A DNA stretch of 64,000 bases from Pedobacter heparinus DSM 2366 (GTDB taxonomy: Bacteria; Bacteroidota; Bacteroidia; Sphingobacteriales; Sphingobacteriaceae), in contig NC_013061.1 of the NCBI RefSeq assembly GCF_000023825.1, forward strand, positions 372,001 to 436,000, given 5' to 3'. Position numbers and translations under genes: made by a program. Positions 1 to 64,000 of the stretch are shown one piece after another. The notes beneath the pieces were generated by a model. That model was not told the DNA's origin. It saw nothing but the letters and a program-made list of their open reading frames with translations, and searched no databases. Position 1 is the first letter of the stretch. Each line of letters opens with the position of its first letter.

Positions 1-591
1 ATATACCTGGCTAAACCCATTCTTCGACCTAAAATAATAAGCAGCCTGGAAAAACTTCTTCCATCAACAGATTATAAAATCCGGCAAACGGTGATCAATG
101 CGGCAGGAGAGATCGGTAAAACGTATTTTGAAAGTGTTCAGCATTTTTTTGATAGGGGTTTGTTCGATGAACACCATTCACCACGCAATGCCGTGATTGG
201 TTCCATAAAAAAAATGGGAGAAGTAAACCCAGTTCCTGTGCTTGGATGGGCAAGGCTGTATTTGCAGCATGAAGATAAAGAGATCCGAAGAGAAATCTGC
301 CATGGTATAGAACTGAGGGGACGCAAATATCCCGGAGACATTTTACCGCTGCTGCAGGAGCTGCAACATGACAAAACAGCAAGAGTCAGGAATACGCTGG
401 TACATGTAATTGGGCAGATAGCTTATAAAAAGGGTTGTATTCAAACTGTAGTTGAACACCTTAAACAATGGGAAAACAAACAGCTTGTAACAGCTGCACT
501 GGAAGAAATTATTGATGTTCATGACCGTTATAAGGACTTTGCTGTTTTAACACAGGAGCAGGCCAGACAGTATATTGAAGATAATTTTTAA
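1..591 (+). CDS. HEAT-repeat protein, 3' part only
   Basis: The frame is open from base 1, so the N-terminus lies outside the window and about 196 C-terminal residues are visible. A GTG at 91 opens an internal frame, but the codons before it are uninterrupted and continue the same helical pattern, so it is unlikely to be the real start. The protein is a run of short paired helices (for example TARVRNTLVHVIGQIA) typical of HEAT or DNA-alkylation-repair-like solenoids, which bind proteins or nucleic acids. There is no signal peptide or membrane segment in the visible part. Function is unknown. Nothing ties it to the catabolic genes downstream. Confidence 0.6.
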   Translation: MYLAKPILRPKIISSLEKLLPSTDYKIRQTVINAAGEIGKTYFESVQHFFDRGLFDEHHSPRNAVIGSIKKMGEVNPVPVLGWARLYLQHEDKEIRREICHGIELRGRKYPGDILPLLQELQHDKTARVRNTLVHVIGQIAYKKGCIQTVVEHLKQWENKQLVTAALEEIIDVHDRYKDFAVLTQEQARQYIEDNF

Positions 592-654
592 ATTTCTTCG
601 GAGTGGGGAGAGGCAGCCTATAGCCAGGCCCTACCAAAGCTGCTAAACTTTCCT

Positions 655-662
655 TATCTTTG
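655..662 (+). promoter_or_regulatory. Bacteroidota -7 promoter element (TATCTTTG)
   Basis: TATCTTTG matches the TAnnTTTG -7 consensus of the Bacteroidota primary sigma factor exactly and ends 4 bases before the ATG at 667. I see no convincing TTTG -33 element at the usual spacing. If used, the transcript would start at or next to the ATG, giving an almost leaderless mRNA for the 667-1962 operon. Confidence 0.4.
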
Positions 663-666
663 CCCT

Positions 667-921
667 ATGAAAAGGATTGCATTTGTCTTCATTTTTATAG
701 TGCTATCAGCAATAGCAGTAAGCAATACAGCCAATGCGCAATGTGCCATGTGTACGGTTAGTGCCGAACAAAGTGTTAAAAATGGCAATACCCAGGGTAA
801 AGGATTAAATTCCGGCATACTCTATCTGTTAGCGATCCCTTACCTTTTAATTACCGGGATTGGAATATTATGGTATGTAAAATATCGTAAAAAGTCGGTA
901 AGCTATGCAGAAAACATCTAA
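667..921 (+). CDS. Small exported membrane protein with a CxxC motif
   Basis: 84 residues. There is an N-terminal signal peptide (residues about 1-24, cleavage after ANA), then CAMC just after the cleavage site, a short polar stretch and one transmembrane helix (about 50-70, LYLLAIPYLLITGIGILW) followed by a basic tail. The mature protein would be anchored with the CxxC pair on the periplasmic side. That pair could be a redox disulfide or bind metal. I do not recognise a named family. It overlaps the next gene by 17 bases, so the two are probably translationally coupled. Confidence 0.75.
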   Translation: MKRIAFVFIFIVLSAIAVSNTANAQCAMCTVSAEQSVKNGNTQGKGLNSGILYLLAIPYLLITGIGILWYVKYRKKSVSYAENI

Positions 922-1303
922 ACTATATGCCATAGTACACGGCAAATGTCCTCAATGCCGCCGTGGCGATATCTTTACCGGAAGTTTATACGGTTTCAAT
1001 GTACAGCGTACCAATACGGTTTGCCCGCATTGCGGACAGCGGTTTGAAATAGAACCCGGATATTTTTATGCCGCAATGTATGTGAGCTATGCGATGAACT
1101 GCGCAGAGATGATAGCCCTTGGCGTGGCCACTTATGTATTATCAGGCGGAAACCTTGAATTTGAATCGTTGTGGTTATACCTCACTGTAATTTTTACAGG
1201 ATGTTTACTTTTGGCACCTTTTAACTATCGCTATTCACGGGTGATTTTATTACATTGGCTTTCTCCAAAAATAAAGTATAACGCCTATTACGATAAGCCA
1301 TGA
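905..1303 (+). CDS. DUF983 family membrane protein
   Basis: 132 residues. The N-terminus carries two CPxC-type knuckles (CPQCRRGDIF and CPHCGQRFE) that form a small zinc-ribbon-like domain. It is followed by the EPGYFYAAMYVSYAMN stretch and two hydrophobic segments (about 62-82 and 88-110). This is the layout of DUF983, a family of unknown function common in Bacteroidota and alphaproteobacteria. It overlaps the upstream CxxC protein by 17 bases and the downstream DUF2461 gene through ATGA (1300-1303), so the three are one operon. Confidence 0.85.
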   Translation: MQKTSKLYAIVHGKCPQCRRGDIFTGSLYGFNVQRTNTVCPHCGQRFEIEPGYFYAAMYVSYAMNCAEMIALGVATYVLSGGNLEFESLWLYLTVIFTGCLLLAPFNYRYSRVILLHWLSPKIKYNAYYDKP

Positions 1304-1962
1304 TTAAGCAAGAAACACTCGCTTTTATAACCGACGTAGCCCAGAATAACAACCGGGAATGGTTTGCTGAGCACAAAGAAAGATATGAAGTTGCCAAAGC
1401 TGATGTGCTGTCTTTTGTTGAGCAGCTCATACCGAGGCTGGCGGCAGTAGATCCAGCTTTTTCTATAGATACCCCTGCTAAAAAATGTTTACTGCGCATT
1501 TACAGGGATGTGCGTTTCAGCAAAAATAAGGATCCCTATAAAAATAACTTTGGGATTTCATTTAACGTTAAAGGCAATGATATACATGGTCCGGGTTATT
1601 ACCTGCACATACAGCCTGGCGAATGTTTTTTTGCTGCCGGATTTTGGATGCCGGAAGCTGCTATCCTGAAAAAGATAAGAGAAGAAATTGATTACAATGC
1701 TACCGAGTTTCTGGACATCATCAATGACAAAAGCTTTCAAAGTATCTATCACCTAAGCAAAGAGGATACCCTTAAAAATGCACCTAAAGGCTATGAAACA
1801 GATCATCCCCAAATCGAATTTTTACGGTTGAAGAGCTTTATCGCGATTTACCCTTTAAAAGATGAAGACTTTTTAAAACCGGGAATCGTTGATAAGTTGA
1901 AAACTGCTTTTGAAAGTGTTTATCCATTTCTCTTATTTTTGAGGAAAGCTGTTGACCAGTAA
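1300..1962 (+). CDS. DUF2461 domain protein (TIGR02453 family)
   Basis: 220 residues, predicted cytoplasmic. It begins with the family signature NNNREWFAEHKERYE (about 16-30). The conserved RIYRDVRFSKNKDPYKNNFG follows at 66-85, then the GPGYYLHIQPGECFFAAGFW segment. This is a full-length TIGR02453/DUF2461 protein. The biochemical role of the family is not established. The start overlaps the stop of the DUF983 gene by 4 bases (ATGA), which implies coupled translation. Confidence 0.85.
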   Translation: MIKQETLAFITDVAQNNNREWFAEHKERYEVAKADVLSFVEQLIPRLAAVDPAFSIDTPAKKCLLRIYRDVRFSKNKDPYKNNFGISFNVKGNDIHGPGYYLHIQPGECFFAAGFWMPEAAILKKIREEIDYNATEFLDIINDKSFQSIYHLSKEDTLKNAPKGYETDHPQIEFLRLKSFIAIYPLKDEDFLKPGIVDKLKTAFESVYPFLLFLRKAVDQ

Positions 1963-1982
1963 AGTTTATTATACACACACAA

Positions 1983-2825
1983 ATGAAGAAAATCCTTTTA
2001 TTTTTATTTGCCGGATTACTGGCCAGTGCTTTCAGTTCCTGCGTGATCCTTTCTCCGAAAAAATACAAGTCTCTGCTGGCCAAACAGGATTCCCTGAACA
2101 AGGGCTGGAATGAGTCGCAATTGATGAACGAAAACCTGGAAGGCCTGATTGCTAAACTCAGAAAAGATACTACTGGACTGAGCAGTGCGCTAAACGACAT
2201 GAAGAGCAGGTATTCAGAAATGGACAACAACTATTCAAAATTACGCAGCAACAGCTCTACTGAGATCAACAAGCTGTCTGCCGATCTGAAAAAACGTGAG
2301 CAACGGCTAAAAGAAGTAGAAGAAATTTTGCGGAAGCGCGATGAAGCTACCAATAAGCTCAAAGAGAAACTACAGCAGGCCCTGCTTGGATTTACCCAGA
2401 GTGGTTTAACTGTAGAAATCAAGAATGGCAAGGTGTATGTGTCCTTAACCGATAAGCTATTGTTCCCTTCGGGAAGTATCATTATAGATGAAAAAGGTAA
2501 GCAGGCCTTAACGCAGCTGGCCGATGTATTGAAGCAACAGCCGGAAATAAATATTGCGGTTGAAGGGCATACGGACTCACAAAAGATTACCAACCTGGGG
2601 CAGATCAAGGACAACTGGGACCTGAGTGTGTTAAGGTCTACTTCGGTGGTGCGGTTCCTGACCGAGATCTGTAAAGTACAGCCGGTAAGGATGACTGCTA
2701 CAGGCAAGGGAGAGTTTCAGCCATTGGGACCAAATACCAGCGCCGAAAGCCGCAGTAAAAACAGGAGAATTGAGATTGTACTTTCTCCGAAACTGGATGA
2801 ATTGTACGACCTGATCAAGCAGTAA
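1983..2825 (+). CDS. OmpA-family lipoprotein with coiled coil
   Basis: 280 residues. The signal peptide ends in a lipobox-like FSSC (Cys 20), so it is probably an outer-membrane lipoprotein. A long charged helical region (about 45-130) is a predicted coiled coil. The C-terminal OmpA/MotB domain (about 155-270) contains the peptidoglycan-binding pattern around EGHTDSQ and the terminal SKNRRIEIVL. It probably tethers the outer membrane to peptidoglycan. It lies 20 bases after the DUF2461 gene and may share its transcript. A strong terminator follows. Confidence 0.88.
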   Translation: MKKILLFLFAGLLASAFSSCVILSPKKYKSLLAKQDSLNKGWNESQLMNENLEGLIAKLRKDTTGLSSALNDMKSRYSEMDNNYSKLRSNSSTEINKLSADLKKREQRLKEVEEILRKRDEATNKLKEKLQQALLGFTQSGLTVEIKNGKVYVSLTDKLLFPSGSIIIDEKGKQALTQLADVLKQQPEINIAVEGHTDSQKITNLGQIKDNWDLSVLRSTSVVRFLTEICKVQPVRMTATGKGEFQPLGPNTSAESRSKNRRIEIVLSPKLDELYDLIKQ

Positions 2826-2844
2826 GAACAGCATTGATTTATAG

Positions 2845-2890
2845 AAATGAGCCGGTAGAGCAGAAATGCTTTTACCGGCTCATTTTTGTT
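2845..2890 (+). terminator. Rho-independent terminator after the OmpA gene
   Basis: A perfect 13-bp stem (2845-2857 with 2873-2885, core GAGCCGGTA/TACCGGCTC) with a 15-base loop runs into a T-rich tract. It separates the first block of genes from the sigma/FecR/SusCD operon. Confidence 0.85.
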
Positions 2891-2916
2891 TTATTTAATT
2901 TGTTTTTATATATTCG
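2885..2916 (+). promoter_or_regulatory. Putative promoter of the ECF sigma operon
   Basis: TTTG at 2885-2888, 20 bases, then TATATTCG at 2909-2916. This fits the Bacteroidota -33/-7 pattern with one mismatch in the -7 box (C for T). The last base of the -7 box is the first base of the palindrome at 2916-2927, so a protein bound there would cover the transcription start. Confidence 0.5.
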
Positions 2917-2927
2917 GGTACGTAACC
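2916..2927. promoter_or_regulatory. CG-centred palindrome, site 1 (GGGTACGTAACC)
   Basis: An imperfect inverted repeat centred on CG, placed 7 bases before the sigma-factor ATG and overlapping the putative -7 box. It is identical to the site at 27953-27964. It is one of nine related sites in this window and resembles LacI-type operators in having a central CG. The regulator is not encoded here. Confidence 0.6.
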
Positions 2928-2934
2928 AATCAAC

Positions 2935-3513
2935 ATGACCAGATCTACCTATGCTGATTTAAGTGACAGGCAATTGCTTGATTTATTACAGGAAGGTAAT
3001 GAACGGGCCCTGTCTGAAATATATGAGCGCTACTGGTCTAAATTATATTTACAGGCTTACAATGTCATCCGGGACCGGCAGGTTTCAGAAGATATTGTCC
3101 AGGAAGTAATTGTACAGCTATGGGTAAAGCGTTCGGTAAACCAAATCGATTGTTTAAAGGCTTACCTGTACACTTGTGTCAAATATCAGGTCTTTAAAGC
3201 ATTACCGCTGGTAAAACACAGACCTGTAATCTATCCTGATCACTTTTCTTTTGTGAACGACACAGATAGCCCGCTGATTACCAAAGATATTCAGCGATTA
3301 TTGGACGAAGCAATAGCAAACTTACCTTTAAAATGCCGTAACGTATTTAACCTGAGCAGAAAGGACCACCTTTCTACCAAGGAAGTGGCCATGCGTTTGG
3401 GGATTACCCCAAAAACAGTTGAAAACCAGCTGACAATTGCATTAAGGCGCATCAGGTTTGCATTAGATAAAGTGCTGTTACTTGCCCTGGTAATTGGTAG
3501 CATCAGGCTGTAA
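2935..3513 (+). CDS. ECF-type RNA polymerase sigma factor
   Basis: 192 residues. The sigma-70 region 2 signature lies at about 25-70 (EIYERYWSKLYLQAYNVI, then SEDIVQEVIVQLW). Region 4 with its helix-turn-helix is at about 122-178 (LPLKCRNVFNLSRKDHLS, TKEVAMRLGITPKTVENQL). This is a FecI/SusC-linked ECF sigma of normal length. It would be held by the FecR protein encoded next and released on a signal from the STN-bearing SusC at 4875. Its own promoter carries the palindrome found before the other catabolic operons, so it may be under double control. The short hydrophobic C-terminus (VLLLALVIGSI) is mildly unusual. Confidence 0.93.
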   Translation: MTRSTYADLSDRQLLDLLQEGNERALSEIYERYWSKLYLQAYNVIRDRQVSEDIVQEVIVQLWVKRSVNQIDCLKAYLYTCVKYQVFKALPLVKHRPVIYPDHFSFVNDTDSPLITKDIQRLLDEAIANLPLKCRNVFNLSRKDHLSTKEVAMRLGITPKTVENQLTIALRRIRFALDKVLLLALVIGSIRL

Positions 3514-3593
3514 CAATTTCCTCAACCAATTTAAAATATTTTAAATCTCTTTTGGGGGTACAGACCATTATTTAGTACTTACAGTAATTAACC

Positions 3594-4760
3594 ATGAACA
3601 GAACCGAATTTGAACATTTAGCGAAAGAATATCTGGAGGGTAGTATTAGCCCAGGAGACGAAAAACGTTTGCTTGCTTATTATGATGCCATACAGCAAAA
3701 GGATATGGACTGGGACGAGGAAGAAATGGGTCCGCAGCAACAGCTGAAAATGGAACTGTACCAGAAAGTGCTGGAGGATATTGCCCGACATGAGGAATTA
3801 AAGCCTGCAGGCAAACCAGGCCTTGTCCGGTTGAACTGGATTGCTGTAGCTGCCGTACTTGCGGTGGCATCGATGACCTTCTTTTTTTATGTTAAAAAAG
3901 CATCATTGCCTCCCGTTAAACATGTTAGTGCTGGTATAGAGGATGTATTGCCAGGAGGGAACAAGGCCGTTCTGACACTGGCCGATGGCTCTGAAGTAAG
4001 CCTTGACGATACCGAAGATGGCGTGGTAACCACCCAGGGGAATATCATTGTAGATAAAAATAAGGATGGACAACTGATTTATCGTGTCCGATCAGCAGGA
4101 GGAAACAGCGCCGAGGCGAAACCGGTTTACAATACCATCCGGACACCTCATGGTGGCCAATATCAGCTGGTGCTATCAGACCAGACAAAAGTATGGCTCA
4201 ATGCAGGTTCGTCTATTAAGTTCCCTACGGTCTTTATAGGTAATGAAAGGTGTGTAACGGTTAAAGGTGAAGCATATTTTGAAGTTGCCAAAGATAAACG
4301 AAGGCCTTTCAAAGTGTTTAGTGCGCAACAGCAGATAGAAGTATTGGGCACCCATTTTAATGTGAATGCTTATGAAGATGAGGCAGAGGTAAAAACTACC
4401 TTGCTTGAAGGGGCTGTAAAGATAGTTTATGGCAATTTAAGTCGTGTGATTAAACCCGGACAGCAGGCCCGTTTATTGGAAGAAACCGGCAAAATGGAGT
4501 TGGCCGAGGTGGACATAGAAGAGGCCGTTTCGTGGAAAAACGGATATTTTATGTTCGACAATGAAGACATCCATAGCGTTATGCGCAAAATATCGCGCTG
4601 GTATGATGTAGAGGTAGTCTTTTTAAATAATCAGATCAGCGAAAGGTTTGGGGGTACGGTTTCAAAATTCGAAAACGTATCGCAGGTGCTTAAAATATTA
4701 GAAGTAACAGGAACTATTCATTTTAAAATTGATGGAAGGAGAATAATCGTTATGCAATAA
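3594..4760 (+). CDS. FecR-family anti-sigma factor
   Basis: 388 residues. A cytoplasmic N-terminal region (1-80) would bind the sigma factor. One transmembrane helix follows at about 82-100 (WIAVAAVLAVASMTFFFYV). The periplasmic FecR domain spans about 180-285 (from TPHGGQYQLVLSDQTKVWLN to LLEGAVKIVYG). A DUF4974-type C-terminal domain (about 315-388) contacts the STN domain of the partner transporter. Gene order sigma-FecR-SusC is the standard trans-envelope cell-surface signalling cassette. Confidence 0.93.
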   Translation: MNRTEFEHLAKEYLEGSISPGDEKRLLAYYDAIQQKDMDWDEEEMGPQQQLKMELYQKVLEDIARHEELKPAGKPGLVRLNWIAVAAVLAVASMTFFFYVKKASLPPVKHVSAGIEDVLPGGNKAVLTLADGSEVSLDDTEDGVVTTQGNIIVDKNKDGQLIYRVRSAGGNSAEAKPVYNTIRTPHGGQYQLVLSDQTKVWLNAGSSIKFPTVFIGNERCVTVKGEAYFEVAKDKRRPFKVFSAQQQIEVLGTHFNVNAYEDEAEVKTTLLEGAVKIVYGNLSRVIKPGQQARLLEETGKMELAEVDIEEAVSWKNGYFMFDNEDIHSVMRKISRWYDVEVVFLNNQISERFGGTVSKFENVSQVLKILEVTGTIHFKIDGRRIIVMQ

Positions 4761-4790
4761 AAAAAAATACCTATAAAATCGGGACAAAAA

Positions 4791-4815
4791 ACAGGGGCGG
4801 TTGGAACGCCCCTGT
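4791..4815. other. GC-rich hairpin between fecR and susC
   Basis: ACAGGGGCG (4791-4799) and CGCCCCTGT (4807-4815) form a perfect 9-bp stem with a 7-base loop. On the plus strand no T-run follows. Read on the minus strand, the stem is followed by a run of six T residues, so it would work as a terminator against antisense transcription. On the sense transcript it could be a processing or stability element that sets different mRNA levels for fecR and susC. Confidence 0.45.
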
Positions 4816-4874
4816 AAAATTGAGCTCCCATTAAATAAAGCAAGCATTAATCACAACTCAAATTATTCAAATGT

Positions 4875-7800
4875 ATGAAATTTTATCTATTACACTTATC
4901 GGGTGAAAGGTTGCCCGTATACCATAAATTTCTTTTAGTGATGAAACTTACAATGATTTTACTTCTGGCCGCAATAATGCATGTAAACGCTACCGGTTAT
5001 GCTCAAAAAATCACTTTGCTAAAAAAAGATGCACCACTTGTACAGGTACTGAAGGCCATCAGGCAGCAGAGCGGCTATAACTTTGTATATAATCAGAAAA
5101 GTTTAAAGATTGCGAAGAACGTTAATATAAATGTAACAGACATTGATATTGAAGAAGCGCTTAAATTAAGTTTTGCCAACCAGCCCTTTACTTACGAAGT
5201 ACTGATGAACACGGTAATTATTAAGCCGCTTAAAAGGGAAAGTCTGGTCATAGCCGATATCAGGATAACGGGAACGGTTACCGATGCAAACGGAGGGCCT
5301 TTGCCTGGTGTAAGTATCAAAGTAAAAGGAAGTACCGCAGGTGTTTCGACCGACCCTTCGGGTAAATATCAGCTCAATGCTCCGGCAAGTGGAACGCTTA
5401 TATTCTCTTTTGTTGGGTTCATTACAAAGGAAATTGCTATAAATAACCAGAGTACCATCAATGTGAAGATGGAAGAAAGTTCGGGTGAATTGACGGAAGT
5501 GGTGGTTACTGCCCTGGGATTGACCCGTCAGAAAAAAACACTCACTTACAGTACCCAGAGTGTAAGTACGAAAGAACTTTCGCAAAGCCGGGACCTGAAT
5601 GTGGTGAATGCCCTGCAGGGTAAGGTTGCCGGATTAAACATCGGATCGGGCTCCAGCGGGGTAGGTGCTGCAGCCAGGGTGATCCTGAGGGGTAACCGAT
5701 CTATAAATGGCAATAGTCAGCCCCTGTATGTTATTGACGGGGTACCGGTGCGGGGGAACCCGGCCGACCTTAACCCGGACAACATTGCAGCCATTAACGT
5801 GCTTAAAGGTGCAAACGCCGCAGCATTATATGGTAGCGCGGGACAAAATGGAGTAATTATTATAGAGACCAAAAAGGGCAGGCAGGGTGAAAAGTCTGTT
5901 GATATTAGCCTGAACGCTACCTATATGGGCCAGGAACCTATCCAGTCAATTCCTTTTCAATATCAGTACGGACAGGGGGCGGGCGGCATTTACAACCGTT
6001 CGTCTGAGGAATCCTGGGGCCCTGCGCTTGATGGAAAAATGGTAGCTACCTGGTCGCAAGACCCGGCAAAGGCTGGCACTACTTATCCTTTTCTTGGGCA
6101 GAAAAATGTAAGGGAAGGCATTTTCCAGACCGGTCATAATTCGGCAACCAATCTATCTGTGGCCACTTCGGGCGAAAAAACACAGACTGCTTTTAACTAT
6201 ACTTATACGGATGCTACAGGCATTATTCCGAACAATGCTTTGCAGCGGCATAACCTAACAGTTAGGATGACCAATCAGCTGTCAAAAAGATTAAGTCTGG
6301 ACAGCAAGCTTGATTATGCAAAACAAAATATTGACAACAGACTGGATGAAGGGGAGTCGAGCTACAACCCCATCCGTCAGATTTATACCATGCCCCCAAA
6401 TATACGACAGGAGGACGTTGAAGATTTTGAATATGTTGATCCTTCTCTGGGTGTTACCAAACAGGATTACTGGGCACCTGGATCGGTTACCAGCGCCAAC
6501 CCTTACTGGGCCTTATACCGCAATTTAAGATACAATAAATCGGATAGGGTAATTGCGCTGACCTCGCTTTCCTATCTTTTTACCGATGACCTTAAGCTGA
6601 TGCTTAGGGGGTCTTATGATGGTGAATCTGTAGGTAATGAAGAGAAATCCTATTACGGTACCTACCGTGACCCGCTGGGGCGCTATGCTTTAGGTGCAGG
6701 AAATTCACAGCAGGCTATCGGTGATTTTCTGCTCAGTTATACAAAAAAATTCAGTGCCGACTGGTCGGTACAGGCTAATTTTGGCGGCGAGATCAGAAAT
6801 AACAAAAGCAGTTCAGTTACCGCTTCAACAGGAGCGGGCATGAATGTTCCCAACCTGTTTGCGCTGAGTAACACCAGTTTGCCTACTGCCGTTAACACGT
6901 TAAGTAAATTTGAAACGCAATCGCTCTATACCAATGCACAATTTGGCTGGAAAGATGTTTTATTTTTAGATGTTAGTGCACGTAACGACTGGAATTCCAC
7001 ACTTCCGGCAAATAACAGGTCTTACTTCTATCCTTCGGCAGGTGTAAGTGCCATTATTTCCGAAATGGTAAAATTGCCCCAGGCCATTTCTTACCTGAAG
7101 TTAAGAGGGTCCTGGGCACAGGTAGGTAATGGGGCACAACCTTATCAGTTGCAACGTTATGGATCCGGACTGGCAGGTGGTCCGCTGGGTTATATCCTGT
7201 TGAATTCTGTATTGCCAAATACCGAGCTTAAGCCTGAAAGGACCACTTCAACCGAGATTGGCTTGGAAATGAGCATGTTTAGCAGCAGGATTGGCCTGGA
7301 CCTTACTTTGTATAAAACCAATACAAATGATCAGCTGTTCCCGCAGGCCTTACCTGTAGGCTCAGGCGCGGCCAGCTTTTTTACCAACGGTGGTGATGTA
7401 CAAAATAAAGGTATAGAAGTCATTTTAAATACAACGCCTGTAAAAACCGGGAATTTTACCTGGAACCTGAACTTTAATTATGCGGTGAACGAAAATATTG
7501 TAAAGAAATTATCAAAAGACCTTCCCAGATTGGTTGTTGGCAGCGACTCTTACATGCGTGAATTTGTTTTAGAGGAAGGAAAACCTTTTGGATTGATCTA
7601 TGGCAAGGGTTATCTGCGCAATGCTCAGGGAAATGTACTGGTTGGTACCAACGGCCTGCCGCAGTTTACCGCAGGACGAACGGTATTACTGGGTAATATC
7701 AATCCGAAATGGACCGGCGGACTGTCGACTTCCCTGTCTTATAAAAACTGGACTGCCAATTTTGTGATCTCCCATAAACAGGGCGGAGTGGTAGCTTCAT

Positions 7801-8258
7801 TTACAGATGCCATATTGTATGGCAACGGACTTGTTGAAGAAACATTACAGGGCCGTGAAGGCGGACTGATCTTCGGGCAGAATATTTTTACGGGCATTAC
7901 TGCTGTAAAAGCAGCCGATGGTACACCCAATGACATTAAGGTAAACGCAGAGACCTTATGGAAAGGAATGGGATCGAGAACTGCACCTGTGGGAGAGGTT
8001 TTTACTAGAAGTGCCACCAATACCCGTTTAAGGGAAATGAGCATTGGTTACAAGCTGCCGCAATCTTTATTTAAACGTCTGCCATTTTCTGCAGTAGAAA
8101 TTTCTGTAGTAGGCCGTAACCTTTTCTTTTTATACAGAGAGGATTCAAATATAGATCCTGATTTTACTCAGGGCATAGAAACCATCTCTGAAGGCTTCCA
8201 ATCGTTCGCGCCACCTACTACACGTTCCTTTGGTGCAAACCTGAGAATTAATTTTTAA
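4875..8258 (+). CDS. SusC-family TonB-dependent transporter with STN signalling domain
   Basis: 1127 residues. A long N-terminus with signal peptide ends near TGYAQ. An STN (secretin/TonB N-terminal) domain lies at about 50-105, starting KKDAPLVQVLKAIRQQSGYN. A carboxypeptidase-regulatory-like domain follows at about 127-212 (RITGTVTDANGGPLPGVS). The plug starts near 220 (RGNRSINGNSQPLYVIDG) and a large beta-barrel ends in LRINF. It would import an oligosaccharide across the outer membrane with the SusD lipoprotein downstream. The STN domain marks it as the signal transducer for the FecR/sigma pair upstream. The start at 4875 keeps the long N-region seen in many Sphingobacteriaceae homologues; the ATG of VMKLTMILLL is an alternative. 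Confidence 0.93.
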   Translation: MKFYLLHLSGERLPVYHKFLLVMKLTMILLLAAIMHVNATGYAQKITLLKKDAPLVQVLKAIRQQSGYNFVYNQKSLKIAKNVNINVTDIDIEEALKLSFANQPFTYEVLMNTVIIKPLKRESLVIADIRITGTVTDANGGPLPGVSIKVKGSTAGVSTDPSGKYQLNAPASGTLIFSFVGFITKEIAINNQSTINVKMEESSGELTEVVVTALGLTRQKKTLTYSTQSVSTKELSQSRDLNVVNALQGKVAGLNIGSGSSGVGAAARVILRGNRSINGNSQPLYVIDGVPVRGNPADLNPDNIAAINVLKGANAAALYGSAGQNGVIIIETKKGRQGEKSVDISLNATYMGQEPIQSIPFQYQYGQGAGGIYNRSSEESWGPALDGKMVATWSQDPAKAGTTYPFLGQKNVREGIFQTGHNSATNLSVATSGEKTQTAFNYTYTDATGIIPNNALQRHNLTVRMTNQLSKRLSLDSKLDYAKQNIDNRLDEGESSYNPIRQIYTMPPNIRQEDVEDFEYVDPSLGVTKQDYWAPGSVTSANPYWALYRNLRYNKSDRVIALTSLSYLFTDDLKLMLRGSYDGESVGNEEKSYYGTYRDPLGRYALGAGNSQQAIGDFLLSYTKKFSADWSVQANFGGEIRNNKSSSVTASTGAGMNVPNLFALSNTSLPTAVNTLSKFETQSLYTNAQFGWKDVLFLDVSARNDWNSTLPANNRSYFYPSAGVSAIISEMVKLPQAISYLKLRGSWAQVGNGAQPYQLQRYGSGLAGGPLGYILLNSVLPNTELKPERTTSTEIGLEMSMFSSRIGLDLTLYKTNTNDQLFPQALPVGSGAASFFTNGGDVQNKGIEVILNTTPVKTGNFTWNLNFNYAVNENIVKKLSKDLPRLVVGSDSYMREFVLEEGKPFGLIYGKGYLRNAQGNVLVGTNGLPQFTAGRTVLLGNINPKWTGGLSTSLSYKNWTANFVISHKQGGVVASFTDAILYGNGLVEETLQGREGGLIFGQNIFTGITAVKAADGTPNDIKVNAETLWKGMGSRTAPVGEVFTRSATNTRLREMSIGYKLPQSLFKRLPFSAVEISVVGRNLFFLYREDSNIDPDFTQGIETISEGFQSFAPPTTRSFGANLRINF

Positions 8259-8287
8259 GTCAAATGCTATCCTTAAAATTTAAGAAA

Positions 8288-9889
8288 ATGAAAGAAATAT
8301 TGAAACATTATAAATCCCCGGTGATGGTTGCATTGTTGCTCTTTATCAGTGCGTTTATTGGCTGCACAGATAAGTTTGATGAATTGAACACACCCGAAAA
8401 TCAATTACCGGAAGAAGAGATTAATTCTGCAACGGTTGGACAGGCCTTTGGTTATGCACAATATTACGGGCTGGGTGCTACTTATGTTCAGGTGCAGGAA
8501 AACCTGCATGCCCATCTGTTTGCCCAATATTTTACAACCAATGTAGCTACCTTCAGTACGGAACGTTATGTACCTAACGGTACCTGGGTAGATCTTTTCT
8601 GGAAAGAATTTTATACCAAGCCGGCATTAATGCAGTTTACCACAGAACAGGTAACTAAGGCCAACAATATGGTACTGGCCAATGCCATAGCAAAAGTTTG
8701 GCGTGTAGTGATCTACCATCGCATGACCGATTATTTCGGGCCGGTTATTTATTCAAAATTTGGCAACCAGCAAACCAGTGTGGCCTTCGATTCGCAAAAG
8801 GACATCTACTATGACTTTTTTAAAACACTGGACGAAGCCGTTGAAGTATTTAAACAAAATCCCTCGGGCAATGCATTTGGTACTTACGACCAGGTTTACG
8901 CCGGCAGTGCTGCTAAATGGTTAAAATTTGCCGGTTCTTTGCGGTTAAGGCTGGCCATGCGCCTGGCCTATGCAGACGGGCCCAAAGCGAAAGCAGAAGC
9001 TGAAAAAGCAATTGCTGACGGTGTTATCTTAACCAATGCCGAAAATGCAGGGGTATTATCCACCCTTAACAGCACCAATATCCTGTCACGCATTACCTAT
9101 CTTGTAAATGATTTCCGTGCAAATAGCAGCATGCTGAGTGTGTTAAAAGGCTATAATGATCCGCGTTTAAGTATTTATTATTCTCCCGCCGCTACCGGCG
9201 GACAATATGCCGGGTTGCGCAATGGGCTGGCTGCTGCTGACAGGGGTGCTGTTGTAGCACCAACTACTTCATTTGTAGGCCCGCAATGGATTGGTAATCC
9301 GCCAAGGCCGGGAACGGTAAACCCTACACTTGTACTTACGGCATCCGAAGTTGCATTTTTGCGTGCGGAAGGTGCTTTAAGGAACTGGAACATGGGCACG
9401 GGTACAGCCCAGAGCTTTTACAATTCAGGGATCAGTCTTTCCCTTACACAAAATGTAACCGGTATCACCAATACGCAGATTACGGCTTATCAAAATACCC
9501 TTACCACACCAGTACCCCTGGCAGATAAATGGAATTCCCCGGCAATGAGCAATATTCCGGTATTGTACAACCTGGCTGGAAGTTTTGAACAGCAACTGGA
9601 GCAGATCATTACACAAAAGTGGCTGGCCATTTATCCCGACGGTTATGAGGCATGGGCAGAACGCAGGCGCACAGGCTATCCAAGGGGTTATGCACTCATC
9701 GGATCAGATAATCCCGACCTGTCGGCCACAGATCTGGCCAGAAGGGTAATTTATGCACCCTCAGAAGTTACGACCAACAGGGATGCTTACCAGGCTGCCC
9801 TGGGCTTACTGGGTGGGGCCGACAATATGAAAACAAGGGTATGGTGGGATCAGAAACCATTATCGGCTTATCCAACACCAACAAATTAA
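8288..9889 (+). CDS. SusD/RagB-family lipoprotein (SusD-like_2 type)
   Basis: About 533 residues from the ATG at 8288. An ATG at 8264 would add eight residues, and I prefer 8288 because it gives a compact signal peptide. The lipobox is FIGC, followed by TDKFDELNTPEN. The C-terminus has the SusD helix segment (QKWLAIYPDGYEAWAERRRT). This places it in the second SusD subfamily rather than with classical SusD. It would form the lid over the SusC barrel at 4875, from which it is separated by only a few bases, and bind glycan at the cell surface. Confidence 0.9.
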   Translation: MKEILKHYKSPVMVALLLFISAFIGCTDKFDELNTPENQLPEEEINSATVGQAFGYAQYYGLGATYVQVQENLHAHLFAQYFTTNVATFSTERYVPNGTWVDLFWKEFYTKPALMQFTTEQVTKANNMVLANAIAKVWRVVIYHRMTDYFGPVIYSKFGNQQTSVAFDSQKDIYYDFFKTLDEAVEVFKQNPSGNAFGTYDQVYAGSAAKWLKFAGSLRLRLAMRLAYADGPKAKAEAEKAIADGVILTNAENAGVLSTLNSTNILSRITYLVNDFRANSSMLSVLKGYNDPRLSIYYSPAATGGQYAGLRNGLAAADRGAVVAPTTSFVGPQWIGNPPRPGTVNPTLVLTASEVAFLRAEGALRNWNMGTGTAQSFYNSGISLSLTQNVTGITNTQITAYQNTLTTPVPLADKWNSPAMSNIPVLYNLAGSFEQQLEQIITQKWLAIYPDGYEAWAERRRTGYPRGYALIGSDNPDLSATDLARRVIYAPSEVTTNRDAYQAALGLLGGADNMKTRVWWDQKPLSAYPTPTN

Positions 9890-9913
9890 AATCTAATTTA
9901 AAATTTATGAGTT

Positions 9914-12112
9914 ATGAAAACTTTAAAAAATAAGATTATAATGCTGTTTTTCCTGGTGCTGTATATTTTTACAGGCTGTAAGCAGGCAGATCTGCGTGAG
10001 CAAAAAGGTGCTGATGTAGCAGGCACAATGGCCGGGCCAATGGGCTTATTATCGGTGGTCAGCCCTGTTCAGCTCAAAAATTTTGATTATCCGGTGGGCA
10101 GCACCAACCGGCTTTTTCTGGGGGTGGCCTGTGGAAATTTTGATGGCAGTGGCATCGCCACCATGGCAATGGTCAAAAGGGCAACCAGCCATGTGATATT
10201 TATGCGCTCGGCAAACGATGGCAGTCATTACCAAATCCCTTTTTCTTTTGATGTGAGCACCGCTGGCAATGATTTTAAAGGGATTGCAGCCGGAGATATG
10301 AATGGTGATGGAGTTGATGAACTGATCATACTAAGAAATGGTGCCGGGATTACCAATATCCTGGTTTACAAAATCCCGCTTAATTTCTCGGGAGCTGTTA
10401 CTTTGCTGGCTTCCATACAGGTAGGTTCCGGCCTTTACAATTATAAAGGAATTGCTGCGGGTGATTTTGACGGCGATGGCAAAGCTGAACTTGTGGTAGC
10501 AAAAGATGCACACTCGCAATTCATTTTTTATGCACTTTCTGGCAGCTCCCTGGTCTTGAAAGGATACATTAATCTTCCGGATGGAGCAGCGGTAAATCAA
10601 TGGGGAGGGGTAGCGGCAGGCGATCTGGACGGCGATGGTAAAGCAGAATTCATGGCAGTACGAAATGGCAGCGGTAGTGATGATGATATCCTGGTTTATA
10701 AAGTTTCCGGTACAAGTACCTGGACTGTTAACGCAGCAGGAAGTTTTAATTATGCAGGTGGCACTACCCATTACCCATGGTTAGGAGTTACAATTGGTGA
10801 ATTTGACCAGGATAAAACCAATGGAAAAGAATTTGTCCTGTACAAAAACAGCAGTTCTTATTTTAGCTATCATCATTACAATGGTACAGGAACTGCACCC
10901 AGCCTGCTGAGTACGCAGGATTTCTCCAGTGAAACAGCATGGCCCTGGACGGGTATTGCGGCCGGACAGACCATTATTAATGTGGGTGGCGACCAGCTGG
11001 TAGGTGTAAGGCAAAAAACGGGGGGTACTACCCTGGGTGTGTTCGGAGATATACAGACCAGATTTAATGCTAAAAAACTGAATTTATCCCGTAACGGTTT
11101 CAGTTTTGGGTCTTATCACCAGGCATTTATGCGAAATGCAGACGGCAGCCTGAATGTGGCCGGCCTGAAAACATTTTGTGAAACCAATAAAATCTACACT
11201 TTTGCCTTTATGGTAGCAGATCGCTGGATTGATCCCTCTACTGGTACCTACCCTCCCAAAGGGACGGAATATAAGGCCTTGATTGAATTTTTAGAACTGC
11301 TTAAATCCAGTGGATCGCCAATTAAGGTAATCCCTGTATTGGTTCCCCCAAGTGAAAGTGGCCCTACCCCAAGTTACCTGCCGCAGCCGGGAGATTCACC
11401 TTATATTGGCAGTACCGAACTTGGTGGCAGCATCAACGATGAACGTGCCCTTTTTTCTGGTGGCCCCGGCAATCCTAATGCGAATGACTTTGCTGCATGG
11501 TTTAAACTGTTGGGTATACTGGCCAATAAGTATCCAAATCTTGCCGGAATCAATATTGATGATTTTGACCACAATACCAATGAAACTGGGACGAAGATTT
11601 TTACCCGTGTAATGCTGGGTAAAATGATAAAGAACCTGCGTGAACAAAATCAGGATATTGCTTTTATACCTACTGCTTATTATGCGGTTACCACAGGTCA
11701 GAACTGGGTAAGGGAGTATACAGATGGTTTTATCTTCTACTTTAGAAATGAAAAAACAAAGAACCCCACTACAATAATCCCTCCTGATGTAACAAGGACA
11801 GGTACCGCATGGAATATGCACGGGGCAGTGGTGCTTCCTTCCTCAGATATTGCTGGCGGACAGAACCTGGTCAATACAGAGATTAACGATTTTTCAGCAT
11901 GGCAGGCCAATGCATACAGACTGCTGTTTCTTGGCATTTATGCCTCTACGCATAGCCAAAGTACCACTGCACCCACTGCTTTTACAACAGATAAGTTGAT
12001 GGGGGTTGCAAAAACGAATGCGAAGGTACACGGACTGATGATCTATACCACGCAAAGCCCCGGTACACCAATTGGCTCAGCGGTATATGCACGGTTTAAT
12101 TCCTGGTGGTAA
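9914..12112 (+). CDS. Surface lipoprotein: FG-GAP/VCBS repeats plus TIM-barrel-like domain
   Basis: 732 residues with lipobox FTGC. The N-terminal half (about 60-390) contains FG-GAP/VCBS-type repeats with calcium-loop motifs GDMNGDGVDE, GDFDGDGKAE and GDLDGDGKAE, consistent with an integrin-like beta-propeller. The C-terminal half (about 395-730) looks like a TIM-barrel hydrolase, with acidic strand ends such as NLAGINIDDFDHN. It is the third gene after SusC/SusD, the position of surface glycan-binding proteins or enzymes. An endo-acting glycoside hydrolase is possible, but I cannot assign a GH family. A terminator follows directly. Confidence 0.8.
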   Translation: MKTLKNKIIMLFFLVLYIFTGCKQADLREQKGADVAGTMAGPMGLLSVVSPVQLKNFDYPVGSTNRLFLGVACGNFDGSGIATMAMVKRATSHVIFMRSANDGSHYQIPFSFDVSTAGNDFKGIAAGDMNGDGVDELIILRNGAGITNILVYKIPLNFSGAVTLLASIQVGSGLYNYKGIAAGDFDGDGKAELVVAKDAHSQFIFYALSGSSLVLKGYINLPDGAAVNQWGGVAAGDLDGDGKAEFMAVRNGSGSDDDILVYKVSGTSTWTVNAAGSFNYAGGTTHYPWLGVTIGEFDQDKTNGKEFVLYKNSSSYFSYHHYNGTGTAPSLLSTQDFSSETAWPWTGIAAGQTIINVGGDQLVGVRQKTGGTTLGVFGDIQTRFNAKKLNLSRNGFSFGSYHQAFMRNADGSLNVAGLKTFCETNKIYTFAFMVADRWIDPSTGTYPPKGTEYKALIEFLELLKSSGSPIKVIPVLVPPSESGPTPSYLPQPGDSPYIGSTELGGSINDERALFSGGPGNPNANDFAAWFKLLGILANKYPNLAGINIDDFDHNTNETGTKIFTRVMLGKMIKNLREQNQDIAFIPTAYYAVTTGQNWVREYTDGFIFYFRNEKTKNPTTIIPPDVTRTGTAWNMHGAVVLPSSDIAGGQNLVNTEINDFSAWQANAYRLLFLGIYASTHSQSTTAPTAFTTDKLMGVAKTNAKVHGLMIYTTQSPGTPIGSAVYARFNSWW

Positions 12113-12135
12113 AATAATTTAATTTCGCTTTCAGG

Positions 12136-12164
12136 GGTGTCCGGTTTACCGGGCACCTTTTTTT
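12136..12164 (+). terminator. Rho-independent terminator of the first SusCD operon
   Basis: GGTGTCCGG (12136-12144) pairs with CCGGGCACC (12149-12157) through a TTTA loop, with one G-T pair, and is followed by seven T residues (12158-12164). Confidence 0.85.
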
Positions 12165-12167
12165 ATG

Positions 12168-12179
12168 ATTTACGTACAC
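12168..12179. promoter_or_regulatory. CG-centred palindrome, site 2 (ATTTACGTACAC)
   Basis: A weaker member of the palindrome set, with the TACGTA core and one strong half (GTACAC). It lies just after the terminator at 12136-12164, at the head of the intergenic region that precedes the heparinase-like gene. Confidence 0.4.
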
Positions 12180-12256
12180 GTTTGTGTAACAACTTAGTTT
12201 ATTTTCGAAAGAAATGGTAGGCAAGCCTTTGATTTTTAAATTATATGATTATTTTC

Positions 12257-12268
12257 GGTAACGTTAAC
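12257..12268. promoter_or_regulatory. CG-centred palindrome, site 3 (GGTAACGTTAAC)
   Basis: A variant with the TAACGTTA core, 65 bases before the heparinase-like ATG. It keeps the central CG and the GG/AC flanks of the other sites. It may be bound by the same regulator or by a close relative. Confidence 0.4.
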
Positions 12269-12292
12269 GTATTCGATTAGGTAACGAATACG
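12268..12292. promoter_or_regulatory. Inverted repeat upstream of the heparinase-like gene
   Basis: CGTATTCG (12268-12275) and CGAATACG (12285-12292) are a perfect 8-bp inverted repeat with a 9-base spacer. It begins at the last base of palindrome site 3 and lies 41 bases before the ATG. The spacing suits a dimeric regulator. As RNA it would be a weak hairpin. It is unlike the other sites and may mark a second regulator. Confidence 0.4.
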
Positions 12293-12333
12293 GACGGTTA
12301 TTAAAAAATAGTTTATCATTTAACACACCCCAA

Positions 12334-15300
12334 ATGAAACTAAAATTTAGCCTGATCCATGTATTCATGGTCCTGATGTTATTGGGACATACTAATGCCC
12401 ATGCCGGCCGGATCTATGGTGGCTTCTATACCGCTGAAAAAATAGCCAATGTAAGAAGCAATTGTAACAGATATGATTGGGCTGCAAAACAAAGGGACCG
12501 GTTTATTGCCCAGGCAAAATACTGGCTGGCCAAAGATGACGAAACGCTATGGGCCATGGTTCCCGGACAGGACCTGCCGCGATGCATAGATGTTACCTTT
12601 GACAGGCTGACCGAGGGCCCTAAATTTTTAGGTTGTCTGAAATGCGGACACAACATTTCAAAATATGGTAATTATCCATACAATCCTGAATTCGAGCAAA
12701 AGCCCTGGAAATTGACCTGCCCTTCCTGCGGCACTGTTTTTCCTACCAACGATTTTGGTAAATATTATAAAAGTGCCATTGATGAACATGGTCTTTTTAA
12801 TCCGGCAAGTGGCGACAAGAGCCTGCTTTACAACCTGGAACATCCTGATCCAAAAGATCCGCTGCATAAATATGGTGTAGACGATGGATTTGGTTATGTA
12901 AATGAAAATGGGCGGTCGTACAGGTTCATCGGATATTATACCTGGAAGTACTGGGACCATATTAATGCAGGACTCAACGCCCTGGCAAATGCATTTTTGT
13001 ATACCGGAGATCAGCGCTACGCACATAAGGCGGCAATTTTGCTGGACCGCATAGCGGATGTTTATCCCGACATGGATTGGGCGCCTTATTCAAAAAAAGG
13101 CTGGTACCATTCGGATGGAGGGACAAACAGAGGTAAAATAGAGGGAGCCATCTGGGAAACCGGTACAGTTCAGGGCTTTGCAGATGCTTATGATAAAATT
13201 TTAAGTGGTACGGTTAATGATGCTTCACTTTATTCATTTTTAAAAAAGCAATCGTTGAAATATAAACTGCCCGGGGCCAAAGGCACACGGGACCTGTTTG
13301 TAAAAAATGTTGATGACGGAATCTTGCGTACAGCTTTTAAAGGCGTGCTTTCAAAACAGATCTGGGGCAACCAGGGTATGCACCAGTTAACTGTTGCCAG
13401 ATGTGCAGTAGCTTTAAATACGGCCCCTGAAACTACGGAATGGCTCGATTGGTTGTTTACCCATGATGGAGGAAACATTCCGGGCCTGATGATCCGTAAC
13501 CTGGACAGAGATGGTACTACCGATGAAGGTGCTCCGGGGTATACTTATATGTGGGGAAACCTGATCGCCAAACTCGGGGTGCTCCTGGCTGACTACAAGA
13601 GTTATACCAAGCACGATATTTTTGCCGAATATCCTCAGTTCAACGCTACATTTATGGCGGCCTACCGCATGTCTGTATTAGGGATTTCGATACCTAATAT
13701 CGGCGACGCAGGCGCTACAGGTACGGTTACCAACAGTTATATCGACCCCAATTTTATTGCCCTGGGGTATTTTTATACCAGAGATCCGCAAATGGCAATT
13801 GCAGCCTACCGGGCAAATGGTAATTCTGTAAAGGGGCTGGGAATGGACATCTATTCCAAAGATCCTGAATCACTGAGCCGGGAGATCAAAAGCGTTGCAG
13901 AAAAGAACCCCGCAAATGACGGAAGAGGGGGATTGATGAGCGGATTTGGCCTGGCCTCACTGGAAATTGGTAAAGGCACATCGGGCATTGCACTGGCCAG
14001 CAATTTTGGACGGAGCATTAAACATGCACATCCGGATATGCTCAATTTTGACCTGCTGGCTTATGGCAACTGGCTTGCGCCTGATCATGGATACCCCGAA
14101 TATGCAACAAAATGGCCAAGTAACAACGAATGGACAGGCAGTACGCTTTCGCACAACCTGGTATTTGTAAACGGGCTTCCGCAAAAGGAAGTATGGGGCG
14201 GACATACCCGGATGTTTAAACAGCTGAAAGGATTTGGGGCTTTTGAACTTGATGGAAAAAAGGCCTATCCGGATGTAAAGGAATACAGTCGGACAATGTT
14301 GTTGATCGAAGGACCCGATACCGGCAATGCCTATGCAATAGATATATTCCGGGTATTGGGTGGTCATGATCATCTGTACAGTTTTCATGGCCCGCCAGGA
14401 ACGATCAGTACCGAAGGATTAAAGTTAAAGCCCCAGCAGGGAGGAACTTATGCCGGAACTGAAGTAGCCAAAGGTACGCTTGCCAAAGGTTTTCCAATTG
14501 GTTATTCACATTTATACAATGTTAAAAGAGACACCATTCCTCCCCCACAATTTATGCTCGACTGGAAAGTGGAGGATGGCTACAGAAATGTTAAAGCAAC
14601 AGACCATCTGCATTTGCGTATGTACGCGTTGAACCAGGTGGATGATGTGGCCTTGGCCGATGGTGATCCACCACAGAATAAAACGGGTAATCCTAAAACG
14701 CTCGGTTATGTTTTAATGCACCGCGCAGCACCAGCGCTAAACAGTAATTTCGTTAACCTGATTGAACCTTATAAGCAAAACCCCTTTATCAAATCCGTAA
14801 AACGTTTGGATGAGGGGAAAAACATGCAGGTATCGCTAAAGATAGAACATGTAAACGGAGAGATAGATTATATCCTTTATAATCCGGATTCAACACAAAC
14901 TATGCAGACTGCAGATGGATTGAAAATGGATGGGACCCTTGGCTATGTGAGACAAAAGGGGGGTAAGCCTGTTGAAGGGATCCTGCTGAATGGCAAACGG
15001 CTCAGCTATGCAAACATGAACCTGATAGCTGCAGGACCGATCAGGGGAAAAGTGGTGAAAATGAACAGGGAATTAAAGGGGGGAGGATGGCTGCTGGTTG
15101 ATCAGCAGCTACCTGTTGATGGAAGTTTAAACGGATCTCAGCTCATGGTCAGCACAGAAGGGAAACGCGATGCCTGCTATTCAATTGTCGGCATTGAGCG
15201 TCAGGGCAATTTAACCAGGGTTTACTGCGGCCCCATTACTTTTGTTAATGATTATAAAGGTGAAAATTATAAAGAAGGATTGATGTATGACTTTGAAGAA

Positions 15301-15351
15301 GGCGCTGCATTTACCATTACTTCTCATAAAATATGGAAACAAAAAATTTGA
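12334..15351 (+). CDS. Secreted heparinase II/III-family protein (putative polysaccharide lyase)
   Basis: 1005 residues with a signal peptide (cleavage near AHAG). Two CxxC pairs at about 107-140 (CLKC and CPSC) make a zinc-ribbon-like insertion in the N-terminal region. The alpha-toroid carries IWETGTVQGFADAYDKI and GNQGMHQLTVARCAVAL. The beta-sandwich half begins with the family signature AHPDMLNFDLLAYGNWLAPD (about 568-587), with the His typical of heparinase II/III-like lyases. It is longer than classical heparinase II (about 770 residues). Lyase activity on a uronic-acid polymer is plausible, but the substrate cannot be read from sequence. Its upstream region holds three regulatory-looking repeats. 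Confidence 0.85.
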   Translation: MKLKFSLIHVFMVLMLLGHTNAHAGRIYGGFYTAEKIANVRSNCNRYDWAAKQRDRFIAQAKYWLAKDDETLWAMVPGQDLPRCIDVTFDRLTEGPKFLGCLKCGHNISKYGNYPYNPEFEQKPWKLTCPSCGTVFPTNDFGKYYKSAIDEHGLFNPASGDKSLLYNLEHPDPKDPLHKYGVDDGFGYVNENGRSYRFIGYYTWKYWDHINAGLNALANAFLYTGDQRYAHKAAILLDRIADVYPDMDWAPYSKKGWYHSDGGTNRGKIEGAIWETGTVQGFADAYDKILSGTVNDASLYSFLKKQSLKYKLPGAKGTRDLFVKNVDDGILRTAFKGVLSKQIWGNQGMHQLTVARCAVALNTAPETTEWLDWLFTHDGGNIPGLMIRNLDRDGTTDEGAPGYTYMWGNLIAKLGVLLADYKSYTKHDIFAEYPQFNATFMAAYRMSVLGISIPNIGDAGATGTVTNSYIDPNFIALGYFYTRDPQMAIAAYRANGNSVKGLGMDIYSKDPESLSREIKSVAEKNPANDGRGGLMSGFGLASLEIGKGTSGIALASNFGRSIKHAHPDMLNFDLLAYGNWLAPDHGYPEYATKWPSNNEWTGSTLSHNLVFVNGLPQKEVWGGHTRMFKQLKGFGAFELDGKKAYPDVKEYSRTMLLIEGPDTGNAYAIDIFRVLGGHDHLYSFHGPPGTISTEGLKLKPQQGGTYAGTEVAKGTLAKGFPIGYSHLYNVKRDTIPPPQFMLDWKVEDGYRNVKATDHLHLRMYALNQVDDVALADGDPPQNKTGNPKTLGYVLMHRAAPALNSNFVNLIEPYKQNPFIKSVKRLDEGKNMQVSLKIEHVNGEIDYILYNPDSTQTMQTADGLKMDGTLGYVRQKGGKPVEGILLNGKRLSYANMNLIAAGPIRGKVVKMNRELKGGGWLLVDQQLPVDGSLNGSQLMVSTEGKRDACYSIVGIERQGNLTRVYCGPITFVNDYKGENYKEGLMYDFEEGAAFTITSHKIWKQKI

Positions 15352-15407
15352 TCAGCCGGCCTTTTAGAAAATAAATTTGAAAATACAGAATTTACTCCCT
15401 ACCTTAC

Positions 15408-15419
15408 GGGTACGTTACC
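15408..15419. promoter_or_regulatory. CG-centred palindrome, site 4 (GGGTACGTTACC)
   Basis: Left half GGGTAC as in the best sites, right half GTTACC. It lies 101 bases before the first gene of cluster A and is the only candidate operator for that long gene array. Confidence 0.5.
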
Positions 15420-15520
15420 GTTTTGTGCAGCTTTCTCCGTTAGCGTATGCTTGAAGATGGCCCTGCAGAGAGCTGGTTTTGAACGTTTTTTGACACATAA
15501 ATAAAATTAAAACTAAAAAA

Positions 15521-17638
15521 ATGAAGAGTGTTTTTGTTGGCAGACATGTCCGTTTATCCGTTCTGTTTACTTTATTCGGTGCAACCTGTCTGGCACAGCG
15601 TTATCCAGGGCCGCTTTCTCCGGAGCAGTCGTTGAGCAAGTTAAAAATTGTGAACGGGTTTAAAGTGCAGTTATTTGCTGCCGAACCTTACGTGCTAGAT
15701 CCGGTAGCTTTGGAATTTGATGAACAGGGCAATGCCTATGTGGTAGAAATGCCCGATTATCCTTATGAGGTTGAGCCTGGAAAAGGAAAGGGCCGTATCC
15801 GTCTTTTAAAAGATACCAATGGCGATGGCCGTGTAGATAAATCGACAATATTTGCGGAAAATGTTACTGAAGCTACCAGTATTTTGCCCTGGAAAGGCGG
15901 ACTTATTGTTACTGCAGCCCCCAATATCCTTTACTTGAAAGATACTGACGGAGATGGCAAAGCTGACGTTAGGGAAGTGCTTTTTTCCGGCTTTTTTCAG
16001 GACAATTCAGAAGCACAGGTTACCAGTTTGCGCCTGGGCATAGACAATTGGATTTATGCAAACAACCGTGGACAAAGTGGGATGGTCACTTTCAGCAAAA
16101 CTCCCGGAGCCCCACCTGTTTCTGTACGCGGAGCAGATTTCCGGTTCCGGCTGGATAAAAATAAATTTGAGCTGGAAACCGGCCCGGGTCAGTTTGGCCA
16201 GGCCATTGACGATTGGGGACACCGGTTTTTTACAGAAAACTCTATTCACATCCAGCAATCCATCATTCCGTGGAGATATACGCACAGACACCCTTACCTG
16301 GGCCTTTCTAAATTTGTGGTAAACATTTCTGATCATCAGGAAATCATGTTCCAAAAAACTGAGGCACCATACTGGAGGGCCGAAAGGACCAGACGCCGTA
16401 ATCAGAACTTCAAGGAAGCAAACGTAAATAGAGTAGAGTACGCCGATGGCCACTTCACTGGTGCCTCTGGCGGAACCATTTATACAGGTGACGGTTTTCC
16501 AAAAGAATACCAGGGCAATTTTTTTGTAACAGATGTATCAGGTAACCTTGTACATAGAGATATACTTAGTGCCGTAGATAAAAGCCCGGTTATGGTGGCT
16601 AAACGTGGCGCGCAGGAAAAAGATGTGGAGTTTTTATATTCTACTGATACCTGGTTCCGTCCGATCACCTTTACAACAGGTCCTGATGGATATTTGTATT
16701 TACTGGATTATTACAGACAACATATTGAGACTCCGGTTTCAATAGATGACGACCTGAAAGCGGATATGGATTTCATGGCCGGAAGTGATAAAGGCAGGAT
16801 TTACCGCATTTTACCTGATAATGCAAATGTTAAAAATGTAAAAGTAGACCTTAAAAATACGAGCAGCGCCAAACTTGTTGCAGTACTTGCCCATCCCAAT
16901 GGCTGGTGGCGCAGCCAGGCTCACAGACTCCTGATCGAGCGTGGCGATAAATCTGTAGTTCCGGCTGTTAAAGCCTTGCTGAATACCAGTAGGGATGCAA
17001 GGGCCAGGCTTCATGCCATCTATGTGCTGGAAGGATTAGATGCATTAGATGCAGCGGTGGTAAAAAAAGGGTTGCAGGATGCTGAGCCCGGTGTACGCGA
17101 AAATGCCGTTATACTGGCCGAACGTTTTCCTGAATGCTTGCCGCAGGTGGTACAGAAAATCAATGATCCGGCAAACAGGGTAGCCTTTCAGGCAGCCCTA
17201 AGTTTAGGCGAGTTCAATGGTAAAGACGTTGTTCCGGCACTTGCAAAGGTAATTGCCCAATATGGACAGGATTCATGGTTCAGAATAGCTGTTTTAAGCT
17301 CTAATGCAGGTTCTTCGGCAGAATTGCTGACTGCATTGGTTCAGCAGCCGTCTTTCTCCCAGAAAGAAGAGGCATGGAAACTTGGTTTTCTTGAAGACTT
17401 ATCGGCAATTGTTGGTGCAAGAAATAACAAAGAGCAGGTGCATGCTTACCTCGAAACCTTATCACAGCCGGCCCTGGAAAAAGGAGCATGGCAGACAAGC
17501 CTGTTAAAGGGATTGAAAAAGGGCCTGGGTAAAGCTACTGGTGCAAATGCCGCATTAAAAGACGCTGTTGGCAATATAAAAACGGATTCTGGTGCTGATG
17601 TCAAAGCTTCAGTTTTGAAGTTGAAAACTCTGTATTAA
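15521..17638 (+). CDS. DUF7133 / PVC-type sugar-dehydrogenase-like propeller with HEAT repeats, secreted
   Basis: 705 residues with a signal peptide (CLAQ near 26). Residues about 35-430 match the 'putative membrane-bound dehydrogenase' domain (TIGR02604/DUF7133), a beta-propeller related to soluble glucose dehydrogenases. Signatures include AAEPYVLDPVALEFDEQGNA, calcium-type DTDGDGKAD, DFRFR and YYRQHIETP. Residues about 450-700 are HEAT-like repeats. Planctomycete relatives end in a haem-binding CxxCH domain. There is no CxxC here: the only cysteines are at the signal peptide and in PECLPQ. A HiPIP gene follows after 26 bases and may supply the electron acceptor. It is a close paralogue of the protein at 51031. 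Confidence 0.85.
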   Translation: MKSVFVGRHVRLSVLFTLFGATCLAQRYPGPLSPEQSLSKLKIVNGFKVQLFAAEPYVLDPVALEFDEQGNAYVVEMPDYPYEVEPGKGKGRIRLLKDTNGDGRVDKSTIFAENVTEATSILPWKGGLIVTAAPNILYLKDTDGDGKADVREVLFSGFFQDNSEAQVTSLRLGIDNWIYANNRGQSGMVTFSKTPGAPPVSVRGADFRFRLDKNKFELETGPGQFGQAIDDWGHRFFTENSIHIQQSIIPWRYTHRHPYLGLSKFVVNISDHQEIMFQKTEAPYWRAERTRRRNQNFKEANVNRVEYADGHFTGASGGTIYTGDGFPKEYQGNFFVTDVSGNLVHRDILSAVDKSPVMVAKRGAQEKDVEFLYSTDTWFRPITFTTGPDGYLYLLDYYRQHIETPVSIDDDLKADMDFMAGSDKGRIYRILPDNANVKNVKVDLKNTSSAKLVAVLAHPNGWWRSQAHRLLIERGDKSVVPAVKALLNTSRDARARLHAIYVLEGLDALDAAVVKKGLQDAEPGVRENAVILAERFPECLPQVVQKINDPANRVAFQAALSLGEFNGKDVVPALAKVIAQYGQDSWFRIAVLSSNAGSSAELLTALVQQPSFSQKEEAWKLGFLEDLSAIVGARNNKEQVHAYLETLSQPALEKGAWQTSLLKGLKKGLGKATGANAALKDAVGNIKTDSGADVKASVLKLKTLY

Positions 17639-17664
17639 TCGTTAAAAAATTAAACTATACCCAA

Positions 17665-18099
17665 ATGAAAGATCATAAATACTCACGCAGAAAATTTATA
17701 GGTAAATCCTTGTCCCTTGGTTCAATATGCTTTGGCGGGGCACTTTTACTTGGATCCAGTGCATTTAAGTCGGTAGCCATGGGCAGTAACACCAGGCCAG
17801 ACTTATCGGATGATCCTGCGTCACTGAAGGATAATTTAATTAAGCCAACTCCTCAGGATAGTACCAAACAAACCAAAATAGATCCGTGTGACGACATGAC
17901 CGGCGTAAGTCCGGCTGAACTTGCCAAACGGAAAAAACTGGCTTATGTAAACAAATCCCCAATCGAAGATAGCCATTGCAGCAATTGTGCACTCTATCTT
18001 CCTCCTGGAAAAGGCAAGTCCTGTGGCGGATGTGTACTGTTTAAAGGTCCTGTTCGCCCTACGGGTTATTGTGCTTACTGGGCTCCCATCAACAATTAG
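17665..18099 (+). CDS. High-potential iron-sulfur protein (HiPIP), Tat-exported
   Basis: 144 residues. The Tat signal SRRKFIGKS is followed by a hydrophobic stretch. The C-terminal domain has the HiPIP cysteine pattern (CSNC, then CGGC, then Cys in GYCAYWAP) and the VSPAELAKRKKLAYV segment shared with the second HiPIP at 53193. It would carry one electron on a 4Fe-4S cluster in the periplasm. Tat export fits, because the cluster is inserted before export. It lies directly after a haem-less dehydrogenase-like protein, which suggests they are redox partners. Confidence 0.9.
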   Translation: MKDHKYSRRKFIGKSLSLGSICFGGALLLGSSAFKSVAMGSNTRPDLSDDPASLKDNLIKPTPQDSTKQTKIDPCDDMTGVSPAELAKRKKLAYVNKSPIEDSHCSNCALYLPPGKGKSCGGCVLFKGPVRPTGYCAYWAPINN

Positions 18100-18116
18100 T
18101 TATAAAACCCATAAGG

Positions 18117-19346
18117 ATGAAGAAAGTACTTTTAATGTTGTTTTTAAGTAGCGGTTATTTTTCGGTTTCTGCGCAAAATAACCGGTCATCATCATATGCT
18201 GATAAATCCAACACCGTGGTTAAACATATTGGAGCAGCTAAGGCAACCGGTGGCGCATCGGCTGTAGTGGTTAATGAAGTAGCCCTTGCGCATACTTCAC
18301 AGTTTTTACCGGTAGATAAAACCGGGCAGCTGCTGGGCAAAAATGATCCTAAAAAACAGCTGGACCAGGTTTTTGAAAACATTGGCGGGGCCCTGAAAGC
18401 TGCGGGCAGCAGCCTGGACCAGATCGTAAAGATCAACATCTGTATTGCAGATGCCGGATTGATGCCAGAGGTTAAACGCTATCTTGGCAGCCGTTTCAGT
18501 GCCGGGAAAAAGCCGGCGGTTAGTTTTGTGTCGGGCGATCTGGTCCACCCCGATGCACTTATTGGTATGGACGTAGTTGCCGTAGCCCCATCTGCAGCAA
18601 CAAAGGTAAAATACCTGCAGCCTGCAAATCTATGGAGCGCCAAACAGCAGGCATCAGTTGCCATTTTACCGGCCGGAGGTGTGGTGTATGTATCGGGGCA
18701 AGCGGCACAAGGAAAAATTGCGGAAGCAACACGGGAAACACTGAAGCAGCTCGAGGCAACCTTACATCATTTAGGATTAAAAAAGGAAGACATTGTGCAG
18801 CTCAAATCATTCATTTGTCCAGCAACCGACATCCGTATTGTGGAACAGGAAATGGCGGATTTTTTTGCAGGCATGACCATTCCGCCAACTGTGTATGTCG
18901 ACTGGCTCAGCACTAACCCGGTGGTCGAAATAGAGCTCATTGCTGCGGCTCCCAAAAGTTTACAAAAGCCCGGAAAGCAGATTGATTTTATTACACCTCC
19001 GGGGATGACGGCATCACCGGTATATGCCAAAGTTACCCGGGTCAATTATGGCAAAAAAGTATACTTTTCCTCATTGTATGGCGAAAATGCAACCCATGCA
19101 AAAGCAGAAGTGGCAGAGATATATACCTCGCTGGAAAAAATAGCAAAGCAGTCGGGTACCGACCTCAACCACCTGGCCAAGGCTACCTATTATGTGGCCA
19201 ACGACAGTACCAGCAATGAATTAAACGAGATCAGGCCAAAGTATTATAAAGCCGATAGTCCTCCGGCAGCCTCTAAGGCTAAGGTAAAGGGGGTAGGTTT
19301 AAAAGATAAAGGGATTTGTATAGATATGATCGGCGTATGTTTTTAA
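18117..19346 (+). CDS. Exported triple-RidA-domain protein
   Basis: 409 residues from the ATG at 18117. The open frame reaches back to 18069, but 18117 gives a clean signal peptide (VLLMLFLSSGYFSVSAQ) and has AAGG before it. Three YjgF/RidA-like domains lie at about 25-140, 150-270 and 280-409. The conserved Arg of RidA imine deaminases (in the PTRSxV motif) is missing from all three: the equivalent places read PAVSFV, PPTVYV and PAASKA. Classical enamine/imine hydrolysis is therefore doubtful. It may be a binding protein or have a changed reaction. Exported RidA arrays are unusual, since RidA is normally cytosolic. Confidence 0.82.
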   Translation: MKKVLLMLFLSSGYFSVSAQNNRSSSYADKSNTVVKHIGAAKATGGASAVVVNEVALAHTSQFLPVDKTGQLLGKNDPKKQLDQVFENIGGALKAAGSSLDQIVKINICIADAGLMPEVKRYLGSRFSAGKKPAVSFVSGDLVHPDALIGMDVVAVAPSAATKVKYLQPANLWSAKQQASVAILPAGGVVYVSGQAAQGKIAEATRETLKQLEATLHHLGLKKEDIVQLKSFICPATDIRIVEQEMADFFAGMTIPPTVYVDWLSTNPVVEIELIAAAPKSLQKPGKQIDFITPPGMTASPVYAKVTRVNYGKKVYFSSLYGENATHAKAEVAEIYTSLEKIAKQSGTDLNHLAKATYYVANDSTSNELNEIRPKYYKADSPPAASKAKVKGVGLKDKGICIDMIGVCF

Positions 19347-20485
19347 TAAAGAGGCTTATACCGTTGCTGTTTTTCTTTCTGCAGGCCATGCAGCTCATGG
19401 CGCAGGGCAATGATGGCGTAACTGAAGTTACACTGAAAGTAATGCCGGGTTTACAGTTTGATGTGGTCAGGTTTACGGTAAAACCAGGCGCATTGGTAAA
19501 ACTCAGTTTTACCAATACAGACGATATGAGCCATAATTTATTGATCACAAAGCCCGGAAAAAGGCTGGCAGTGGTCAATGCAGCACTGCAGCTGGAGGAA
19601 AAAGGCCCGGCAATGAATTATATCCCGAAATCTTCCGATGTTTTGTGGTCTGTTCCGATACTGTCGCCTGAACAAACTAAATCCCTTAGCTTCAAAGCAC
19701 CGCTGCAGGCCGGGGCATATCCTTACGTATGTACCTATCCCGGGCATGGTTTTGTGATGTATGGCGTAATGTATGTAAATGCTGAGGGTAAGATGCCGGA
19801 GCTTAAAAATGATCCAAATATCCCTCCTGCAAGACAGGAGGACAAGCTTGCTGACGCCGGTAAACACGACATGCACCATGCACACCAGCAAGAAATGCCC
19901 AAAGCAGATCATCCTTATGCAACAGTACCACCCTATTTATACCGCATATTTATGGAGGATGCCAGCCCAGCGGCCATAGCGGTCAGCTTGCCCCAAAACC
20001 TGTCCTACTGCTGGGATGCCGGTGTATGCAGGTTACGGTACGCCTGGAAAGGTGGGTTTGTAGACAATACAGCCCTATGGAAGGGACATGCCGACGCTAC
20101 GGCAAAAATAATCGGGACAATCTTTTACCGCGATAAAACCACCTATCCTTTGAGGGTCGGAGATCCGGATGCCATCCCTGTAACTGAATACAAGGGCTAT
20201 CGGTTGGTTGAAAAATATCCGGAGTTTCATTATACACTCAATGGCATTGATGTATATGAGCTTATTTTACCAAAAGAAGACGGCAAAGGACTGGTACGGA
20301 AATTCAGGATCCCGGATGCAAACAAGGAGGTCTGGTTTGCCGCTAACCTACACGATGAGGCTGTCACATACGAAGCCTCGGCAGGTAACTGGGACCATGA
20401 AAAACTGCGGCTCAATCCGCAGCAGGCCCGCGAATTTACCCTCATCATGACCAGCTATCCTTTAGTTTACAGTAGAAAAAAGTAA
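19337..20485 (+). CDS. Azurin-like cupredoxin fused to a C-terminal domain
   Basis: 382 residues from the ATG at 19337, which overlaps the RidA stop by 10 bases; the frame also opens upstream at a TTG (19316). There is a signal peptide to about MAQ. The cupredoxin domain (about 20-140) has all four type-1 copper ligands: His in MSHNLL, and Cys, His and Met in CTYPGHGFVM, which mirrors azurin's C-x4-H-x3-M spacing. A His-rich linker (HDMHHAHQQEM) follows. The C-terminal domain (about 190-382, with YCWDAGVCRLRYAWKGGF) resembles one I recall from dehydrogenase/cytochrome fusions. It is likely a periplasmic electron carrier working with the neighbouring dehydrogenase-like proteins. Confidence 0.85.
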   Translation: MFLIKRLIPLLFFFLQAMQLMAQGNDGVTEVTLKVMPGLQFDVVRFTVKPGALVKLSFTNTDDMSHNLLITKPGKRLAVVNAALQLEEKGPAMNYIPKSSDVLWSVPILSPEQTKSLSFKAPLQAGAYPYVCTYPGHGFVMYGVMYVNAEGKMPELKNDPNIPPARQEDKLADAGKHDMHHAHQQEMPKADHPYATVPPYLYRIFMEDASPAAIAVSLPQNLSYCWDAGVCRLRYAWKGGFVDNTALWKGHADATAKIIGTIFYRDKTTYPLRVGDPDAIPVTEYKGYRLVEKYPEFHYTLNGIDVYELILPKEDGKGLVRKFRIPDANKEVWFAANLHDEAVTYEASAGNWDHEKLRLNPQQAREFTLIMTSYPLVYSRKK

Positions 20486-20489
20486 TCAG

Positions 20490-21998
20490 ATGAAATTAAA
20501 GACCCTAGCCTGCCTGGTAATTCTGTTTTTTATAAGCGCTGTTCCTGCTGACGATAAAAAAGCAAAGGAAGCGTATACCGTTGAGAACATTCCTATGCCT
20601 GAGGGGCTGACCAGCGAAACCGGGGGTATCGATTTTTTACCGGATGGCCGTTTGGTAGCCTGCTTTATCCGGGGGGAAGTCATGATCTACAATCCAAAAA
20701 GCAGGCAATGGACTTTATTTGCAGAGGGCCTGCACGAACCGTTGGGCATTATGGCGGTCAGCAATTCTGAGGTTTTGGTGATGCAGCGTCCGGAACTTAC
20801 GAGGATTAAAGATACAGATGGCGACGGCAAGGCCGATGTATATGAAAAAGTGACCGACGATTTTGGGCTGTCTGGCAATTACCACGAATTTAATTACGGA
20901 CCTGTAAAAGATAAAAAGGGCAATCTTTTTATTGCCTTGAATACGGCGTCCCCTGGTGGGGCAGTAAGGCCCGAGATCAGGGGTAAATTTAATCCCCTGG
21001 GCAGGGATTTGCAGACTGGGTTATATGAGATGTATGCTGTAGTACCTTATCGTGGCTGGGTAATGAAAGTTACACCCGATGGAAAACTGCATCCTTACGC
21101 TTCAGGAATGCGTTCGCCAAATGGCCTGGGCTTTGACCAGGAAGGAAACCTCTTTGTTACGGATAACCAGAGCGACTGGGTAGAAACCAGTACGCTGTAT
21201 CATGTAAAGGAAGGCAATTTTTATGGCCATCCTGCCAGCCTGGTCTGGAATAAAAACTGGCCGGCTAAAAACCCCTTCGCTTTACCCATTAACGAATTGG
21301 AACAGCTGCGTACAAAAGCAGCAGTTTTGTTTCCCCAGGGAATTATGGCCAATTCACCATCGCAACCACTCTGTGATGTTACAGCTGGTAAATTTGGTCC
21401 TTTTAAAGGGCAGTTGTTTATTGGCGAAATGAACAGGGACCGTATTGTTAGGGTTATGCTCGAAAAAGTAGGTGGCGAGCTTCAGGGGGCCTGCATCCCA
21501 TTTATAGATGGGCATGGCTTAAGAAAAGGGAACAACCGGCTCGCCTTTGCCCCTGATGGGAGTTTATGGGTAGGACAGATCGCTTTTGGCTGGAGTGGGG
21601 ATCTGGGTATACAGCGCATTGTTTACAATGGAACACCTCCTGCTGATGTTTATACCATGACCCTGACCAAAGATGGTTTTGACCTGAGCTTTACGCAACC
21701 CATGAATAAAACGGAGGCGATGAATCCTGATAATTACAAGTTCAGACACTATTATTATAAGTACCAGCGCAAAGCAAAAAACGAAGGCGCTGATAATTCC
21801 AGACAACTTGATGTTCAGGATGTAGCGATAACCGGTATAAAACTATCATCCGATCAAAAAAAGGTATCCATAAAGCTGTCGGCATTAAAGCCAGGCTATG
21901 TATATGAACTGAAACTGGGTAACCTGAGCAGTAAAGAAGGTACACCTCTGGCCAATAAACTCATCTGTTATACACTCAATAAACTCCTTAACAATTGA
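20490..21998 (+). CDS. Secreted sugar-dehydrogenase-like beta-propeller (DUF7133 type, short form)
   Basis: 502 residues with a signal peptide (to about VPADD). The propeller has motifs shared with its larger neighbour, including MPEGLTSETGGIDFLPDGRL, KDTDGDGKADV, GNYHEFNYGP, MRSPNGLGF and TDNQSDWVETS. A C-terminal beta-sandwich-like stretch (about 385-502) replaces HEAT repeats. It has no CxxCH haem motif. It lies 4 bases after the cupredoxin gene. It may oxidise a sugar or lactone, or only bind it; the catalytic residues are not clear to me. The last bases overlap the TTG start of the next gene. Confidence 0.82.
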   Translation: MKLKTLACLVILFFISAVPADDKKAKEAYTVENIPMPEGLTSETGGIDFLPDGRLVACFIRGEVMIYNPKSRQWTLFAEGLHEPLGIMAVSNSEVLVMQRPELTRIKDTDGDGKADVYEKVTDDFGLSGNYHEFNYGPVKDKKGNLFIALNTASPGGAVRPEIRGKFNPLGRDLQTGLYEMYAVVPYRGWVMKVTPDGKLHPYASGMRSPNGLGFDQEGNLFVTDNQSDWVETSTLYHVKEGNFYGHPASLVWNKNWPAKNPFALPINELEQLRTKAAVLFPQGIMANSPSQPLCDVTAGKFGPFKGQLFIGEMNRDRIVRVMLEKVGGELQGACIPFIDGHGLRKGNNRLAFAPDGSLWVGQIAFGWSGDLGIQRIVYNGTPPADVYTMTLTKDGFDLSFTQPMNKTEAMNPDNYKFRHYYYKYQRKAKNEGADNSRQLDVQDVAITGIKLSSDQKKVSIKLSALKPGYVYELKLGNLSSKEGTPLANKLICYTLNKLLNN

Positions 21999-22921
21999 AC
22001 CCAGTAACCCGGCTTTCTTTCATCAGAAATACGGCTGTTTCCACAGCCGATGCTATGCTGGGGAACAGGTTTGCCGGGCTGATGTCCGATAAGGTTGCTG
22101 CTGCCCGTTACGATGTAATGAAGGAAGCTTTAAAATATAGAAAGATCGATGCTTATGCCCATGCCTATACTCAGGATGCGCAGGCAAAAGTACAACTGGC
22201 CTATGCGGATGATCTGGGTATCGAAAAACTCATCATCTCTGTGCCCATAGCCAAAAAAATGGGCGAAACACCTGCAGAATTTAAAGCTTATAACAACCAG
22301 GTACTTCAGGCCATGAAGCGGTATCCCGGCAGATTGATCGGACAGGTGACCATTAATCCCGTATATCAGAAAGAGTCGCTGGAAGAGATCCGTCGCTGCA
22401 CAGACCAGGGCATGATTGGTATGAAACTTTATAACCAGGTGAGGATCAATAACCCGGTTTTTTATCCCGTAATTGAAAATTTTATAGATTACAACATGAT
22501 CATCCACGTACATGGCGAAAGTCAGCTTGGTGTTGGCGGTTACCGGATGAAATATGATGTAAAAACCACACCAGAAATATCCCTGCCTGAAGATTTTGCC
22601 GACATGGCAAAAAGGTATCCTGAGGCCATGTTTCAATATGCCCATATTGGCGGGGGCAGTGACTGGGAGTATGCCTGTAAGGCATTTAAAAATCTGCCCA
22701 ACATTTATGTAGATACCGGGGGTAGCAACAATGAAGAGCACATGATTGATTTTGCGGTAAAAACACTGGGTGAAGACAGGGTGCTTTTTGGATGTGACGG
22801 AGCTTACTTACAGGGACTGGGCAAGATCATTTCGTCAGGCTTAAGTGAAAACCAGAAACAAAAGGTCTTTTTCGGAAACTACAATAACATTTTAAGAAAA
22901 TCGGGACGAAACATCAGGTAA
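21995..22921 (+). CDS. Amidohydrolase-2-fold protein, paralogue 1 (HxH degraded)
   Basis: 308 residues from a TTG at 21995 that overlaps the previous stop (TTGA). Without it, the nearest ATG would cut into the region aligned with the paralogues. The N-terminus TRLSFIRN looks like a decayed Tat motif, against NRRKFF in paralogue 3. The TIM-barrel metal-binding HxH is DAYAH here, so the first His is Tyr. The later His (MIIHVHGE, QYAHIGGG) and the final Asp (FGCDGAY) remain. It is probably impaired in or changed for metal binding, and possibly not exported. It is first in a tandem array of four. Confidence 0.8.
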   Translation: MNPVTRLSFIRNTAVSTADAMLGNRFAGLMSDKVAAARYDVMKEALKYRKIDAYAHAYTQDAQAKVQLAYADDLGIEKLIISVPIAKKMGETPAEFKAYNNQVLQAMKRYPGRLIGQVTINPVYQKESLEEIRRCTDQGMIGMKLYNQVRINNPVFYPVIENFIDYNMIIHVHGESQLGVGGYRMKYDVKTTPEISLPEDFADMAKRYPEAMFQYAHIGGGSDWEYACKAFKNLPNIYVDTGGSNNEEHMIDFAVKTLGEDRVLFGCDGAYLQGLGKIISSGLSENQKQKVFFGNYNNILRKSGRNIR

Positions 22922-22936
22922 TTTAAAACAGAAGCT

Positions 22937-23872
22937 ATGATCAACCGAAGGAAATTTATTAATGCCAGTACCCTTTCTGCCGCGGGCATGCTGCTGTCCG
23001 CCGCATTGCCGGAAGAAGTCAGGGCCAGTGAAAAGTCCGGTCTATTTGCAGATAAAAAGCCGGCTTATGACCCTGTAAAAGAAATTTTAAAGTATAAAAA
23101 GATCGATGCCCATAACCATGTCCACCTGTTTGATGGCGGGCCCGAAGGGAATATCGAATTTGCCGAAAAATTTGGCATCACTAAAATGATCATCTCCAGG
23201 CCAATAACCAGCGGGGAAGGCACACCCAAAGATTTTAGAGGCTATAACGATCTGGTGCTGAAAGTGATGAAACAGTTTCCCGACAGGTTTACCGGGCAGC
23301 TTACCTTAAATGTAAACTATCAGAAAGAATCACTGGAAGAAATAAAACGTTGTGTAGGCGAAGGCATGATCGGCTTAAAAGTATATCACCAGGTTAAAAT
23401 CAACGATCCGCTGTTTTATCCCATCATTGAAAAATTTATCGACCTTAACATGATCATCCATATGCATGCCCATTGTCAGCTGGGCTTTGCCGGCTACCGG
23501 ATGAAATACGATACCAACAGCAAACCAAATACATCTATTCCAGAAGATTTTGTAGACATCGCCACACGGTATCCCGAGGCTATGTTTCAATATGCACATA
23601 TCGGTGGCGGCGGCGATTGGGAATATGCCTGTAAATCGTTCCGGAACCATCCCAATATTTATGTAGACACCTCGGGGAGCAATAATCCCGAAAATATGGT
23701 AGATGCGGCATTGGAGATACTTGGGGAAGACCGTTTGTTTTTTGGATCGGATAACTGTTATTATCAAAGCGTTGGCAAAATCCTGTGTTCCGGTTTAACC
23801 GAAACACAAAGAAAGAAGATCTTTTTCGACAACTATAACAACGTCCTGAAAAAGTCGGGCAGGAATTTTTAA
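22937..23872 (+). CDS. Tat-exported amidohydrolase-2-family hydrolase, paralogue 2
   Basis: 311 residues. Tat signal NRRKFINAS, then an Ala-rich hydrophobic stretch. The metal-dependent TIM barrel has a complete ligand set: HxH in DAHNHVH, His in MIIHMHAH, His in QYAHIGGGGDWEY and the terminal Asp in FGSDNCY. The family includes lactonases, decarboxylases and amidases. In this setting a lactone from sugar oxidation is a reasonable substrate, but that is inference. It is highly similar to its neighbours on both sides, which indicates local duplication. Confidence 0.87.
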   Translation: MINRRKFINASTLSAAGMLLSAALPEEVRASEKSGLFADKKPAYDPVKEILKYKKIDAHNHVHLFDGGPEGNIEFAEKFGITKMIISRPITSGEGTPKDFRGYNDLVLKVMKQFPDRFTGQLTLNVNYQKESLEEIKRCVGEGMIGLKVYHQVKINDPLFYPIIEKFIDLNMIIHMHAHCQLGFAGYRMKYDTNSKPNTSIPEDFVDIATRYPEAMFQYAHIGGGGDWEYACKSFRNHPNIYVDTSGSNNPENMVDAALEILGEDRLFFGSDNCYYQSVGKILCSGLTETQRKKIFFDNYNNVLKKSGRNF

Positions 23873-23888
23873 TCTAAACACATTGCAA

Positions 23889-24863
23889 ATGAACCGAAGG
23901 AAATTTTTTGCCAGTACCGGACTTTCAGCGGCCGGGCTGATCGTATCAGAAAGCCTTTTTGGAATAAATTCAAAGGTAGAAACTGCGCAGGCCAGCACCA
24001 GTGCCCTGGCTGGCAGGTACGACATCATGAAAGAAGTGATGAAGTACCCTAAAATAGATGCCCATGTGCATGTTGATCTTGGAAACAGTGATCCGGCGGC
24101 ACAAAAGAAGTTTGCTGAAGTGCTGATCGATTATGCAGACCGGCTCAATATCCGGAAACTGGTCCTTTCAAAGCCGGTAACCAGGCTCATCAAAGGGATT
24201 CCGGATGGCAGCGTGGAAGCATTTATCGACCACAACAACATCATACTTGGTGTGATGAAGCTGCATCCCGACCGGTTTACCGGGAGCTTTACCTTTAATC
24301 CGGTACACCTTAAGGAATCCATGGATGAAATCAAGAGATGCGTTGACCAGGGGATGGTTGGCGCAAAAACCTATTACCAGACAAAGATCAGCGATCCGGC
24401 ATTCTATCCGATAGTGGAAAAAATGATCGACCTGAAAATGATCATCCATACCCATGCCGAAACGCAGCTGGGCGTGGGCGGCTACCGCATGATATACGAT
24501 GGGCGCAAACCCCTGAATGTGTCTATCCCGGAAGATTTTGTGGCCATTGCCAAAAGATACCCGGAAGGTATGTTCCAGCATGCGCATATAGGCGGTGGAG
24601 GCGATTGGGAGTACATGTGCAAAGCCTTAAAACACAGTCCGAATGTATATGTTGACACTTCGGGAAGTAACAACGAAGAATGGATGATTGATTTTGCATT
24701 GCAGGAGCTTGGAGAAGACCGTCTGCTTTTTGGTTCTGACAATATGTATTACCAGAGTGTAGGCAAGATCCTGGCTTCTAACCTGAATGAAAGCCAGAGA
24801 AAAAAGATATTTTTTGAAAACTTTAACAATATTTTAAGAAAAGGAGGACACCATGTTGATTGA
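23889..24863 (+). CDS. Tat-exported amidohydrolase-2-family hydrolase, paralogue 3
   Basis: 324 residues from the ATG at 23889; a TTG two codons earlier is less likely. Tat signal NRRKFFAST. All metal ligands are kept: DAHVHVD, MIIHTHAET, QHAHIGGGGDWEY and FGSDNMY. It is close to paralogue 2 along its whole length and the two may be redundant or differ in substrate. The 3' end contains the Shine-Dalgarno sequence and start codon of the next gene (11-base overlap). Confidence 0.87.
   Translation: MNRRKFFASTGLSAAGLIVSESLFGINSKVETAQASTSALAGRYDIMKEVMKYPKIDAHVHVDLGNSDPAAQKKFAEVLIDYADRLNIRKLVLSKPVTRLIKGIPDGSVEAFIDHNNIILGVMKLHPDRFTGSFTFNPVHLKESMDEIKRCVDQGMVGAKTYYQTKISDPAFYPIVEKMIDLKMIIHTHAETQLGVGGYRMIYDGRKPLNVSIPEDFVAIAKRYPEGMFQHAHIGGGGDWEYMCKALKHSPNVYVDTSGSNNEEWMIDFALQELGEDRLLFGSDNMYYQSVGKILASNLNESQRKKIFFENFNNILRKGGHHVD
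24841..24847 (+). promoter_or_regulatory. Strong ribosome binding site (AAGGAGG)
   Basis: AAGGAGG lies 5 bases before the ATG at 24853, inside the end of the preceding gene. Strong Shine-Dalgarno sites are uncommon in Bacteroidota, so this one fixes the start of paralogue 4 and suggests efficient independent initiation. Confidence 0.6.
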
Positions 24864-25659
24864 TATCAATGCGTATGTTGGCCACTGGCCATTTCAGCAG
24901 CTTAAGTACAATACCTGCGAGGGGCTATTGGGCCGGATGAATAAGTTTGGGGTCGATAGCTCTGTGATCAGCAACCTGAATGGCATTTTTTATAAAAATA
25001 CAGCCTCCGCAAATGAAGAACTATACGATGAGATCAGGTCTAACCGGAAGTTTGGCGATCGGTTTATCCCTTTCGGTGTCATCAACCCCATCTATGCCGG
25101 CTGGAAAGATGACCTGGAGGTTTGTGTAAAGAAATATGGCTTTAAGGGCATCCGGATCTATCCCAAATACCACGATTTTGGCATTACCGACCCGGCATGT
25201 ATTGAGCTGGTAAAAAGGGTGCGCGACTACGGCCTGCCGGTGGCATTCAATTTCCGGATGGTCGACAGCCGGCAGCGGTCCTGGATGGACATCGATTATG
25301 TGGTAGGCACGCCGAAACCAGAATGGAACCTGAAAAACATTTTGCCGATAGTAAGGGAAGTCCCGGATGCCAAATACATGATCCTGAACTTTGCCAACAA
25401 TGCAGCGCTGAATGATGAAGAAATGGGCCTCGTAAAGAAAAGCAATTTGCTGTTCGATACTTCGGGACGGGCCATTACCAATATGGCCGAATTTATTGAC
25501 CGCTACGGTAAAGATAAGTTTGCTTTTGGCACACATGCACCCATTTTAGATTACCTGACCGGACAATTGCGCATAGAATCTATGGGACCCTCTGAAACAG
25601 ATGCACAGACCAAAGAGCTGTTAAGGTCGGGGAACGCAAAAAAGATGCTCGGAATATAA
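24853..25659 (+). CDS. Amidohydrolase-fold protein, paralogue 4, lacking the metal ligands
   Basis: 268 residues with no signal peptide, so probably cytoplasmic, unlike paralogues 2 and 3. It has the amidohydrolase-2 TIM-barrel layout (GFKGIRIYPKYHDFGI; FDTSGRAI; final FGTHAPILDY) but the ligand positions differ: HxH becomes DINAYVGHW, the barrel His positions read FNFRM and ILNFANN, and the terminal Asp of GSD is replaced in GTHAP. It may be metal-independent or a binding protein. The start is fixed by AAGGAGG at 24841 and overlaps the upstream gene by 11 bases. Confidence 0.8.
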   Translation: MLIDINAYVGHWPFQQLKYNTCEGLLGRMNKFGVDSSVISNLNGIFYKNTASANEELYDEIRSNRKFGDRFIPFGVINPIYAGWKDDLEVCVKKYGFKGIRIYPKYHDFGITDPACIELVKRVRDYGLPVAFNFRMVDSRQRSWMDIDYVVGTPKPEWNLKNILPIVREVPDAKYMILNFANNAALNDEEMGLVKKSNLLFDTSGRAITNMAEFIDRYGKDKFAFGTHAPILDYLTGQLRIESMGPSETDAQTKELLRSGNAKKMLGI

Positions 25660-25710
25660 GGCTCTTTTTATCCAATTAATTTATAGCATTTAAGCAGATC
25701 AACAAGCTCA

Positions 25711-27855
25711 ATGAAACACACAAATGACCGCCGCGATTTTATAAAAAAGATTTCTTTAACAGGTCTTGGCCTGGCGCTTACCAACGGCTTTACTAAAACG
25801 TATGCCGGCACAACCGGAAATACACTTGTTGACAGGAGGGCAACGATAGTTGGCCTGCCACAAAACCCTTCCGTACCTTTTGTGCCCCAGCGCGCTGCAA
25901 GCTGGTGGGTAACCATAGAAGACCTGCAATGGTCGCAAAAAAAGATCGTCGATAAAATAAAACGAAGAGCAGCCGCTTTTGCCGAGGCCGAAATAGATCT
26001 GGCCATCAATTACGGCTGTCATATCCGGTTCGACTTTTCAAATTATTTTGGGCAGCTGCACGGTTATATGGCCAATGTATGCGATGAACTCCATAAATAC
26101 AACATCAAGTTTATGGACCACTACTCCTGTAACCATGTCGAAAGACCAAGAGGCGAGGAGGAGTTTAAAAAATTACACCGGGGGCAGCGCCATCATGTAT
26201 TGTTGTTCCATGATCCCAAAGCCGCAGCATTTGCCCAGTATGAAGGCCATTTATTTAATGATATCTGTGAGGTCGACATCCGTGATGGCAGCAGGGGTTA
26301 TGCCCGGCAGTATCAGATGGAAACTTTTTGCCACAACAATCCTGGTTTTCTGGACATGCATGCCAGGTACCTGGAAAGGCTTTTCAAAGAAGTACCTATT
26401 GATGGCATTGAAGTGGATGACATGTGTGATTACTCTGGCTTAACAACTTGTGGTTGTAAATATTGCCGCGACCGCTTTAAAAAAGATTACGGGCATGAAA
26501 TCCCTGCATTTGGCGAAAAAAGCTTTTGGGGAGACGTTAAGAAGCCTATGCTGCAATGGGGCAATTATGAAAACCCTGCATTCAGGGATTGGTTAAGGAT
26601 GAAAACGGATGTGATTGTTGACCATGTAAAAATGGTGAAAAGGATTGCAGGTGATAAGCCTTTGATGTCCTGTTGTTCCAGTACCGGCCCTATCGTGCTG
26701 AACGGCATCTCGCTCGATCTGGAAAAAATGGCCCCTTATCTCGACTTCTTTATGCTCGAAAATGTGGGTACCAATGTGAAGAGTGTCGACTGGACGCACA
26801 TGGATGCGGAGGCCCTGAACCAAAAAGATATTGCCGATAAACGGGGTAATGCGCCTGCAATGGCTTTAAGTTATACCATTTACGAGAAAGGCGGATATTT
26901 TGGCTGGGCGTTAAGCCGCTTCTGGGGGGTAGCCAACTGGAGCAGTACGCACAACCAGCGCCTGGAAGAAGACCCTGCCGATGCCATGGAAATGGAGGAT
27001 GTAATCCGCCCTTCTAATTTATGGGAAGTTAAGCACAGCCCCATGAAAGCAAGGGAAGGTAAAGATCTGGTAGAGGTAAGAGTGGTAAACAATAAATTGT
27101 GTAAAGACAATGGCTGGCGGGATGATGAAGGACAGGAGCATTGGACCCATGCCAAAACCTGGTCAAAAAAACTGCTCGAAAACAACATAGGTTACCGCTT
27201 TGTGCGCTATGAAGAACTGGCTGATGCTGCTGCGTTGAAAAAAGATCAGACTCCCCTGGTCCTGGACGGGGTAGGCTGTGTTTCTGATGCCCAGTTTAAT
27301 GCCATAAAAAGCTATCTGGCTGCCGGGGGAAAGGCATGGCTGGCCCTTCCGTTTGGAACCCATGACGGAAAAGGATTTAAACGGACTGTTCCCCTGTCGG
27401 ATGAACTGCGCAGCACAAAATATAAAAACCTTGTTTTTATCGATTCTATTACCAGATCAGATGTGCTCAGTAAACTCATTGCCCAGGGAAACCTGAAGCC
27501 GGTTATCAGGCAAATTGCCGGCGATAAAGGCTGGGTGGCAAGGATACGGATCTACAAGAATAAACCGGTTATACATTTGATGAATACGGCACTTACTGGT
27601 ATACCGCACCCCAGCATAAAAGACAACTCTGGTATCAGTATACTGGCCGATATCAGCTCTAAGATAGAAAACAACAAACTGCAGTACGAAATACATACAG
27701 AACGGATAAAATTAACAGACCTAAAGGTATCAAGCCCTGAACTGGCCGAAAATCAAAGAAATGTAGCTGTATTTAAAAGTAAAAAGGGGTATTCTACTTT
27801 CAATGTTGACTTAAATGGCATTAAGGTTTATGCAGAACTGATAAACGCTGTGTAG
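25711..27855 (+). CDS. Tat-exported TIM-barrel glycoside-hydrolase-like protein
   Basis: 714 residues. Tat signal DRRDFIKKI. The central region (about 60-430) looks like a clan-A-type TIM barrel, with IDGIEVDDMCDYSG placing acidic residues at a strand end. A Cys cluster, CGCKYCRDRF, follows at once and resembles the metal or structural Cys motifs of some beta-galactosidase-like barrels. The region about 500-620 (PLVLDGVGCVSDAQFNAIKS, then AAGGKAWLALPFG) resembles the beta-galactosidase trimerisation fold. It is probably a periplasmic glycoside hydrolase of unknown specificity and the last gene of cluster A. Confidence 0.72.
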   Translation: MKHTNDRRDFIKKISLTGLGLALTNGFTKTYAGTTGNTLVDRRATIVGLPQNPSVPFVPQRAASWWVTIEDLQWSQKKIVDKIKRRAAAFAEAEIDLAINYGCHIRFDFSNYFGQLHGYMANVCDELHKYNIKFMDHYSCNHVERPRGEEEFKKLHRGQRHHVLLFHDPKAAAFAQYEGHLFNDICEVDIRDGSRGYARQYQMETFCHNNPGFLDMHARYLERLFKEVPIDGIEVDDMCDYSGLTTCGCKYCRDRFKKDYGHEIPAFGEKSFWGDVKKPMLQWGNYENPAFRDWLRMKTDVIVDHVKMVKRIAGDKPLMSCCSSTGPIVLNGISLDLEKMAPYLDFFMLENVGTNVKSVDWTHMDAEALNQKDIADKRGNAPAMALSYTIYEKGGYFGWALSRFWGVANWSSTHNQRLEEDPADAMEMEDVIRPSNLWEVKHSPMKAREGKDLVEVRVVNNKLCKDNGWRDDEGQEHWTHAKTWSKKLLENNIGYRFVRYEELADAAALKKDQTPLVLDGVGCVSDAQFNAIKSYLAAGGKAWLALPFGTHDGKGFKRTVPLSDELRSTKYKNLVFIDSITRSDVLSKLIAQGNLKPVIRQIAGDKGWVARIRIYKNKPVIHLMNTALTGIPHPSIKDNSGISILADISSKIENNKLQYEIHTERIKLTDLKVSSPELAENQRNVAVFKSKKGYSTFNVDLNGIKVYAELINAV

Positions 27856-27923
27856 GTTAGCTTATTTTTTGTTATAAAAACTTACCTTACAAAGTGTTAA
27901 TTGTAAAATAATATTACTTTTCA

Positions 27924-27953
27924 TTTGTTTTATAAAAATATTACCTATATTAG
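27924..27953 (+). promoter_or_regulatory. Putative promoter of the esterase gene
   Basis: TTTG (27924-27927), 18 bases, then TATATTAG (27946-27953). This matches the Bacteroidota promoter with one -7 mismatch. As at 2885-2916, the -7 box runs straight into a palindrome. Confidence 0.45.
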
Positions 27954-27964
27954 GGTACGTAACC
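27953..27964. promoter_or_regulatory. CG-centred palindrome, site 5 (GGGTACGTAACC)
   Basis: Identical to site 1 at 2916-2927 and in the same position relative to a TATATT(C/A)G box. It lies 64 bases before the esterase ATG. Confidence 0.6.
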
Positions 27965-28028
27965 GTAACTATCTAAACCATTCATATTAACATTAAGATG
28001 TACCATTGGGCATGTAAAATTATTTCCT

Positions 28029-29174
28029 ATGAAAATTATTAATTTTACTAAAAAACTATTTGCAGCGGTGCCTTTACTGTTCTTTTTTGCAGGGGCTGCA
28101 CTTGCTATAGCTGTCCCGATAGCATCATCAGGCCCGGAGCTCCTGGTTTACGTTAATAGATCCGGTCAGAAAAAGCCTGTCAGTACCAAGGCCGAATGGC
28201 AGATCAAGCGACAGCAAATCCTTGAGCGTATGCAGCAGGTAATGGGTAAATTGCCTGGACGTAAAGGTTTGCCTGCAATGGATATCCAAATTACAGATAG
28301 TCTTAAAGAAGATGGTTTTACCCGTTATACAATTAATTTTACTGTTGCCGAAAACGAAATTTTACCTGCCGACCTATACATTCCCCATCAAAGCGGGAAA
28401 CCTAAGCGGCTGCCCGCTATGCTGGCGCTGCATGGAACCAGTGCATTAGGAAAAAGATCCATTGGCGGGGAAAGTCCGCTGGCCAACAGGGCTTATGCCA
28501 AAGAACTGGCCATGCGGGGTTATGTGGTAATTGCGCCCGACTATCCGAGTTTTGGCGACCTGAAAGACTATGATTTTGAAAAGGACAGGTATGAATCCGG
28601 TTCCATGAAAGCCATATTTAACCATATGCGCTGTGTTGACCTGCTGCAAGCCAGAAAAGACGTAGACCCCGAACGGATCGGGGTGATCGGGCATTCGCTC
28701 GGCGGGCACAACGCCATTTTTGCAGGTGCCTTTGATACCCGCATCAAAGTAGTGGTATCCAGCTGTGGCTGGACCCTTTTTGGCAATTATAACGCAGGCA
28801 ACGAAGTAAGCCAAAAACATGGTGGCCGGTTAGGCCCCTGGGCACAAATGCGTTATATGCCCCTGGTAAGAGATAAATATCAGCTGGATGCAGCGCAGAT
28901 GCCCTTTGATTTTGACGAAGCAATTGCAAGCCTGGCCCCAAGGCCTTTCTTCTCCAATTCGCCAAAAAGTGACGCCAATTTTGATGTAAAGGGTGTAAAA
29001 GAAGGAATTTTAAATGTAACTAAGGTATATAAATTTTTAAATGCTGATGATAAGCTCCAGGTAGATTACCCTGATGCAGGGCACGATTTCCCTCCGGAAG
29101 TCAGGCTAAACGCTTACGCATTTATTGACAAGGAACTAAACCATACAAGTATTCACAAAAAATTATTGTTTTAA
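28029..29174 (+). CDS. Secreted alpha/beta hydrolase (dienelactone hydrolase/esterase type)
   Basis: 381 residues with an N-terminal signal peptide (hydrophobic to about residue 29). The alpha/beta-hydrolase core has oxyanion region ALHGTSALG, nucleophile elbow GHSLGGHN and catalytic His in DAGHDFP. It most resembles acetyl-xylan or glucuronoyl esterase-like members of the dienelactone-hydrolase superfamily, which remove acyl groups from glycans. It is monocistronic, with its own palindrome-bearing promoter, just before the second SusCD operon. Confidence 0.83.
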   Translation: MKIINFTKKLFAAVPLLFFFAGAALAIAVPIASSGPELLVYVNRSGQKKPVSTKAEWQIKRQQILERMQQVMGKLPGRKGLPAMDIQITDSLKEDGFTRYTINFTVAENEILPADLYIPHQSGKPKRLPAMLALHGTSALGKRSIGGESPLANRAYAKELAMRGYVVIAPDYPSFGDLKDYDFEKDRYESGSMKAIFNHMRCVDLLQARKDVDPERIGVIGHSLGGHNAIFAGAFDTRIKVVVSSCGWTLFGNYNAGNEVSQKHGGRLGPWAQMRYMPLVRDKYQLDAAQMPFDFDEAIASLAPRPFFSNSPKSDANFDVKGVKEGILNVTKVYKFLNADDKLQVDYPDAGHDFPPEVRLNAYAFIDKELNHTSIHKKLLF

Positions 29175-29338
29175 CCACTGGCGGCGCTGAAAAATAGGAT
29201 AAGTTTCGTCCAAAACAATATAATTAAACAAGTAAATTAGGTTAGATATTTTTATTGGAGTAGATGGATAGGGGTCAGCAGTATAAATGGCTGGCCGGCC
29301 AGAGCTATTTAACTATCCGGATTTTTATACTATATTTC

Positions 29339-29350
29339 GGGTACGTACAC
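29339..29350. promoter_or_regulatory. CG-centred palindrome, site 6 (GGGTACGTACAC)
   Basis: Preceded by TATATTTC (29331-29338), a near-match to a Bacteroidota -7 box. It lies 33 bases before the SusC ATG at 29384. Identical to site 9 (42944-42955) and the reverse complement of site 7 (38103-38114). Confidence 0.6.
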
Positions 29351-29383
29351 TTATTAATAAAACTTAAAATTAAACCATATAAC

Positions 29384-32300
29384 ATGCTGAAAATTTACAA
29401 CAAAACCAAACGACCATGGCGAATTCCCTGCTGGGGAATAGCCATGCTGATTTTCCTGACCTCCTTTATGCCGGGGCGGGTTTTATCACAAGATTTAAAA
29501 TTAATTACCGGTACAGTTACTGAAGCTAACGGAGCACCACTTCCGGGTGTAAGTGTTAAAGTAAAGGGTACACAAAAGGCGACTTCAACAAGTAATGCCG
29601 GAAAATACAACATCCAGGCTAAAAGTACTGATGTTTTAGTTTTTTCTTTTGTTGGCTCAGAAACACAGGAAGTCACTGTTGGTGCCAGAACAACAATCAA
29701 TGTTAAACTGGCTGATGATGCGAAATCATTAGACGAGACCGTGATCATTGGTTATCAGACGGTAAAGAAAACTGATTTAACCGGTGCAATCGGCCAGGTT
29801 AAAATGTCTGACCTTAATAAAGCTCCTGTGTCCTCATTTGCTGAGGCGCTTGCCGGACGTGTATCTGGCGTACAAGTGTCATCAGGAGATGGACAACCGG
29901 GTAGCAACATGAGCATTATGATCAGGGGGGCGGCATCAATCAATAACAGTACGCAACCTTTATACGTTATCGATGGTTTCGCTACGGAGGCGGTTGAAAG
30001 TACCAGCTTGAACCCTGATGATATTGAATCCATAACCATATTGAAAGATGCAGCTGCTACTTCTGTTTATGGATCAAGAGCAACAAATGGTGTTGTAGTG
30101 ATTCAAACTAAAAGTGGTAAAGTTGGGAAACCAGTGATTTCCTATAACAGTTCATATGGTGCCCAGATCGTAGCTAAAGAAATTGATCTGATGAGCCCTT
30201 ATGAATTTGTAAAATACCAGTTTGAACGTAACCCAACAGATGCAGCGGCAAACTATCTTACCAATGGGAAAACATTGGAGTCCTATAAAAACGACAAGGG
30301 TATTTACTGGCCCGGACAAATTCTTCGCACCGGTTCTGTGTTTATAAATAATATTGCGGTAAGAGGCGGTAGCGAAAATACCAAGTATGCCATATCGGGT
30401 GGGGGCTTTGATCAAAAGGGAGTGCTGATTAACACCGGTTACAAAAGATATCAAGGAAGGGCAAAACTTGATCAGACCATAAGTAATAAGCTTAAAGTCG
30501 GTATCTCTGCAGATTATATGGATGTTTCTGCTTTTGGGGTGCAGGCTTCCAGTATTCCTACCGGCGGTGGTGCTTCCAGCGCAATCTGGTTTAGGACCTG
30601 GGTTTACAGACCCACCGGCGGAAGTGCAACCACCTACGACATTTTGAATGAAGACGGAGATCCCGAGAGCATTAATAGCAGTGACATCAGGTTAAACCCA
30701 AGGGTAACCGCAGAAAATGAATACTCGTATAATACGTATGTGAACTTTAACGCGAACGCCTATCTTACCTATAATGTAACAAAAGATCTGATTTTAAAAG
30801 TTACAGGGGTAAAAAATGCACTTAGAAGAGGTCAGGATCGCTTTTATAATTCAAAAACGCCACAGGCAAGCCCATTAAATCCACTGGCTACTCAGGGTAT
30901 ATTTGGATCCGTGCTTCAATCTTTTGCCGACACCTGGTCGAACGAAAACACCCTTACTTATAACAAACTTTTTAATGATACCCATTCTTTAACGGTAATA
31001 GGAGGTAATAGTCAAACATCTTATAAAAGTAAGTCTAATGGATTTACCTCTACCTTTTTACCAGAAGAAAGTCAGGGTATGGCCGGCCTGAATGAAGGAA
31101 CAGTTACCGCTCCTGTGGCAACAGCCAGCAGCAATACACTTTCTTCTTTTTTCGGGATCGTAGATTATAATTATAAATCTAAATATTACCTCAAAGCAGG
31201 ATTAAGGGCCGATGGATCTTCAAAGTTTTCACAACGCTGGGGATATTTTCCATCGGGTGCAATTGCCTGGAATATGCATAAAGAAGACTTTATGAAAGAC
31301 CTGACTTTTATTTCTAATTCTAAATTGAGGTTAAGTTATGGCGTAACAGGAAACAACAGAATTGGTGATTTTGACTGGTATGCCAAGCTGGAACTGGATG
31401 CCGGAGCTGGTTATTCCTACAATAACTCACCCAATATAGGGGCTTACATATCAGGCGTTGAAAACAGGAATTTGAAATGGGAGAAAACTGAAAGCTCTGA
31501 TATTGGCTATGAACTGGGTTTATTTGACAATAAGATTGAACTTACGGTAGATGCCTATCGGAGAACTACAAAAGATTTGCTGATCACTAATGCCCCTATT
31601 GCGGCACATACAGGATTTGCAACGGCCACTAAAAACATAGGTTCATTGCGTAACCAGGGACTGGAATTTGGTTTAAATACGGTTAATATAAAAACCCGGT
31701 CATTCACATGGGAAAGTAGTTTTAACATCACTTTTAATAAGAATAAAATTATTGCATTAAACAGGGATCAGGGATTTATACAAACCACTCCTTCATTTGA
31801 AACTGCTTTTACCGATATGTATCTTTCAGAAGTTGGGCAGCCCTTGGGCATGATGTATGGTTATGTATGGGACGGTAATTACCAATATGCCGATTTTGAC
31901 AATCCTTCACCGGGTACCTATATCCTTAAGCCATCAGTACCTACAAATGGAGCTTCAGTGATCCAACCTGGAGACATTAAATATAAAGATTTAAATGGGG
32001 ATGGAACAGTAAATTCATTGGACCGGACAATTATTGGCCGTGGCCAACCCATTCATTTTGGCGGGTTCTCTAATAACTTCGGTTATAAGAATTTTAGCCT
32101 GAATGTTTTTCTACAATGGTCTTATGGAAATGACATTTACAATGCCAACCGGCTTATATTGGAAGGTAATGCAAACGGAAGAACGGATTTGAACCAGTTT
32201 GCAAGTTATATTGACCGTTGGTCCCCAACAAACCAAAACAGTAAAAACTATCGTGCCGGAGGCCATGGGCAGGTGGGTTACCATTCTTCAAGAGTTGTGG

Positions 32301-32554
32301 AAGATGGCTCATACCTGCGGTTAAAAACGGTTTCACTGGCTTATGCCTTACCAGCCAAATACATCAAAAGATTATTTCTGAGTTCTTTAAGTCTGAATGT
32401 TTCAGCACAGAATTTATTTGTTTTGACCAAATATACCGGTATAGATCCTGAAGTTTCAACACGCGGGCCATTCTCCGTATTGTCGCCAGGATTTGATTAT
32501 TCTCCATATCCGCAGGCCAGAACAATTGTGGTAGGACTAAACGCAGCATTTTAA
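29384..32554 (+). CDS. SusC-family TonB-dependent transporter (no STN domain)
   Basis: 1056 residues from the ATG at 29384. The frame extends up to 29264, but that would put the promoter-like box and palindrome inside the gene, and 29384 gives a normal signal peptide ending RVLSQ. A carboxypeptidase-regulatory-like domain follows at once (ITGTVTEANGAPLPGVS), then the plug (IRGAASINNSTQPLYVIDG) and the barrel ending VVGLNAAF. Without an STN domain it cannot signal through FecR, so this operon must be controlled another way, probably through the palindrome. Confidence 0.93.
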   Translation: MLKIYNKTKRPWRIPCWGIAMLIFLTSFMPGRVLSQDLKLITGTVTEANGAPLPGVSVKVKGTQKATSTSNAGKYNIQAKSTDVLVFSFVGSETQEVTVGARTTINVKLADDAKSLDETVIIGYQTVKKTDLTGAIGQVKMSDLNKAPVSSFAEALAGRVSGVQVSSGDGQPGSNMSIMIRGAASINNSTQPLYVIDGFATEAVESTSLNPDDIESITILKDAAATSVYGSRATNGVVVIQTKSGKVGKPVISYNSSYGAQIVAKEIDLMSPYEFVKYQFERNPTDAAANYLTNGKTLESYKNDKGIYWPGQILRTGSVFINNIAVRGGSENTKYAISGGGFDQKGVLINTGYKRYQGRAKLDQTISNKLKVGISADYMDVSAFGVQASSIPTGGGASSAIWFRTWVYRPTGGSATTYDILNEDGDPESINSSDIRLNPRVTAENEYSYNTYVNFNANAYLTYNVTKDLILKVTGVKNALRRGQDRFYNSKTPQASPLNPLATQGIFGSVLQSFADTWSNENTLTYNKLFNDTHSLTVIGGNSQTSYKSKSNGFTSTFLPEESQGMAGLNEGTVTAPVATASSNTLSSFFGIVDYNYKSKYYLKAGLRADGSSKFSQRWGYFPSGAIAWNMHKEDFMKDLTFISNSKLRLSYGVTGNNRIGDFDWYAKLELDAGAGYSYNNSPNIGAYISGVENRNLKWEKTESSDIGYELGLFDNKIELTVDAYRRTTKDLLITNAPIAAHTGFATATKNIGSLRNQGLEFGLNTVNIKTRSFTWESSFNITFNKNKIIALNRDQGFIQTTPSFETAFTDMYLSEVGQPLGMMYGYVWDGNYQYADFDNPSPGTYILKPSVPTNGASVIQPGDIKYKDLNGDGTVNSLDRTIIGRGQPIHFGGFSNNFGYKNFSLNVFLQWSYGNDIYNANRLILEGNANGRTDLNQFASYIDRWSPTNQNSKNYRAGGHGQVGYHSSRVVEDGSYLRLKTVSLAYALPAKYIKRLFLSSLSLNVSAQNLFVLTKYTGIDPEVSTRGPFSVLSPGFDYSPYPQARTIVVGLNAAF

Positions 32555-32577
32555 TCATTATTTATAAAAGTATTGAT

Positions 32578-34416
32578 ATGAAAAAGAAATATTATTTATT
32601 AACCTTACTTATTTTAGTAAGCATAAGCTCATGCAAAAAGTTTCTTGACGGCCCGCAGCCAGAGGACAGTCTTGCCCCCGAGACCTATTATAACACGGCA
32701 GCACAGTTAGATTTTGCACTGAGAAGCGTATATGACATTCTTCAGAGTCCAGAAATATACAGAACCAAAATTCACTATTTGAAAGGGTTTGAAGCTGATG
32801 AAGGCTATGCCAGGGCAAGCAATTTTAATATTTATCTCAACAGTAATACACATACGGCCTCTACGGCCGATGCATTTGCTTATTGGAGAGATCTGTATAA
32901 AGGAATTGCCCGCGCAAATGTATTGTTGGCCAATGTAGATAAAAATACAGGAATCCCTCAGACTTTGAGAGACCAGATCAGGGGAGAGGCTACTTTTTTA
33001 CGAGGCTATTATTATTTTATGCTGGTGCAAAGCTATGGCGGAGTACCTCTGGTTACCGAGCCAACAACTTCCATTGTCAATACAGATCTGGCAAAATCAA
33101 CCGATGTAGAAATCTATGCACAGATTCTGAAAGATATGGTTGCTGCAGAAGCGTTGGTTCCTAAAATTACAACGTTGGGCTTCAATGGAAGGATCAGCAA
33201 GTCCGCTGTTCGCGGTATACTGGCCAGAGTTTGTTTATCAATGGCAGGAAATCCTATCAAAGATGTTTCCAAATATGAGGATGCAAGAAAATGGGCAAAA
33301 ATGGTAATGGATGATGGGGAGGCGGGCCATCAGCTCAATCCTGTGTATTCGGACATTTTTATTAAAGTAGCCCAGGACAAATATGATATAAAAGAAAGCC
33401 TTTGGGAAGTAGAATTTTCGGGTAATGGCACAGGTACCTTTGGTGGAGATGCAGGACAGGTTGGATATAATGCCGGAGCTGTGCAACCGGCAGCTCCGGC
33501 AACAGTAGGTGCTGCCCCGGGTTACATCTGGACAACTGCAAAAATGTATAATTTATACCAACCTGGAGACGTACGTAGAGGATGGAATATCATGAATTAT
33601 AGTTTTGTAGGTACAACTGATGTTAAATCTTTTAGAGCTGCGCCTGCAAATCAGGCGGCTATTTATAGCTTGCCGATAGCAAAGTGGAGAAGGGAATACG
33701 AATTAGTTTCACCTAAAAATGCAGCTTTAACACCTATTAACTTTGCTATTTTGCGTTATTCTGATGTACTCTTGATGTTTGCAGAAGCCGAGAATGAGAT
33801 AAGTGGCCCTACACAAGCTGCAAAGGATGCATTAAATCTGGTTAGGCGCCGGGCATATGCAATTGGTGGTATTAAAGCATTTACCATAACCAATGGTGGA
33901 ACTGGTTATACCACCGCTCCTGTGGTGACCATTACAGGCGGGGGAGGAACCGGAGCCGTAGCTACAGCTGTTGTTGCTGGCGGTACGGTAACTGGGATCA
34001 ACTTAACGCCAAATGCGGTAACAGGGTTCAATTATGGTACTTATACATCGGCACCTACAATTGCCATTGCCGCTCCTCCTGCGGGTGGAACAACTGCAAC
34101 TGCAACCAGTAGTTTGTATATGAATGCTGACGCTGATATATCTCCAACGATAAGCAAGGACGATTTTCGCCTATTTATCCGCGACGAAAGGCCAAGGGAG
34201 TTATGCTATGAGGCATTACGCAAATTTGATCTCATACGATGGGGAATATATGTGGAAAGTATGCAGGGGATTGCGAATCAGGCGACATTGGACGGACTTA
34301 CCTCACACATGATAGCCTGGTTCCGTGCAACTAGCGAAAAACATCTTCTTTTCCCAATACCTGGTCAGGAACTCATCAACAACAAATTGTTAGTGCAAAA
34401 TCCAGGATGGAATTAA
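32578..34416 (+). CDS. SusD-family lipoprotein with an inserted Gly/Thr-rich module
   Basis: 612 residues. Lipobox SISSC, then KKFLDGPQPEDSL, as in classical SusD. TPR-like helices and the usual C-terminal signatures (LNLVRRRAYA; IRDERPRELCYEALRKFDLI) are present. Between these two signatures, at about residues 433-515 (bases 33877-34125), there is an extra stretch of about 80 residues. It has two copies of a pattern like GYTTAPVVTITGGGGTGA, resembling repeats in phage tail fibres and adhesins. It may be an added glycan-binding loop. It partners the SusC at 29384. Confidence 0.9.
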   Translation: MKKKYYLLTLLILVSISSCKKFLDGPQPEDSLAPETYYNTAAQLDFALRSVYDILQSPEIYRTKIHYLKGFEADEGYARASNFNIYLNSNTHTASTADAFAYWRDLYKGIARANVLLANVDKNTGIPQTLRDQIRGEATFLRGYYYFMLVQSYGGVPLVTEPTTSIVNTDLAKSTDVEIYAQILKDMVAAEALVPKITTLGFNGRISKSAVRGILARVCLSMAGNPIKDVSKYEDARKWAKMVMDDGEAGHQLNPVYSDIFIKVAQDKYDIKESLWEVEFSGNGTGTFGGDAGQVGYNAGAVQPAAPATVGAAPGYIWTTAKMYNLYQPGDVRRGWNIMNYSFVGTTDVKSFRAAPANQAAIYSLPIAKWRREYELVSPKNAALTPINFAILRYSDVLLMFAEAENEISGPTQAAKDALNLVRRRAYAIGGIKAFTITNGGTGYTTAPVVTITGGGGTGAVATAVVAGGTVTGINLTPNAVTGFNYGTYTSAPTIAIAAPPAGGTTATATSSLYMNADADISPTISKDDFRLFIRDERPRELCYEALRKFDLIRWGIYVESMQGIANQATLDGLTSHMIAWFRATSEKHLLFPIPGQELINNKLLVQNPGWN

Positions 34417-34436
34417 CTGAATTTAAAACGAAGATT

Positions 34437-35435
34437 ATGAAATTAAAATATTATAACTTATTGGCAGGCGTATTACTAATGATATCCTGCGAAAAAGAAT
34501 TACCAGGAGTGGATACCCCGAGTTTTGATGTTTCAACAGAGGCATTATCGTATAAAGTTGGAAGTGTGGTAAAATTTAAGATCACCGGAAGTGCAAATAT
34601 CGTTTCATTTTACTCTGGAGAGCCTTTAAAAGATTATGCTTTCAGGGCAGGCCGTCTGGTAGATGCAGGCAATGCAGGTGCGAAGCTCTCTTTTATGAGC
34701 GCTGTAACGGGGGGCACACAAGGAACGCTTAGCAATACCGTTCCACCACACCTTAAGGTGGTAGCTTCCACAAACTTTAGCGGCAATTATGATATGACTA
34801 GTATCCAGGCTGCAACTTGGTTGGATATCACTTCCAGGTTCCGGTATGCCATTAACAATACGGCTGTAAGTTCCAATCCTACCCCTCCTGGTGTACCTGT
34901 GGATATTTCTGACCTGATTGTGGCCGGTAAACCAATCTATATTGCCTACAAGTATGTAACGCTGCCGCAGGCCGTAAACGGAACAGCAAGAACGTGGTCA
35001 ATAACCTCTTTTCAGATAACAAGTAATAAGGATATCAGTGTTGCAGGGCCTGCTATAAACCCCATAGTAACCAATTACCTCAGCGCCGGTTTCAGATTGG
35101 TTGATCAAAATCCGCTTACTGCACCAGCAAGATCTTCCCTTACTACTACTACAATTAACCTTTTGGGTAATCTTTATGATGCTGTTAACGATGCCGGGAA
35201 TGATCCTTTAAGTGAAAACTGGGCGATTAGTAAACCAATTTTTACAAATACGATTGATTTGGGTCCAGACAAACCGGTAGCGATAAAAGACCAGGCCAAG
35301 GCTACAGCTTTAGTAGAACATACCTATACTTACACGCAGCCAGGTACCTACAAAGCAACCTTTGTAGCTTTGAATGTTAATTTAGATAACAGGAAAGAAA
35401 TAGTTAAGGAAATAACTATAACTGTAACGCCATAA
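34437..35435 (+). CDS. DUF5017-type surface lipoprotein
   Basis: 332 residues from the ATG at 34437; the frame starts at 34407 and overlaps susD, but 34437 gives the lipoprotein signal ending MISC. The N-terminal domain contains SYKVGSVVKFKITGSANIVS then FYSGEP, the signature I associate with DUF5017. The C-terminal part (HTYTYTQPGTYKATFVALN) is PKD-like. These proteins sit beside SusC/SusD as surface glycan-binding accessories. It lies 20 bases after the susD stop. Confidence 0.8.
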   Translation: MKLKYYNLLAGVLLMISCEKELPGVDTPSFDVSTEALSYKVGSVVKFKITGSANIVSFYSGEPLKDYAFRAGRLVDAGNAGAKLSFMSAVTGGTQGTLSNTVPPHLKVVASTNFSGNYDMTSIQAATWLDITSRFRYAINNTAVSSNPTPPGVPVDISDLIVAGKPIYIAYKYVTLPQAVNGTARTWSITSFQITSNKDISVAGPAINPIVTNYLSAGFRLVDQNPLTAPARSSLTTTTINLLGNLYDAVNDAGNDPLSENWAISKPIFTNTIDLGPDKPVAIKDQAKATALVEHTYTYTQPGTYKATFVALNVNLDNRKEIVKEITITVTP

Positions 35436-35446
35436 AAGGAAAATCG

Positions 35447-36262
35447 ATGAAAAAATTAAGCTTAAGAATCGAAAGCGCTCCAAGATCGCTTTCGATAAAG
35501 TCAACTTTGCTGCTTATGCTGGCTATTGCTTCATCTGTGATATCTTGTAAAAAGGAGAAAGACGCAGGTGAAGAGCAGATAAAGGCGGCAACAAGTATAC
35601 GCCTTGTACACAGTTCATTTTTAACCAGTACTTCTACTGCCGATCTTTTTGTAGATGATGTTAAACTGAATAGTGGTGGCGCCATTACCTTTTCCGGGGC
35701 ATCTGCTTATTTCCCGGCAACGGCCGGATCCAGGAAAATTGTAGTAAAAAATGCGGCAGGAGTTTCGCTGGCAGATACAGTATTAACGATTTCAGATGGA
35801 CGGCAATATTCTCTTTTCCTAAAAGACCGTTCCTGGGCTGATGCAGTTACCCAAATCGTATCTCCCCTTAAAAGTGGATTAATTCCGGTTATTGACAACA
35901 ATACCGGTATTCCTGCCAAGGGAAAAGCAAAGATCCGGTTTGTGAACATGAGTTCGCAGCCATTAAATTCGCTGGCTGCGCAAATTACCTTTTCCAGGTT
36001 AGATAAAGTGGGAAGCACAACAGTATCTACAACCCTCACTCAAACTCTTGGGGCTGATGCGCTAACCTTTAGTTCCGATTATACTACAGAAGAGGCCGGA
36101 GAGATTACGATTAGGGCATTAGGCGCCAACAGTAATACTGTCGACTTAACAACAACATTGGAAGCAGATAAGCTATATACTTTCTATGTGGTGTCTACAC
36201 AATATACCGTGAAGACCCCCACTAAGTCGCCCATATCATTAATTGTAGTGCAGAACAAATAA
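35447..36262 (+). CDS. DUF4397 domain lipoprotein
   Basis: 271 residues with a somewhat long N-terminus and lipobox VISC (Cys about 34). The DUF4397 pattern is seen in SIRLVHSSF, ADLFVDDVKLN, YFPATAGSRKIVV and the repeat in KIRFVNMSSQPLN, so there are probably two domain copies of beta-sandwich type. It lies 11 bases after the DUF5017 gene and is the last gene of the second SusCD operon. A surface glycan-binding role is inferred from position. Confidence 0.8.
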   Translation: MKKLSLRIESAPRSLSIKSTLLLMLAIASSVISCKKEKDAGEEQIKAATSIRLVHSSFLTSTSTADLFVDDVKLNSGGAITFSGASAYFPATAGSRKIVVKNAAGVSLADTVLTISDGRQYSLFLKDRSWADAVTQIVSPLKSGLIPVIDNNTGIPAKGKAKIRFVNMSSQPLNSLAAQITFSRLDKVGSTTVSTTLTQTLGADALTFSSDYTTEEAGEITIRALGANSNTVDLTTTLEADKLYTFYVVSTQYTVKTPTKSPISLIVVQNK

Positions 36263-36274
36263 CTATTGCATACC

Positions 36275-36310
36275 AGGAGATTGTTTTTATCAACGCTCTA
36301 ACAATCACCT
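36275..36310. other. Hairpin after the second SusCD operon
   Basis: AGGAGATTGTT (36275-36285) pairs with AACAATCACCT (36300-36310): a 7-bp stem, a one-base mismatch, then 3 more pairs. No T-run follows, so it is not a standard terminator. It could be a 3' stability element or a Rho-dependent end. Confidence 0.3.
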
Positions 36311-36533
36311 GTCATGGTCACAACTCATAAAGATGTTTACCAAACACAATAGGCCGCCTACTAAAAAAACATAGATACAGTAGCGCTTATAGTTTAGCAA
36401 CGTATGGACGAGTTGAACAGGAATATGCCCGGAAGAAAACTACGGTTTAACAACTGAATTCAAACAATTTGAAGATAGGGAAAGGCTCCGCCCGATCAAA
36501 TGAAGCCGTTACTATTAACCATTTAAAACAATT

Positions 36534-37001
36534 ATGGAAAATTTAATCAGTAAGTCGAAATTTATTGTAAAGTCAACTCTTGTAGCACTTGCATTCCTGT
36601 TTATGAATGCGATAAGTACAAGCGCGCAAACGGTCTATGTTCAATTGGGCTTTAGCCCCGATTATAGTAACTGGAGTTCCAGTTTCAATGGGTACACCAC
36701 ACATGTTCTTTATTGGCAAGATGCCGAAGCTACCATCCCGGCCTCAGATCCTTATGTTGACATTAACGTTAAGTATGTATCGCGCACCAATTGCGGCTAT
36801 AAGTCTGAACAAAATTTTACAGGGAGTACAGCGCAGATTGAGGCGAATGGTTTTGGACAACCGTATTGGGCTGAAGACTATGATTACATCACACATGAAA
36901 CGACAACCACTACTGCCTGGTATGAGTTAAGGCCAGGCACGGGGTATCAGATCGCTAACGAGCCATACCTGCTTGGTGGCCCGGCTGATTATTGTCCTTA
37001 A
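36534..37001 (+). CDS. Small secreted protein of unknown function
   Basis: 155 residues. The signal peptide has hydrophobic core STLVALAFLFMNAI and cleaves after TSAQ. The mature part is rich in Tyr, Thr, Asn and Trp (FSPDYSNWSSSFNGYT; AEDYDYITHETTTTT) with two cysteines (NCGY and the C-terminal DYCP), which may form a disulfide. I do not recognise a family. It is preceded by 271 bases with no clear operator and followed by a bidirectional terminator, so it is probably transcribed alone. Confidence 0.65.
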   Translation: MENLISKSKFIVKSTLVALAFLFMNAISTSAQTVYVQLGFSPDYSNWSSSFNGYTTHVLYWQDAEATIPASDPYVDINVKYVSRTNCGYKSEQNFTGSTAQIEANGFGQPYWAEDYDYITHETTTTTAWYELRPGTGYQIANEPYLLGGPADYCP

Positions 37002-37070
37002 ACGGATATCTGGTTACCCCGTAAGGGGAGAGAATGATGGATTTTATCAGTTATTTATCAATTCAATTAA

Positions 37071-37107
37071 AAGATGGGGGATGATTTACATGATCCCCCA
37101 TCTTTGT
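37071..37107. terminator. Bidirectional terminator between convergent genes
   Basis: A perfect 12-bp stem, 37071-37082 with 37093-37104 (core GATGGGGGAT/ATCCCCCATC), loop of 10 bases, with T-rich sequence on the plus-strand side and an A-rich 5' flank that serves the minus strand. It sits between the secreted protein gene and the DUF6266 gene. Confidence 0.85.
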
Positions 37108-37123
37108 TGTTAAATAAGCGCTG

Positions 37124-37762
37124 TTAAACCACTTCAACTACCCCTAAATATTCATTAGTAGCGGCAATCTTCATACTTTCCGAATAAAAGCTGATATAGC
37201 AATGTACCCCATGCCCTTTAAACGTGTCGGGAAGAATCAACCTGGCCGCTTTTTCACTTCTTAGCGCAGCATTTTCCAGTTTGCAAAACTGTTGAGTCAC
37301 CGGGTCGTAAACAACTACCGTTACCTGGTCGGCAGCAGAACGCATGGGCGTAAAATTTCCATTTTCCCAGCTAAAGTCTATCGCATTACTGGTTGTCGAC
37401 ACTGCATTTGGCAGCCATGAACCCAACAACTCCCCTTTGCTGAACAACAATTGATCAAAAGCGATGCTTTGATCAGGATAAACACCTGCAATGGCATTTT
37501 TCATGTTGTAAGACAGCGCATCATTCATTGGGGTGTACTTTTCTATGTTTTGAAAACAGCGCGCTATGATGTCGTCCAGTCCCAGTAGAAAGCCCCTGAA
37601 CAGGGCCATCTTATTTTGTTGCGCAAGTTGAGCTGTGGTAGCAGCTTTTTTACTCTTTTCAGGTAAGCTGCGCATATAATCAACGCCACGCCAGCTGGCG
37701 CCCACCACCGCGCCCACCTTCCCTGAGAATCCGCCAAGGATTCCTTTTTTTATTCTTCCCAT
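37124..37762 (-). CDS. DUF6266 family protein
   Basis: 212 residues. The N-terminus GRIKKGILGGFSGKVGAVVG, followed by SWRGVDYMRSLPEKS, is the signature of DUF6266. The family is common and often multicopy in Pedobacter and relatives, and its function is unknown. There is no signal peptide or membrane segment. It stands alone on the minus strand between catabolic operons and nothing in its surroundings links it to them. Confidence 0.83.
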   Translation of the reverse strand: MGRIKKGILGGFSGKVGAVVGASWRGVDYMRSLPEKSKKAATTAQLAQQNKMALFRGFLLGLDDIIARCFQNIEKYTPMNDALSYNMKNAIAGVYPDQSIAFDQLLFSKGELLGSWLPNAVSTTSNAIDFSWENGNFTPMRSAADQVTVVVYDPVTQQFCKLENAALRSEKAARLILPDTFKGHGVHCYISFYSESMKIAATNEYLGVVEVV

Positions 37763-38223
37763 GCTTTTTATGAATTAAGTTTTAATGTGTTAGTTATTAG
37801 CAATATACAAATATTATGCCTGTCTTATGAATTTCTATGATTTGGATCAGGTAGCCAAAAAAGCAAGGTCTTCCTGATAGCAAGTCCTCACGTCGTCCAC
37901 ACATTCTACACACTTTCTTCACAAAAAGGTACCTGTTTGTGGGTTTGGTGTGAAGGATAGGTGAACCAGGTGTGAAGAATGACTTTCTTTGTGAAGAACC
38001 AGGCCTTTCCAGGATCTGTACGGCTACCAAAGCGCAAAAAATTATTTATTTAAAGAATAAATAGGTGATCTGATTTAAAAATTATACATTAGTGCTGTTA
38101 ACGTGTACGTACCCTTAACTATGATATCAGGGTTATTACCTTAAATTACCTGCTTGAAATGGTTATAATTTAGCTTATTTTAAGCCCTAAAAACAGCAGG
38201 TGTTTAACTTATAAAATAAATGA
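37763..38223. other. Gene-free stretch with inverted and direct repeats
   Basis: About 460 bases with no convincing gene. It holds an 11-bp perfect inverted repeat, TTCTTCACAAA (37915-37925) and TTTGTGAAGAA (37988-37998), whose 62-base spacer contains two copies of GGTGTGAAG. It also holds the palindrome at 38103-38114 and a TACATTAG box (38085-38092). The short minus-strand frame at 37797-38030 has no signature and was not accepted. Confidence 0.5.
38103..38114. promoter_or_regulatory. CG-centred palindrome, site 7 (GTGTACGTACCC)
   Basis: The exact reverse complement of sites 6 and 9. It lies 10 bases after a TACATTAG box and 109 bases before the Gfo/Idh ATG. It is flanked by GTTAAC on the left and TTAAC on the right. 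Confidence 0.6.
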
Positions 38224-39276
38224 ATGGACAATAAAGTAATAGGTTTTGGAATTGTGGGCACAGGTGCCATTGCTGGCATCCATGCCCAGGCCATTGCTGC
38301 CCTTAAAAATGCAAAGCTTTTGGGCGCTTACAGCTTAACAAAAGCTAAAGTAGATGAATTTGCTACCCAGTACAATTGCAGGGCTTACGATTCGCTGGAT
38401 GAGTTGCTCAAAACAGAAGGACTGGATATCGTATGTATCTGTACCCCTTCTGGTGCACACCTGGAGCCTGCCCTTAAAGCCATAGCAGCAGGCAAGCATT
38501 GCCTGATCGAAAAACCGATTGAGGTTACCCTCGAAAAAACCGACCAGATCATTGCCGCAGCAAAGCGTAAAAATGTACAGGTGGCCGTTGTGTTCCCTAC
38601 CCGTTTTTATCAGGCAAGCCAGCATTTGAAAAAAGCCATCGACAGCGGCAGGTTTGATCAACTGGCCCTGGCCAGTTCTTATGTAAAGTGGAGCCGTACC
38701 CATGAATACTACAGTTCAAACCCATGGCGTGGTACCTGGAAACTGGATGGAGGGGGTGCTTTAATGAACCAGGCCATTCATTCCGTGGATATGCTGCAAT
38801 GGTGCATGGGCCCGGTCCAATCGGTAATGGCCATGTCGGGCAATGTAAAACATAAAAATATTGAAGTAGAAGATACCCTGGTTGCTGTACTGAAATTTGC
38901 GAATGGGGCTATGGGCACCATAGAATGTTCAACGGCTGTTTACCCGGGGGCTTATAAGAAACTTGAAATCATGGGCAGCGCTGGTACGGTAGTGATGGAG
39001 GACAACGACATTAGCCAGTGGCAGTTTGAACAGCAAACCGAACAGGATACAAAAATCAGCGAAGGGCCTTCCGAGCACCTTTCAAAAGGTGGTGTTGCCG
39101 ATCCGAAAGCCATCAGCTATTCGGGGCATCAGAAACAAATGGAGAACATGATCGAGGCCATTTACAACAATGGCCAACTGCTAATAGATGCTGAAGAAGG
39201 ACGTAAATCAGTAGAGATTGTACTGGCCATTTATAAAAGTGCCCAGACAGGACAGCTGGTAAAGCTGCCATTATAA
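38224..39276 (+). CDS. Gfo/Idh/MocA-family NAD(P)-dependent oxidoreductase
   Basis: 350 residues, no signal peptide, cytoplasmic. The Rossmann nucleotide-binding motif is GIVGTGAIAGIHA (about 8-20). The conserved EKPIE carries the Lys of the family catalytic motif. GGGALMNQAIHSVDMLQW contains the conserved HxxD-type segment. The family oxidises or isomerises sugars and sugar derivatives with NAD(P). It lies 42 bases before a symporter gene, and the two probably import a sugar derivative and process it. Confidence 0.9.
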   Translation: MDNKVIGFGIVGTGAIAGIHAQAIAALKNAKLLGAYSLTKAKVDEFATQYNCRAYDSLDELLKTEGLDIVCICTPSGAHLEPALKAIAAGKHCLIEKPIEVTLEKTDQIIAAAKRKNVQVAVVFPTRFYQASQHLKKAIDSGRFDQLALASSYVKWSRTHEYYSSNPWRGTWKLDGGGALMNQAIHSVDMLQWCMGPVQSVMAMSGNVKHKNIEVEDTLVAVLKFANGAMGTIECSTAVYPGAYKKLEIMGSAGTVVMEDNDISQWQFEQQTEQDTKISEGPSEHLSKGGVADPKAISYSGHQKQMENMIEAIYNNGQLLIDAEEGRKSVEIVLAIYKSAQTGQLVKLPL

Positions 39277-39318
39277 AAACTGCCGATAACCAATTATACA
39301 ACCTAAACTAACACATTA

Positions 39319-40788
39319 ATGGAAAAAATAGATTATATCGTACTGGCCGGTTATTTTTTAGTCCTCGTTTTAATGGGGATATGGGGATATACCAAAATCA
39401 AATCCTCGGCCGATTTTTATACTGCCGGTGGTAAGTTGCCCTGGTGGCTTTCGGGTATTTCGCACCATGTTTCCGGCTATAGCGGTGCGGTATTCGTGGC
39501 CTATGCAGCCATAGCCTATAACTATGGTTTTACACTATACATGTGGTGGGCCCTCAGTATAGCCATTGCCATGGTGGGTACCGTATTTTTTATTGCACCA
39601 AGGTGGGCCAGGTTAAGGTCTAAAGCAGGTATACAATCGCCTACTGAATACCTGGCTACCCGTTACAACCTCAGTACCCAGCAGGTGATGGCCTGGAGTG
39701 GGGTAATCATTAAAATATTTGATGTAGGTGCAAAATGGGCGGCTATTGGCATCCTGTTAAACGCTTTTACGGGTCTGCCCATAGCTACGGGCATTTTAAC
39801 AGCTGGTGTGGTCAGTATGGTATACATTACCATGGGTGGCCTTTGGGCCGATGTGGTGAACGATCTGGCTTCCTTTCTGATCCAGTTTACAGCGGGTATC
39901 ATTATGATGGTGATGGTGCTGATCCAGCTGGGCGATGGTTTAAATGGTATATTTACGATGTGGGACCGCCTACCGGCGGCACATGGCCAGCTGTACAATG
40001 GCCCCTATACACCGGCTTTTGCCATTTCTTTTACGGTCATCTGCTTTTTTAGTTTCAGCGGGGGTACCTGGCACCTGGCCACCCGGTTTATCTCATCGCC
40101 ATCTGGTACTGAAGCCCGTAAGGCGGCAACGCTTTCCATGCTGATGTACCTGATATGGCCATTGATCCTGTTCTTTCCCATGTTTGCCGCACCAATCTTT
40201 ATAAAAGACCTGGCCGACCCCACACAATCTTATGCCATGATGGCCATAAAATTCCTGCCCCATGGTTTGGTAGGTCTGTTGCTGGCCTCTATGTTTGGCA
40301 ATACCCTGGCCATGACAGCTGCGGATGCCAATACCATTTCGGCAGTAATTACCCGCGATATTATGCCGGTACTGTATAGAAAGATGAGCACCTTCAATCA
40401 GAAAAAAATGTTGGTTATTGCAAGGGTAACCACTTTTCTTTTCATCCTGACCACACTGATCATTGCCTTTCAGTCCAAATCTTTTGGTGGGGTGTTCGGA
40501 CTGATCATTACCTGGTTCTCGGCTTTGGTTGGCCCTACTGCTATACCAATGATCCTTGGGCTGTTGCCTGCATTTAAACATAGCGACAGCAGGGCAGCAT
40601 TACTTTCTATTTTTGGGGGACTGATCACTTTTGCTGTAATGAAATCGTTTATGACGGTAAGCTTAACGGCAGAGCTGGCCTCGCCTATTGTTACCTCTAT
40701 GATTATTTATATCGGCTGCGGCCTGTTTTTAAGGAGCAAAGTGAAACCGGAAGTTGAAGCCCTGCTGGCTTCACTGAAAGAGGATTAA
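39319..40788 (+). CDS. Sodium:solute symporter (SSS family)
   Basis: 489 residues and about 13 predicted transmembrane helices. SSS features include the N-terminal AGYFLVLVLMGIWGY, SADFYTAGGKLPWW, the SGYSGAVFVAYAAIAY helix, and the conserved YITMGGLWADVVNDL. It is an inner-membrane importer driven by sodium. By position the substrate is probably the monosaccharide or oxidised sugar used by the Gfo/Idh enzyme encoded upstream. Confidence 0.92.
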   Translation: MEKIDYIVLAGYFLVLVLMGIWGYTKIKSSADFYTAGGKLPWWLSGISHHVSGYSGAVFVAYAAIAYNYGFTLYMWWALSIAIAMVGTVFFIAPRWARLRSKAGIQSPTEYLATRYNLSTQQVMAWSGVIIKIFDVGAKWAAIGILLNAFTGLPIATGILTAGVVSMVYITMGGLWADVVNDLASFLIQFTAGIIMMVMVLIQLGDGLNGIFTMWDRLPAAHGQLYNGPYTPAFAISFTVICFFSFSGGTWHLATRFISSPSGTEARKAATLSMLMYLIWPLILFFPMFAAPIFIKDLADPTQSYAMMAIKFLPHGLVGLLLASMFGNTLAMTAADANTISAVITRDIMPVLYRKMSTFNQKKMLVIARVTTFLFILTTLIIAFQSKSFGGVFGLIITWFSALVGPTAIPMILGLLPAFKHSDSRAALLSIFGGLITFAVMKSFMTVSLTAELASPIVTSMIIYIGCGLFLRSKVKPEVEALLASLKED

Positions 40789-40790
40789 AC

Positions 40791-40829
40791 AAAAGGCTGT
40801 CCGAACACACTTTTTCGGACAGCCTTTTT
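40791..40829. terminator. Bidirectional terminator between symporter and propeller genes
   Basis: A perfect 15-bp stem, 40791-40805 with 40814-40828 (AAAAGGCTGTCCGAA/TTCGGACAGCCTTTT), with an 8-base loop and T-runs on both strands. It serves both convergent genes. Confidence 0.9.
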
Positions 40830-40843
40830 ATATGGGTATGGAT

Positions 40844-42805
40844 TTACAGTTTGTAACTGAACAAATGAGAACCGCTGACAAAGAAAATCCGGCCATTGGC
40901 ATAATCCCCGCCAGCTTTGATGTTTGATGGGGAAGTAGCAATCAGTTTTAGGTTATAATTGTCGGGATTGATCTGTACAATTGCCCCATCGTTGAAAAGC
41001 AGGTACATTTCACCTTTAGGTCCTTCAACAAATATCCTCGGGCTTTGCTCTGCGGTTGTACGGCCATATTTAGGCAGCAGGTCTTCTTCATGGATAACCT
41101 GTTTTTTCGCCGGGTCGAATACAAAAAATACCTTTTTATCTTTAATGCCGTAAACCATCCCATTGGGCATTAAGCGCATGTCGCTGTATTCCTGTGCCTG
41201 AGGGAACAGGGCCTTTTGCCATTCTATTTTTTTGCTGCCCATGTCCATGATGTACACTACGGCTTCGGTAGCCTTCTTTTCGCCACCGGAACCTGGCGTG
41301 GTAGTGGTGCCACCGAGTATTTTGCCATTTTTAAGGGGCACAATGCTCATGGTCGACTGGTCCAGCACTACTTCTTTGTCGGTAAGCAATTTCTGTTGCT
41401 TGGTCTTATCGTCCCAAAACAACAGGCCGCCGCCTGTAGCACCATATTCCGGACTGCCGCTCATGATCATTGTTTTTCCATCGGGATGGGCCACCAGCCG
41501 GAATGGCCTGATGACAGTAGGTGATGCTACGGAGAGATACTGGGGGTTGGAAACAGTACCTTTTTTTGGCCAGCCTTTCCAGGGTTGAAAGGGGTTCCAG
41601 TCTATCAGGTAGCCCCCGTTATATACCGCGAAAAACACTTTGTTGTTCTGGTTTGCCAGTGCATTAAACTGCCCCAGGGCAGGGCGGTTTACCCAATTGT
41701 CGTTTTTCAAATCGTAATTAAAAAAGCGCATCGGAAAAGCTGTACCACCTACTATAGTCCCATCTGGTGCAGTACCCACGCCCATTACAATCGCGCCATC
41801 GCTGGAATAATTAAAGGTCACAGTGTTTTTTTTCCTGGTTCCCGGGTTTTCGGTAACCAGCACCCTGTTTACCAGGTCCAGGCTTTTCAGCAGGCTGCCA
41901 TCCGGAAATTTATCATGAACAAGTACTTGTGAACCTGTAATAACAGGTTTTGGTTTCCGTGTCTGGTATTGCCCCACCTTGTTCGCTTTGCCTTTGTACA
42001 GTTCATACCAGGGGCCGTCTCCGCTGCTCAGGCTTTGTCCATAAACTTTTCCGTTTAAATCCCTGGATACAGACGCTATGCCTAATTTTCTTTCTGCCGG
42101 GGGGAGTATGCTTGTAATTTCGGCAGATACGGGATTAAAAGCAAAAATCTGGCTGGCGGCATTGCCTAGCCCAAAATAGATCCAGCCGCTGTCATCTGCT
42201 GTGATCGACCTCGGGTATTGTGCCCATTTTTCTTTGTTTACAGATTTATAATCTTTAAACTCACGGGTTCTGGGATCAAAAGAAACCAGGCCGCTGCTGG
42301 GATAAGTTGCCGCCCAGATCCTGCCGTCATCATCGGCGGTCATGGACATTGCCATTTGTGGCGTGGCCTTGCTCACAAAGGTAAATTTCCTTAATACGGG
42401 ATCAAATTCTACAAAGTGGGAGCCATAAAGGCTATAGAGTTTGTTCCCTTCAGACAAGATGGAGGAAAATGGTGTATCCCCCTTGGTGTCAAAAGGGACC
42501 GGGAATTCTTCACTTTTGCCGGTCAGCGCATCAATCATCAATAAGGCATAGCCACCACGGTGGTCAAAAAGCCAGACCAGGACAATGTTGCGGCCCTGGC
42601 CATCTACGGTTGCGACCACGCCACGGTGATTGCTGATGGGCGAGGCAACACCATGATCGTAAAAACCGCCGCCCAGGTCTTTGGTCTTACTTTCAACGGT
42701 AAAACCACTCTGATCGGGAAGCGGGCTTACCTGGACATTTTTTTGTGCATGGGCAATGGGGATCAGGGCCATGTAAAGGGTAAAAAACAGGATTGCTTGT
42801 TTCAT
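40844..42805 (-). CDS. Secreted beta-propeller protein
   Basis: 653 residues from the ATG at 42805. The frame starts at 42832, but that lies inside the palindrome, and 42805 gives a clean signal peptide ending AHAQ. The protein is a chain of propeller-blade-like repeats (AMSMTADDDGRIWAATYP; SITADDSGWIYFGLG; IVGGTAFPMRFFNYD; RLMPNGMVYGIKDKKVFFVF). There is no lipobox or haem motif. It resembles SMP-30/NHL-type propellers and is broadly like the propeller at 49726. A sugar-binding or lactonase-like role is possible. It is transcribed divergently from cluster B, with its own palindrome. Confidence 0.78.
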   Translation of the reverse strand: MKQAILFFTLYMALIPIAHAQKNVQVSPLPDQSGFTVESKTKDLGGGFYDHGVASPISNHRGVVATVDGQGRNIVLVWLFDHRGGYALLMIDALTGKSEEFPVPFDTKGDTPFSSILSEGNKLYSLYGSHFVEFDPVLRKFTFVSKATPQMAMSMTADDDGRIWAATYPSSGLVSFDPRTREFKDYKSVNKEKWAQYPRSITADDSGWIYFGLGNAASQIFAFNPVSAEITSILPPAERKLGIASVSRDLNGKVYGQSLSSGDGPWYELYKGKANKVGQYQTRKPKPVITGSQVLVHDKFPDGSLLKSLDLVNRVLVTENPGTRKKNTVTFNYSSDGAIVMGVGTAPDGTIVGGTAFPMRFFNYDLKNDNWVNRPALGQFNALANQNNKVFFAVYNGGYLIDWNPFQPWKGWPKKGTVSNPQYLSVASPTVIRPFRLVAHPDGKTMIMSGSPEYGATGGGLLFWDDKTKQQKLLTDKEVVLDQSTMSIVPLKNGKILGGTTTTPGSGGEKKATEAVVYIMDMGSKKIEWQKALFPQAQEYSDMRLMPNGMVYGIKDKKVFFVFDPAKKQVIHEEDLLPKYGRTTAEQSPRIFVEGPKGEMYLLFNDGAIVQINPDNYNLKLIATSPSNIKAGGDYANGRIFFVSGSHLFSYKL

Positions 42806-42820
42806 TTTAGTATGTGTTAT

Positions 42821-42832
42821 GGTTACGTACAC
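42821..42832. promoter_or_regulatory. CG-centred palindrome, site 8 (GGTTACGTACAC)
   Basis: Lies 15 bases upstream of the minus-strand ATG at 42805. Read on the minus strand it is GTGTACGTAACC preceded by TATATTTA, a near -7 box, so it is placed to control the propeller gene. Confidence 0.55.
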
Positions 42833-42943
42833 GTAAATATAAATATCCTGATTATTAAAGCAGTATAAAATCTGTAAATCGCGTAAATTATTTGATATAT
42901 ATATTTTTTTGTTTCAAAAGAATTCCTACCTTAGATATAAATC

Positions 42944-42955
42944 GGGTACGTACAC
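42944..42955. promoter_or_regulatory. CG-centred palindrome, site 9 (GGGTACGTACAC)
   Basis: Lies 103 bases before the first gene of cluster B, preceded by TATAAATC. Identical to site 6. With site 8 it forms a divergent pair 111 bases apart between oppositely oriented genes. Confidence 0.6.
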
Positions 42956-43058
42956 TAAAATAACATCATTTATACTTCATACCCGATAAAAGAAATTCCA
43001 TCATAAGAACCATTACAGAAGAGGGAGTTTCATTATAAATGACCAAAACTATATCCAA

Positions 43059-44426
43059 ATGAAAAAATCTGATTTTTCGAGGAGACATTTCATCACTGCT
43101 GTTACCACCACTTCACTGGCAGCGGCGTTTTCCAATGTTATTCCCGCGTTCGGGCATTCTATAGCAAAAGACTATGGTAAACTGGCCATTCTGGGCGGTA
43201 CACCGGTAAGGACCAAAGGATGGATCAACTGGCCGGCTGTTCTGGCCGATGAAAAAGTGATCGCTTCTATTGTAAATACCACCAAGAGTGGCAAATGGAG
43301 CCGTATCCAAAATGCTGCAAATGGTACTGTAGCCACATTCGAAAAAGAATTTGCGGCTTTACTGGGCGTTGGTTTTTGTGTAGGTACTGGTTCGGGCACG
43401 CAGGCACTGAGTACTTGTGTAGAGGCCCTGGGCATCGGCCCCGGCGATGAAGTCATCACTTCGCCCTACACCGATTTTGGCACGATATCTTCCATTATAG
43501 GCAGTCGTGCCCTGCCGGTGATGGCCGATCTGGACCGGGCATCTTATCAGCTTGATCCTGATGATGTGGAAAAAAAGATCAATAAAAATACCAAAGCCAT
43601 TATGCCGGTGCACATGATGGGCATGCCTGCCGACATGCAGCGCATTATGGGCATTGCCAAAAAACACAATTTATATGTCATAGAGGATGCCTGTCAGGCT
43701 AACTTCGCACAATATCAGGGTAAGCAGGTGGGCACCATTGGCGATCTGGGCTGTTTCAGCTTTCAGGCCAGTAAACAGATTTCCTGTGGTGAAGGCGGTG
43801 CGGTGATTGGGAATGATGCCGCGCTGATGGACAAAGTATTTACGGTACAGAACCATGGCACAGACCGTAAGGGTAAAAATGTAACCATTGGCCCTAAATA
43901 CCGCATGAACGAATTGGAGGGCGCCATTTTAATGGGCCAGCTATCGGGTGCCAAAGAGCGGTTTGCCCGCAGAAACGAAAATGCAGCCTATTTAAGCGCT
44001 AAGCTCAAAGGCTTCCCGGGGCTTATACCCCAAAAACAATATACGGGTACGCAAAGCAGTGGTTATTACCTGTATGCCATGAGTTATCAGAAAGAACATT
44101 TTAACAATGCCGACCGTAGCAAATTTCTGAAAGCGATAGCAGCCGAGGGCGTTGCACTGAGCCCTTATATTAAAGGCCTGCATACCGAGCCCTGGGTAGA
44201 CCATATTTTAAGCTTAAAGGAATATAAAACGATGTATACGCCGCAAAGGCTTGTACAATACCGAGAGCAGGCCTTAAACCTGCCGAAATGCGATCTGGTT
44301 GGACAGGAAATGGTAGTATTGGGAGGCTCAGCGCAGTTGCTGGGCACTAAAGCGGATATGGATGATGTAATTAATGCGATTATGAAGGTTTATGAAAATA
44401 GAGACAAGCTGAATGCAATTGAATAA
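43059..44426 (+). CDS. Tat-exported DegT/DnrJ/EryC1-family aminotransferase-fold protein, copy 1
   Basis: 455 residues. Tat signal SRRHFITAV, then a hydrophobic stretch. The fold-type-I PLP domain has GTGSGTQALSTC, PYTDFGT, VIEDACQAN (the Asp that contacts the pyridine nitrogen) and FQASKQISCGEGGAV, with the Schiff-base Lys present, so the active site looks intact. The family usually transfers amino groups to keto-sugars in the cytoplasm. A Tat signal implies that the PLP-loaded enzyme is exported. First gene of cluster B, followed by a ceramidase-like gene after 28 bases. Confidence 0.87.
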   Translation: MKKSDFSRRHFITAVTTTSLAAAFSNVIPAFGHSIAKDYGKLAILGGTPVRTKGWINWPAVLADEKVIASIVNTTKSGKWSRIQNAANGTVATFEKEFAALLGVGFCVGTGSGTQALSTCVEALGIGPGDEVITSPYTDFGTISSIIGSRALPVMADLDRASYQLDPDDVEKKINKNTKAIMPVHMMGMPADMQRIMGIAKKHNLYVIEDACQANFAQYQGKQVGTIGDLGCFSFQASKQISCGEGGAVIGNDAALMDKVFTVQNHGTDRKGKNVTIGPKYRMNELEGAILMGQLSGAKERFARRNENAAYLSAKLKGFPGLIPQKQYTGTQSSGYYLYAMSYQKEHFNNADRSKFLKAIAAEGVALSPYIKGLHTEPWVDHILSLKEYKTMYTPQRLVQYREQALNLPKCDLVGQEMVVLGGSAQLLGTKADMDDVINAIMKVYENRDKLNAIE

Positions 44427-44454
44427 CTATACTATACACTAACACAACACACAC

Positions 44455-45846
44455 ATGAACCTGAGTATTAAATGTTTTAGACTATTGTTTTGCCTGGCTG
44501 CGTTATGCTGCCTTGTGAACAATGCAAATGCCGTTCCTATTGATTCCTTAAAGCATGTACAGGCTGGTCAGCTAAGCTTGAGCACCTTTGATGTAGATGC
44601 TACGCCTCCGGTGGGCAGCGACCTGGCCTACGACCCCATGATCAATTCCTGGGACATGAGCCTGCGTGCCAAAGGCTTTGTACTGATGGGTTCGGGCAAA
44701 CCAATTGTGGTATGCTCGGTAGACTGGATTGGGATTTCCAATGATAGCCAGGATGAATTTAAAGCTGCCATAGCCAGCGCTGCAGGTACGACCACAGACC
44801 GGGTAGCGGTACATGCCCTTCATATACACGATGCTCCGGCATGTGATTTTGGTGCAGAGCGGATTTTGCTGGCAGCAGGGCTGAAGCCAATCAGCTTTGA
44901 AGGCAGTTTTGCACGTGAAGTGATCAGGCGTTTGGCTGTTGCTGTACACAACTCAATAAAAAAGGCCCAGCCGGTTACCCATCTGGGACTGGGAAAGGCA
45001 GTAGTTTATAAAGTTTCTTCAAACCGCCGTATTATTGGGGCTGATGGTAAGGTAAAGGCCAGCCGTACTTCCGCTACCAAAGATTCGGCCATGAGGGCAG
45101 AACCCGAAGGTCTGATCGATCCGGAATTGTCGCTCATCAGTTTCTGGAACAAAGATAAACCGGTAGCCGTACTGAGCTATTATGCCACCCATCCTCAAAG
45201 TTATTACCGTACCGGGGTGCCAAACCCCGATTTCCCCGGCTTAGCCAGGTTTATGAGGCAGCTGGCAGTGCCAGATGCCCTGCACATCCATTTTAATGGT
45301 GCCGGAGGAAACATTACTGCGGGAAAATACAACGACGGGGCACACATCAACAGGCTGATCCTGGCAGAAAGACTTGCCGATGGAATGAAACGCGCCTGGG
45401 AGGCCACCAAAAAAGAGCCCATTGACGCTGCTGGGGTAGAATGGACAATTGAGCCCATCAAAATCCCTTTAAAAAAGGACGTGGTAACGATGGAACAGAA
45501 AATGTATACAGAAACCCCGGTTTTCCTATCCAACAATATGTCTAAACTCGTATTACTGCGCAGGGAAGAAGCGGGTAAAAAGATTGATATAACCTGCCTT
45601 AAACTGGGTAATGCACGCATCCTGCACCTTCCAGGTGAACCATTTGTAGAATATCAGCTGGCGGCCAAAGCCTATCGTAAAGATCTTTTTGTAGCGCTGG
45701 CCGGTTATGGGGATTATGCCCCGGGTTATATCTGTAATGAAGAAGGTTACCGCCAGGGCGGCTATGAGGCCGGACAAGCCTCGGCAGCAAACCCTGACAT
45801 AGAAAAAGTACTGATGACAGCCATTCACAAGCTGTTAAAAAAATAA
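44455..45846 (+). CDS. Neutral/alkaline ceramidase-like secreted protein, copy 1
   Basis: 463 residues with a Sec signal peptide (to about NANA). It resembles the N-terminal domain of neutral/alkaline non-lysosomal ceramidases (PF04734). The zinc HxH-type motif is HALHIHDAP, and the region holding the catalytic Ser in true ceramidases (GDVSPN) reads NGAGGNI, so the nucleophile is absent. The short linker-less form and the changed motif argue against ceramide as substrate. It may be an amidase or hydrolase acting on a sugar amide or lactone. It lies between two aminotransferase genes, 28 and 9 bases from its neighbours. Confidence 0.75.
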   Translation: MNLSIKCFRLLFCLAALCCLVNNANAVPIDSLKHVQAGQLSLSTFDVDATPPVGSDLAYDPMINSWDMSLRAKGFVLMGSGKPIVVCSVDWIGISNDSQDEFKAAIASAAGTTTDRVAVHALHIHDAPACDFGAERILLAAGLKPISFEGSFAREVIRRLAVAVHNSIKKAQPVTHLGLGKAVVYKVSSNRRIIGADGKVKASRTSATKDSAMRAEPEGLIDPELSLISFWNKDKPVAVLSYYATHPQSYYRTGVPNPDFPGLARFMRQLAVPDALHIHFNGAGGNITAGKYNDGAHINRLILAERLADGMKRAWEATKKEPIDAAGVEWTIEPIKIPLKKDVVTMEQKMYTETPVFLSNNMSKLVLLRREEAGKKIDITCLKLGNARILHLPGEPFVEYQLAAKAYRKDLFVALAGYGDYAPGYICNEEGYRQGGYEAGQASAANPDIEKVLMTAIHKLLKK

Positions 45847-45855
45847 ACAAACCAA

Positions 45856-47280
45856 ATGACAATGCTGATGAAACCTAACACAAACAACCAAAACAATGAA
45901 ACCAGAAGGAAATTTATCAAGTCGACCGGTATTTTTGCTGCTGGTTTAGCTTTAGTTCCCTCATTTTCCATGGCATCCGCTAAGGATAAAGGCGTATGGA
46001 GTTTTCTAACCGGAAAGCAGGACGATAAACTGGCTGTTCTTGGCGGTAAGCCGCTCCGTACCAAAGCCTGGCAAAAATGGCCCATCTGGAATCCGGAAAC
46101 CGATGAAAAACGCGTTGTTGATACCATCAGGAGCGGCGTTTGGTCGCGCGCCGGGGTAGCCAATGAATTTGAAGCGGCATGGGCCAAAGCGCTGGATGTT
46201 AAACGCAGTTTAACTGTAGCTAATGGTACAAATGCGCTAATTGTTGCACTTCACCAGATGAATATTGGTGCAGGAGATGAGGTATTGGTACCACCCTATA
46301 CTTTTATTGCTACGGTTTCTGCGGTACTGCTAAACGGTGCCATCCCTGTTTTTGTGGATGTGGACCTCGAAACTTTCCAGATGGACCCGGATAAGATAGA
46401 AGCAAAAATTACTCCGCGTACCAAAGCGATACTACCTGTACACATTTTAGGCTTGCCATGTGATATGGACCGAATTATGGCGATTGCCAAAAAACACAAT
46501 CTTTTGGTACTTGAAGATGCCTGCCAGGCGCACTTGGCAGAGTACGATCATAAAAAAGTAGGTACCATAGGCCATGCCGGTTGCTTTAGTTTCCAAAACT
46601 CTAAAAACCTGCCCATTGGCGAGGGAGGCGCAATTGTGAGCAACGACGAAAAATTTATCGACAAATGTTTTTCTTATACCAATTATGGCTATCCATATGG
46701 AACAGCTGTAGGTACAGTAAGCGGCGGGAGCGCTATGCTGGGTACTAAAGTCCGAACTTCTGAATACGCATCGGCCATCGGGCTGTCGCTACTGAAATAC
46801 CTGGACGCACAAACCACCACCAGGAATGAAAATGCAGCTTACCTGAAAGCACAGATTGCCAAAACCCCGGGTATTGTACCTTATAAACTATATGATAAAG
46901 TGACCAGGGCAGCCTATCACCTTTTTCCTTTCAGGTTCCAGAAACAGAACTTTAAAGGCCTGTCGAGAGATAAATTTTTGAAAGCGTTAAGGGCAGAGGG
47001 CATCCCATGCTCCAGCGGATATACCCCTTTGCTGGAAATGAACTTTATAAAAGATGCTTTTGAATCGAAGAATTTTAAACGCATGTATACAAAAGGAGAG
47101 TTGGATTACAACAAGTACCTGAAAAACAACAAATGCCCGAATAATGACATCCTGTGTCATGAAGAGGCTGTATGGTTTTCGCAGAGTATGCTTTTAGGCA
47201 GCAAATCTGATATGGATGACATTGCTGCAGCGATTGCAAAAATTTACAAAAATGCGGATGAACTTAACAAAATGGGCTAA
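45856..47280 (+). CDS. Tat-exported DegT/DnrJ/EryC1-family aminotransferase-fold protein, copy 2
   Basis: 474 residues. Tat signal TRRKFIKST after a 16-residue polar N-region, in which other ATGs are possible starts. The PLP fold has VANGTNALIVAL, PPYTFIATVSAVL, VLEDACQAH and FQNSKNLPIGEGGAI with the catalytic Lys. It is a paralogue of the protein at 43059, sharing LAVLGGKPLRTKAW-type sequence after the signal. The gene pair aminotransferase + ceramidase-like is thus present twice in tandem. Confidence 0.87.
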   Translation: MTMLMKPNTNNQNNETRRKFIKSTGIFAAGLALVPSFSMASAKDKGVWSFLTGKQDDKLAVLGGKPLRTKAWQKWPIWNPETDEKRVVDTIRSGVWSRAGVANEFEAAWAKALDVKRSLTVANGTNALIVALHQMNIGAGDEVLVPPYTFIATVSAVLLNGAIPVFVDVDLETFQMDPDKIEAKITPRTKAILPVHILGLPCDMDRIMAIAKKHNLLVLEDACQAHLAEYDHKKVGTIGHAGCFSFQNSKNLPIGEGGAIVSNDEKFIDKCFSYTNYGYPYGTAVGTVSGGSAMLGTKVRTSEYASAIGLSLLKYLDAQTTTRNENAAYLKAQIAKTPGIVPYKLYDKVTRAAYHLFPFRFQKQNFKGLSRDKFLKALRAEGIPCSSGYTPLLEMNFIKDAFESKNFKRMYTKGELDYNKYLKNNKCPNNDILCHEEAVWFSQSMLLGSKSDMDDIAAAIAKIYKNADELNKMG

Positions 47281-47283
47281 ACG

Positions 47284-48672
47284 ATGAAGAGACCAATTTT
47301 ATTTTCAACGCTTTGCTGTGTTGTTTTTTTAATTACTTCAGTATACGCACAAAAAACTGCTCTTGCTGAAGCGGCCGACTGGAAAGCTGGCGTTGCCAGG
47401 GTTGTAATTACCCCAAAGCAGCCCATGGCAATGGCCGGCTTTGCCAGCCGTAACCATCCTTCTGAGGGTACCCTGCACGACTTATGGGCCAAAGCACTTG
47501 CCCTGGAAGATGCCAATGGCAAAAAGGCCTTACTGATTACCACCGACCTTTTAGGTTTTCCAAAAGATGTGTCTAACCACATCAGGGACAGGATTAAAAG
47601 CAAATTTGGTTTAGACCGCGACCAGGTATTGCTGAACAGCTCACATACCCATTCGGGTCCGGTTTTACAGGATGCGCTGACAGACATTTACCTGCTGGAT
47701 GCTGTACAACTGGAAAAGATCAAGCAATATTCACTTGCACTGGAAGACCAGATTGTTAAACTTGCAGGTGAGGCCCTGGGTAAAATGGAGCCTGCTGCAC
47801 TTTATGCACAAAATGGGGTAACCAGATTTGAGGTTAACCGTCGCAACAACCCTGTAGCTACTTTAACCAAGGTTACAGAATTGAAGGGGCCAAGTGATTG
47901 GGCAGTTCCGGTAATCAAAGTAGTGAATAAAAAAGGAGAGCTGAAAGCCATTGCTTTTGGTTATGCTTGTCACAATACCGTTTTGGAACGCTATGAATGG
48001 TCTGGCGATTATGCCGGTTTTGCCCAGATAGAGGTTGAAAAATACCATCCGGGAACTACGGCCATGTTTTTTCAGGGTGCTGGTGCAGATCAGAACCCCC
48101 TGCCTCGCGGTACTGTACCTCTGGCCAAACAATATGGCCGGGAACTGGCAGCTGCGGTTGACCGTGTAATTGAAGAGGACATGCGGAAATTACCTGCTAC
48201 CCTGTCTACCGCCTATTCGGAAATAAATTTGCCATTGGGTGCTGTTCCAAATAAAGAAGAGTTGACCCAAATTGCTAAAACAACGCCGGTAGCTTATCAG
48301 AAACGCTGGGCCGAACGTATGATCGGTAAGATAGATAAAGGAGAGCAACTGATCCGCTCGTACCCATATCCTGTACAGGTGTGGTCAATTGGGGGTCAGG
48401 CCCTTGTAGCCTTAGGGGGCGAACTCACTGTAGAATATTCCATTATCACTAAGCAGATGTTTGGCCAGGACGCCTTTGTTTTGGGCTATAGCAATGATGT
48501 GATGACCTATATTCCTTCCTGTTCCATTTTACAGGAAGGCGGCTATGAAGGTGATGCTGCCAGAATGGTATATGGTATGCCCGCAAAATGGGATGTAACA
48601 GTTGAAACCAGGATTTTAAACGAAGTGATTTTGCAGGCCGAAAAAGCTGGCGTGCCAAAAATTGTCAGATAA
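47284..48672 (+). CDS. Neutral/alkaline ceramidase-like secreted protein, copy 2
   Basis: 462 residues with a Sec signal peptide (to VYAQ). It shares the PF04734-type fold with copy 1 and keeps the more canonical zinc motif SSHTHSGP; a later segment is FGYACHNTV. The position of the ceramidase nucleophile reads FQGAGADQNP, without Ser. It is therefore probably a metal-dependent hydrolase of another specificity. It starts 3 bases after the aminotransferase stop, so the two are tightly coupled. Confidence 0.78.
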   Translation: MKRPILFSTLCCVVFLITSVYAQKTALAEAADWKAGVARVVITPKQPMAMAGFASRNHPSEGTLHDLWAKALALEDANGKKALLITTDLLGFPKDVSNHIRDRIKSKFGLDRDQVLLNSSHTHSGPVLQDALTDIYLLDAVQLEKIKQYSLALEDQIVKLAGEALGKMEPAALYAQNGVTRFEVNRRNNPVATLTKVTELKGPSDWAVPVIKVVNKKGELKAIAFGYACHNTVLERYEWSGDYAGFAQIEVEKYHPGTTAMFFQGAGADQNPLPRGTVPLAKQYGRELAAAVDRVIEEDMRKLPATLSTAYSEINLPLGAVPNKEELTQIAKTTPVAYQKRWAERMIGKIDKGEQLIRSYPYPVQVWSIGGQALVALGGELTVEYSIITKQMFGQDAFVLGYSNDVMTYIPSCSILQEGGYEGDAARMVYGMPAKWDVTVETRILNEVILQAEKAGVPKIVR

Positions 48673-48678
48673 TGAATT

Positions 48679-49686
48679 ATGGATTTTAAAAAATCAAAAA
48701 CGAAACCATCCGCATCCCTGTCCCGGCGCAAGTTTATTGCCGGGACAGGCCTGCTGCTGGCCGGAACTGCCTTAAAACTACAGGCGAACCCGCTCTCTAC
48801 GCTCTCTACGCATTCTCCGCTCGATTCACTTTTTGCTGAGCCGATTATTGACATCCACCAGCATACCGATTACATGGGGCGTACTACCGAACAGCTGATT
48901 GCGCACCAGCGGGCCATGGGGATTACCAAAACCATTCTTTTGCCTTCAGGCCGTCCGGTTAATTCGGCCAGTACACACTTTGGCGTAGGCAACGGCTTGC
49001 AGGCCAAAGCTACCGGAAACACCATTTGCTACGGACTGGCAAAAAAATATCCTAAAGAATTTTTGTTTGGTGCCAATGAGGTGCCCGACCTGCCGGATGC
49101 CCTTCAAGAAATTGAAAAATATTTAAAGCTGGGTGCTTCTGTTATAGGGGAGTCTAAATTTGGGGTAGAATGTGATTCGCCGGAGATGCAGAAGATCTAT
49201 GAGCTGGCACAGGCCTATAATGTTCCGGTGCTGATGCACTGGCAGTATGAAATGTACAACTATGGCCTGGAGCGCTTTTATAAAATGCTGGAAAAATATC
49301 CTAAGGTGAACTTCATCGGGCACTCCCAAACCTGGTGGGCTAATATTGACAGGAACCACCTGGACCAGAAGGTGCTTTATCCGAAAACAAAGGTGACCCC
49401 CGGCGGATTGACAGACCAGCTGCTGAGCAATTACGACAATATTTACGGCGACTTGTCGGCAGGTTCAGGACTAGGTTCCATGACCAGGGATGAGGACCAT
49501 GCGCGTGCCTTTATAGAAAAACATCAGGACAGGTTGCTTTTTGGCAGCGACTGTACCGATATAACCGGGCATATAGACAATTGTTTCGGGGCAAAAATAA
49601 TTGCCGAGGTAAGGAAATTATCGCCCACAAAAAAAATAGAAAGAAAGATCTTATACCACAATGCAAAAAAACTGTTCCGCCTGTAA
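48679..49686 (+). CDS. Tat-exported amidohydrolase-2-family hydrolase
   Basis: 335 residues. Tat signal SRRKFIAGT. All metal ligands of the amidohydrolase-2 barrel are present: DIHQHTD, VLMHWQYE, FIGHSQTWW and the terminal Asp in FGSDCTDITGH. It is more distant from the four paralogues of cluster A than they are from one another. It lies 6 bases after the ceramidase-like gene. Hydrolysis of a lactone, or decarboxylation of a sugar derivative, is plausible. Confidence 0.87.
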   Translation: MDFKKSKTKPSASLSRRKFIAGTGLLLAGTALKLQANPLSTLSTHSPLDSLFAEPIIDIHQHTDYMGRTTEQLIAHQRAMGITKTILLPSGRPVNSASTHFGVGNGLQAKATGNTICYGLAKKYPKEFLFGANEVPDLPDALQEIEKYLKLGASVIGESKFGVECDSPEMQKIYELAQAYNVPVLMHWQYEMYNYGLERFYKMLEKYPKVNFIGHSQTWWANIDRNHLDQKVLYPKTKVTPGGLTDQLLSNYDNIYGDLSAGSGLGSMTRDEDHARAFIEKHQDRLLFGSDCTDITGHIDNCFGAKIIAEVRKLSPTKKIERKILYHNAKKLFRL

Positions 49687-49725
49687 TGCCGCCATTACAG
49701 AGGAACACAATAAAACAGATTTAAA

Positions 49726-51027
49726 ATGAGCAATACCTTAATAGCAAAGCGATACTACTCCGGATTTGAACTGGCCCACGATACTTACAATGCAATATCG
49801 GCCGCCAGTGATGGCAGGGTTTATTATGTGCTTTCATCAGAATCTTACGATATCGGCGGAAAAATTTATGTTTACGATCCTGAAACAGATACGACGGCAT
49901 TACTGGCCGACCTGACCGAGATCTCCGGTGAAAAGGACAGTAAGGCTATTCCCCAGGGCAAAAGCCATGTGCGCTTTTATGAAAGTAATGGCAAACTGTA
50001 TTTTGTGACCCATGTAGGCGTTTATGATATGATAGATGATATGGAACGCCTGCATGTAAAAGCACCTGAGGGTTATGCGCTGTATCCGGGCGGACATATC
50101 CTGTCGTACGACCTGGCTGAGGGTAAATTTGAAGACCTGGCCATTGCGCCGGAAGGCGAAGGGCTGCTTACCATGGCTATCGATAAAGAAAGGGGCCATA
50201 TTTATGCACTGACCTGGCCATTGGGCTATCTGGTCCATTATGATATGAATACCGGCAAATTGCGGAATATCGGTTTACCCTGCGGCCGTGGCGAAGCGGG
50301 GGAAGTGGGTAAAGATTACCGGGTGATCTGCCGTTCGATGTTTGTAGACCCTGCCGATGGTACCTTATATTTTTCTACGGCCGAAGGCGATATCCTTACC
50401 TTTAAACCTGAAGAGACTACTTTTTCAAAGCTGGAAGATATTGACCTTAAACTGGACTATTTTGGCAGTTATGATGCTACCAGGCCAGGAAGCATGGGCT
50501 ATAACTGGCGCAAAATATTCTGGCATGCTGCAGAAAAAGTTGCTTATGGTGTACATGGCAATTCGGGTTACCTGTTTCGTTTTGACCCCAGAAAACGAAG
50601 CATTGAAATTGTAGACCGCATTGCTTCAGCACCCTCTCAAAAGAGCGGTATGTTCGACCAGTTCAGCTATGGTTACCTGGGCTTTCAGCTTGGGCCGGAT
50701 GATAAAACCATTTATTACCTTACGGGAGGGCCAATTTACATTGATGGCAAGCGTCTTAAAGGGAAAGATGCCATTGCCAAAGGTGCAGCCAAGGGATTAG
50801 AGAACCTGCACCTGGTTACTTATAATCTTTCCAACAGAAAATATACAGACCATGGACCCATTTTTTATGAAGACGGTTCCAGGCCAACCTATGTAAATTC
50901 AGTTACCATTGATGCAGCAGGGAATGTGTACACCCTAGCCCGGTTTATGCACAATGGAAATGAAATACAGGACCTGATCAAAATTCCGAATCCTTTTTTA
51001 AACACACATAAAACAGTAAATGCTTAA
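49726..51027 (+). CDS. Beta-propeller protein without a signal peptide
   Basis: 433 residues. The N-terminus (MSNTLIAKRYYSGFELAHDT) has no signal sequence, so the protein is probably cytoplasmic although most of the operon is exported. Propeller-like repeats are visible (RVYYVLSSES; TMAIDKERGHIYALTWPLG; SMFVDPADGTLYFST; TIDAAGNVYTLARF). No catalytic motif is recognisable. It is broadly similar to the secreted propeller at 40844. It may be a lactonase-like or sugar-binding protein. Confidence 0.75.
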   Translation: MSNTLIAKRYYSGFELAHDTYNAISAASDGRVYYVLSSESYDIGGKIYVYDPETDTTALLADLTEISGEKDSKAIPQGKSHVRFYESNGKLYFVTHVGVYDMIDDMERLHVKAPEGYALYPGGHILSYDLAEGKFEDLAIAPEGEGLLTMAIDKERGHIYALTWPLGYLVHYDMNTGKLRNIGLPCGRGEAGEVGKDYRVICRSMFVDPADGTLYFSTAEGDILTFKPEETTFSKLEDIDLKLDYFGSYDATRPGSMGYNWRKIFWHAAEKVAYGVHGNSGYLFRFDPRKRSIEIVDRIASAPSQKSGMFDQFSYGYLGFQLGPDDKTIYYLTGGPIYIDGKRLKGKDAIAKGAAKGLENLHLVTYNLSNRKYTDHGPIFYEDGSRPTYVNSVTIDAAGNVYTLARFMHNGNEIQDLIKIPNPFLNTHKTVNA

Positions 51028-51030
51028 AAT

Positions 51031-53169
51031 ATGAAAGCTCTGAACCTTAAAAGAAACCTGATATGGATTACTATGGTGGCAGTTGTATTTGCCTCCTGTT
51101 CAAAAAAGAAAAAGTATGAAGAGTCCCGAACGGCCGAGGAATCTATCAGTACTTTTGATATGCTGAATGGTTTTAAAGCCGAAGTATATGCTACCGAACC
51201 GAATGTCACCGATCCTGTTGAGCTCACGTTTGATGAGGAGGGCAATGCTTATGTCATTGAGATGGGTGATTATCCGTATAAGGCGGTAAAAGGACAGGGT
51301 AAGGGCCAGATCCGTAAGCTGATCGATAAGGACCACGATGGAAAAATAGATACCTCTGTTATTTTTGCCAGCAAACTTGAAAGTGGCACCAGTATATTGC
51401 CATGGGAAGGCGGCTTGCTCGTCACCGCTGCACCCAATATTTTCTTCATGAAAGATACCACTGGCGACGGTAAGGCTGACATTAAAGAAGTGCTGTTTAC
51501 CGGCTTCTTTGAAGACAATTCTGAAGCTCAGATTACGAGTTTGAGGTATGGTATCGACAACTGGATCTATGCCAATAATGGCGGGATGGCCGGTGAAATT
51601 ACTTTTAGCCGTAAACCAAATGCCCCTGCCTTACAGATCAAAGGGGGCGACTTCCGGTTCCGACTGGATAAAGGCCTGTTTGAAGTAGAGTCTGGTGCCG
51701 GTCAGTATGGCTTGGATATGGACGATCTTGGACACCGGTTTTATACCAATAATTCCAGGCACATTTCCAATTCGCCCATTGCCGGCAGGTACCTGAAACG
51801 CCACGATCATATGAACTTTAAGTCTGTAGTGAACATTTATGCTGCTGAACCGATCATGTACCAGGCTACCCCTGCACCATGGTGGCGTGCAGAACGTACA
51901 AAAGCACGCAATGCGAATTTTGAAAAAGAAAAACTGGATAGAAAGGAATATGCTGAAGGACGTTTTACTGCAGCTTCGGGCGGAACGATTTATGCCGGCG
52001 ATGCCTATCCGAAAGAATTTTATGGCAGTAGTTTTATTGGCGATGTAGCCGGAAGCCTGGTGCACCGCGATATTATTGAAATTGGCAACGACGGGCCTTT
52101 TTTTAATGCAAAACGCAGCGCAAAAGAAGAGAAACGTGAATTCATAGCTTCAACAGATCCATGGTTCAGGCCATGTAACTTTACCCTGGGCTATGATGGT
52201 AACCTGTATATGGTGGATATGTACCGTCAGCACATCGAAACACCAGTATCTATTCCTGATTCCCTGAAAATGGATATGGACTTTATGCGTGGCAATAATT
52301 TTGGCCGCATTTACCGTATTGTTTCTACTGAAGCAAAAGCACAGAAATCATTGCCACCGCACATGCGGAACCAATTTGGTCAGGAACTGGTGGCTTACCT
52401 GGGTCATCCAAACCGCTGGTGGCGTTTAAATGCCCAGCGCATCATCATTGAGCGTAAAGACAAATCGGCTATCCCGGCTTTGGTCAAAATGTTCAACGAG
52501 GATAAAAACCCGATCAGCAGGCTGCACGCCCTGTATACTTTAGAAGGCCTGGATGCCCTGAATGCCGAGCTGGTAGGTAAAGCATTAACCGATGCCAATG
52601 CAGGTTTAAGAGAGCATGGCGCCATCCTTTCAGAGCGCTTCCCGGAACTGGCGGGTCAGCTGGTAAAAACCATTGCTGATCCTGTAGGACTGGTTTCTTT
52701 ACAGGCAACATTAAGCGCCGGACAGCTGAAGGCTGGACAGGTAGTACCTGCTTTTGCCAGTCTCATAGAAAAGAAATATAAAGACATGTGGTTCAGCAAT
52801 GCCGTGTTGAGCTCAAATCCCGGTTCATCATTTGAACTGGTAGATCAGCTGGCCAAAAATGGGGCTTTCTTTACTGCTCCCGATTCTGCGAAACTGGCTT
52901 TTGTAAAAAATATTTCGACCATTATCGGCTCCCGGAAATCGGGTGCAGAGGTATCAAAACTGCTTGCTTTCTTCTCTTCGCCTGCTGTAAAAACAGATCA
53001 GAAATGGGTGCAGGAAGGTTTGAATGGCCTGGCTACCGGATTTAAAAAATCTAAAAACAAGGAAGGTAATGCAGCCATTGCCGCTACGCTTAAAAAGCTG
53101 GAAGGCAGTGCGGTTGCAGAAAATAAAAAGGCATATCAGGATGCTGCCGAAGCTTTAAAAGGAAGTTGA
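51031..53169 (+). CDS. DUF7133 / PVC-type sugar-dehydrogenase-like lipoprotein with HEAT repeats
   Basis: 712 residues with lipobox VFASC. The propeller (about 50-440) and C-terminal HEAT-like repeats match the protein at 15521 along their whole length: AEVYATEPNVTDPVELTFDE, DTTGDGKADIKE, GGDFRFRLDK, MYRQHIETPVSIPDSLK. As there, no CxxCH haem motif exists (only the lipobox Cys and one in FRPCNF). A HiPIP gene follows at once. This copy is a lipoprotein while the other is soluble, so the same redox module may work at a membrane and in the periplasm. Confidence 0.87.
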   Translation: MKALNLKRNLIWITMVAVVFASCSKKKKYEESRTAEESISTFDMLNGFKAEVYATEPNVTDPVELTFDEEGNAYVIEMGDYPYKAVKGQGKGQIRKLIDKDHDGKIDTSVIFASKLESGTSILPWEGGLLVTAAPNIFFMKDTTGDGKADIKEVLFTGFFEDNSEAQITSLRYGIDNWIYANNGGMAGEITFSRKPNAPALQIKGGDFRFRLDKGLFEVESGAGQYGLDMDDLGHRFYTNNSRHISNSPIAGRYLKRHDHMNFKSVVNIYAAEPIMYQATPAPWWRAERTKARNANFEKEKLDRKEYAEGRFTAASGGTIYAGDAYPKEFYGSSFIGDVAGSLVHRDIIEIGNDGPFFNAKRSAKEEKREFIASTDPWFRPCNFTLGYDGNLYMVDMYRQHIETPVSIPDSLKMDMDFMRGNNFGRIYRIVSTEAKAQKSLPPHMRNQFGQELVAYLGHPNRWWRLNAQRIIIERKDKSAIPALVKMFNEDKNPISRLHALYTLEGLDALNAELVGKALTDANAGLREHGAILSERFPELAGQLVKTIADPVGLVSLQATLSAGQLKAGQVVPAFASLIEKKYKDMWFSNAVLSSNPGSSFELVDQLAKNGAFFTAPDSAKLAFVKNISTIIGSRKSGAEVSKLLAFFSSPAVKTDQKWVQEGLNGLATGFKKSKNKEGNAAIAATLKKLEGSAVAENKKAYQDAAEALKGS

Positions 53170-53192
53170 TTTCAGACCTAAAACAGATACAG

Positions 53193-53609
53193 ATGAAGAT
53201 TCAAAATAACTCACGCAGGGCTTTCCTGCAAAAATTTCTTTCGGCCGGACTGGTGGTAGTTGCCGGTGGTGCAGTTTTAAGCAGTTGTAATGGTGACAGC
53301 CCTAAAGAAAGCGGAACAGTAACCGGGGAAACCCCTAAGGCAGGGGCGGATACCGCAAAATCAGCTTCGGCAGGGAGCGGTGCCGACGATTTTAAATGTG
53401 GTGATTATTCTAATGTAAGTCCGGAAGAGCTGGCCAAACGTAAGAAACTCGGCTATGTAGAGAAATCCCCTGATCCGGAAAGAGAATGCCAAAAATGTAA
53501 TCTTTTTATTCCAAAAGGTGCGGAAAAAACCTGCGGAGGATGCATTCTTTTCAAAGGACCTGTTAACAAGGAAGGTTCCTGCACCTATTGGGCTGAACAG
53601 GTTTCCTAA
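53193..53609 (+). CDS. High-potential iron-sulfur protein (HiPIP), Tat-exported lipoprotein
   Basis: 138 residues from the ATG at 53193; the frame extends to a TTG at 53166 that overlaps the previous stop. It has a Tat motif (SRRAFLQKF) together with a lipobox (LSSC), so it is a Tat lipoprotein. The HiPIP domain has CQKC, CGGC and the last Cys in GSCTYWAE, plus VSPEELAKRKKLGYVEKSP as in the HiPIP at 17665. A membrane-anchored electron carrier pairs logically with the lipoprotein dehydrogenase encoded just upstream. Confidence 0.9.
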   Translation: MKIQNNSRRAFLQKFLSAGLVVVAGGAVLSSCNGDSPKESGTVTGETPKAGADTAKSASAGSGADDFKCGDYSNVSPEELAKRKKLGYVEKSPDPERECQKCNLFIPKGAEKTCGGCILFKGPVNKEGSCTYWAEQVS

Positions 53610-53631
53610 ACATATATAAAAACATAAATTA

Positions 53632-54822
53632 ATGCTTCAGAATACTTATAAAATAGTTGGCGGAAAGATCATTACGCCTTATCGCATCATTGATCAGGGA
53701 ACACTGTTAATTACAGGAGATAAAATTGCACAGATCAGCGAAGGGGATATCCATGCCCCCGGTGCTATTGAAATTGATGCCCGGGGGAACTATGTTTCCC
53801 CGGGTTTTATAGACATCCATATCCATGGGGGTGGCGGTCATGATTTTATGGATGGCAACGAAACGGCTTTTCTTAAAATTGCTGAAACGCATGCCAGGTT
53901 TGGTACAACGGCCATGGTACCTACCACGCTGACCAGCACCCGTGAAGAGCTGCTGAATACGCTGGATATTTATAAAGAGGCAGATAAAAAGAATACCATG
54001 GGTGCAAAATTTATCGGTATGCACCTGGAAGGGCCTTATTTCTCGCCAGATCAGCGCGGTGCCCAGGATCCGCGTTTTATCCGTAACCCTGACCCGAAAG
54101 AGTATGAAGCCATTATAGCCCATTCTGATGTCATTAAACGCTGGAGTGCTGCCCCTGAATTACCAGGGGCCATTCCATTTGGCAGGTACCTGAAAAGTAA
54201 GGGCATTATTGCTGCAATTGCACATACCGATGCCATTTATGAGGAAACACTGGAAGCCTTTGAAAACGGTTACACCCTGGCCACCCATCTTTATTCCTGC
54301 ATGTCGGGCGTAACCCGCCGTAATGCTTACCGCTATGCGGGTGTGATAGAAAGCGCTTACCTGATTGATGAGATGGATGTAGAGATCATTGCAGATGGCA
54401 TACACCTGCCTGCAGCCCTGCTGCAACTGGTGTATAAAATAAAAGGCACAGTAAAAACGGCATTGATTACAGATGCCATGCGGGGTGCCGGGATGCCGCC
54501 TGGCGACAGCATATTGGGCAACATTGCTACCGGTATGAAGGTAATTGTGGAAGATGGGGTAGCCAAACTGCCCGACCGCAGTGCTTTTGCCGGAAGTGTG
54601 GCCACTACAGACAGACTGGTACGTAACATGGTCCAAATGGCACACGTACCCTTAACTGAAGCTATAAAAATGATCAGCACTACGCCTGCGCGCATCATGG
54701 GTATTCAGGACAGCACAGGATCACTGATTGAGGGCAAACAGGCTGATGTGGTCATTTTTGATGAGAACATCGATATCCGGATGACCATGGTAAATGGCCA
54801 TATAGTGTATACAAAGCCTTAA
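53632..54822 (+). CDS. nagA: N-acetylglucosamine-6-phosphate deacetylase
   Basis: 396 residues, cytoplasmic. Metal-binding HxH in GFIDIHIHGGGGHDFMD, Glu in MHLEGPYFSP, His in AIAHTDA and ATHLYSCM, and the catalytic Asp in LITDAMRGAG are all present at normal spacing. It removes acetyl from GlcNAc-6-phosphate (or a close relative) so that it can enter glycolysis through NagB. It is the last gene of cluster B, 22 bases after the HiPIP gene, and is the best hint in the window that the substrate contains an N-acetylated amino sugar. Confidence 0.92.
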   Translation: MLQNTYKIVGGKIITPYRIIDQGTLLITGDKIAQISEGDIHAPGAIEIDARGNYVSPGFIDIHIHGGGGHDFMDGNETAFLKIAETHARFGTTAMVPTTLTSTREELLNTLDIYKEADKKNTMGAKFIGMHLEGPYFSPDQRGAQDPRFIRNPDPKEYEAIIAHSDVIKRWSAAPELPGAIPFGRYLKSKGIIAAIAHTDAIYEETLEAFENGYTLATHLYSCMSGVTRRNAYRYAGVIESAYLIDEMDVEIIADGIHLPAALLQLVYKIKGTVKTALITDAMRGAGMPPGDSILGNIATGMKVIVEDGVAKLPDRSAFAGSVATTDRLVRNMVQMAHVPLTEAIKMISTTPARIMGIQDSTGSLIEGKQADVVIFDENIDIRMTMVNGHIVYTKP

Positions 54823-54832
54823 GATAAGAGCA

Positions 54833-55387
54833 TCAGAAAGGGCTTTTAAAATCCTTAAAAGCAGAAAGGAGGAGGTCTTTATCAGACAAGAGCAGGTCCT
54901 GTTCAGGAATGCTGGCATTCCAGTTGATGTTCAGGTCAGGATCGTTCCACATCACCCCGATTTCTGAGGCCTTATCATAGTAATTGCTTACTTTGTAAGT
55001 AAAAATGGTCTGGTCTTCCAGCGTTAAAAAACCATGCAGAAATCCGGGGGGTACCCAAAGCTGTTTGTGGTTTTCGCTGCTCAGCTCAACACCAAAATGC
55101 TGACCATAAGTAGGGGATGCTTTTCTGATGTCGACTGCAATATCCCATACCGCACCCTGCAGTACACGGACCAGCTTTCCCTGCTCAAAGGGTGGACTTT
55201 GTGCGTGCATTCCGCGCAGTGCCCCTTTTTGTGAGAAGGACTGGTTGTCCTGCACAAAATTAGCACTGATGCCGGCCTCAGCAAATAGCTTTGCATTATA
55301 GCTTTCGTAAAAATAACCACGGTTGTCTTTCCATACCTTAGGCTCAATTACTAAAAGGCCGGCCAATGGTGTTTGTGTAATTTGCAT
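54833..55387 (-). CDS. rfbC: dTDP-4-dehydrorhamnose 3,5-epimerase
   Basis: 184 residues from the ATG at 55387 (MQITQTPLAGL); the frame is open further upstream but overlaps the DUF4286 gene. It has the RmlC cupin with catalytic His in GALRGMHAQ, then QGKLVRVLQGAVWDIAVDIR and the VPPGFLHGF segment. It makes dTDP-4-keto-rhamnose for cell-surface polysaccharide. The other rfb genes are not in the window. It lies 8 bases downstream of the DUF4286 gene and converges on nagA with 10 bases between the stops. Confidence 0.9.
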   Translation of the reverse strand: MQITQTPLAGLLVIEPKVWKDNRGYFYESYNAKLFAEAGISANFVQDNQSFSQKGALRGMHAQSPPFEQGKLVRVLQGAVWDIAVDIRKASPTYGQHFGVELSSENHKQLWVPPGFLHGFLTLEDQTIFTYKVSNYYDKASEIGVMWNDPDLNINWNASIPEQDLLLSDKDLLLSAFKDFKSPF

Positions 55388-55395
55388 AAAATTGA

Positions 55396-55698
55396 TTAAT
55401 CGATATATTCCATTAAAGTGCGGAAGGCAACAAACTGATTTTCGAAATGTTTGTTCACATCGGCCTGCAAGGCAGGGGCAAACTTTTCCTGATAATCCAG
55501 GTAATCGGCCATCTGGGCTGCAACGTACTGGGCACAATAAGTTACCCCTTCATTTGGGGAGTCCAATACCCTGAGCAAACGGTGTGAAACAAATTTTCCG
55601 GTGCCCATTACCTGTGGTATATGTACTTCTTCCATCCATTTCAGCCAGCGTTCGGCCGCGGCATCTTCAACTATTGTAGTTACGTTGTATAAAAACAT
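55396..55698 (-). CDS. DUF4286 family protein
   Basis: 100 residues, cytoplasmic, about normal length for the family. Signature MFLYNVTTIVEDAAAERWLK, then WMEEVHIPQVMGTGKF. The predicted fold is a ferredoxin-like dimeric alpha/beta barrel; the function is unknown. It sits between the TPR-protein gene and rfbC with gaps of 15 and 8 bases, so the three genes are one operon. Confidence 0.85.
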   Translation of the reverse strand: MFLYNVTTIVEDAAAERWLKWMEEVHIPQVMGTGKFVSHRLLRVLDSPNEGVTYCAQYVAAQMADYLDYQEKFAPALQADVNKHFENQFVAFRTLMEYID

Positions 55699-55713
55699 GC
55701 TGCAAAGATAATA

Positions 55714-57522
55714 TTATGTACCCACATTGTCTCCCCTAAGTTTTCTGAAACGTTTGCGTGCTTCAGCAGTATACATACTGCCGGGGTAGTCATTGATCAG
55801 TTTCTGATACAGATTTTTGGCCTGTTCATTGTCCTTCCCGCTTTTCTCATACAGATCGGCCAGGGTAAACAGGGCATCATCTGCCCAGATACTGCTATCC
55901 TTTAAATCTATAATGGCCTTCAGGGCCGCAACAGCCTTATCTGTTTCATTGCTTTTGATATAGATTTTTGATTTGGCCATTAAAATATCATCGGTGAGGC
56001 TGTTGTTTGGAAAGGCGATGTTGATGCTGTCCAGTTTGGCGATTGCTTTCATGGGCAGGTTCCTGAACTGCAGCATTTCGGCATCGGCATACATTTTAAG
56101 TGCATTGCTGTCTGTCGGAGTTTGCAGGTTATCAGCTATCAGCAGGCTCAGGTTCAGTGCATCATTGGAAATCAGTTGCGAGGTAGAGGCTTTGAGCACA
56201 TCGGACTGCGACTTGGCGTAGGCAAAATTGCCCTGATAAAAGGATAAGCGGGCAGAGCGGTACCGGGCTTCGTTGCCAATTTCCTGGTTATCGAACTGTT
56301 TAGCTACCTGTTCATAGATCAGGAAGGCTTCCCAGGGCTGCTGAGTAAGGATATAAATGTCGCCCAGATCTAATTTAGCCTGACCTGCCTCGGTGGCCGG
56401 AATGCCAGGCGTTTTGAGTAGTTCTTCCAGTGCATTTTCAGCTTTGGGCAGGTCGTCCAGGTAATAGGCCTGCAGGTTTGCCCATTTCTTCAGGGCAAAG
56501 ATCGTCTGCCTGCTCTTGCCATATTCGTCGATAATGGCCTGGTATGCTGCGGCCAGCTCGGTAATTGCTTTTTTATCAAAATGCCCGGCGATAACCAACT
56601 GATATTTGGCATTGATCATTTCCACTTTTGCAGGCAGGTACCAGGGGCTTTCCTTACCTTTGCTGAGGATGTATTCGTAAGCCTCAATGGCTGTTGGATA
56701 AGCTTTATTGTCTATAAAGGTACCGGCTGCATTAAATAAAGTTCCGCCGTCATCTCTTGTGCGTTTATCCTGTGCCATAAGCTGTCGCAGTGCCATTTCA
56801 TATTCCTGCTGCTGCAGGTATTGCCAGATGAGCAATTTGGTATATACCTCTGTCTGCGGCTCTTTTTGTATCTTTTTGAGCAGGGCCGACTGCAGCAGCT
56901 GGTAATCGCTGTTGTCTTCAAATACTGTTGCCAAAACACTTTCGGCCTGTGGCAGCAGCTGTGGCATTTGTGGCAGTGCATTCAGGTATTCCTGCACCAG
57001 CATATGCTTGTCCTTTTTATAACGGTAAATGCTCAATAGTTCGTAAGTAAAAGGCTGCTCGTTGTTCAGTATTTTCCGGCCCTGTAAAAAAGCAGAAATG
57101 GCCAGGTCGTAGGCCTGGAAACTGTAAAAATGATTGGCAATTTCCCTGATCTTAAATTCGTCGGCAGGAAGGTTGGCAATCACCTGCATATATAACTTAT
57201 TGGCAGCGTCGGTCTGGCCTTTGTCCTGATAAATACGTGCAAGTGCAATACCGTACTGCAGGTTTTTAGGATTTTGCCTGATCAGTTTCTTAACTGTTTT
57301 TTCTGCATCGTCAAAGCGTTTAAGTTTTAACAGTGAATTGAAATAAAGTTCAAAATAGGCATCGCTTCTGGTATTATTGAAGAGCTTTTCCAATAGGACA
57401 ACAGCTTGCTGATACTGGCCCTGCTGGTAATACTGATAGGCCAGTGCATCGTCTACATTGTCCTGCGCCAGGCAAAACAAGTGTGCAAAACACAGCAAAA
57501 CAATTACAGCTACTTTTTTCAT
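55714..57522 (-). CDS. Secreted TPR-repeat protein
   Basis: 602 residues with a signal peptide (to about CLAQ). Repeated TPR helices run through the whole protein, for example AYQYYQQGQYQQAVVLLEKL, LQYGIALARIYQDKGQTDAA, AIEAYEYILSKG, and the last (LADLYEKSGKDNEQAKNLYQ). The end, DYPGSMYTAEARKRFRKL, resembles the YbgF/BamD-like outer-membrane TPR pattern. It is probably a periplasmic scaffold, possibly gliding- or envelope-related. First gene of the minus-strand operon. Confidence 0.85.
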   Translation of the reverse strand: MKKVAVIVLLCFAHLFCLAQDNVDDALAYQYYQQGQYQQAVVLLEKLFNNTRSDAYFELYFNSLLKLKRFDDAEKTVKKLIRQNPKNLQYGIALARIYQDKGQTDAANKLYMQVIANLPADEFKIREIANHFYSFQAYDLAISAFLQGRKILNNEQPFTYELLSIYRYKKDKHMLVQEYLNALPQMPQLLPQAESVLATVFEDNSDYQLLQSALLKKIQKEPQTEVYTKLLIWQYLQQQEYEMALRQLMAQDKRTRDDGGTLFNAAGTFIDNKAYPTAIEAYEYILSKGKESPWYLPAKVEMINAKYQLVIAGHFDKKAITELAAAYQAIIDEYGKSRQTIFALKKWANLQAYYLDDLPKAENALEELLKTPGIPATEAGQAKLDLGDIYILTQQPWEAFLIYEQVAKQFDNQEIGNEARYRSARLSFYQGNFAYAKSQSDVLKASTSQLISNDALNLSLLIADNLQTPTDSNALKMYADAEMLQFRNLPMKAIAKLDSINIAFPNNSLTDDILMAKSKIYIKSNETDKAVAALKAIIDLKDSSIWADDALFTLADLYEKSGKDNEQAKNLYQKLINDYPGSMYTAEARKRFRKLRGDNVGT

Positions 57523-57586
57523 TCTGTGAACTAAGATCGGGAATTTGGCTAATAAAATAGTAAATTCATTTTCTAATTCGTTCGCT

Positions 57587-59092
57587 ATGCCAACAATAGA
57601 TGGATTATTCGATCTTGAATCGCTTGAAAAGAAAGTTTTGGAGTTAAATTCAAAGTCCGATGTTTTACTTACGCGGGTACTGTCGCATTATGTGCAGGGT
57701 ATAGAGTTGTTGTTCCCTGAAATGCATTGTACCATCATGCAGGTGAAAAACGGCAGGCTGTATAGCTGGGTTGCTTCTTCTTTACCTAAAGATTATGCTG
57801 AAGAAATTGAAGGAGGCCAGATTGCAGATAATGTGGGTTCCTGTGGCACAGCGGCTTTTTTAAAGCAAACGGTAATTGTAGCAGATATTGGTAAGGACCC
57901 GAGGTGGGAGGGCTACAGGGAAATTGCATTGGCTTCCAATCTGCTGGCCTGCTGGTCCAGGCCAATTGTGAATTCGGTGGGTGAAGTTATGGCTACATTT
58001 GCCATTTATTACAACGAGGTTAAAGTGCCAACTGAAGATGAGTTAAATATCATTGAACGGGCCAGTTCCCTGTTGCAGATAATTCTGGAGAGCAGGCAAT
58101 ACGCTGAAGCCTTGAAATCGAGCAATGAGCTGTATGATTATGTGAACAAGGCTACTAATGATGCCATATACGACTGGGATATCATTACCAACAACCTGGA
58201 GTGGGGAGGCGCTTTTTTCAGGATATTCGGCTACCTGCCTGATGGCGAAAAGTTTCCCATTCAAAGGTGGATTGAAATGATCCATCAGAGTGATATTGAT
58301 CCGGTTACCAAAAGTTTGCGTGAGGCTTTAAGGGAGGTCACTACAACCCACTGGACGGCGCAGTACCGGTTTAAGCGGGGTGATGGGAGCTATGCATTTA
58401 TAGAAGAAAACGGATACATTTTAAGGAATAATGATGGTGAGGCCATTAGAATGATTGGTGTTTTACGTGATATTACGCAGCGCACACAGCACGAACTGGA
58501 AATAAAAGAACATCTGGAACGTTACAATGCGGTGTCTAAGGCAACCAGCGATGCGATATGGGACTACGATTTGCTGAGCCAAAAAGTGATCTGGAACAAT
58601 GGGGTCAAAGAAATTTTTGGCTATGAGCAGGTAGAAGAGGTTTACCAGTGGTGGTACGATCATGTGCACCCGGATGATGTATTGGAGATTACGGCTCTTG
58701 TAGATGCCTGTAAAAGTGAGAAGCGCTCGCGCTGGACTGCCGAATATCGCTTTAAGTGCAGTGACGGCAATTATAAGTTTGTGCTGGACAGGGGATTCTT
58801 GTTGTTCGACGACAATGGTGAGGCTGTAAGGATGATTGGGGCCATGCAGGACATTACCGAGCGCATTAATTATATCCATACCATTGAAACCCAGAACCAC
58901 AGGCTTCGTGATATTGCATGGGCACAAACGCACCTGGTTAGGGCACCCCTGGCACGTATTATGGGCTTGGTGCAATTGCTTAGGGAACCTGGAGGTTATG
59001 TTACCGATGAGGATCAGCTGCTCAGTTACCTTCATGATTCAGCAACTGAACTTGATAAAGTGATCAAAGGGATCATTGAGAGAAGTGTTTAA
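57587..59092 (+). CDS. GAF-PAS-PAS sensor protein with a histidine-kinase dimerisation segment but no ATPase domain
   Basis: 501 residues from the ATG at 57587; the frame opens at a TTG (57545). GAF domain about 20-170 (NVGSCGTAAFLKQTVIVADI). Two PAS domains with PAC motifs at about 185-300 and 315-430 (YRFKRGDGSYAFIEENGYIL; MIGVLRDITQR; YRFKCSDGNYKFV). The C-terminus has a dimerisation/phosphoacceptor helix pair, DIAWAQTHLVRAPLARIMGL, with the His, ending at IIERSV. No HATPase motifs (N, G1, G2) follow, so it cannot phosphorylate itself and may need a partner kinase or act as a decoy. Confidence 0.85.
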   Translation: MPTIDGLFDLESLEKKVLELNSKSDVLLTRVLSHYVQGIELLFPEMHCTIMQVKNGRLYSWVASSLPKDYAEEIEGGQIADNVGSCGTAAFLKQTVIVADIGKDPRWEGYREIALASNLLACWSRPIVNSVGEVMATFAIYYNEVKVPTEDELNIIERASSLLQIILESRQYAEALKSSNELYDYVNKATNDAIYDWDIITNNLEWGGAFFRIFGYLPDGEKFPIQRWIEMIHQSDIDPVTKSLREALREVTTTHWTAQYRFKRGDGSYAFIEENGYILRNNDGEAIRMIGVLRDITQRTQHELEIKEHLERYNAVSKATSDAIWDYDLLSQKVIWNNGVKEIFGYEQVEEVYQWWYDHVHPDDVLEITALVDACKSEKRSRWTAEYRFKCSDGNYKFVLDRGFLLFDDNGEAVRMIGAMQDITERINYIHTIETQNHRLRDIAWAQTHLVRAPLARIMGLVQLLREPGGYVTDEDQLLSYLHDSATELDKVIKGIIERSV

Positions 59093-59214
59093 GATGTTTT
59101 CCAGGAAATAGCCACCCTAATTGAAACAACACATACCTTCGGTTATTTTGCGTAACATTAAGGCTTTAAAGTAACAATATTGGTGTATTGCCTGCATACA
59201 AAGCCGGTGTTGCG

Positions 59215-59222
59215 TAGATTTG
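59215..59222 (+). promoter_or_regulatory. Bacteroidota -7 promoter element (TAGATTTG)
   Basis: TAGATTTG fits TAnnTTTG exactly, 16 bases before the ATG at 59239. The best -33 candidate (ATTG at 59187-59190) is 24 bases away, longer than usual. It is the likely promoter of the peptidase-like/two-component operon. Confidence 0.5.
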
Positions 59223-59238
59223 CGGGCTAGTAACTGTT

Positions 59239-61137
59239 ATGATTGGACTAAAAAGATGTTTTTTCCTGGTACTGATGGTTCTTGCTGCTGGCTGTCGGCA
59301 GAAGGAAGTGTTGAGGACCATACCTGTTGATGATTTCTTTAAATCGCAGGATAAAATAGGCTACAGGCTATCGCCAGATGGGAAAAATCTTTCTTACCTT
59401 AAATTACAGGGGCAGGACCAGAACATTTATATTGAGGATATTGAAACTGGAAGAGGCAAAAATATTACCCGGTTAAAGGATAAAAAAATCGTTTTTTACT
59501 TTTGGGTAAGCAACCATGAACTGATCTATTATAAAGAGGTAGATGCAGCGAGCCGGCAATCGGATGTGTTTATTATTGACAAGGAAGGGAAAAATGAACG
59601 CCAGCTGGTAAACAATGAAAAGAGCAGGTTAAAGGTGATTGAAGATCAGCTGATCGACGATAAATACCTGTTGGTATCTTCTAATAAAAGGGATTCGACT
59701 GTTTTTGATGTTTACCGTTTAAACGTGCGGAACGGACAGATGGAAATGGCCGCTAAAAACCCGGGAAATATCATCGACTGGAGAACAGATGCCGAAGGGA
59801 AGCTTCGGCTTGCCATAAGCAGTGATGGGGTAAATTCTACGATCCTGTACCGGGCAAATGAAAACCAGCAATTTAAAAAAGTACTGACCAGCAATTTCAA
59901 GGACACGTTCTACCCTGTTGCTTTTAGTCATGAAAGACCCAATGTAATTTATGCCATATCGGATGTAAACCGCGACAAGACTGCCCTGGTTGAAGTGGAT
60001 TGCAACACCGGCAAAGAAATAAAGAATATTTTTTGTAACGATAGCCTGAACATTACTGATGCCCAGTATTCAAAGAAAAACCAGCGGATTTCTTTCGTGG
60101 TGTATGAAACCTGGAAAAAAGAAAAGCATTACCTGGATGACTCCGTAAGGCAGGTTTACAGCAATCTCGACAAGCTTTTGCCAAAAACAGAGACCCGGAT
60201 ATTTGACAAGGACAAGGCAGAAACGGTATTCATACTGAGGACATTTACGGACAGGAACCCAGGTTCTTATTACCTGTATTTTGCCACTACGGGTAAATTG
60301 CGAAAACTGAGTGATTTTAATGCCTCGATTCATGAAAGCGAACTTTGTGAAATGAAACCAGTGGTTTATACCTCAAGAGATGGCCTGAAAATTCATGGAT
60401 ACCTAACCCTGCCCCTGAATGTAAAAGCGGAGAACCTGCCCGTGGTAGTGTTGCCGCATGATGGGCCGGGACAAAGAAATTTATGGGGCTACAATCCTGA
60501 AGTACAATTTCTGGCAAACAGGGGCTATGCGGTATTCCAGATCAATTACAGAGGCTCATCAGGTTATGGTAAAACCTTTGTGGCTGCTGGTTTTAAAGAA
60601 TGGGGTGGCAAAATTCAGGATGATATCTACGATGGGGTAAAATGGCTGATCGACCGTAAAATTGCTGATCCTAAGCGTGTTGGTATATACGGTACCGGCT
60701 TTGGTGGTTATATAGCATTAAATGGCCTGTATTTAAATAAAGGTACTTATAGCTGTGCCGCATCAAATTCAGGCGTGATTAACCTGTTCACCTATTTGAA
60801 ATCGATCCCCCCGTATCAAAAGCCAAATTTGCAGATGTATTATGAAATTATCGGTAATCCTTTAACAGATATTGACAAGATACGTAAGGTATCGCCCCTG
60901 TTTCAGGTAGATAAGATCAACGCACCTGTATTGCTGGCCGAGAACATTAAAGATCCGAACAACAATTCCGGCGAGGCCATACAATTTGTGAAAAACCTTA
61001 AAAAACGCAATGTCAGTGTTACTTATCTGGAAAATGACGGCGATATAAATATCTATTACGCCAGGAATCCGGAAGGAAGACGTAAATTTTATGATGCCCT
61101 TGAAGAATTTTTAGAAGTTAACCTGAAAAGGAAGTAA
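59239..61137 (+). CDS. S9-family peptidase-like lipoprotein, catalytic residues lost
   Basis: 632 residues with lipobox LAAGC. The N-terminal part (about 40-350) is a beta-propeller-like domain (IGYRLSPDGKNLSYLK). The C-terminal part (about 370-632) has the prolyl-oligopeptidase alpha/beta-hydrolase fold (VVVLPHDGPGQR; FQINYRGSSGYGK; DDIYDGVKWLIDRKIADPKR). The nucleophile motif that should read GGSYGGY is GTGFGGY, so Ser is Gly. The expected His near the end (EGH) is DGD in YLENDGDINIYY. It is therefore a pseudopeptidase. It is followed after 11 bases by a sensor kinase gene, so it may act as a periplasmic input protein for that kinase. Confidence 0.87.
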   Translation: MIGLKRCFFLVLMVLAAGCRQKEVLRTIPVDDFFKSQDKIGYRLSPDGKNLSYLKLQGQDQNIYIEDIETGRGKNITRLKDKKIVFYFWVSNHELIYYKEVDAASRQSDVFIIDKEGKNERQLVNNEKSRLKVIEDQLIDDKYLLVSSNKRDSTVFDVYRLNVRNGQMEMAAKNPGNIIDWRTDAEGKLRLAISSDGVNSTILYRANENQQFKKVLTSNFKDTFYPVAFSHERPNVIYAISDVNRDKTALVEVDCNTGKEIKNIFCNDSLNITDAQYSKKNQRISFVVYETWKKEKHYLDDSVRQVYSNLDKLLPKTETRIFDKDKAETVFILRTFTDRNPGSYYLYFATTGKLRKLSDFNASIHESELCEMKPVVYTSRDGLKIHGYLTLPLNVKAENLPVVVLPHDGPGQRNLWGYNPEVQFLANRGYAVFQINYRGSSGYGKTFVAAGFKEWGGKIQDDIYDGVKWLIDRKIADPKRVGIYGTGFGGYIALNGLYLNKGTYSCAASNSGVINLFTYLKSIPPYQKPNLQMYYEIIGNPLTDIDKIRKVSPLFQVDKINAPVLLAENIKDPNNNSGEAIQFVKNLKKRNVSVTYLENDGDINIYYARNPEGRRKFYDALEEFLEVNLKRK

Positions 61138-61148
61138 ATTCACGTTTA

Positions 61149-62816
61149 ATGGCTTCAGAGAAAAAAGACGGTTACCGTAAGAATTTTTCATTGATACTCA
61201 CCTTCATCGTGCTGATGTCTGTCCTGTTCCTGCTTTCGCTGGGCCTGGCCTATAGGTTCAGTACAAAATACATTGAGAATGAGTTTGTATCGGAGAAGGT
61301 AAACGTGCTTGAAGAGAGTATCAAGGCGTATAACGACTTTTTTCAAAAGAAACTACCGGAAGTGTCTTATTATAATGGCTACCTGGATTCTGCAACGGCA
61401 GCCAGTTTTGTGGATACCGTTTTGCTGGAATATCCTTTTGTTTCGAAAGTTGTTTTTTATGATTCGGAAGTGAGCAATGCGCCGGTCAGCGATGGCTTAA
61501 ATATTGGTAGATTCTCTTTCGGCCCTAAAAACATTTACCAGTTTGGCAGCCTGGTGCCCCTGGATTCAGTACAGTTGTTCTCGAGGAACAATACCCGTAA
61601 TTTTATTGTTGGGGACGATTTCAATACCCTGGGTTTAAAGCTGGTGTCTTATATAGAAGGCCTGGATACTACCCGTGTACCAGGGCAGGATGAGCTGTTC
61701 AGCAATTTCAGTATTGTCAGGTCCAACAAGATCACCTACCTGAACATCCCCCGGATGGAGGACTTGAAAGTGTATAAGAAAATGATGCGCAGCCGCCTTG
61801 CAGCGAATCCTGTTTATCAGCAGGATATGCTGTCGTTCCAGCTGGATCCTTATAAAATAAAGATCAAAAATACCCGCCCGCTTTTATATCAGTACATTAA
61901 AATAGAGCCGCTTACTTACGACCCTTTGGATACAACCGAAGTATACCTGAGCACGGAGATCACTTTACCGGGCCCGTTTTCTGATTATAAACTATATTTT
62001 ATTTCTTCAAAGTCTTTTATTGAAAAGGAAGTGTTTAGTTATTTTCTTCCTATTGCAGTGGCAATCCTGTTGTTTTACAGTATTGTGGTATTGGTAGCCT
62101 TTTTAATTTACCGCAACCTGAACATTAACCAGAAGATGTTTAAACTGCAATATGATTTTGTAAACAACCTTACACATGAGTTTAAGACACCGGTTAGCGT
62201 GATAAAGATTGCAGGGAACAACATTAAAAGTGCTGCGGCGCTGACAGACAGGGAACTGAAGATGTATGGAAAAATACTGGATGAAGAGGCCGACAAGCTA
62301 AATGGACTGATGAATAAGCTGCTTGCCTTTACACAGATAGAAAATAAGGCGATTGCCCTGAACAGGGATGAGATCAAGATGCTGGACTTTTTGGAAAGTA
62401 CTGTTGAATCACATCGGTTAAAACACCCTGATTTCGACTTCAGTTATGAGGTTTCAGGGTTTACTACTTTTGTGACCGATCCGGTACTGCTGGGCAGTTT
62501 GTTTGATAACCTTGCTGAAAATGCCTATAAATATTCGCCCGCAGAACGTAAAAAACTACACATCAGTGCCAGGCTGATTAAAGGGAAAGTGGTGTTTAGG
62601 TTTACAGACCAGGGCATTGGTATACCTGCATCAGAAATTAATAATATATTTAAGAAGTTTTTCCGGATACAAAATCAGTACAACCAGAATGGGAGCGTTG
62701 GCTTGGGGCTGGCTTTTTGTAAGGAACTGGTTAATTTTATGAAGGGTGAAATTACAGTGAGAAGTAAGGTGAACAAAGGAACAGAATTTAAGATTGTACT
62801 ACCATATAATGATTAA
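61149..62816 (+). CDS. Sensor histidine kinase
   Basis: 555 residues. Transmembrane helices at about 14-34 and 293-318 bracket a large periplasmic sensor region of about 260 residues that I do not recognise. The HisKA domain carries the phosphoacceptor His in NNLTHEFKTPVSV. The HATPase domain has the N box (FDNLAENAYKYSP), G1 (FTDQGIGIPASEI), F box (FKKFFRI) and G2 (GSVGLGLAFCKEL), all intact. It is coupled to the response regulator gene and preceded by the pseudopeptidase lipoprotein gene. Confidence 0.93.
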   Translation: MASEKKDGYRKNFSLILTFIVLMSVLFLLSLGLAYRFSTKYIENEFVSEKVNVLEESIKAYNDFFQKKLPEVSYYNGYLDSATAASFVDTVLLEYPFVSKVVFYDSEVSNAPVSDGLNIGRFSFGPKNIYQFGSLVPLDSVQLFSRNNTRNFIVGDDFNTLGLKLVSYIEGLDTTRVPGQDELFSNFSIVRSNKITYLNIPRMEDLKVYKKMMRSRLAANPVYQQDMLSFQLDPYKIKIKNTRPLLYQYIKIEPLTYDPLDTTEVYLSTEITLPGPFSDYKLYFISSKSFIEKEVFSYFLPIAVAILLFYSIVVLVAFLIYRNLNINQKMFKLQYDFVNNLTHEFKTPVSVIKIAGNNIKSAAALTDRELKMYGKILDEEADKLNGLMNKLLAFTQIENKAIALNRDEIKMLDFLESTVESHRLKHPDFDFSYEVSGFTTFVTDPVLLGSLFDNLAENAYKYSPAERKKLHISARLIKGKVVFRFTDQGIGIPASEINNIFKKFFRIQNQYNQNGSVGLGLAFCKELVNFMKGEITVRSKVNKGTEFKIVLPYND

Positions 62817-62820
62817 TACT

Positions 62821-63510
62821 ATGTCGAAAGGAGTTAAAATACTGATAGTTGAGGACGATGAGAATTTACGCTTTTTAGTTGTACATCGTTTAAAGGCCGA
62901 AGGCTACGAGGTTTCGGAAGTGGGCGATGGTGAGGCTGCGGAACGCATGATCCTGGCTGAAAAACCGGATATTGTATTGCTGGACTGGATGCTGCCCGGT
63001 AAACAGGGTGCAGAGGTGTGTGAAGAAGTAAGGAAACAGGGTTTTGATAACCTGATCATTATGATGACTGCCAAGGCACAGGATGTGGACAAGATTGATG
63101 CTTATAACTTTGGGGTTTCGGATTATGTAACCAAACCTTTTAACATGGATGTGCTGGTGGCCATGCTGGACAGTAAAGTGAAGTTTATTTTAAATAACGA
63201 CCGTTCTGAAGTACACCGTTTTGGCAATATGGAACATCATCCTAATATCCATACTTTGTTCAGGGACGGAAAGAAAATAGAGCTGACCATTCTGGAGAAC
63301 AGGATATTGCTATACTTTTTGCGGAACCCGAATAAGGTGATCAACAGGGATGAACTGATGCTGGTGGTATGGGGCTATAATTCTGATGTAAATACGCGTA
63401 CGCTGGATATGCACATTGTGCGCTTGCGCAAAAAGATAGAACTGAACCCCGACAACCCGCAGCTGTTGCAAACTGTAAGAGGCGTGGGCTACCGTTTTAA
63501 CCCTTCCTAA
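62821..63510 (+). CDS. OmpR/PhoB-family response regulator
   Basis: 229 residues from the ATG at 62821. An ATG at 62809 overlaps the kinase stop and would add four residues. Receiver domain about 1-120: acidic pair in VEDDEN, phosphoacceptor Asp in IVLLDWMLPG, Thr in MMTAKAQD and Lys in YVTKPFN. Winged-helix domain about 130-228: LTILENRILLYFLRNPNKV, then TLDMHIVRLRKKI and TVRGVGYRF. Partner of the kinase at 61149. The target genes are unknown. Confidence 0.94.
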   Translation: MSKGVKILIVEDDENLRFLVVHRLKAEGYEVSEVGDGEAAERMILAEKPDIVLLDWMLPGKQGAEVCEEVRKQGFDNLIIMMTAKAQDVDKIDAYNFGVSDYVTKPFNMDVLVAMLDSKVKFILNNDRSEVHRFGNMEHHPNIHTLFRDGKKIELTILENRILLYFLRNPNKVINRDELMLVVWGYNSDVNTRTLDMHIVRLRKKIELNPDNPQLLQTVRGVGYRFNPS

Positions 63511-64000
63511 AACCGGAGGTTGATGAGTACCAGGGTTAAATATTGCAGCAGCATGGTGCCATCCAGAAAGAAGAAATAATAATATTCATTCTTTTTAATG
63601 TTGGATTTGAAAATTAACCAGCCTGTAAGCAGAATGGTTAAGGTTAAGGCAATGATGTCTGCATTTATGGCCTGATTGAAAAGGATCAGCAATGCCAGGT
63701 AACCCAGCAGTAAAAACTGGCAGAAGAGATAGGCTTTCTTCTCTCCCAACATTACAGGAATAGTTTTTAATGCATATAGCTTGTCCTGAAAAAGGTCCCT
63801 GATGTCAAATGGGATGGTAATGGCAGCAATGAACAGGAAACGTTTGGCTACCAGCAGCAGTGTTTCTGCAGAGGAGATGCTGATCTGGTAATTGTGTTCC
63901 AGTTCTACAATAGGCAGCAGCACACAGCTGATAGACCATACCAGTGCAATAAGGAAAAGTTTTATACCAGGGATGTTGCGCAGGCCTATCTTCTGGTTGT
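63507..64000 (-). CDS. UbiA-family prenyltransferase, C-terminal part
   Basis: The gene runs off the window: the frame stays open on the minus strand through base 64000, so a GTG at 63923 is internal. The visible part has several hydrophobic helices and the second Asp-rich motif of UbiA prenyltransferases, DIRDLFQDKLYALKTIPVML. The family attaches isoprenoid chains to aromatic acceptors in quinone, haem or lipid synthesis; which one cannot be told here. Its stop codon overlaps the response-regulator stop by three bases (63507-63509), so the two genes converge. Confidence 0.78.
   Translation of the reverse strand, partial: NQKIGLRNIPGIKLFLIALVWSISCVLLPIVELEHNYQISISSAETLLLVAKRFLFIAAITIPFDIRDLFQDKLYALKTIPVMLGEKKAYLFCQFLLLGYLALLILFNQAINADIIALTLTILLTGWLIFKSNIKKNEYYYFFFLDGTMLLQYLTLVLINLRF

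Follow-up and report, generated by a model that had tools for sequence, protein, structure and literature searches.

A question raised by the 64-kb window analyzed here, by which we mean the whole stretch of Pedobacter heparinus DNA, is whether an exported propeller protein that has no haem domain of its own passes electrons to a HiPIP encoded by the next gene. Propeller A (15521..17638, + strand, 705 amino acids) consists of a DUF7133 propeller followed by HEAT repeats, with PF23500 matched at 391 bits over residues 33-432 in Pfam. The gene for HiPIP A (17665..18099, + strand, 144 amino acids, with a twin-arginine leader) follows after 26 bases. Further along the window are a paralogue, propeller B (51031..53169, + strand, 712 amino acids, DUF7133 at 372 bits in Pfam), and HiPIP B (53193..53609, + strand), which likewise has a twin-arginine leader and the same six cysteines as HiPIP A. 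The propellers are 50% identical to each other and the HiPIPs 41%. From the bases, the ATG at 53193 is the likely start of HiPIP B, while a longer open reading frame begins with TTG at 53166. Propellers A and B score 271.5 and 243.7 bits against TIGR02604 (cut-off 122.2) and thus possess the N-terminal propeller of that family, the PVC-type haem-binding CxxCH proteins that combine PF23500, HEAT repeats and cytochrome c. The scaffold is therefore shared, but the C-terminal CxxCH cytochrome domain of TIGR02604-type proteins is missing from both propellers, in which neither a regular expression for CxxCH nor Pfam found a haem site or cytochrome domain; the carrier that is fused in TIGR02604 proteins comes here from a separate gene. 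The preliminary description of the locus had reported a propeller lacking the C-terminal CxxCH, a Tat-type HiPIP as the next gene and a recurrence of the pair at 51031-53609, and all of this agrees with what we found.

The HiPIP assignments are consistent with known members of the family. HiPIP A matches PF01355 at 25.9 bits (cut-off 22) and carries an SRRKF motif at its N-terminus, and its Cys105, Cys108, Cys123 and Cys136 occupy the positions of the four cluster ligands when aligned with HiPIPs of solved structure. HiPIP B falls slightly under the same cut-off at 19.7 bits and retains all six cysteines of HiPIP A; by eye, its leader contains a lipobox-like LSSC. The top PDB match of HiPIP A is 3h31 (E 8.3e-18), which we take to be the HiPIP of Rhodothermus marinus, and not only the four ligand cysteines but also the extra pair in HiPIP A, Cys75 and Cys120, align with it. 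In 3h31 the extra pair presumably forms a disulfide. Among 46 paired HiPIPs, a regular expression for the five-cysteine core CxxC...CxxC...C matched 45, the remaining one (from L085) carrying CNTC and being missed solely by the narrower pattern, and 44 of the 45 have the sixth cysteine upstream of the core. In 45 of the 46, a twin-arginine pattern occurs no later than residue 70 of the open frame, from which we infer export of the HiPIP by Tat. By eye, the N-terminus of propeller A resembles a signal peptide and that of propeller B a lipoprotein signal, and the propellers would thus be exported by Sec or as lipoproteins.

Is the pairing peculiar to this locus? Named genomes were scanned with both propellers, which gave 227 confirmed relatives, and the best 80 of the 227 were analyzed, comprising 56 from Bacteroidota and 24 others (23 Acidobacteriota and one Aminicenantes). 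L083 is counted among the 56 because the tree places it there. A HiPIP gene lies immediately downstream on the same strand in 53 of the 56 Bacteroidota loci by HMM, and in 47 by blastp clustering, compared with 24 of the 56 for the next commonest neighbours by the same clustering; these figures are numbers of loci and not of events, as the 56 include near-copies (e.g., L049-L052). The spacing of the two open frames in the 53 loci ranges from a 126-base overlap to 251 bases apart. None of the 56 Bacteroidota relatives has a CxxCH or a cupredoxin profile match. Conversely, 22 of the 24 non-Bacteroidota relatives among the best 80 have a C-terminal CxxCH, the other two being truncated by the end of a contig, and none of the 24 has a neighbouring HiPIP. 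The pairing is thus not restricted to P. heparinus, and a survey of the kind that the preliminary description had proposed found no CxxCH or fused cupredoxin in any of the HiPIP-neighboured proteins examined. Three loci of the HiPIP clade (L058, L075 and L084) have neither carrier adjoining; the genomes of L058 and L075 have one HiPIP match each, which sits in another pair, and no HiPIP was detected anywhere in the genome of L084.

The same association is apparent in the P. heparinus genome as a whole (one contig of 5,167,383 bases), where we found three full-length DUF7133 genes and a weaker one at 20490-21998. There are two convincing HiPIPs, each directly downstream of one full-length DUF7133 gene, so that two of the three are paired, and this adjacency exceeds chance. 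A third HiPIP match (E 0.077) spans three stop codons and was not considered convincing. The third full-length DUF7133 protein carries CQTCH in its C-terminal part, and Pfam recognizes a cytochrome c domain in it.

A wider sample indicated that haem and HiPIP are not the only solutions. A search of 395 Bacteroidota genomes with PF23500 (E <= 1e-60, with up to four candidates scored per genome, which makes the counts lower bounds) returned at least 111 DUF7133 matches in at least 43 genomes, three from P. heparinus and 108 further full-length proteins. Pattern matching was used to score CxxCH, and cupredoxins were scored with a profile built from Pedobacter-genus proteins and that of the window itself. 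By these measures, 66 of the 108 proteins have a CxxCH, in each case C-terminal to the propeller, 32 have a fused cupredoxin, three have a cupredoxin in the next gene, two have a HiPIP in the next gene, and five fall outside any carrier class. A fused or neighbouring carrier therefore accompanies 103 of the 108, no protein among the 108 has two kinds of carrier, and the family is thus almost always accompanied by an electron carrier. A Pfam cytochrome domain was confirmed in all four CxxCH proteins submitted (L003, L015, L021 and L097, which are outside the 108). A simple division into haem and HiPIP types was abandoned since the CxxCH-less Pedobacter-genus proteins L008 and L012 (984 and 989 amino acids) end in a plastocyanin/azurin domain in Pfam, and four further proteins align with them. 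Cupredoxin, fused or neighbouring, is thus a third carrier solution. Several candidate carrier-less exceptions were set aside: L189 is a split haem protein in which a single in-frame stop precedes the CATCH domain, L182 has a cupredoxin-like open reading frame about 1.2 kb downstream (by eye), and L207 has a broken frame. No carrier was found for L265 and L266, which lie outside the HiPIP clade. DUF7133 proteins occur in many Bacteroidota, in Acidobacteriota and, going by the NCBI family name, the PVC group.

When the same 395 genomes were searched for HiPIPs, matches were obtained in 40, of which four (E about 1e-4, matching mainly in the leader) are probably not HiPIPs. Four of the 30 HiPIP loci inspected adjoin a propeller (those of P. 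heparinus, G308, G221 and G230), and the remaining 26 have no propeller in the flanking sequence inspected, which extended for about 1.5 kb at most. The pair is therefore uncommon yet spread, being present in at least four of the 395 sampled genomes, which belong to four families.

How might the pairing have arisen? A propeller tree was built from 111 chosen rows, namely the two window proteins, 45 of the 56 Bacteroidota relatives (11 near-copies or similar loci were left out), 13 of the 24 other relatives, 42 of the 108 sampled proteins, with all classes represented but only about one third of the CxxCH and cupredoxin proteins, and nine Pedobacter-genus loci. In this tree, made by a quick method without bootstrap and with long branches flagged by the program, the 46 HiPIP-paired propellers and the three carrier-less ones form one group (SH-aLRT 99). 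The group adjoins the haem-fused Acidobacteriota proteins, with SH-aLRT 100 for the two together, and the cupredoxin-type propellers form another group (SH-aLRT 99). The preliminary description had pointed to planctomycete relatives bearing haem; haem-fused relatives do exist, but the nearest among the relatives sampled here are from Acidobacteriota. A HiPIP tree of 75 rows and 71 columns contained 49 paired entries (47 distinct, as two genes were entered twice) and 26 unpaired ones, and paired and unpaired HiPIPs split at 100/96. HiPIP A and propeller A have five of their six nearest relatives in common, while HiPIP B and propeller B share merely one of six. Distances among propellers and among HiPIPs are correlated (Mantel r 0.76), but this is confounded by species descent and carries no weight in the argument.

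The trees fit a single origin of the HiPIP pairing inside the haem-fused relatives, and the simplest history that they suggest is that a neighbouring HiPIP took the place of a fused cytochrome once, after which the two genes were inherited jointly and the HiPIP was lost again no more than three times. The ancestral propeller would have borne a C-terminal cytochrome c; one Bacteroidota lineage would then have lost both the cytochrome domain and some of the HEAT repeats, and a HiPIP gene of the Rhodothermus type may have settled immediately downstream, with propeller and HiPIP co-inherited since. The proposal in the preliminary description that a HiPIP replaces the fused cytochrome is well supported by this comparison. 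Two amendments are needed, in that cupredoxin provides a third solution and that the mutual exclusion of carriers fits one event by descent, so the loci are not independent and record one replacement that was kept rather than many.

We consider it likely, judging from gene order and phylogeny, that the propeller acts as catalytic subunit in an exported oxidoreductase, with the HiPIP as the dedicated one-electron acceptor of the propeller, and that the two have stayed together since a single cytochrome-to-HiPIP swap. The propeller would oxidize a small molecule in the periplasm and pass single electrons to the HiPIP, from which they might flow to a haem-copper oxidase. In R. marinus, the HiPIP passes electrons on to the oxidase. 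In the P. heparinus genome, an NrfD gene (PF03916, 340560-341531) lies about 4 kb from a COX1 gene (PF00115, 345613-347049), and a second COX1 gene (PF00115) is located at 2883373-2884662. These genes are the NrfD-type and COX1 components looked for as signs of an alternative complex III/haem-copper oxidase chain, and with them present an oxidase could take the electrons of the HiPIP. Two reports indicate that the alternative complex III of R. marinus can reduce HiPIP (PMC5928083; PMC8552683). An alternative explanation would make the HiPIP a general respiratory carrier that merely shares an operon with the propeller and is not its partner. Reduction of the R. marinus HiPIP by alternative complex III, as described in PMC5928083, is in keeping with such a role, as is the occurrence of Rhodothermus-type HiPIPs that are unpaired, which make up the 26 propeller-free loci of the 30 inspected. 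Nevertheless, the paired HiPIPs branch apart from the unpaired ones, P. heparinus has two HiPIPs, one per paired propeller, and no free HiPIP, and among the best 80 of the 227 relatives the HiPIP is retained in far more of the 56 loci by either method (53 by HMM, 47 by blastp clustering) than the next neighbours (24). We therefore regard a general carrier as quite improbable and favour the HiPIP as the dedicated acceptor of the propeller.

The chemistry performed by the propeller is a separate matter. An AF2 model of propeller A (pLDDT 92.4) predicts a six-bladed fold of the PQQ-sugar-dehydrogenase type; the model of the haem-fused relative L097 has a pLDDT of 84.8. Foldseek ranked luciferin-regenerating enzyme first for the propeller A model, followed by pyranose and glucose dehydrogenases. 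After realignment, PQQ sugar dehydrogenases were at the top (3a9g, Z 25.9 over 285 residues with an rmsd of 3.3), with further matches to 2ism (Z 24.3), 7cgz (24.0) and E. coli Asd (2g8s, 23.4). Near-equal scores came from hedgehog-interacting protein (Z 24.0) and from DFPase (about 22), the DFPase-type and lactonase propellers scoring 21-22. Searched against the PDB by sequence, the propeller matched HEAT-type and similar repeats and two teneurin chains (E 0.67 and 0.81), and no dehydrogenases.

One possibility, raised by the modelled fold, is a PQQ-dependent sugar dehydrogenase resembling sGDH and Asd, in which case the propeller would use external PQQ and deliver its electrons to the HiPIP. 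Some PQQ users import the cofactor. The active site was mapped by aligning profiles of about 20% identity, with the catalytic His and PQQ-binding Arg being those that we assume for PQQ sugar dehydrogenases. The catalytic-His position falls on E164 of propeller A and is Glu in 47 of the 49 HiPIP-clade rows and in all 13 Acidobacteriota rows, but it is His in all 19 cupredoxin-clade rows. Most of the 30 other DUF7133 rows also have a His at or beside this position (at 165 in 27 and at 164 in 11), which speaks for a PQQ enzyme. The PQQ-motif Arg maps to column 223 or 222; in the HiPIP clade, all 49 rows have Gly or Ala at column 223 and none has Arg there, and at least two of the 49 have Arg at column 222. 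By this alignment, neither the catalytic His nor the PQQ-binding Arg is conserved in the HiPIP clade, and the active site appears to have changed earlier than the carrier. A WRxxRxxxR helix at 284-299 is specific to the clade: W285, R286, R289 and R293 are found in 49 of 49 HiPIP-clade rows and 13 of 13 Acidobacteriota rows, while 45 of the 49 rows outside these two groups have gaps at columns 285, 286 and 289. E55 and R208 are conserved family-wide, and together with the helix they may border the active site. No PqqE over the cut-off was found in 28 genomes (P. heparinus and 27 of the clade) and no PqqC in that of P. heparinus, but the control genomes likewise gave none in either search, so that the result is no proof of absence. 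With hedgehog-interacting protein and DFPase also scoring almost as well as the dehydrogenases, the use of PQQ by the HiPIP-clade propeller is doubtful, and we think a PQQ sugar dehydrogenase unlikely. The preliminary description had taken the reaction to be sugar oxidation, which is not supported: the fold fits PQQ sugar dehydrogenases, but Glu aligns with the catalytic His and the motif Arg is mostly lost.

Could the propeller instead be a hydrolase, a lyase or a binding protein, with the redox partners serving something else? The top Foldseek match, the DFPase-type and lactonase propellers and the loss of the PQQ residues are all compatible with this, and no redox cofactor site was recognized in the HiPIP-clade propeller, which counts against an oxidoreductase. 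It is difficult to reconcile with carriers of three unrelated kinds accompanying 103 of the 108 sampled DUF7133 proteins, and we judge it improbable. If the propeller is the catalytic subunit of an oxidoreductase, as we prefer, it might tentatively be placed in a new exported class, with a PQQ-dehydrogenase fold without PQQ chemistry and an electron outlet swapped among cytochrome c, cupredoxin and HiPIP.

The components of this system are known, and the pairing of DUF7133 with HiPIP appears new as far as the open-access literature goes. In agreement with the preliminary description, we found no account of the pairing there, nor any tested function for DUF7133 proteins, whose family names gave no literature matches. 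The R. marinus HiPIP has its four ligand and two extra cysteines in common with HiPIP A, but it is a respiratory carrier, and unpaired HiPIPs of its type branch separately from the paired ones. PQQ sugar dehydrogenases (3a9g, 2ism, 2g8s and sGDH) share the predicted fold of propeller A, and a report on AA12 pyranose dehydrogenase describes such a domain likewise joined to a cytochrome domain (PMC6881789); unlike these enzymes, the HiPIP clade lacks the catalytic His and motif Arg and has a HEAT domain and a HiPIP partner. A functional parallel to our proposal is the thiosulfate dehydrogenase TsdA of Allochromatium vinosum, for which PMC6879331 gives HiPIP as the natural partner, although TsdA is a dihaem enzyme of a different family and substrate. 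In a study of freshwater Verrucomicrobia genomes, the functions of planctomycete-specific cytochrome c proteins, which may or may not include DUF7133 members, are described as unknown, and involvement in carbohydrate metabolism is suggested (PMC5615132). Passages of another report link DUF1080 proteins to 3-ketoglycosides and contain neither 'propeller' nor 'PQQ' (PMC9007349). The pairing gives the DUF7133 family a testable redox role, with three unrelated electron carriers working on the same scaffold, and since the pair is naturally split, its cofactor, substrate and electron transfer should be measurable, which is harder with the fused forms.

Genes around the two pairs offer some hints about the substrate. 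The next gene after HiPIP A (18117..19346, + strand) encodes a protein that contains three RidA (L-PSP) stretches and begins with a signal-peptide-like sequence, and homologues of it are present at nine of the 56 related loci from the best 80 of the 227 relatives. Upstream of pair B (43059..49686, + strand) are, in order, genes for DegT-type, ceramidase-like, DegT-type and ceramidase-like proteins and an amidohydrolase, with homologues in the same order at 12, 17, 12, 11 and 25 of those 56 loci, and by eye the amidohydrolase and the two DegT proteins each start with a Tat-like leader. With low confidence, the RidA, DegT and amidohydrolase neighbours suggest an amino sugar or aminocyclitol as the substrate. 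The idea that the same pathway operates in the haem-fused Acidobacteriota loci was dropped, as these have almost no neighbouring genes in common with the HiPIP-paired loci. A short divergent DUF7133-like propeller without CxxCH (46 bits) is also encoded in the window at 20490..21998 (+ strand). The gene before it (19337..20485, + strand) encodes a cupredoxin joined to a DUF6797-like piece, which is a candidate copper partner for this propeller; by blastp, homologues of the cupredoxin-DUF6797-like protein occur at 16 of 35 cupredoxin-class loci, one of 66 cytochrome-class loci and none of the 56 HiPIP-clade loci.

Other arrangements of an electron carrier with a DUF7133 protein were found both beside the first propeller-HiPIP pair of the window (pair A) and in other genomes. 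A cupredoxin fused to a DUF6797-like piece, with a short divergent DUF7133-like propeller directly after it, lies at 19337-21998, and it is possible that these genes form a second split enzyme of the pair A operon in which copper replaces iron-sulfur. In two genomes of the genus Pedobacter (L008 and L012), Pfam assigns ThuA and DUF7133 to the same chain, which ends in a plastocyanin/azurin domain. In the sampled Bacteroidota locus L189, one in-frame stop codon splits a DUF7133-HEAT-cytochrome c gene (3199-6228) ahead of the haem domain, which may reflect decay, error or read-through.

For two related full-length DUF7133 proteins (L265 and L266), a cytochrome c, cupredoxin or HiPIP carrier was looked for and none was found; the gene following each propeller resembles, by eye, phytanoyl-CoA dioxygenase. 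At L058, a DUF1080 (3-keto-glycoside) family-like protein, recognized by eye, occupies the position of the relatives' HiPIP (8127-8924), and may be a hint to the substrate. HiPIPs of the same type also occur with no propeller within short flanks, at 26 of 30 inspected Bacteroidota loci (L121-L146).

Directly after the HiPIP of pair A, a single protein (18117-19346) combines a signal-peptide-like start with three RidA (L-PSP) stretches, and homologues are present at 9 of the 56 related loci. Since RidA acts on imines, this protein hints at amine oxidation. Upstream of the second pair (pair B), two DegT-type PLP aminotransferases alternate with two ceramidase-like proteins (43059-48672); both aminotransferases have Tat-like leaders, as judged by eye, and are thus apparently exported.
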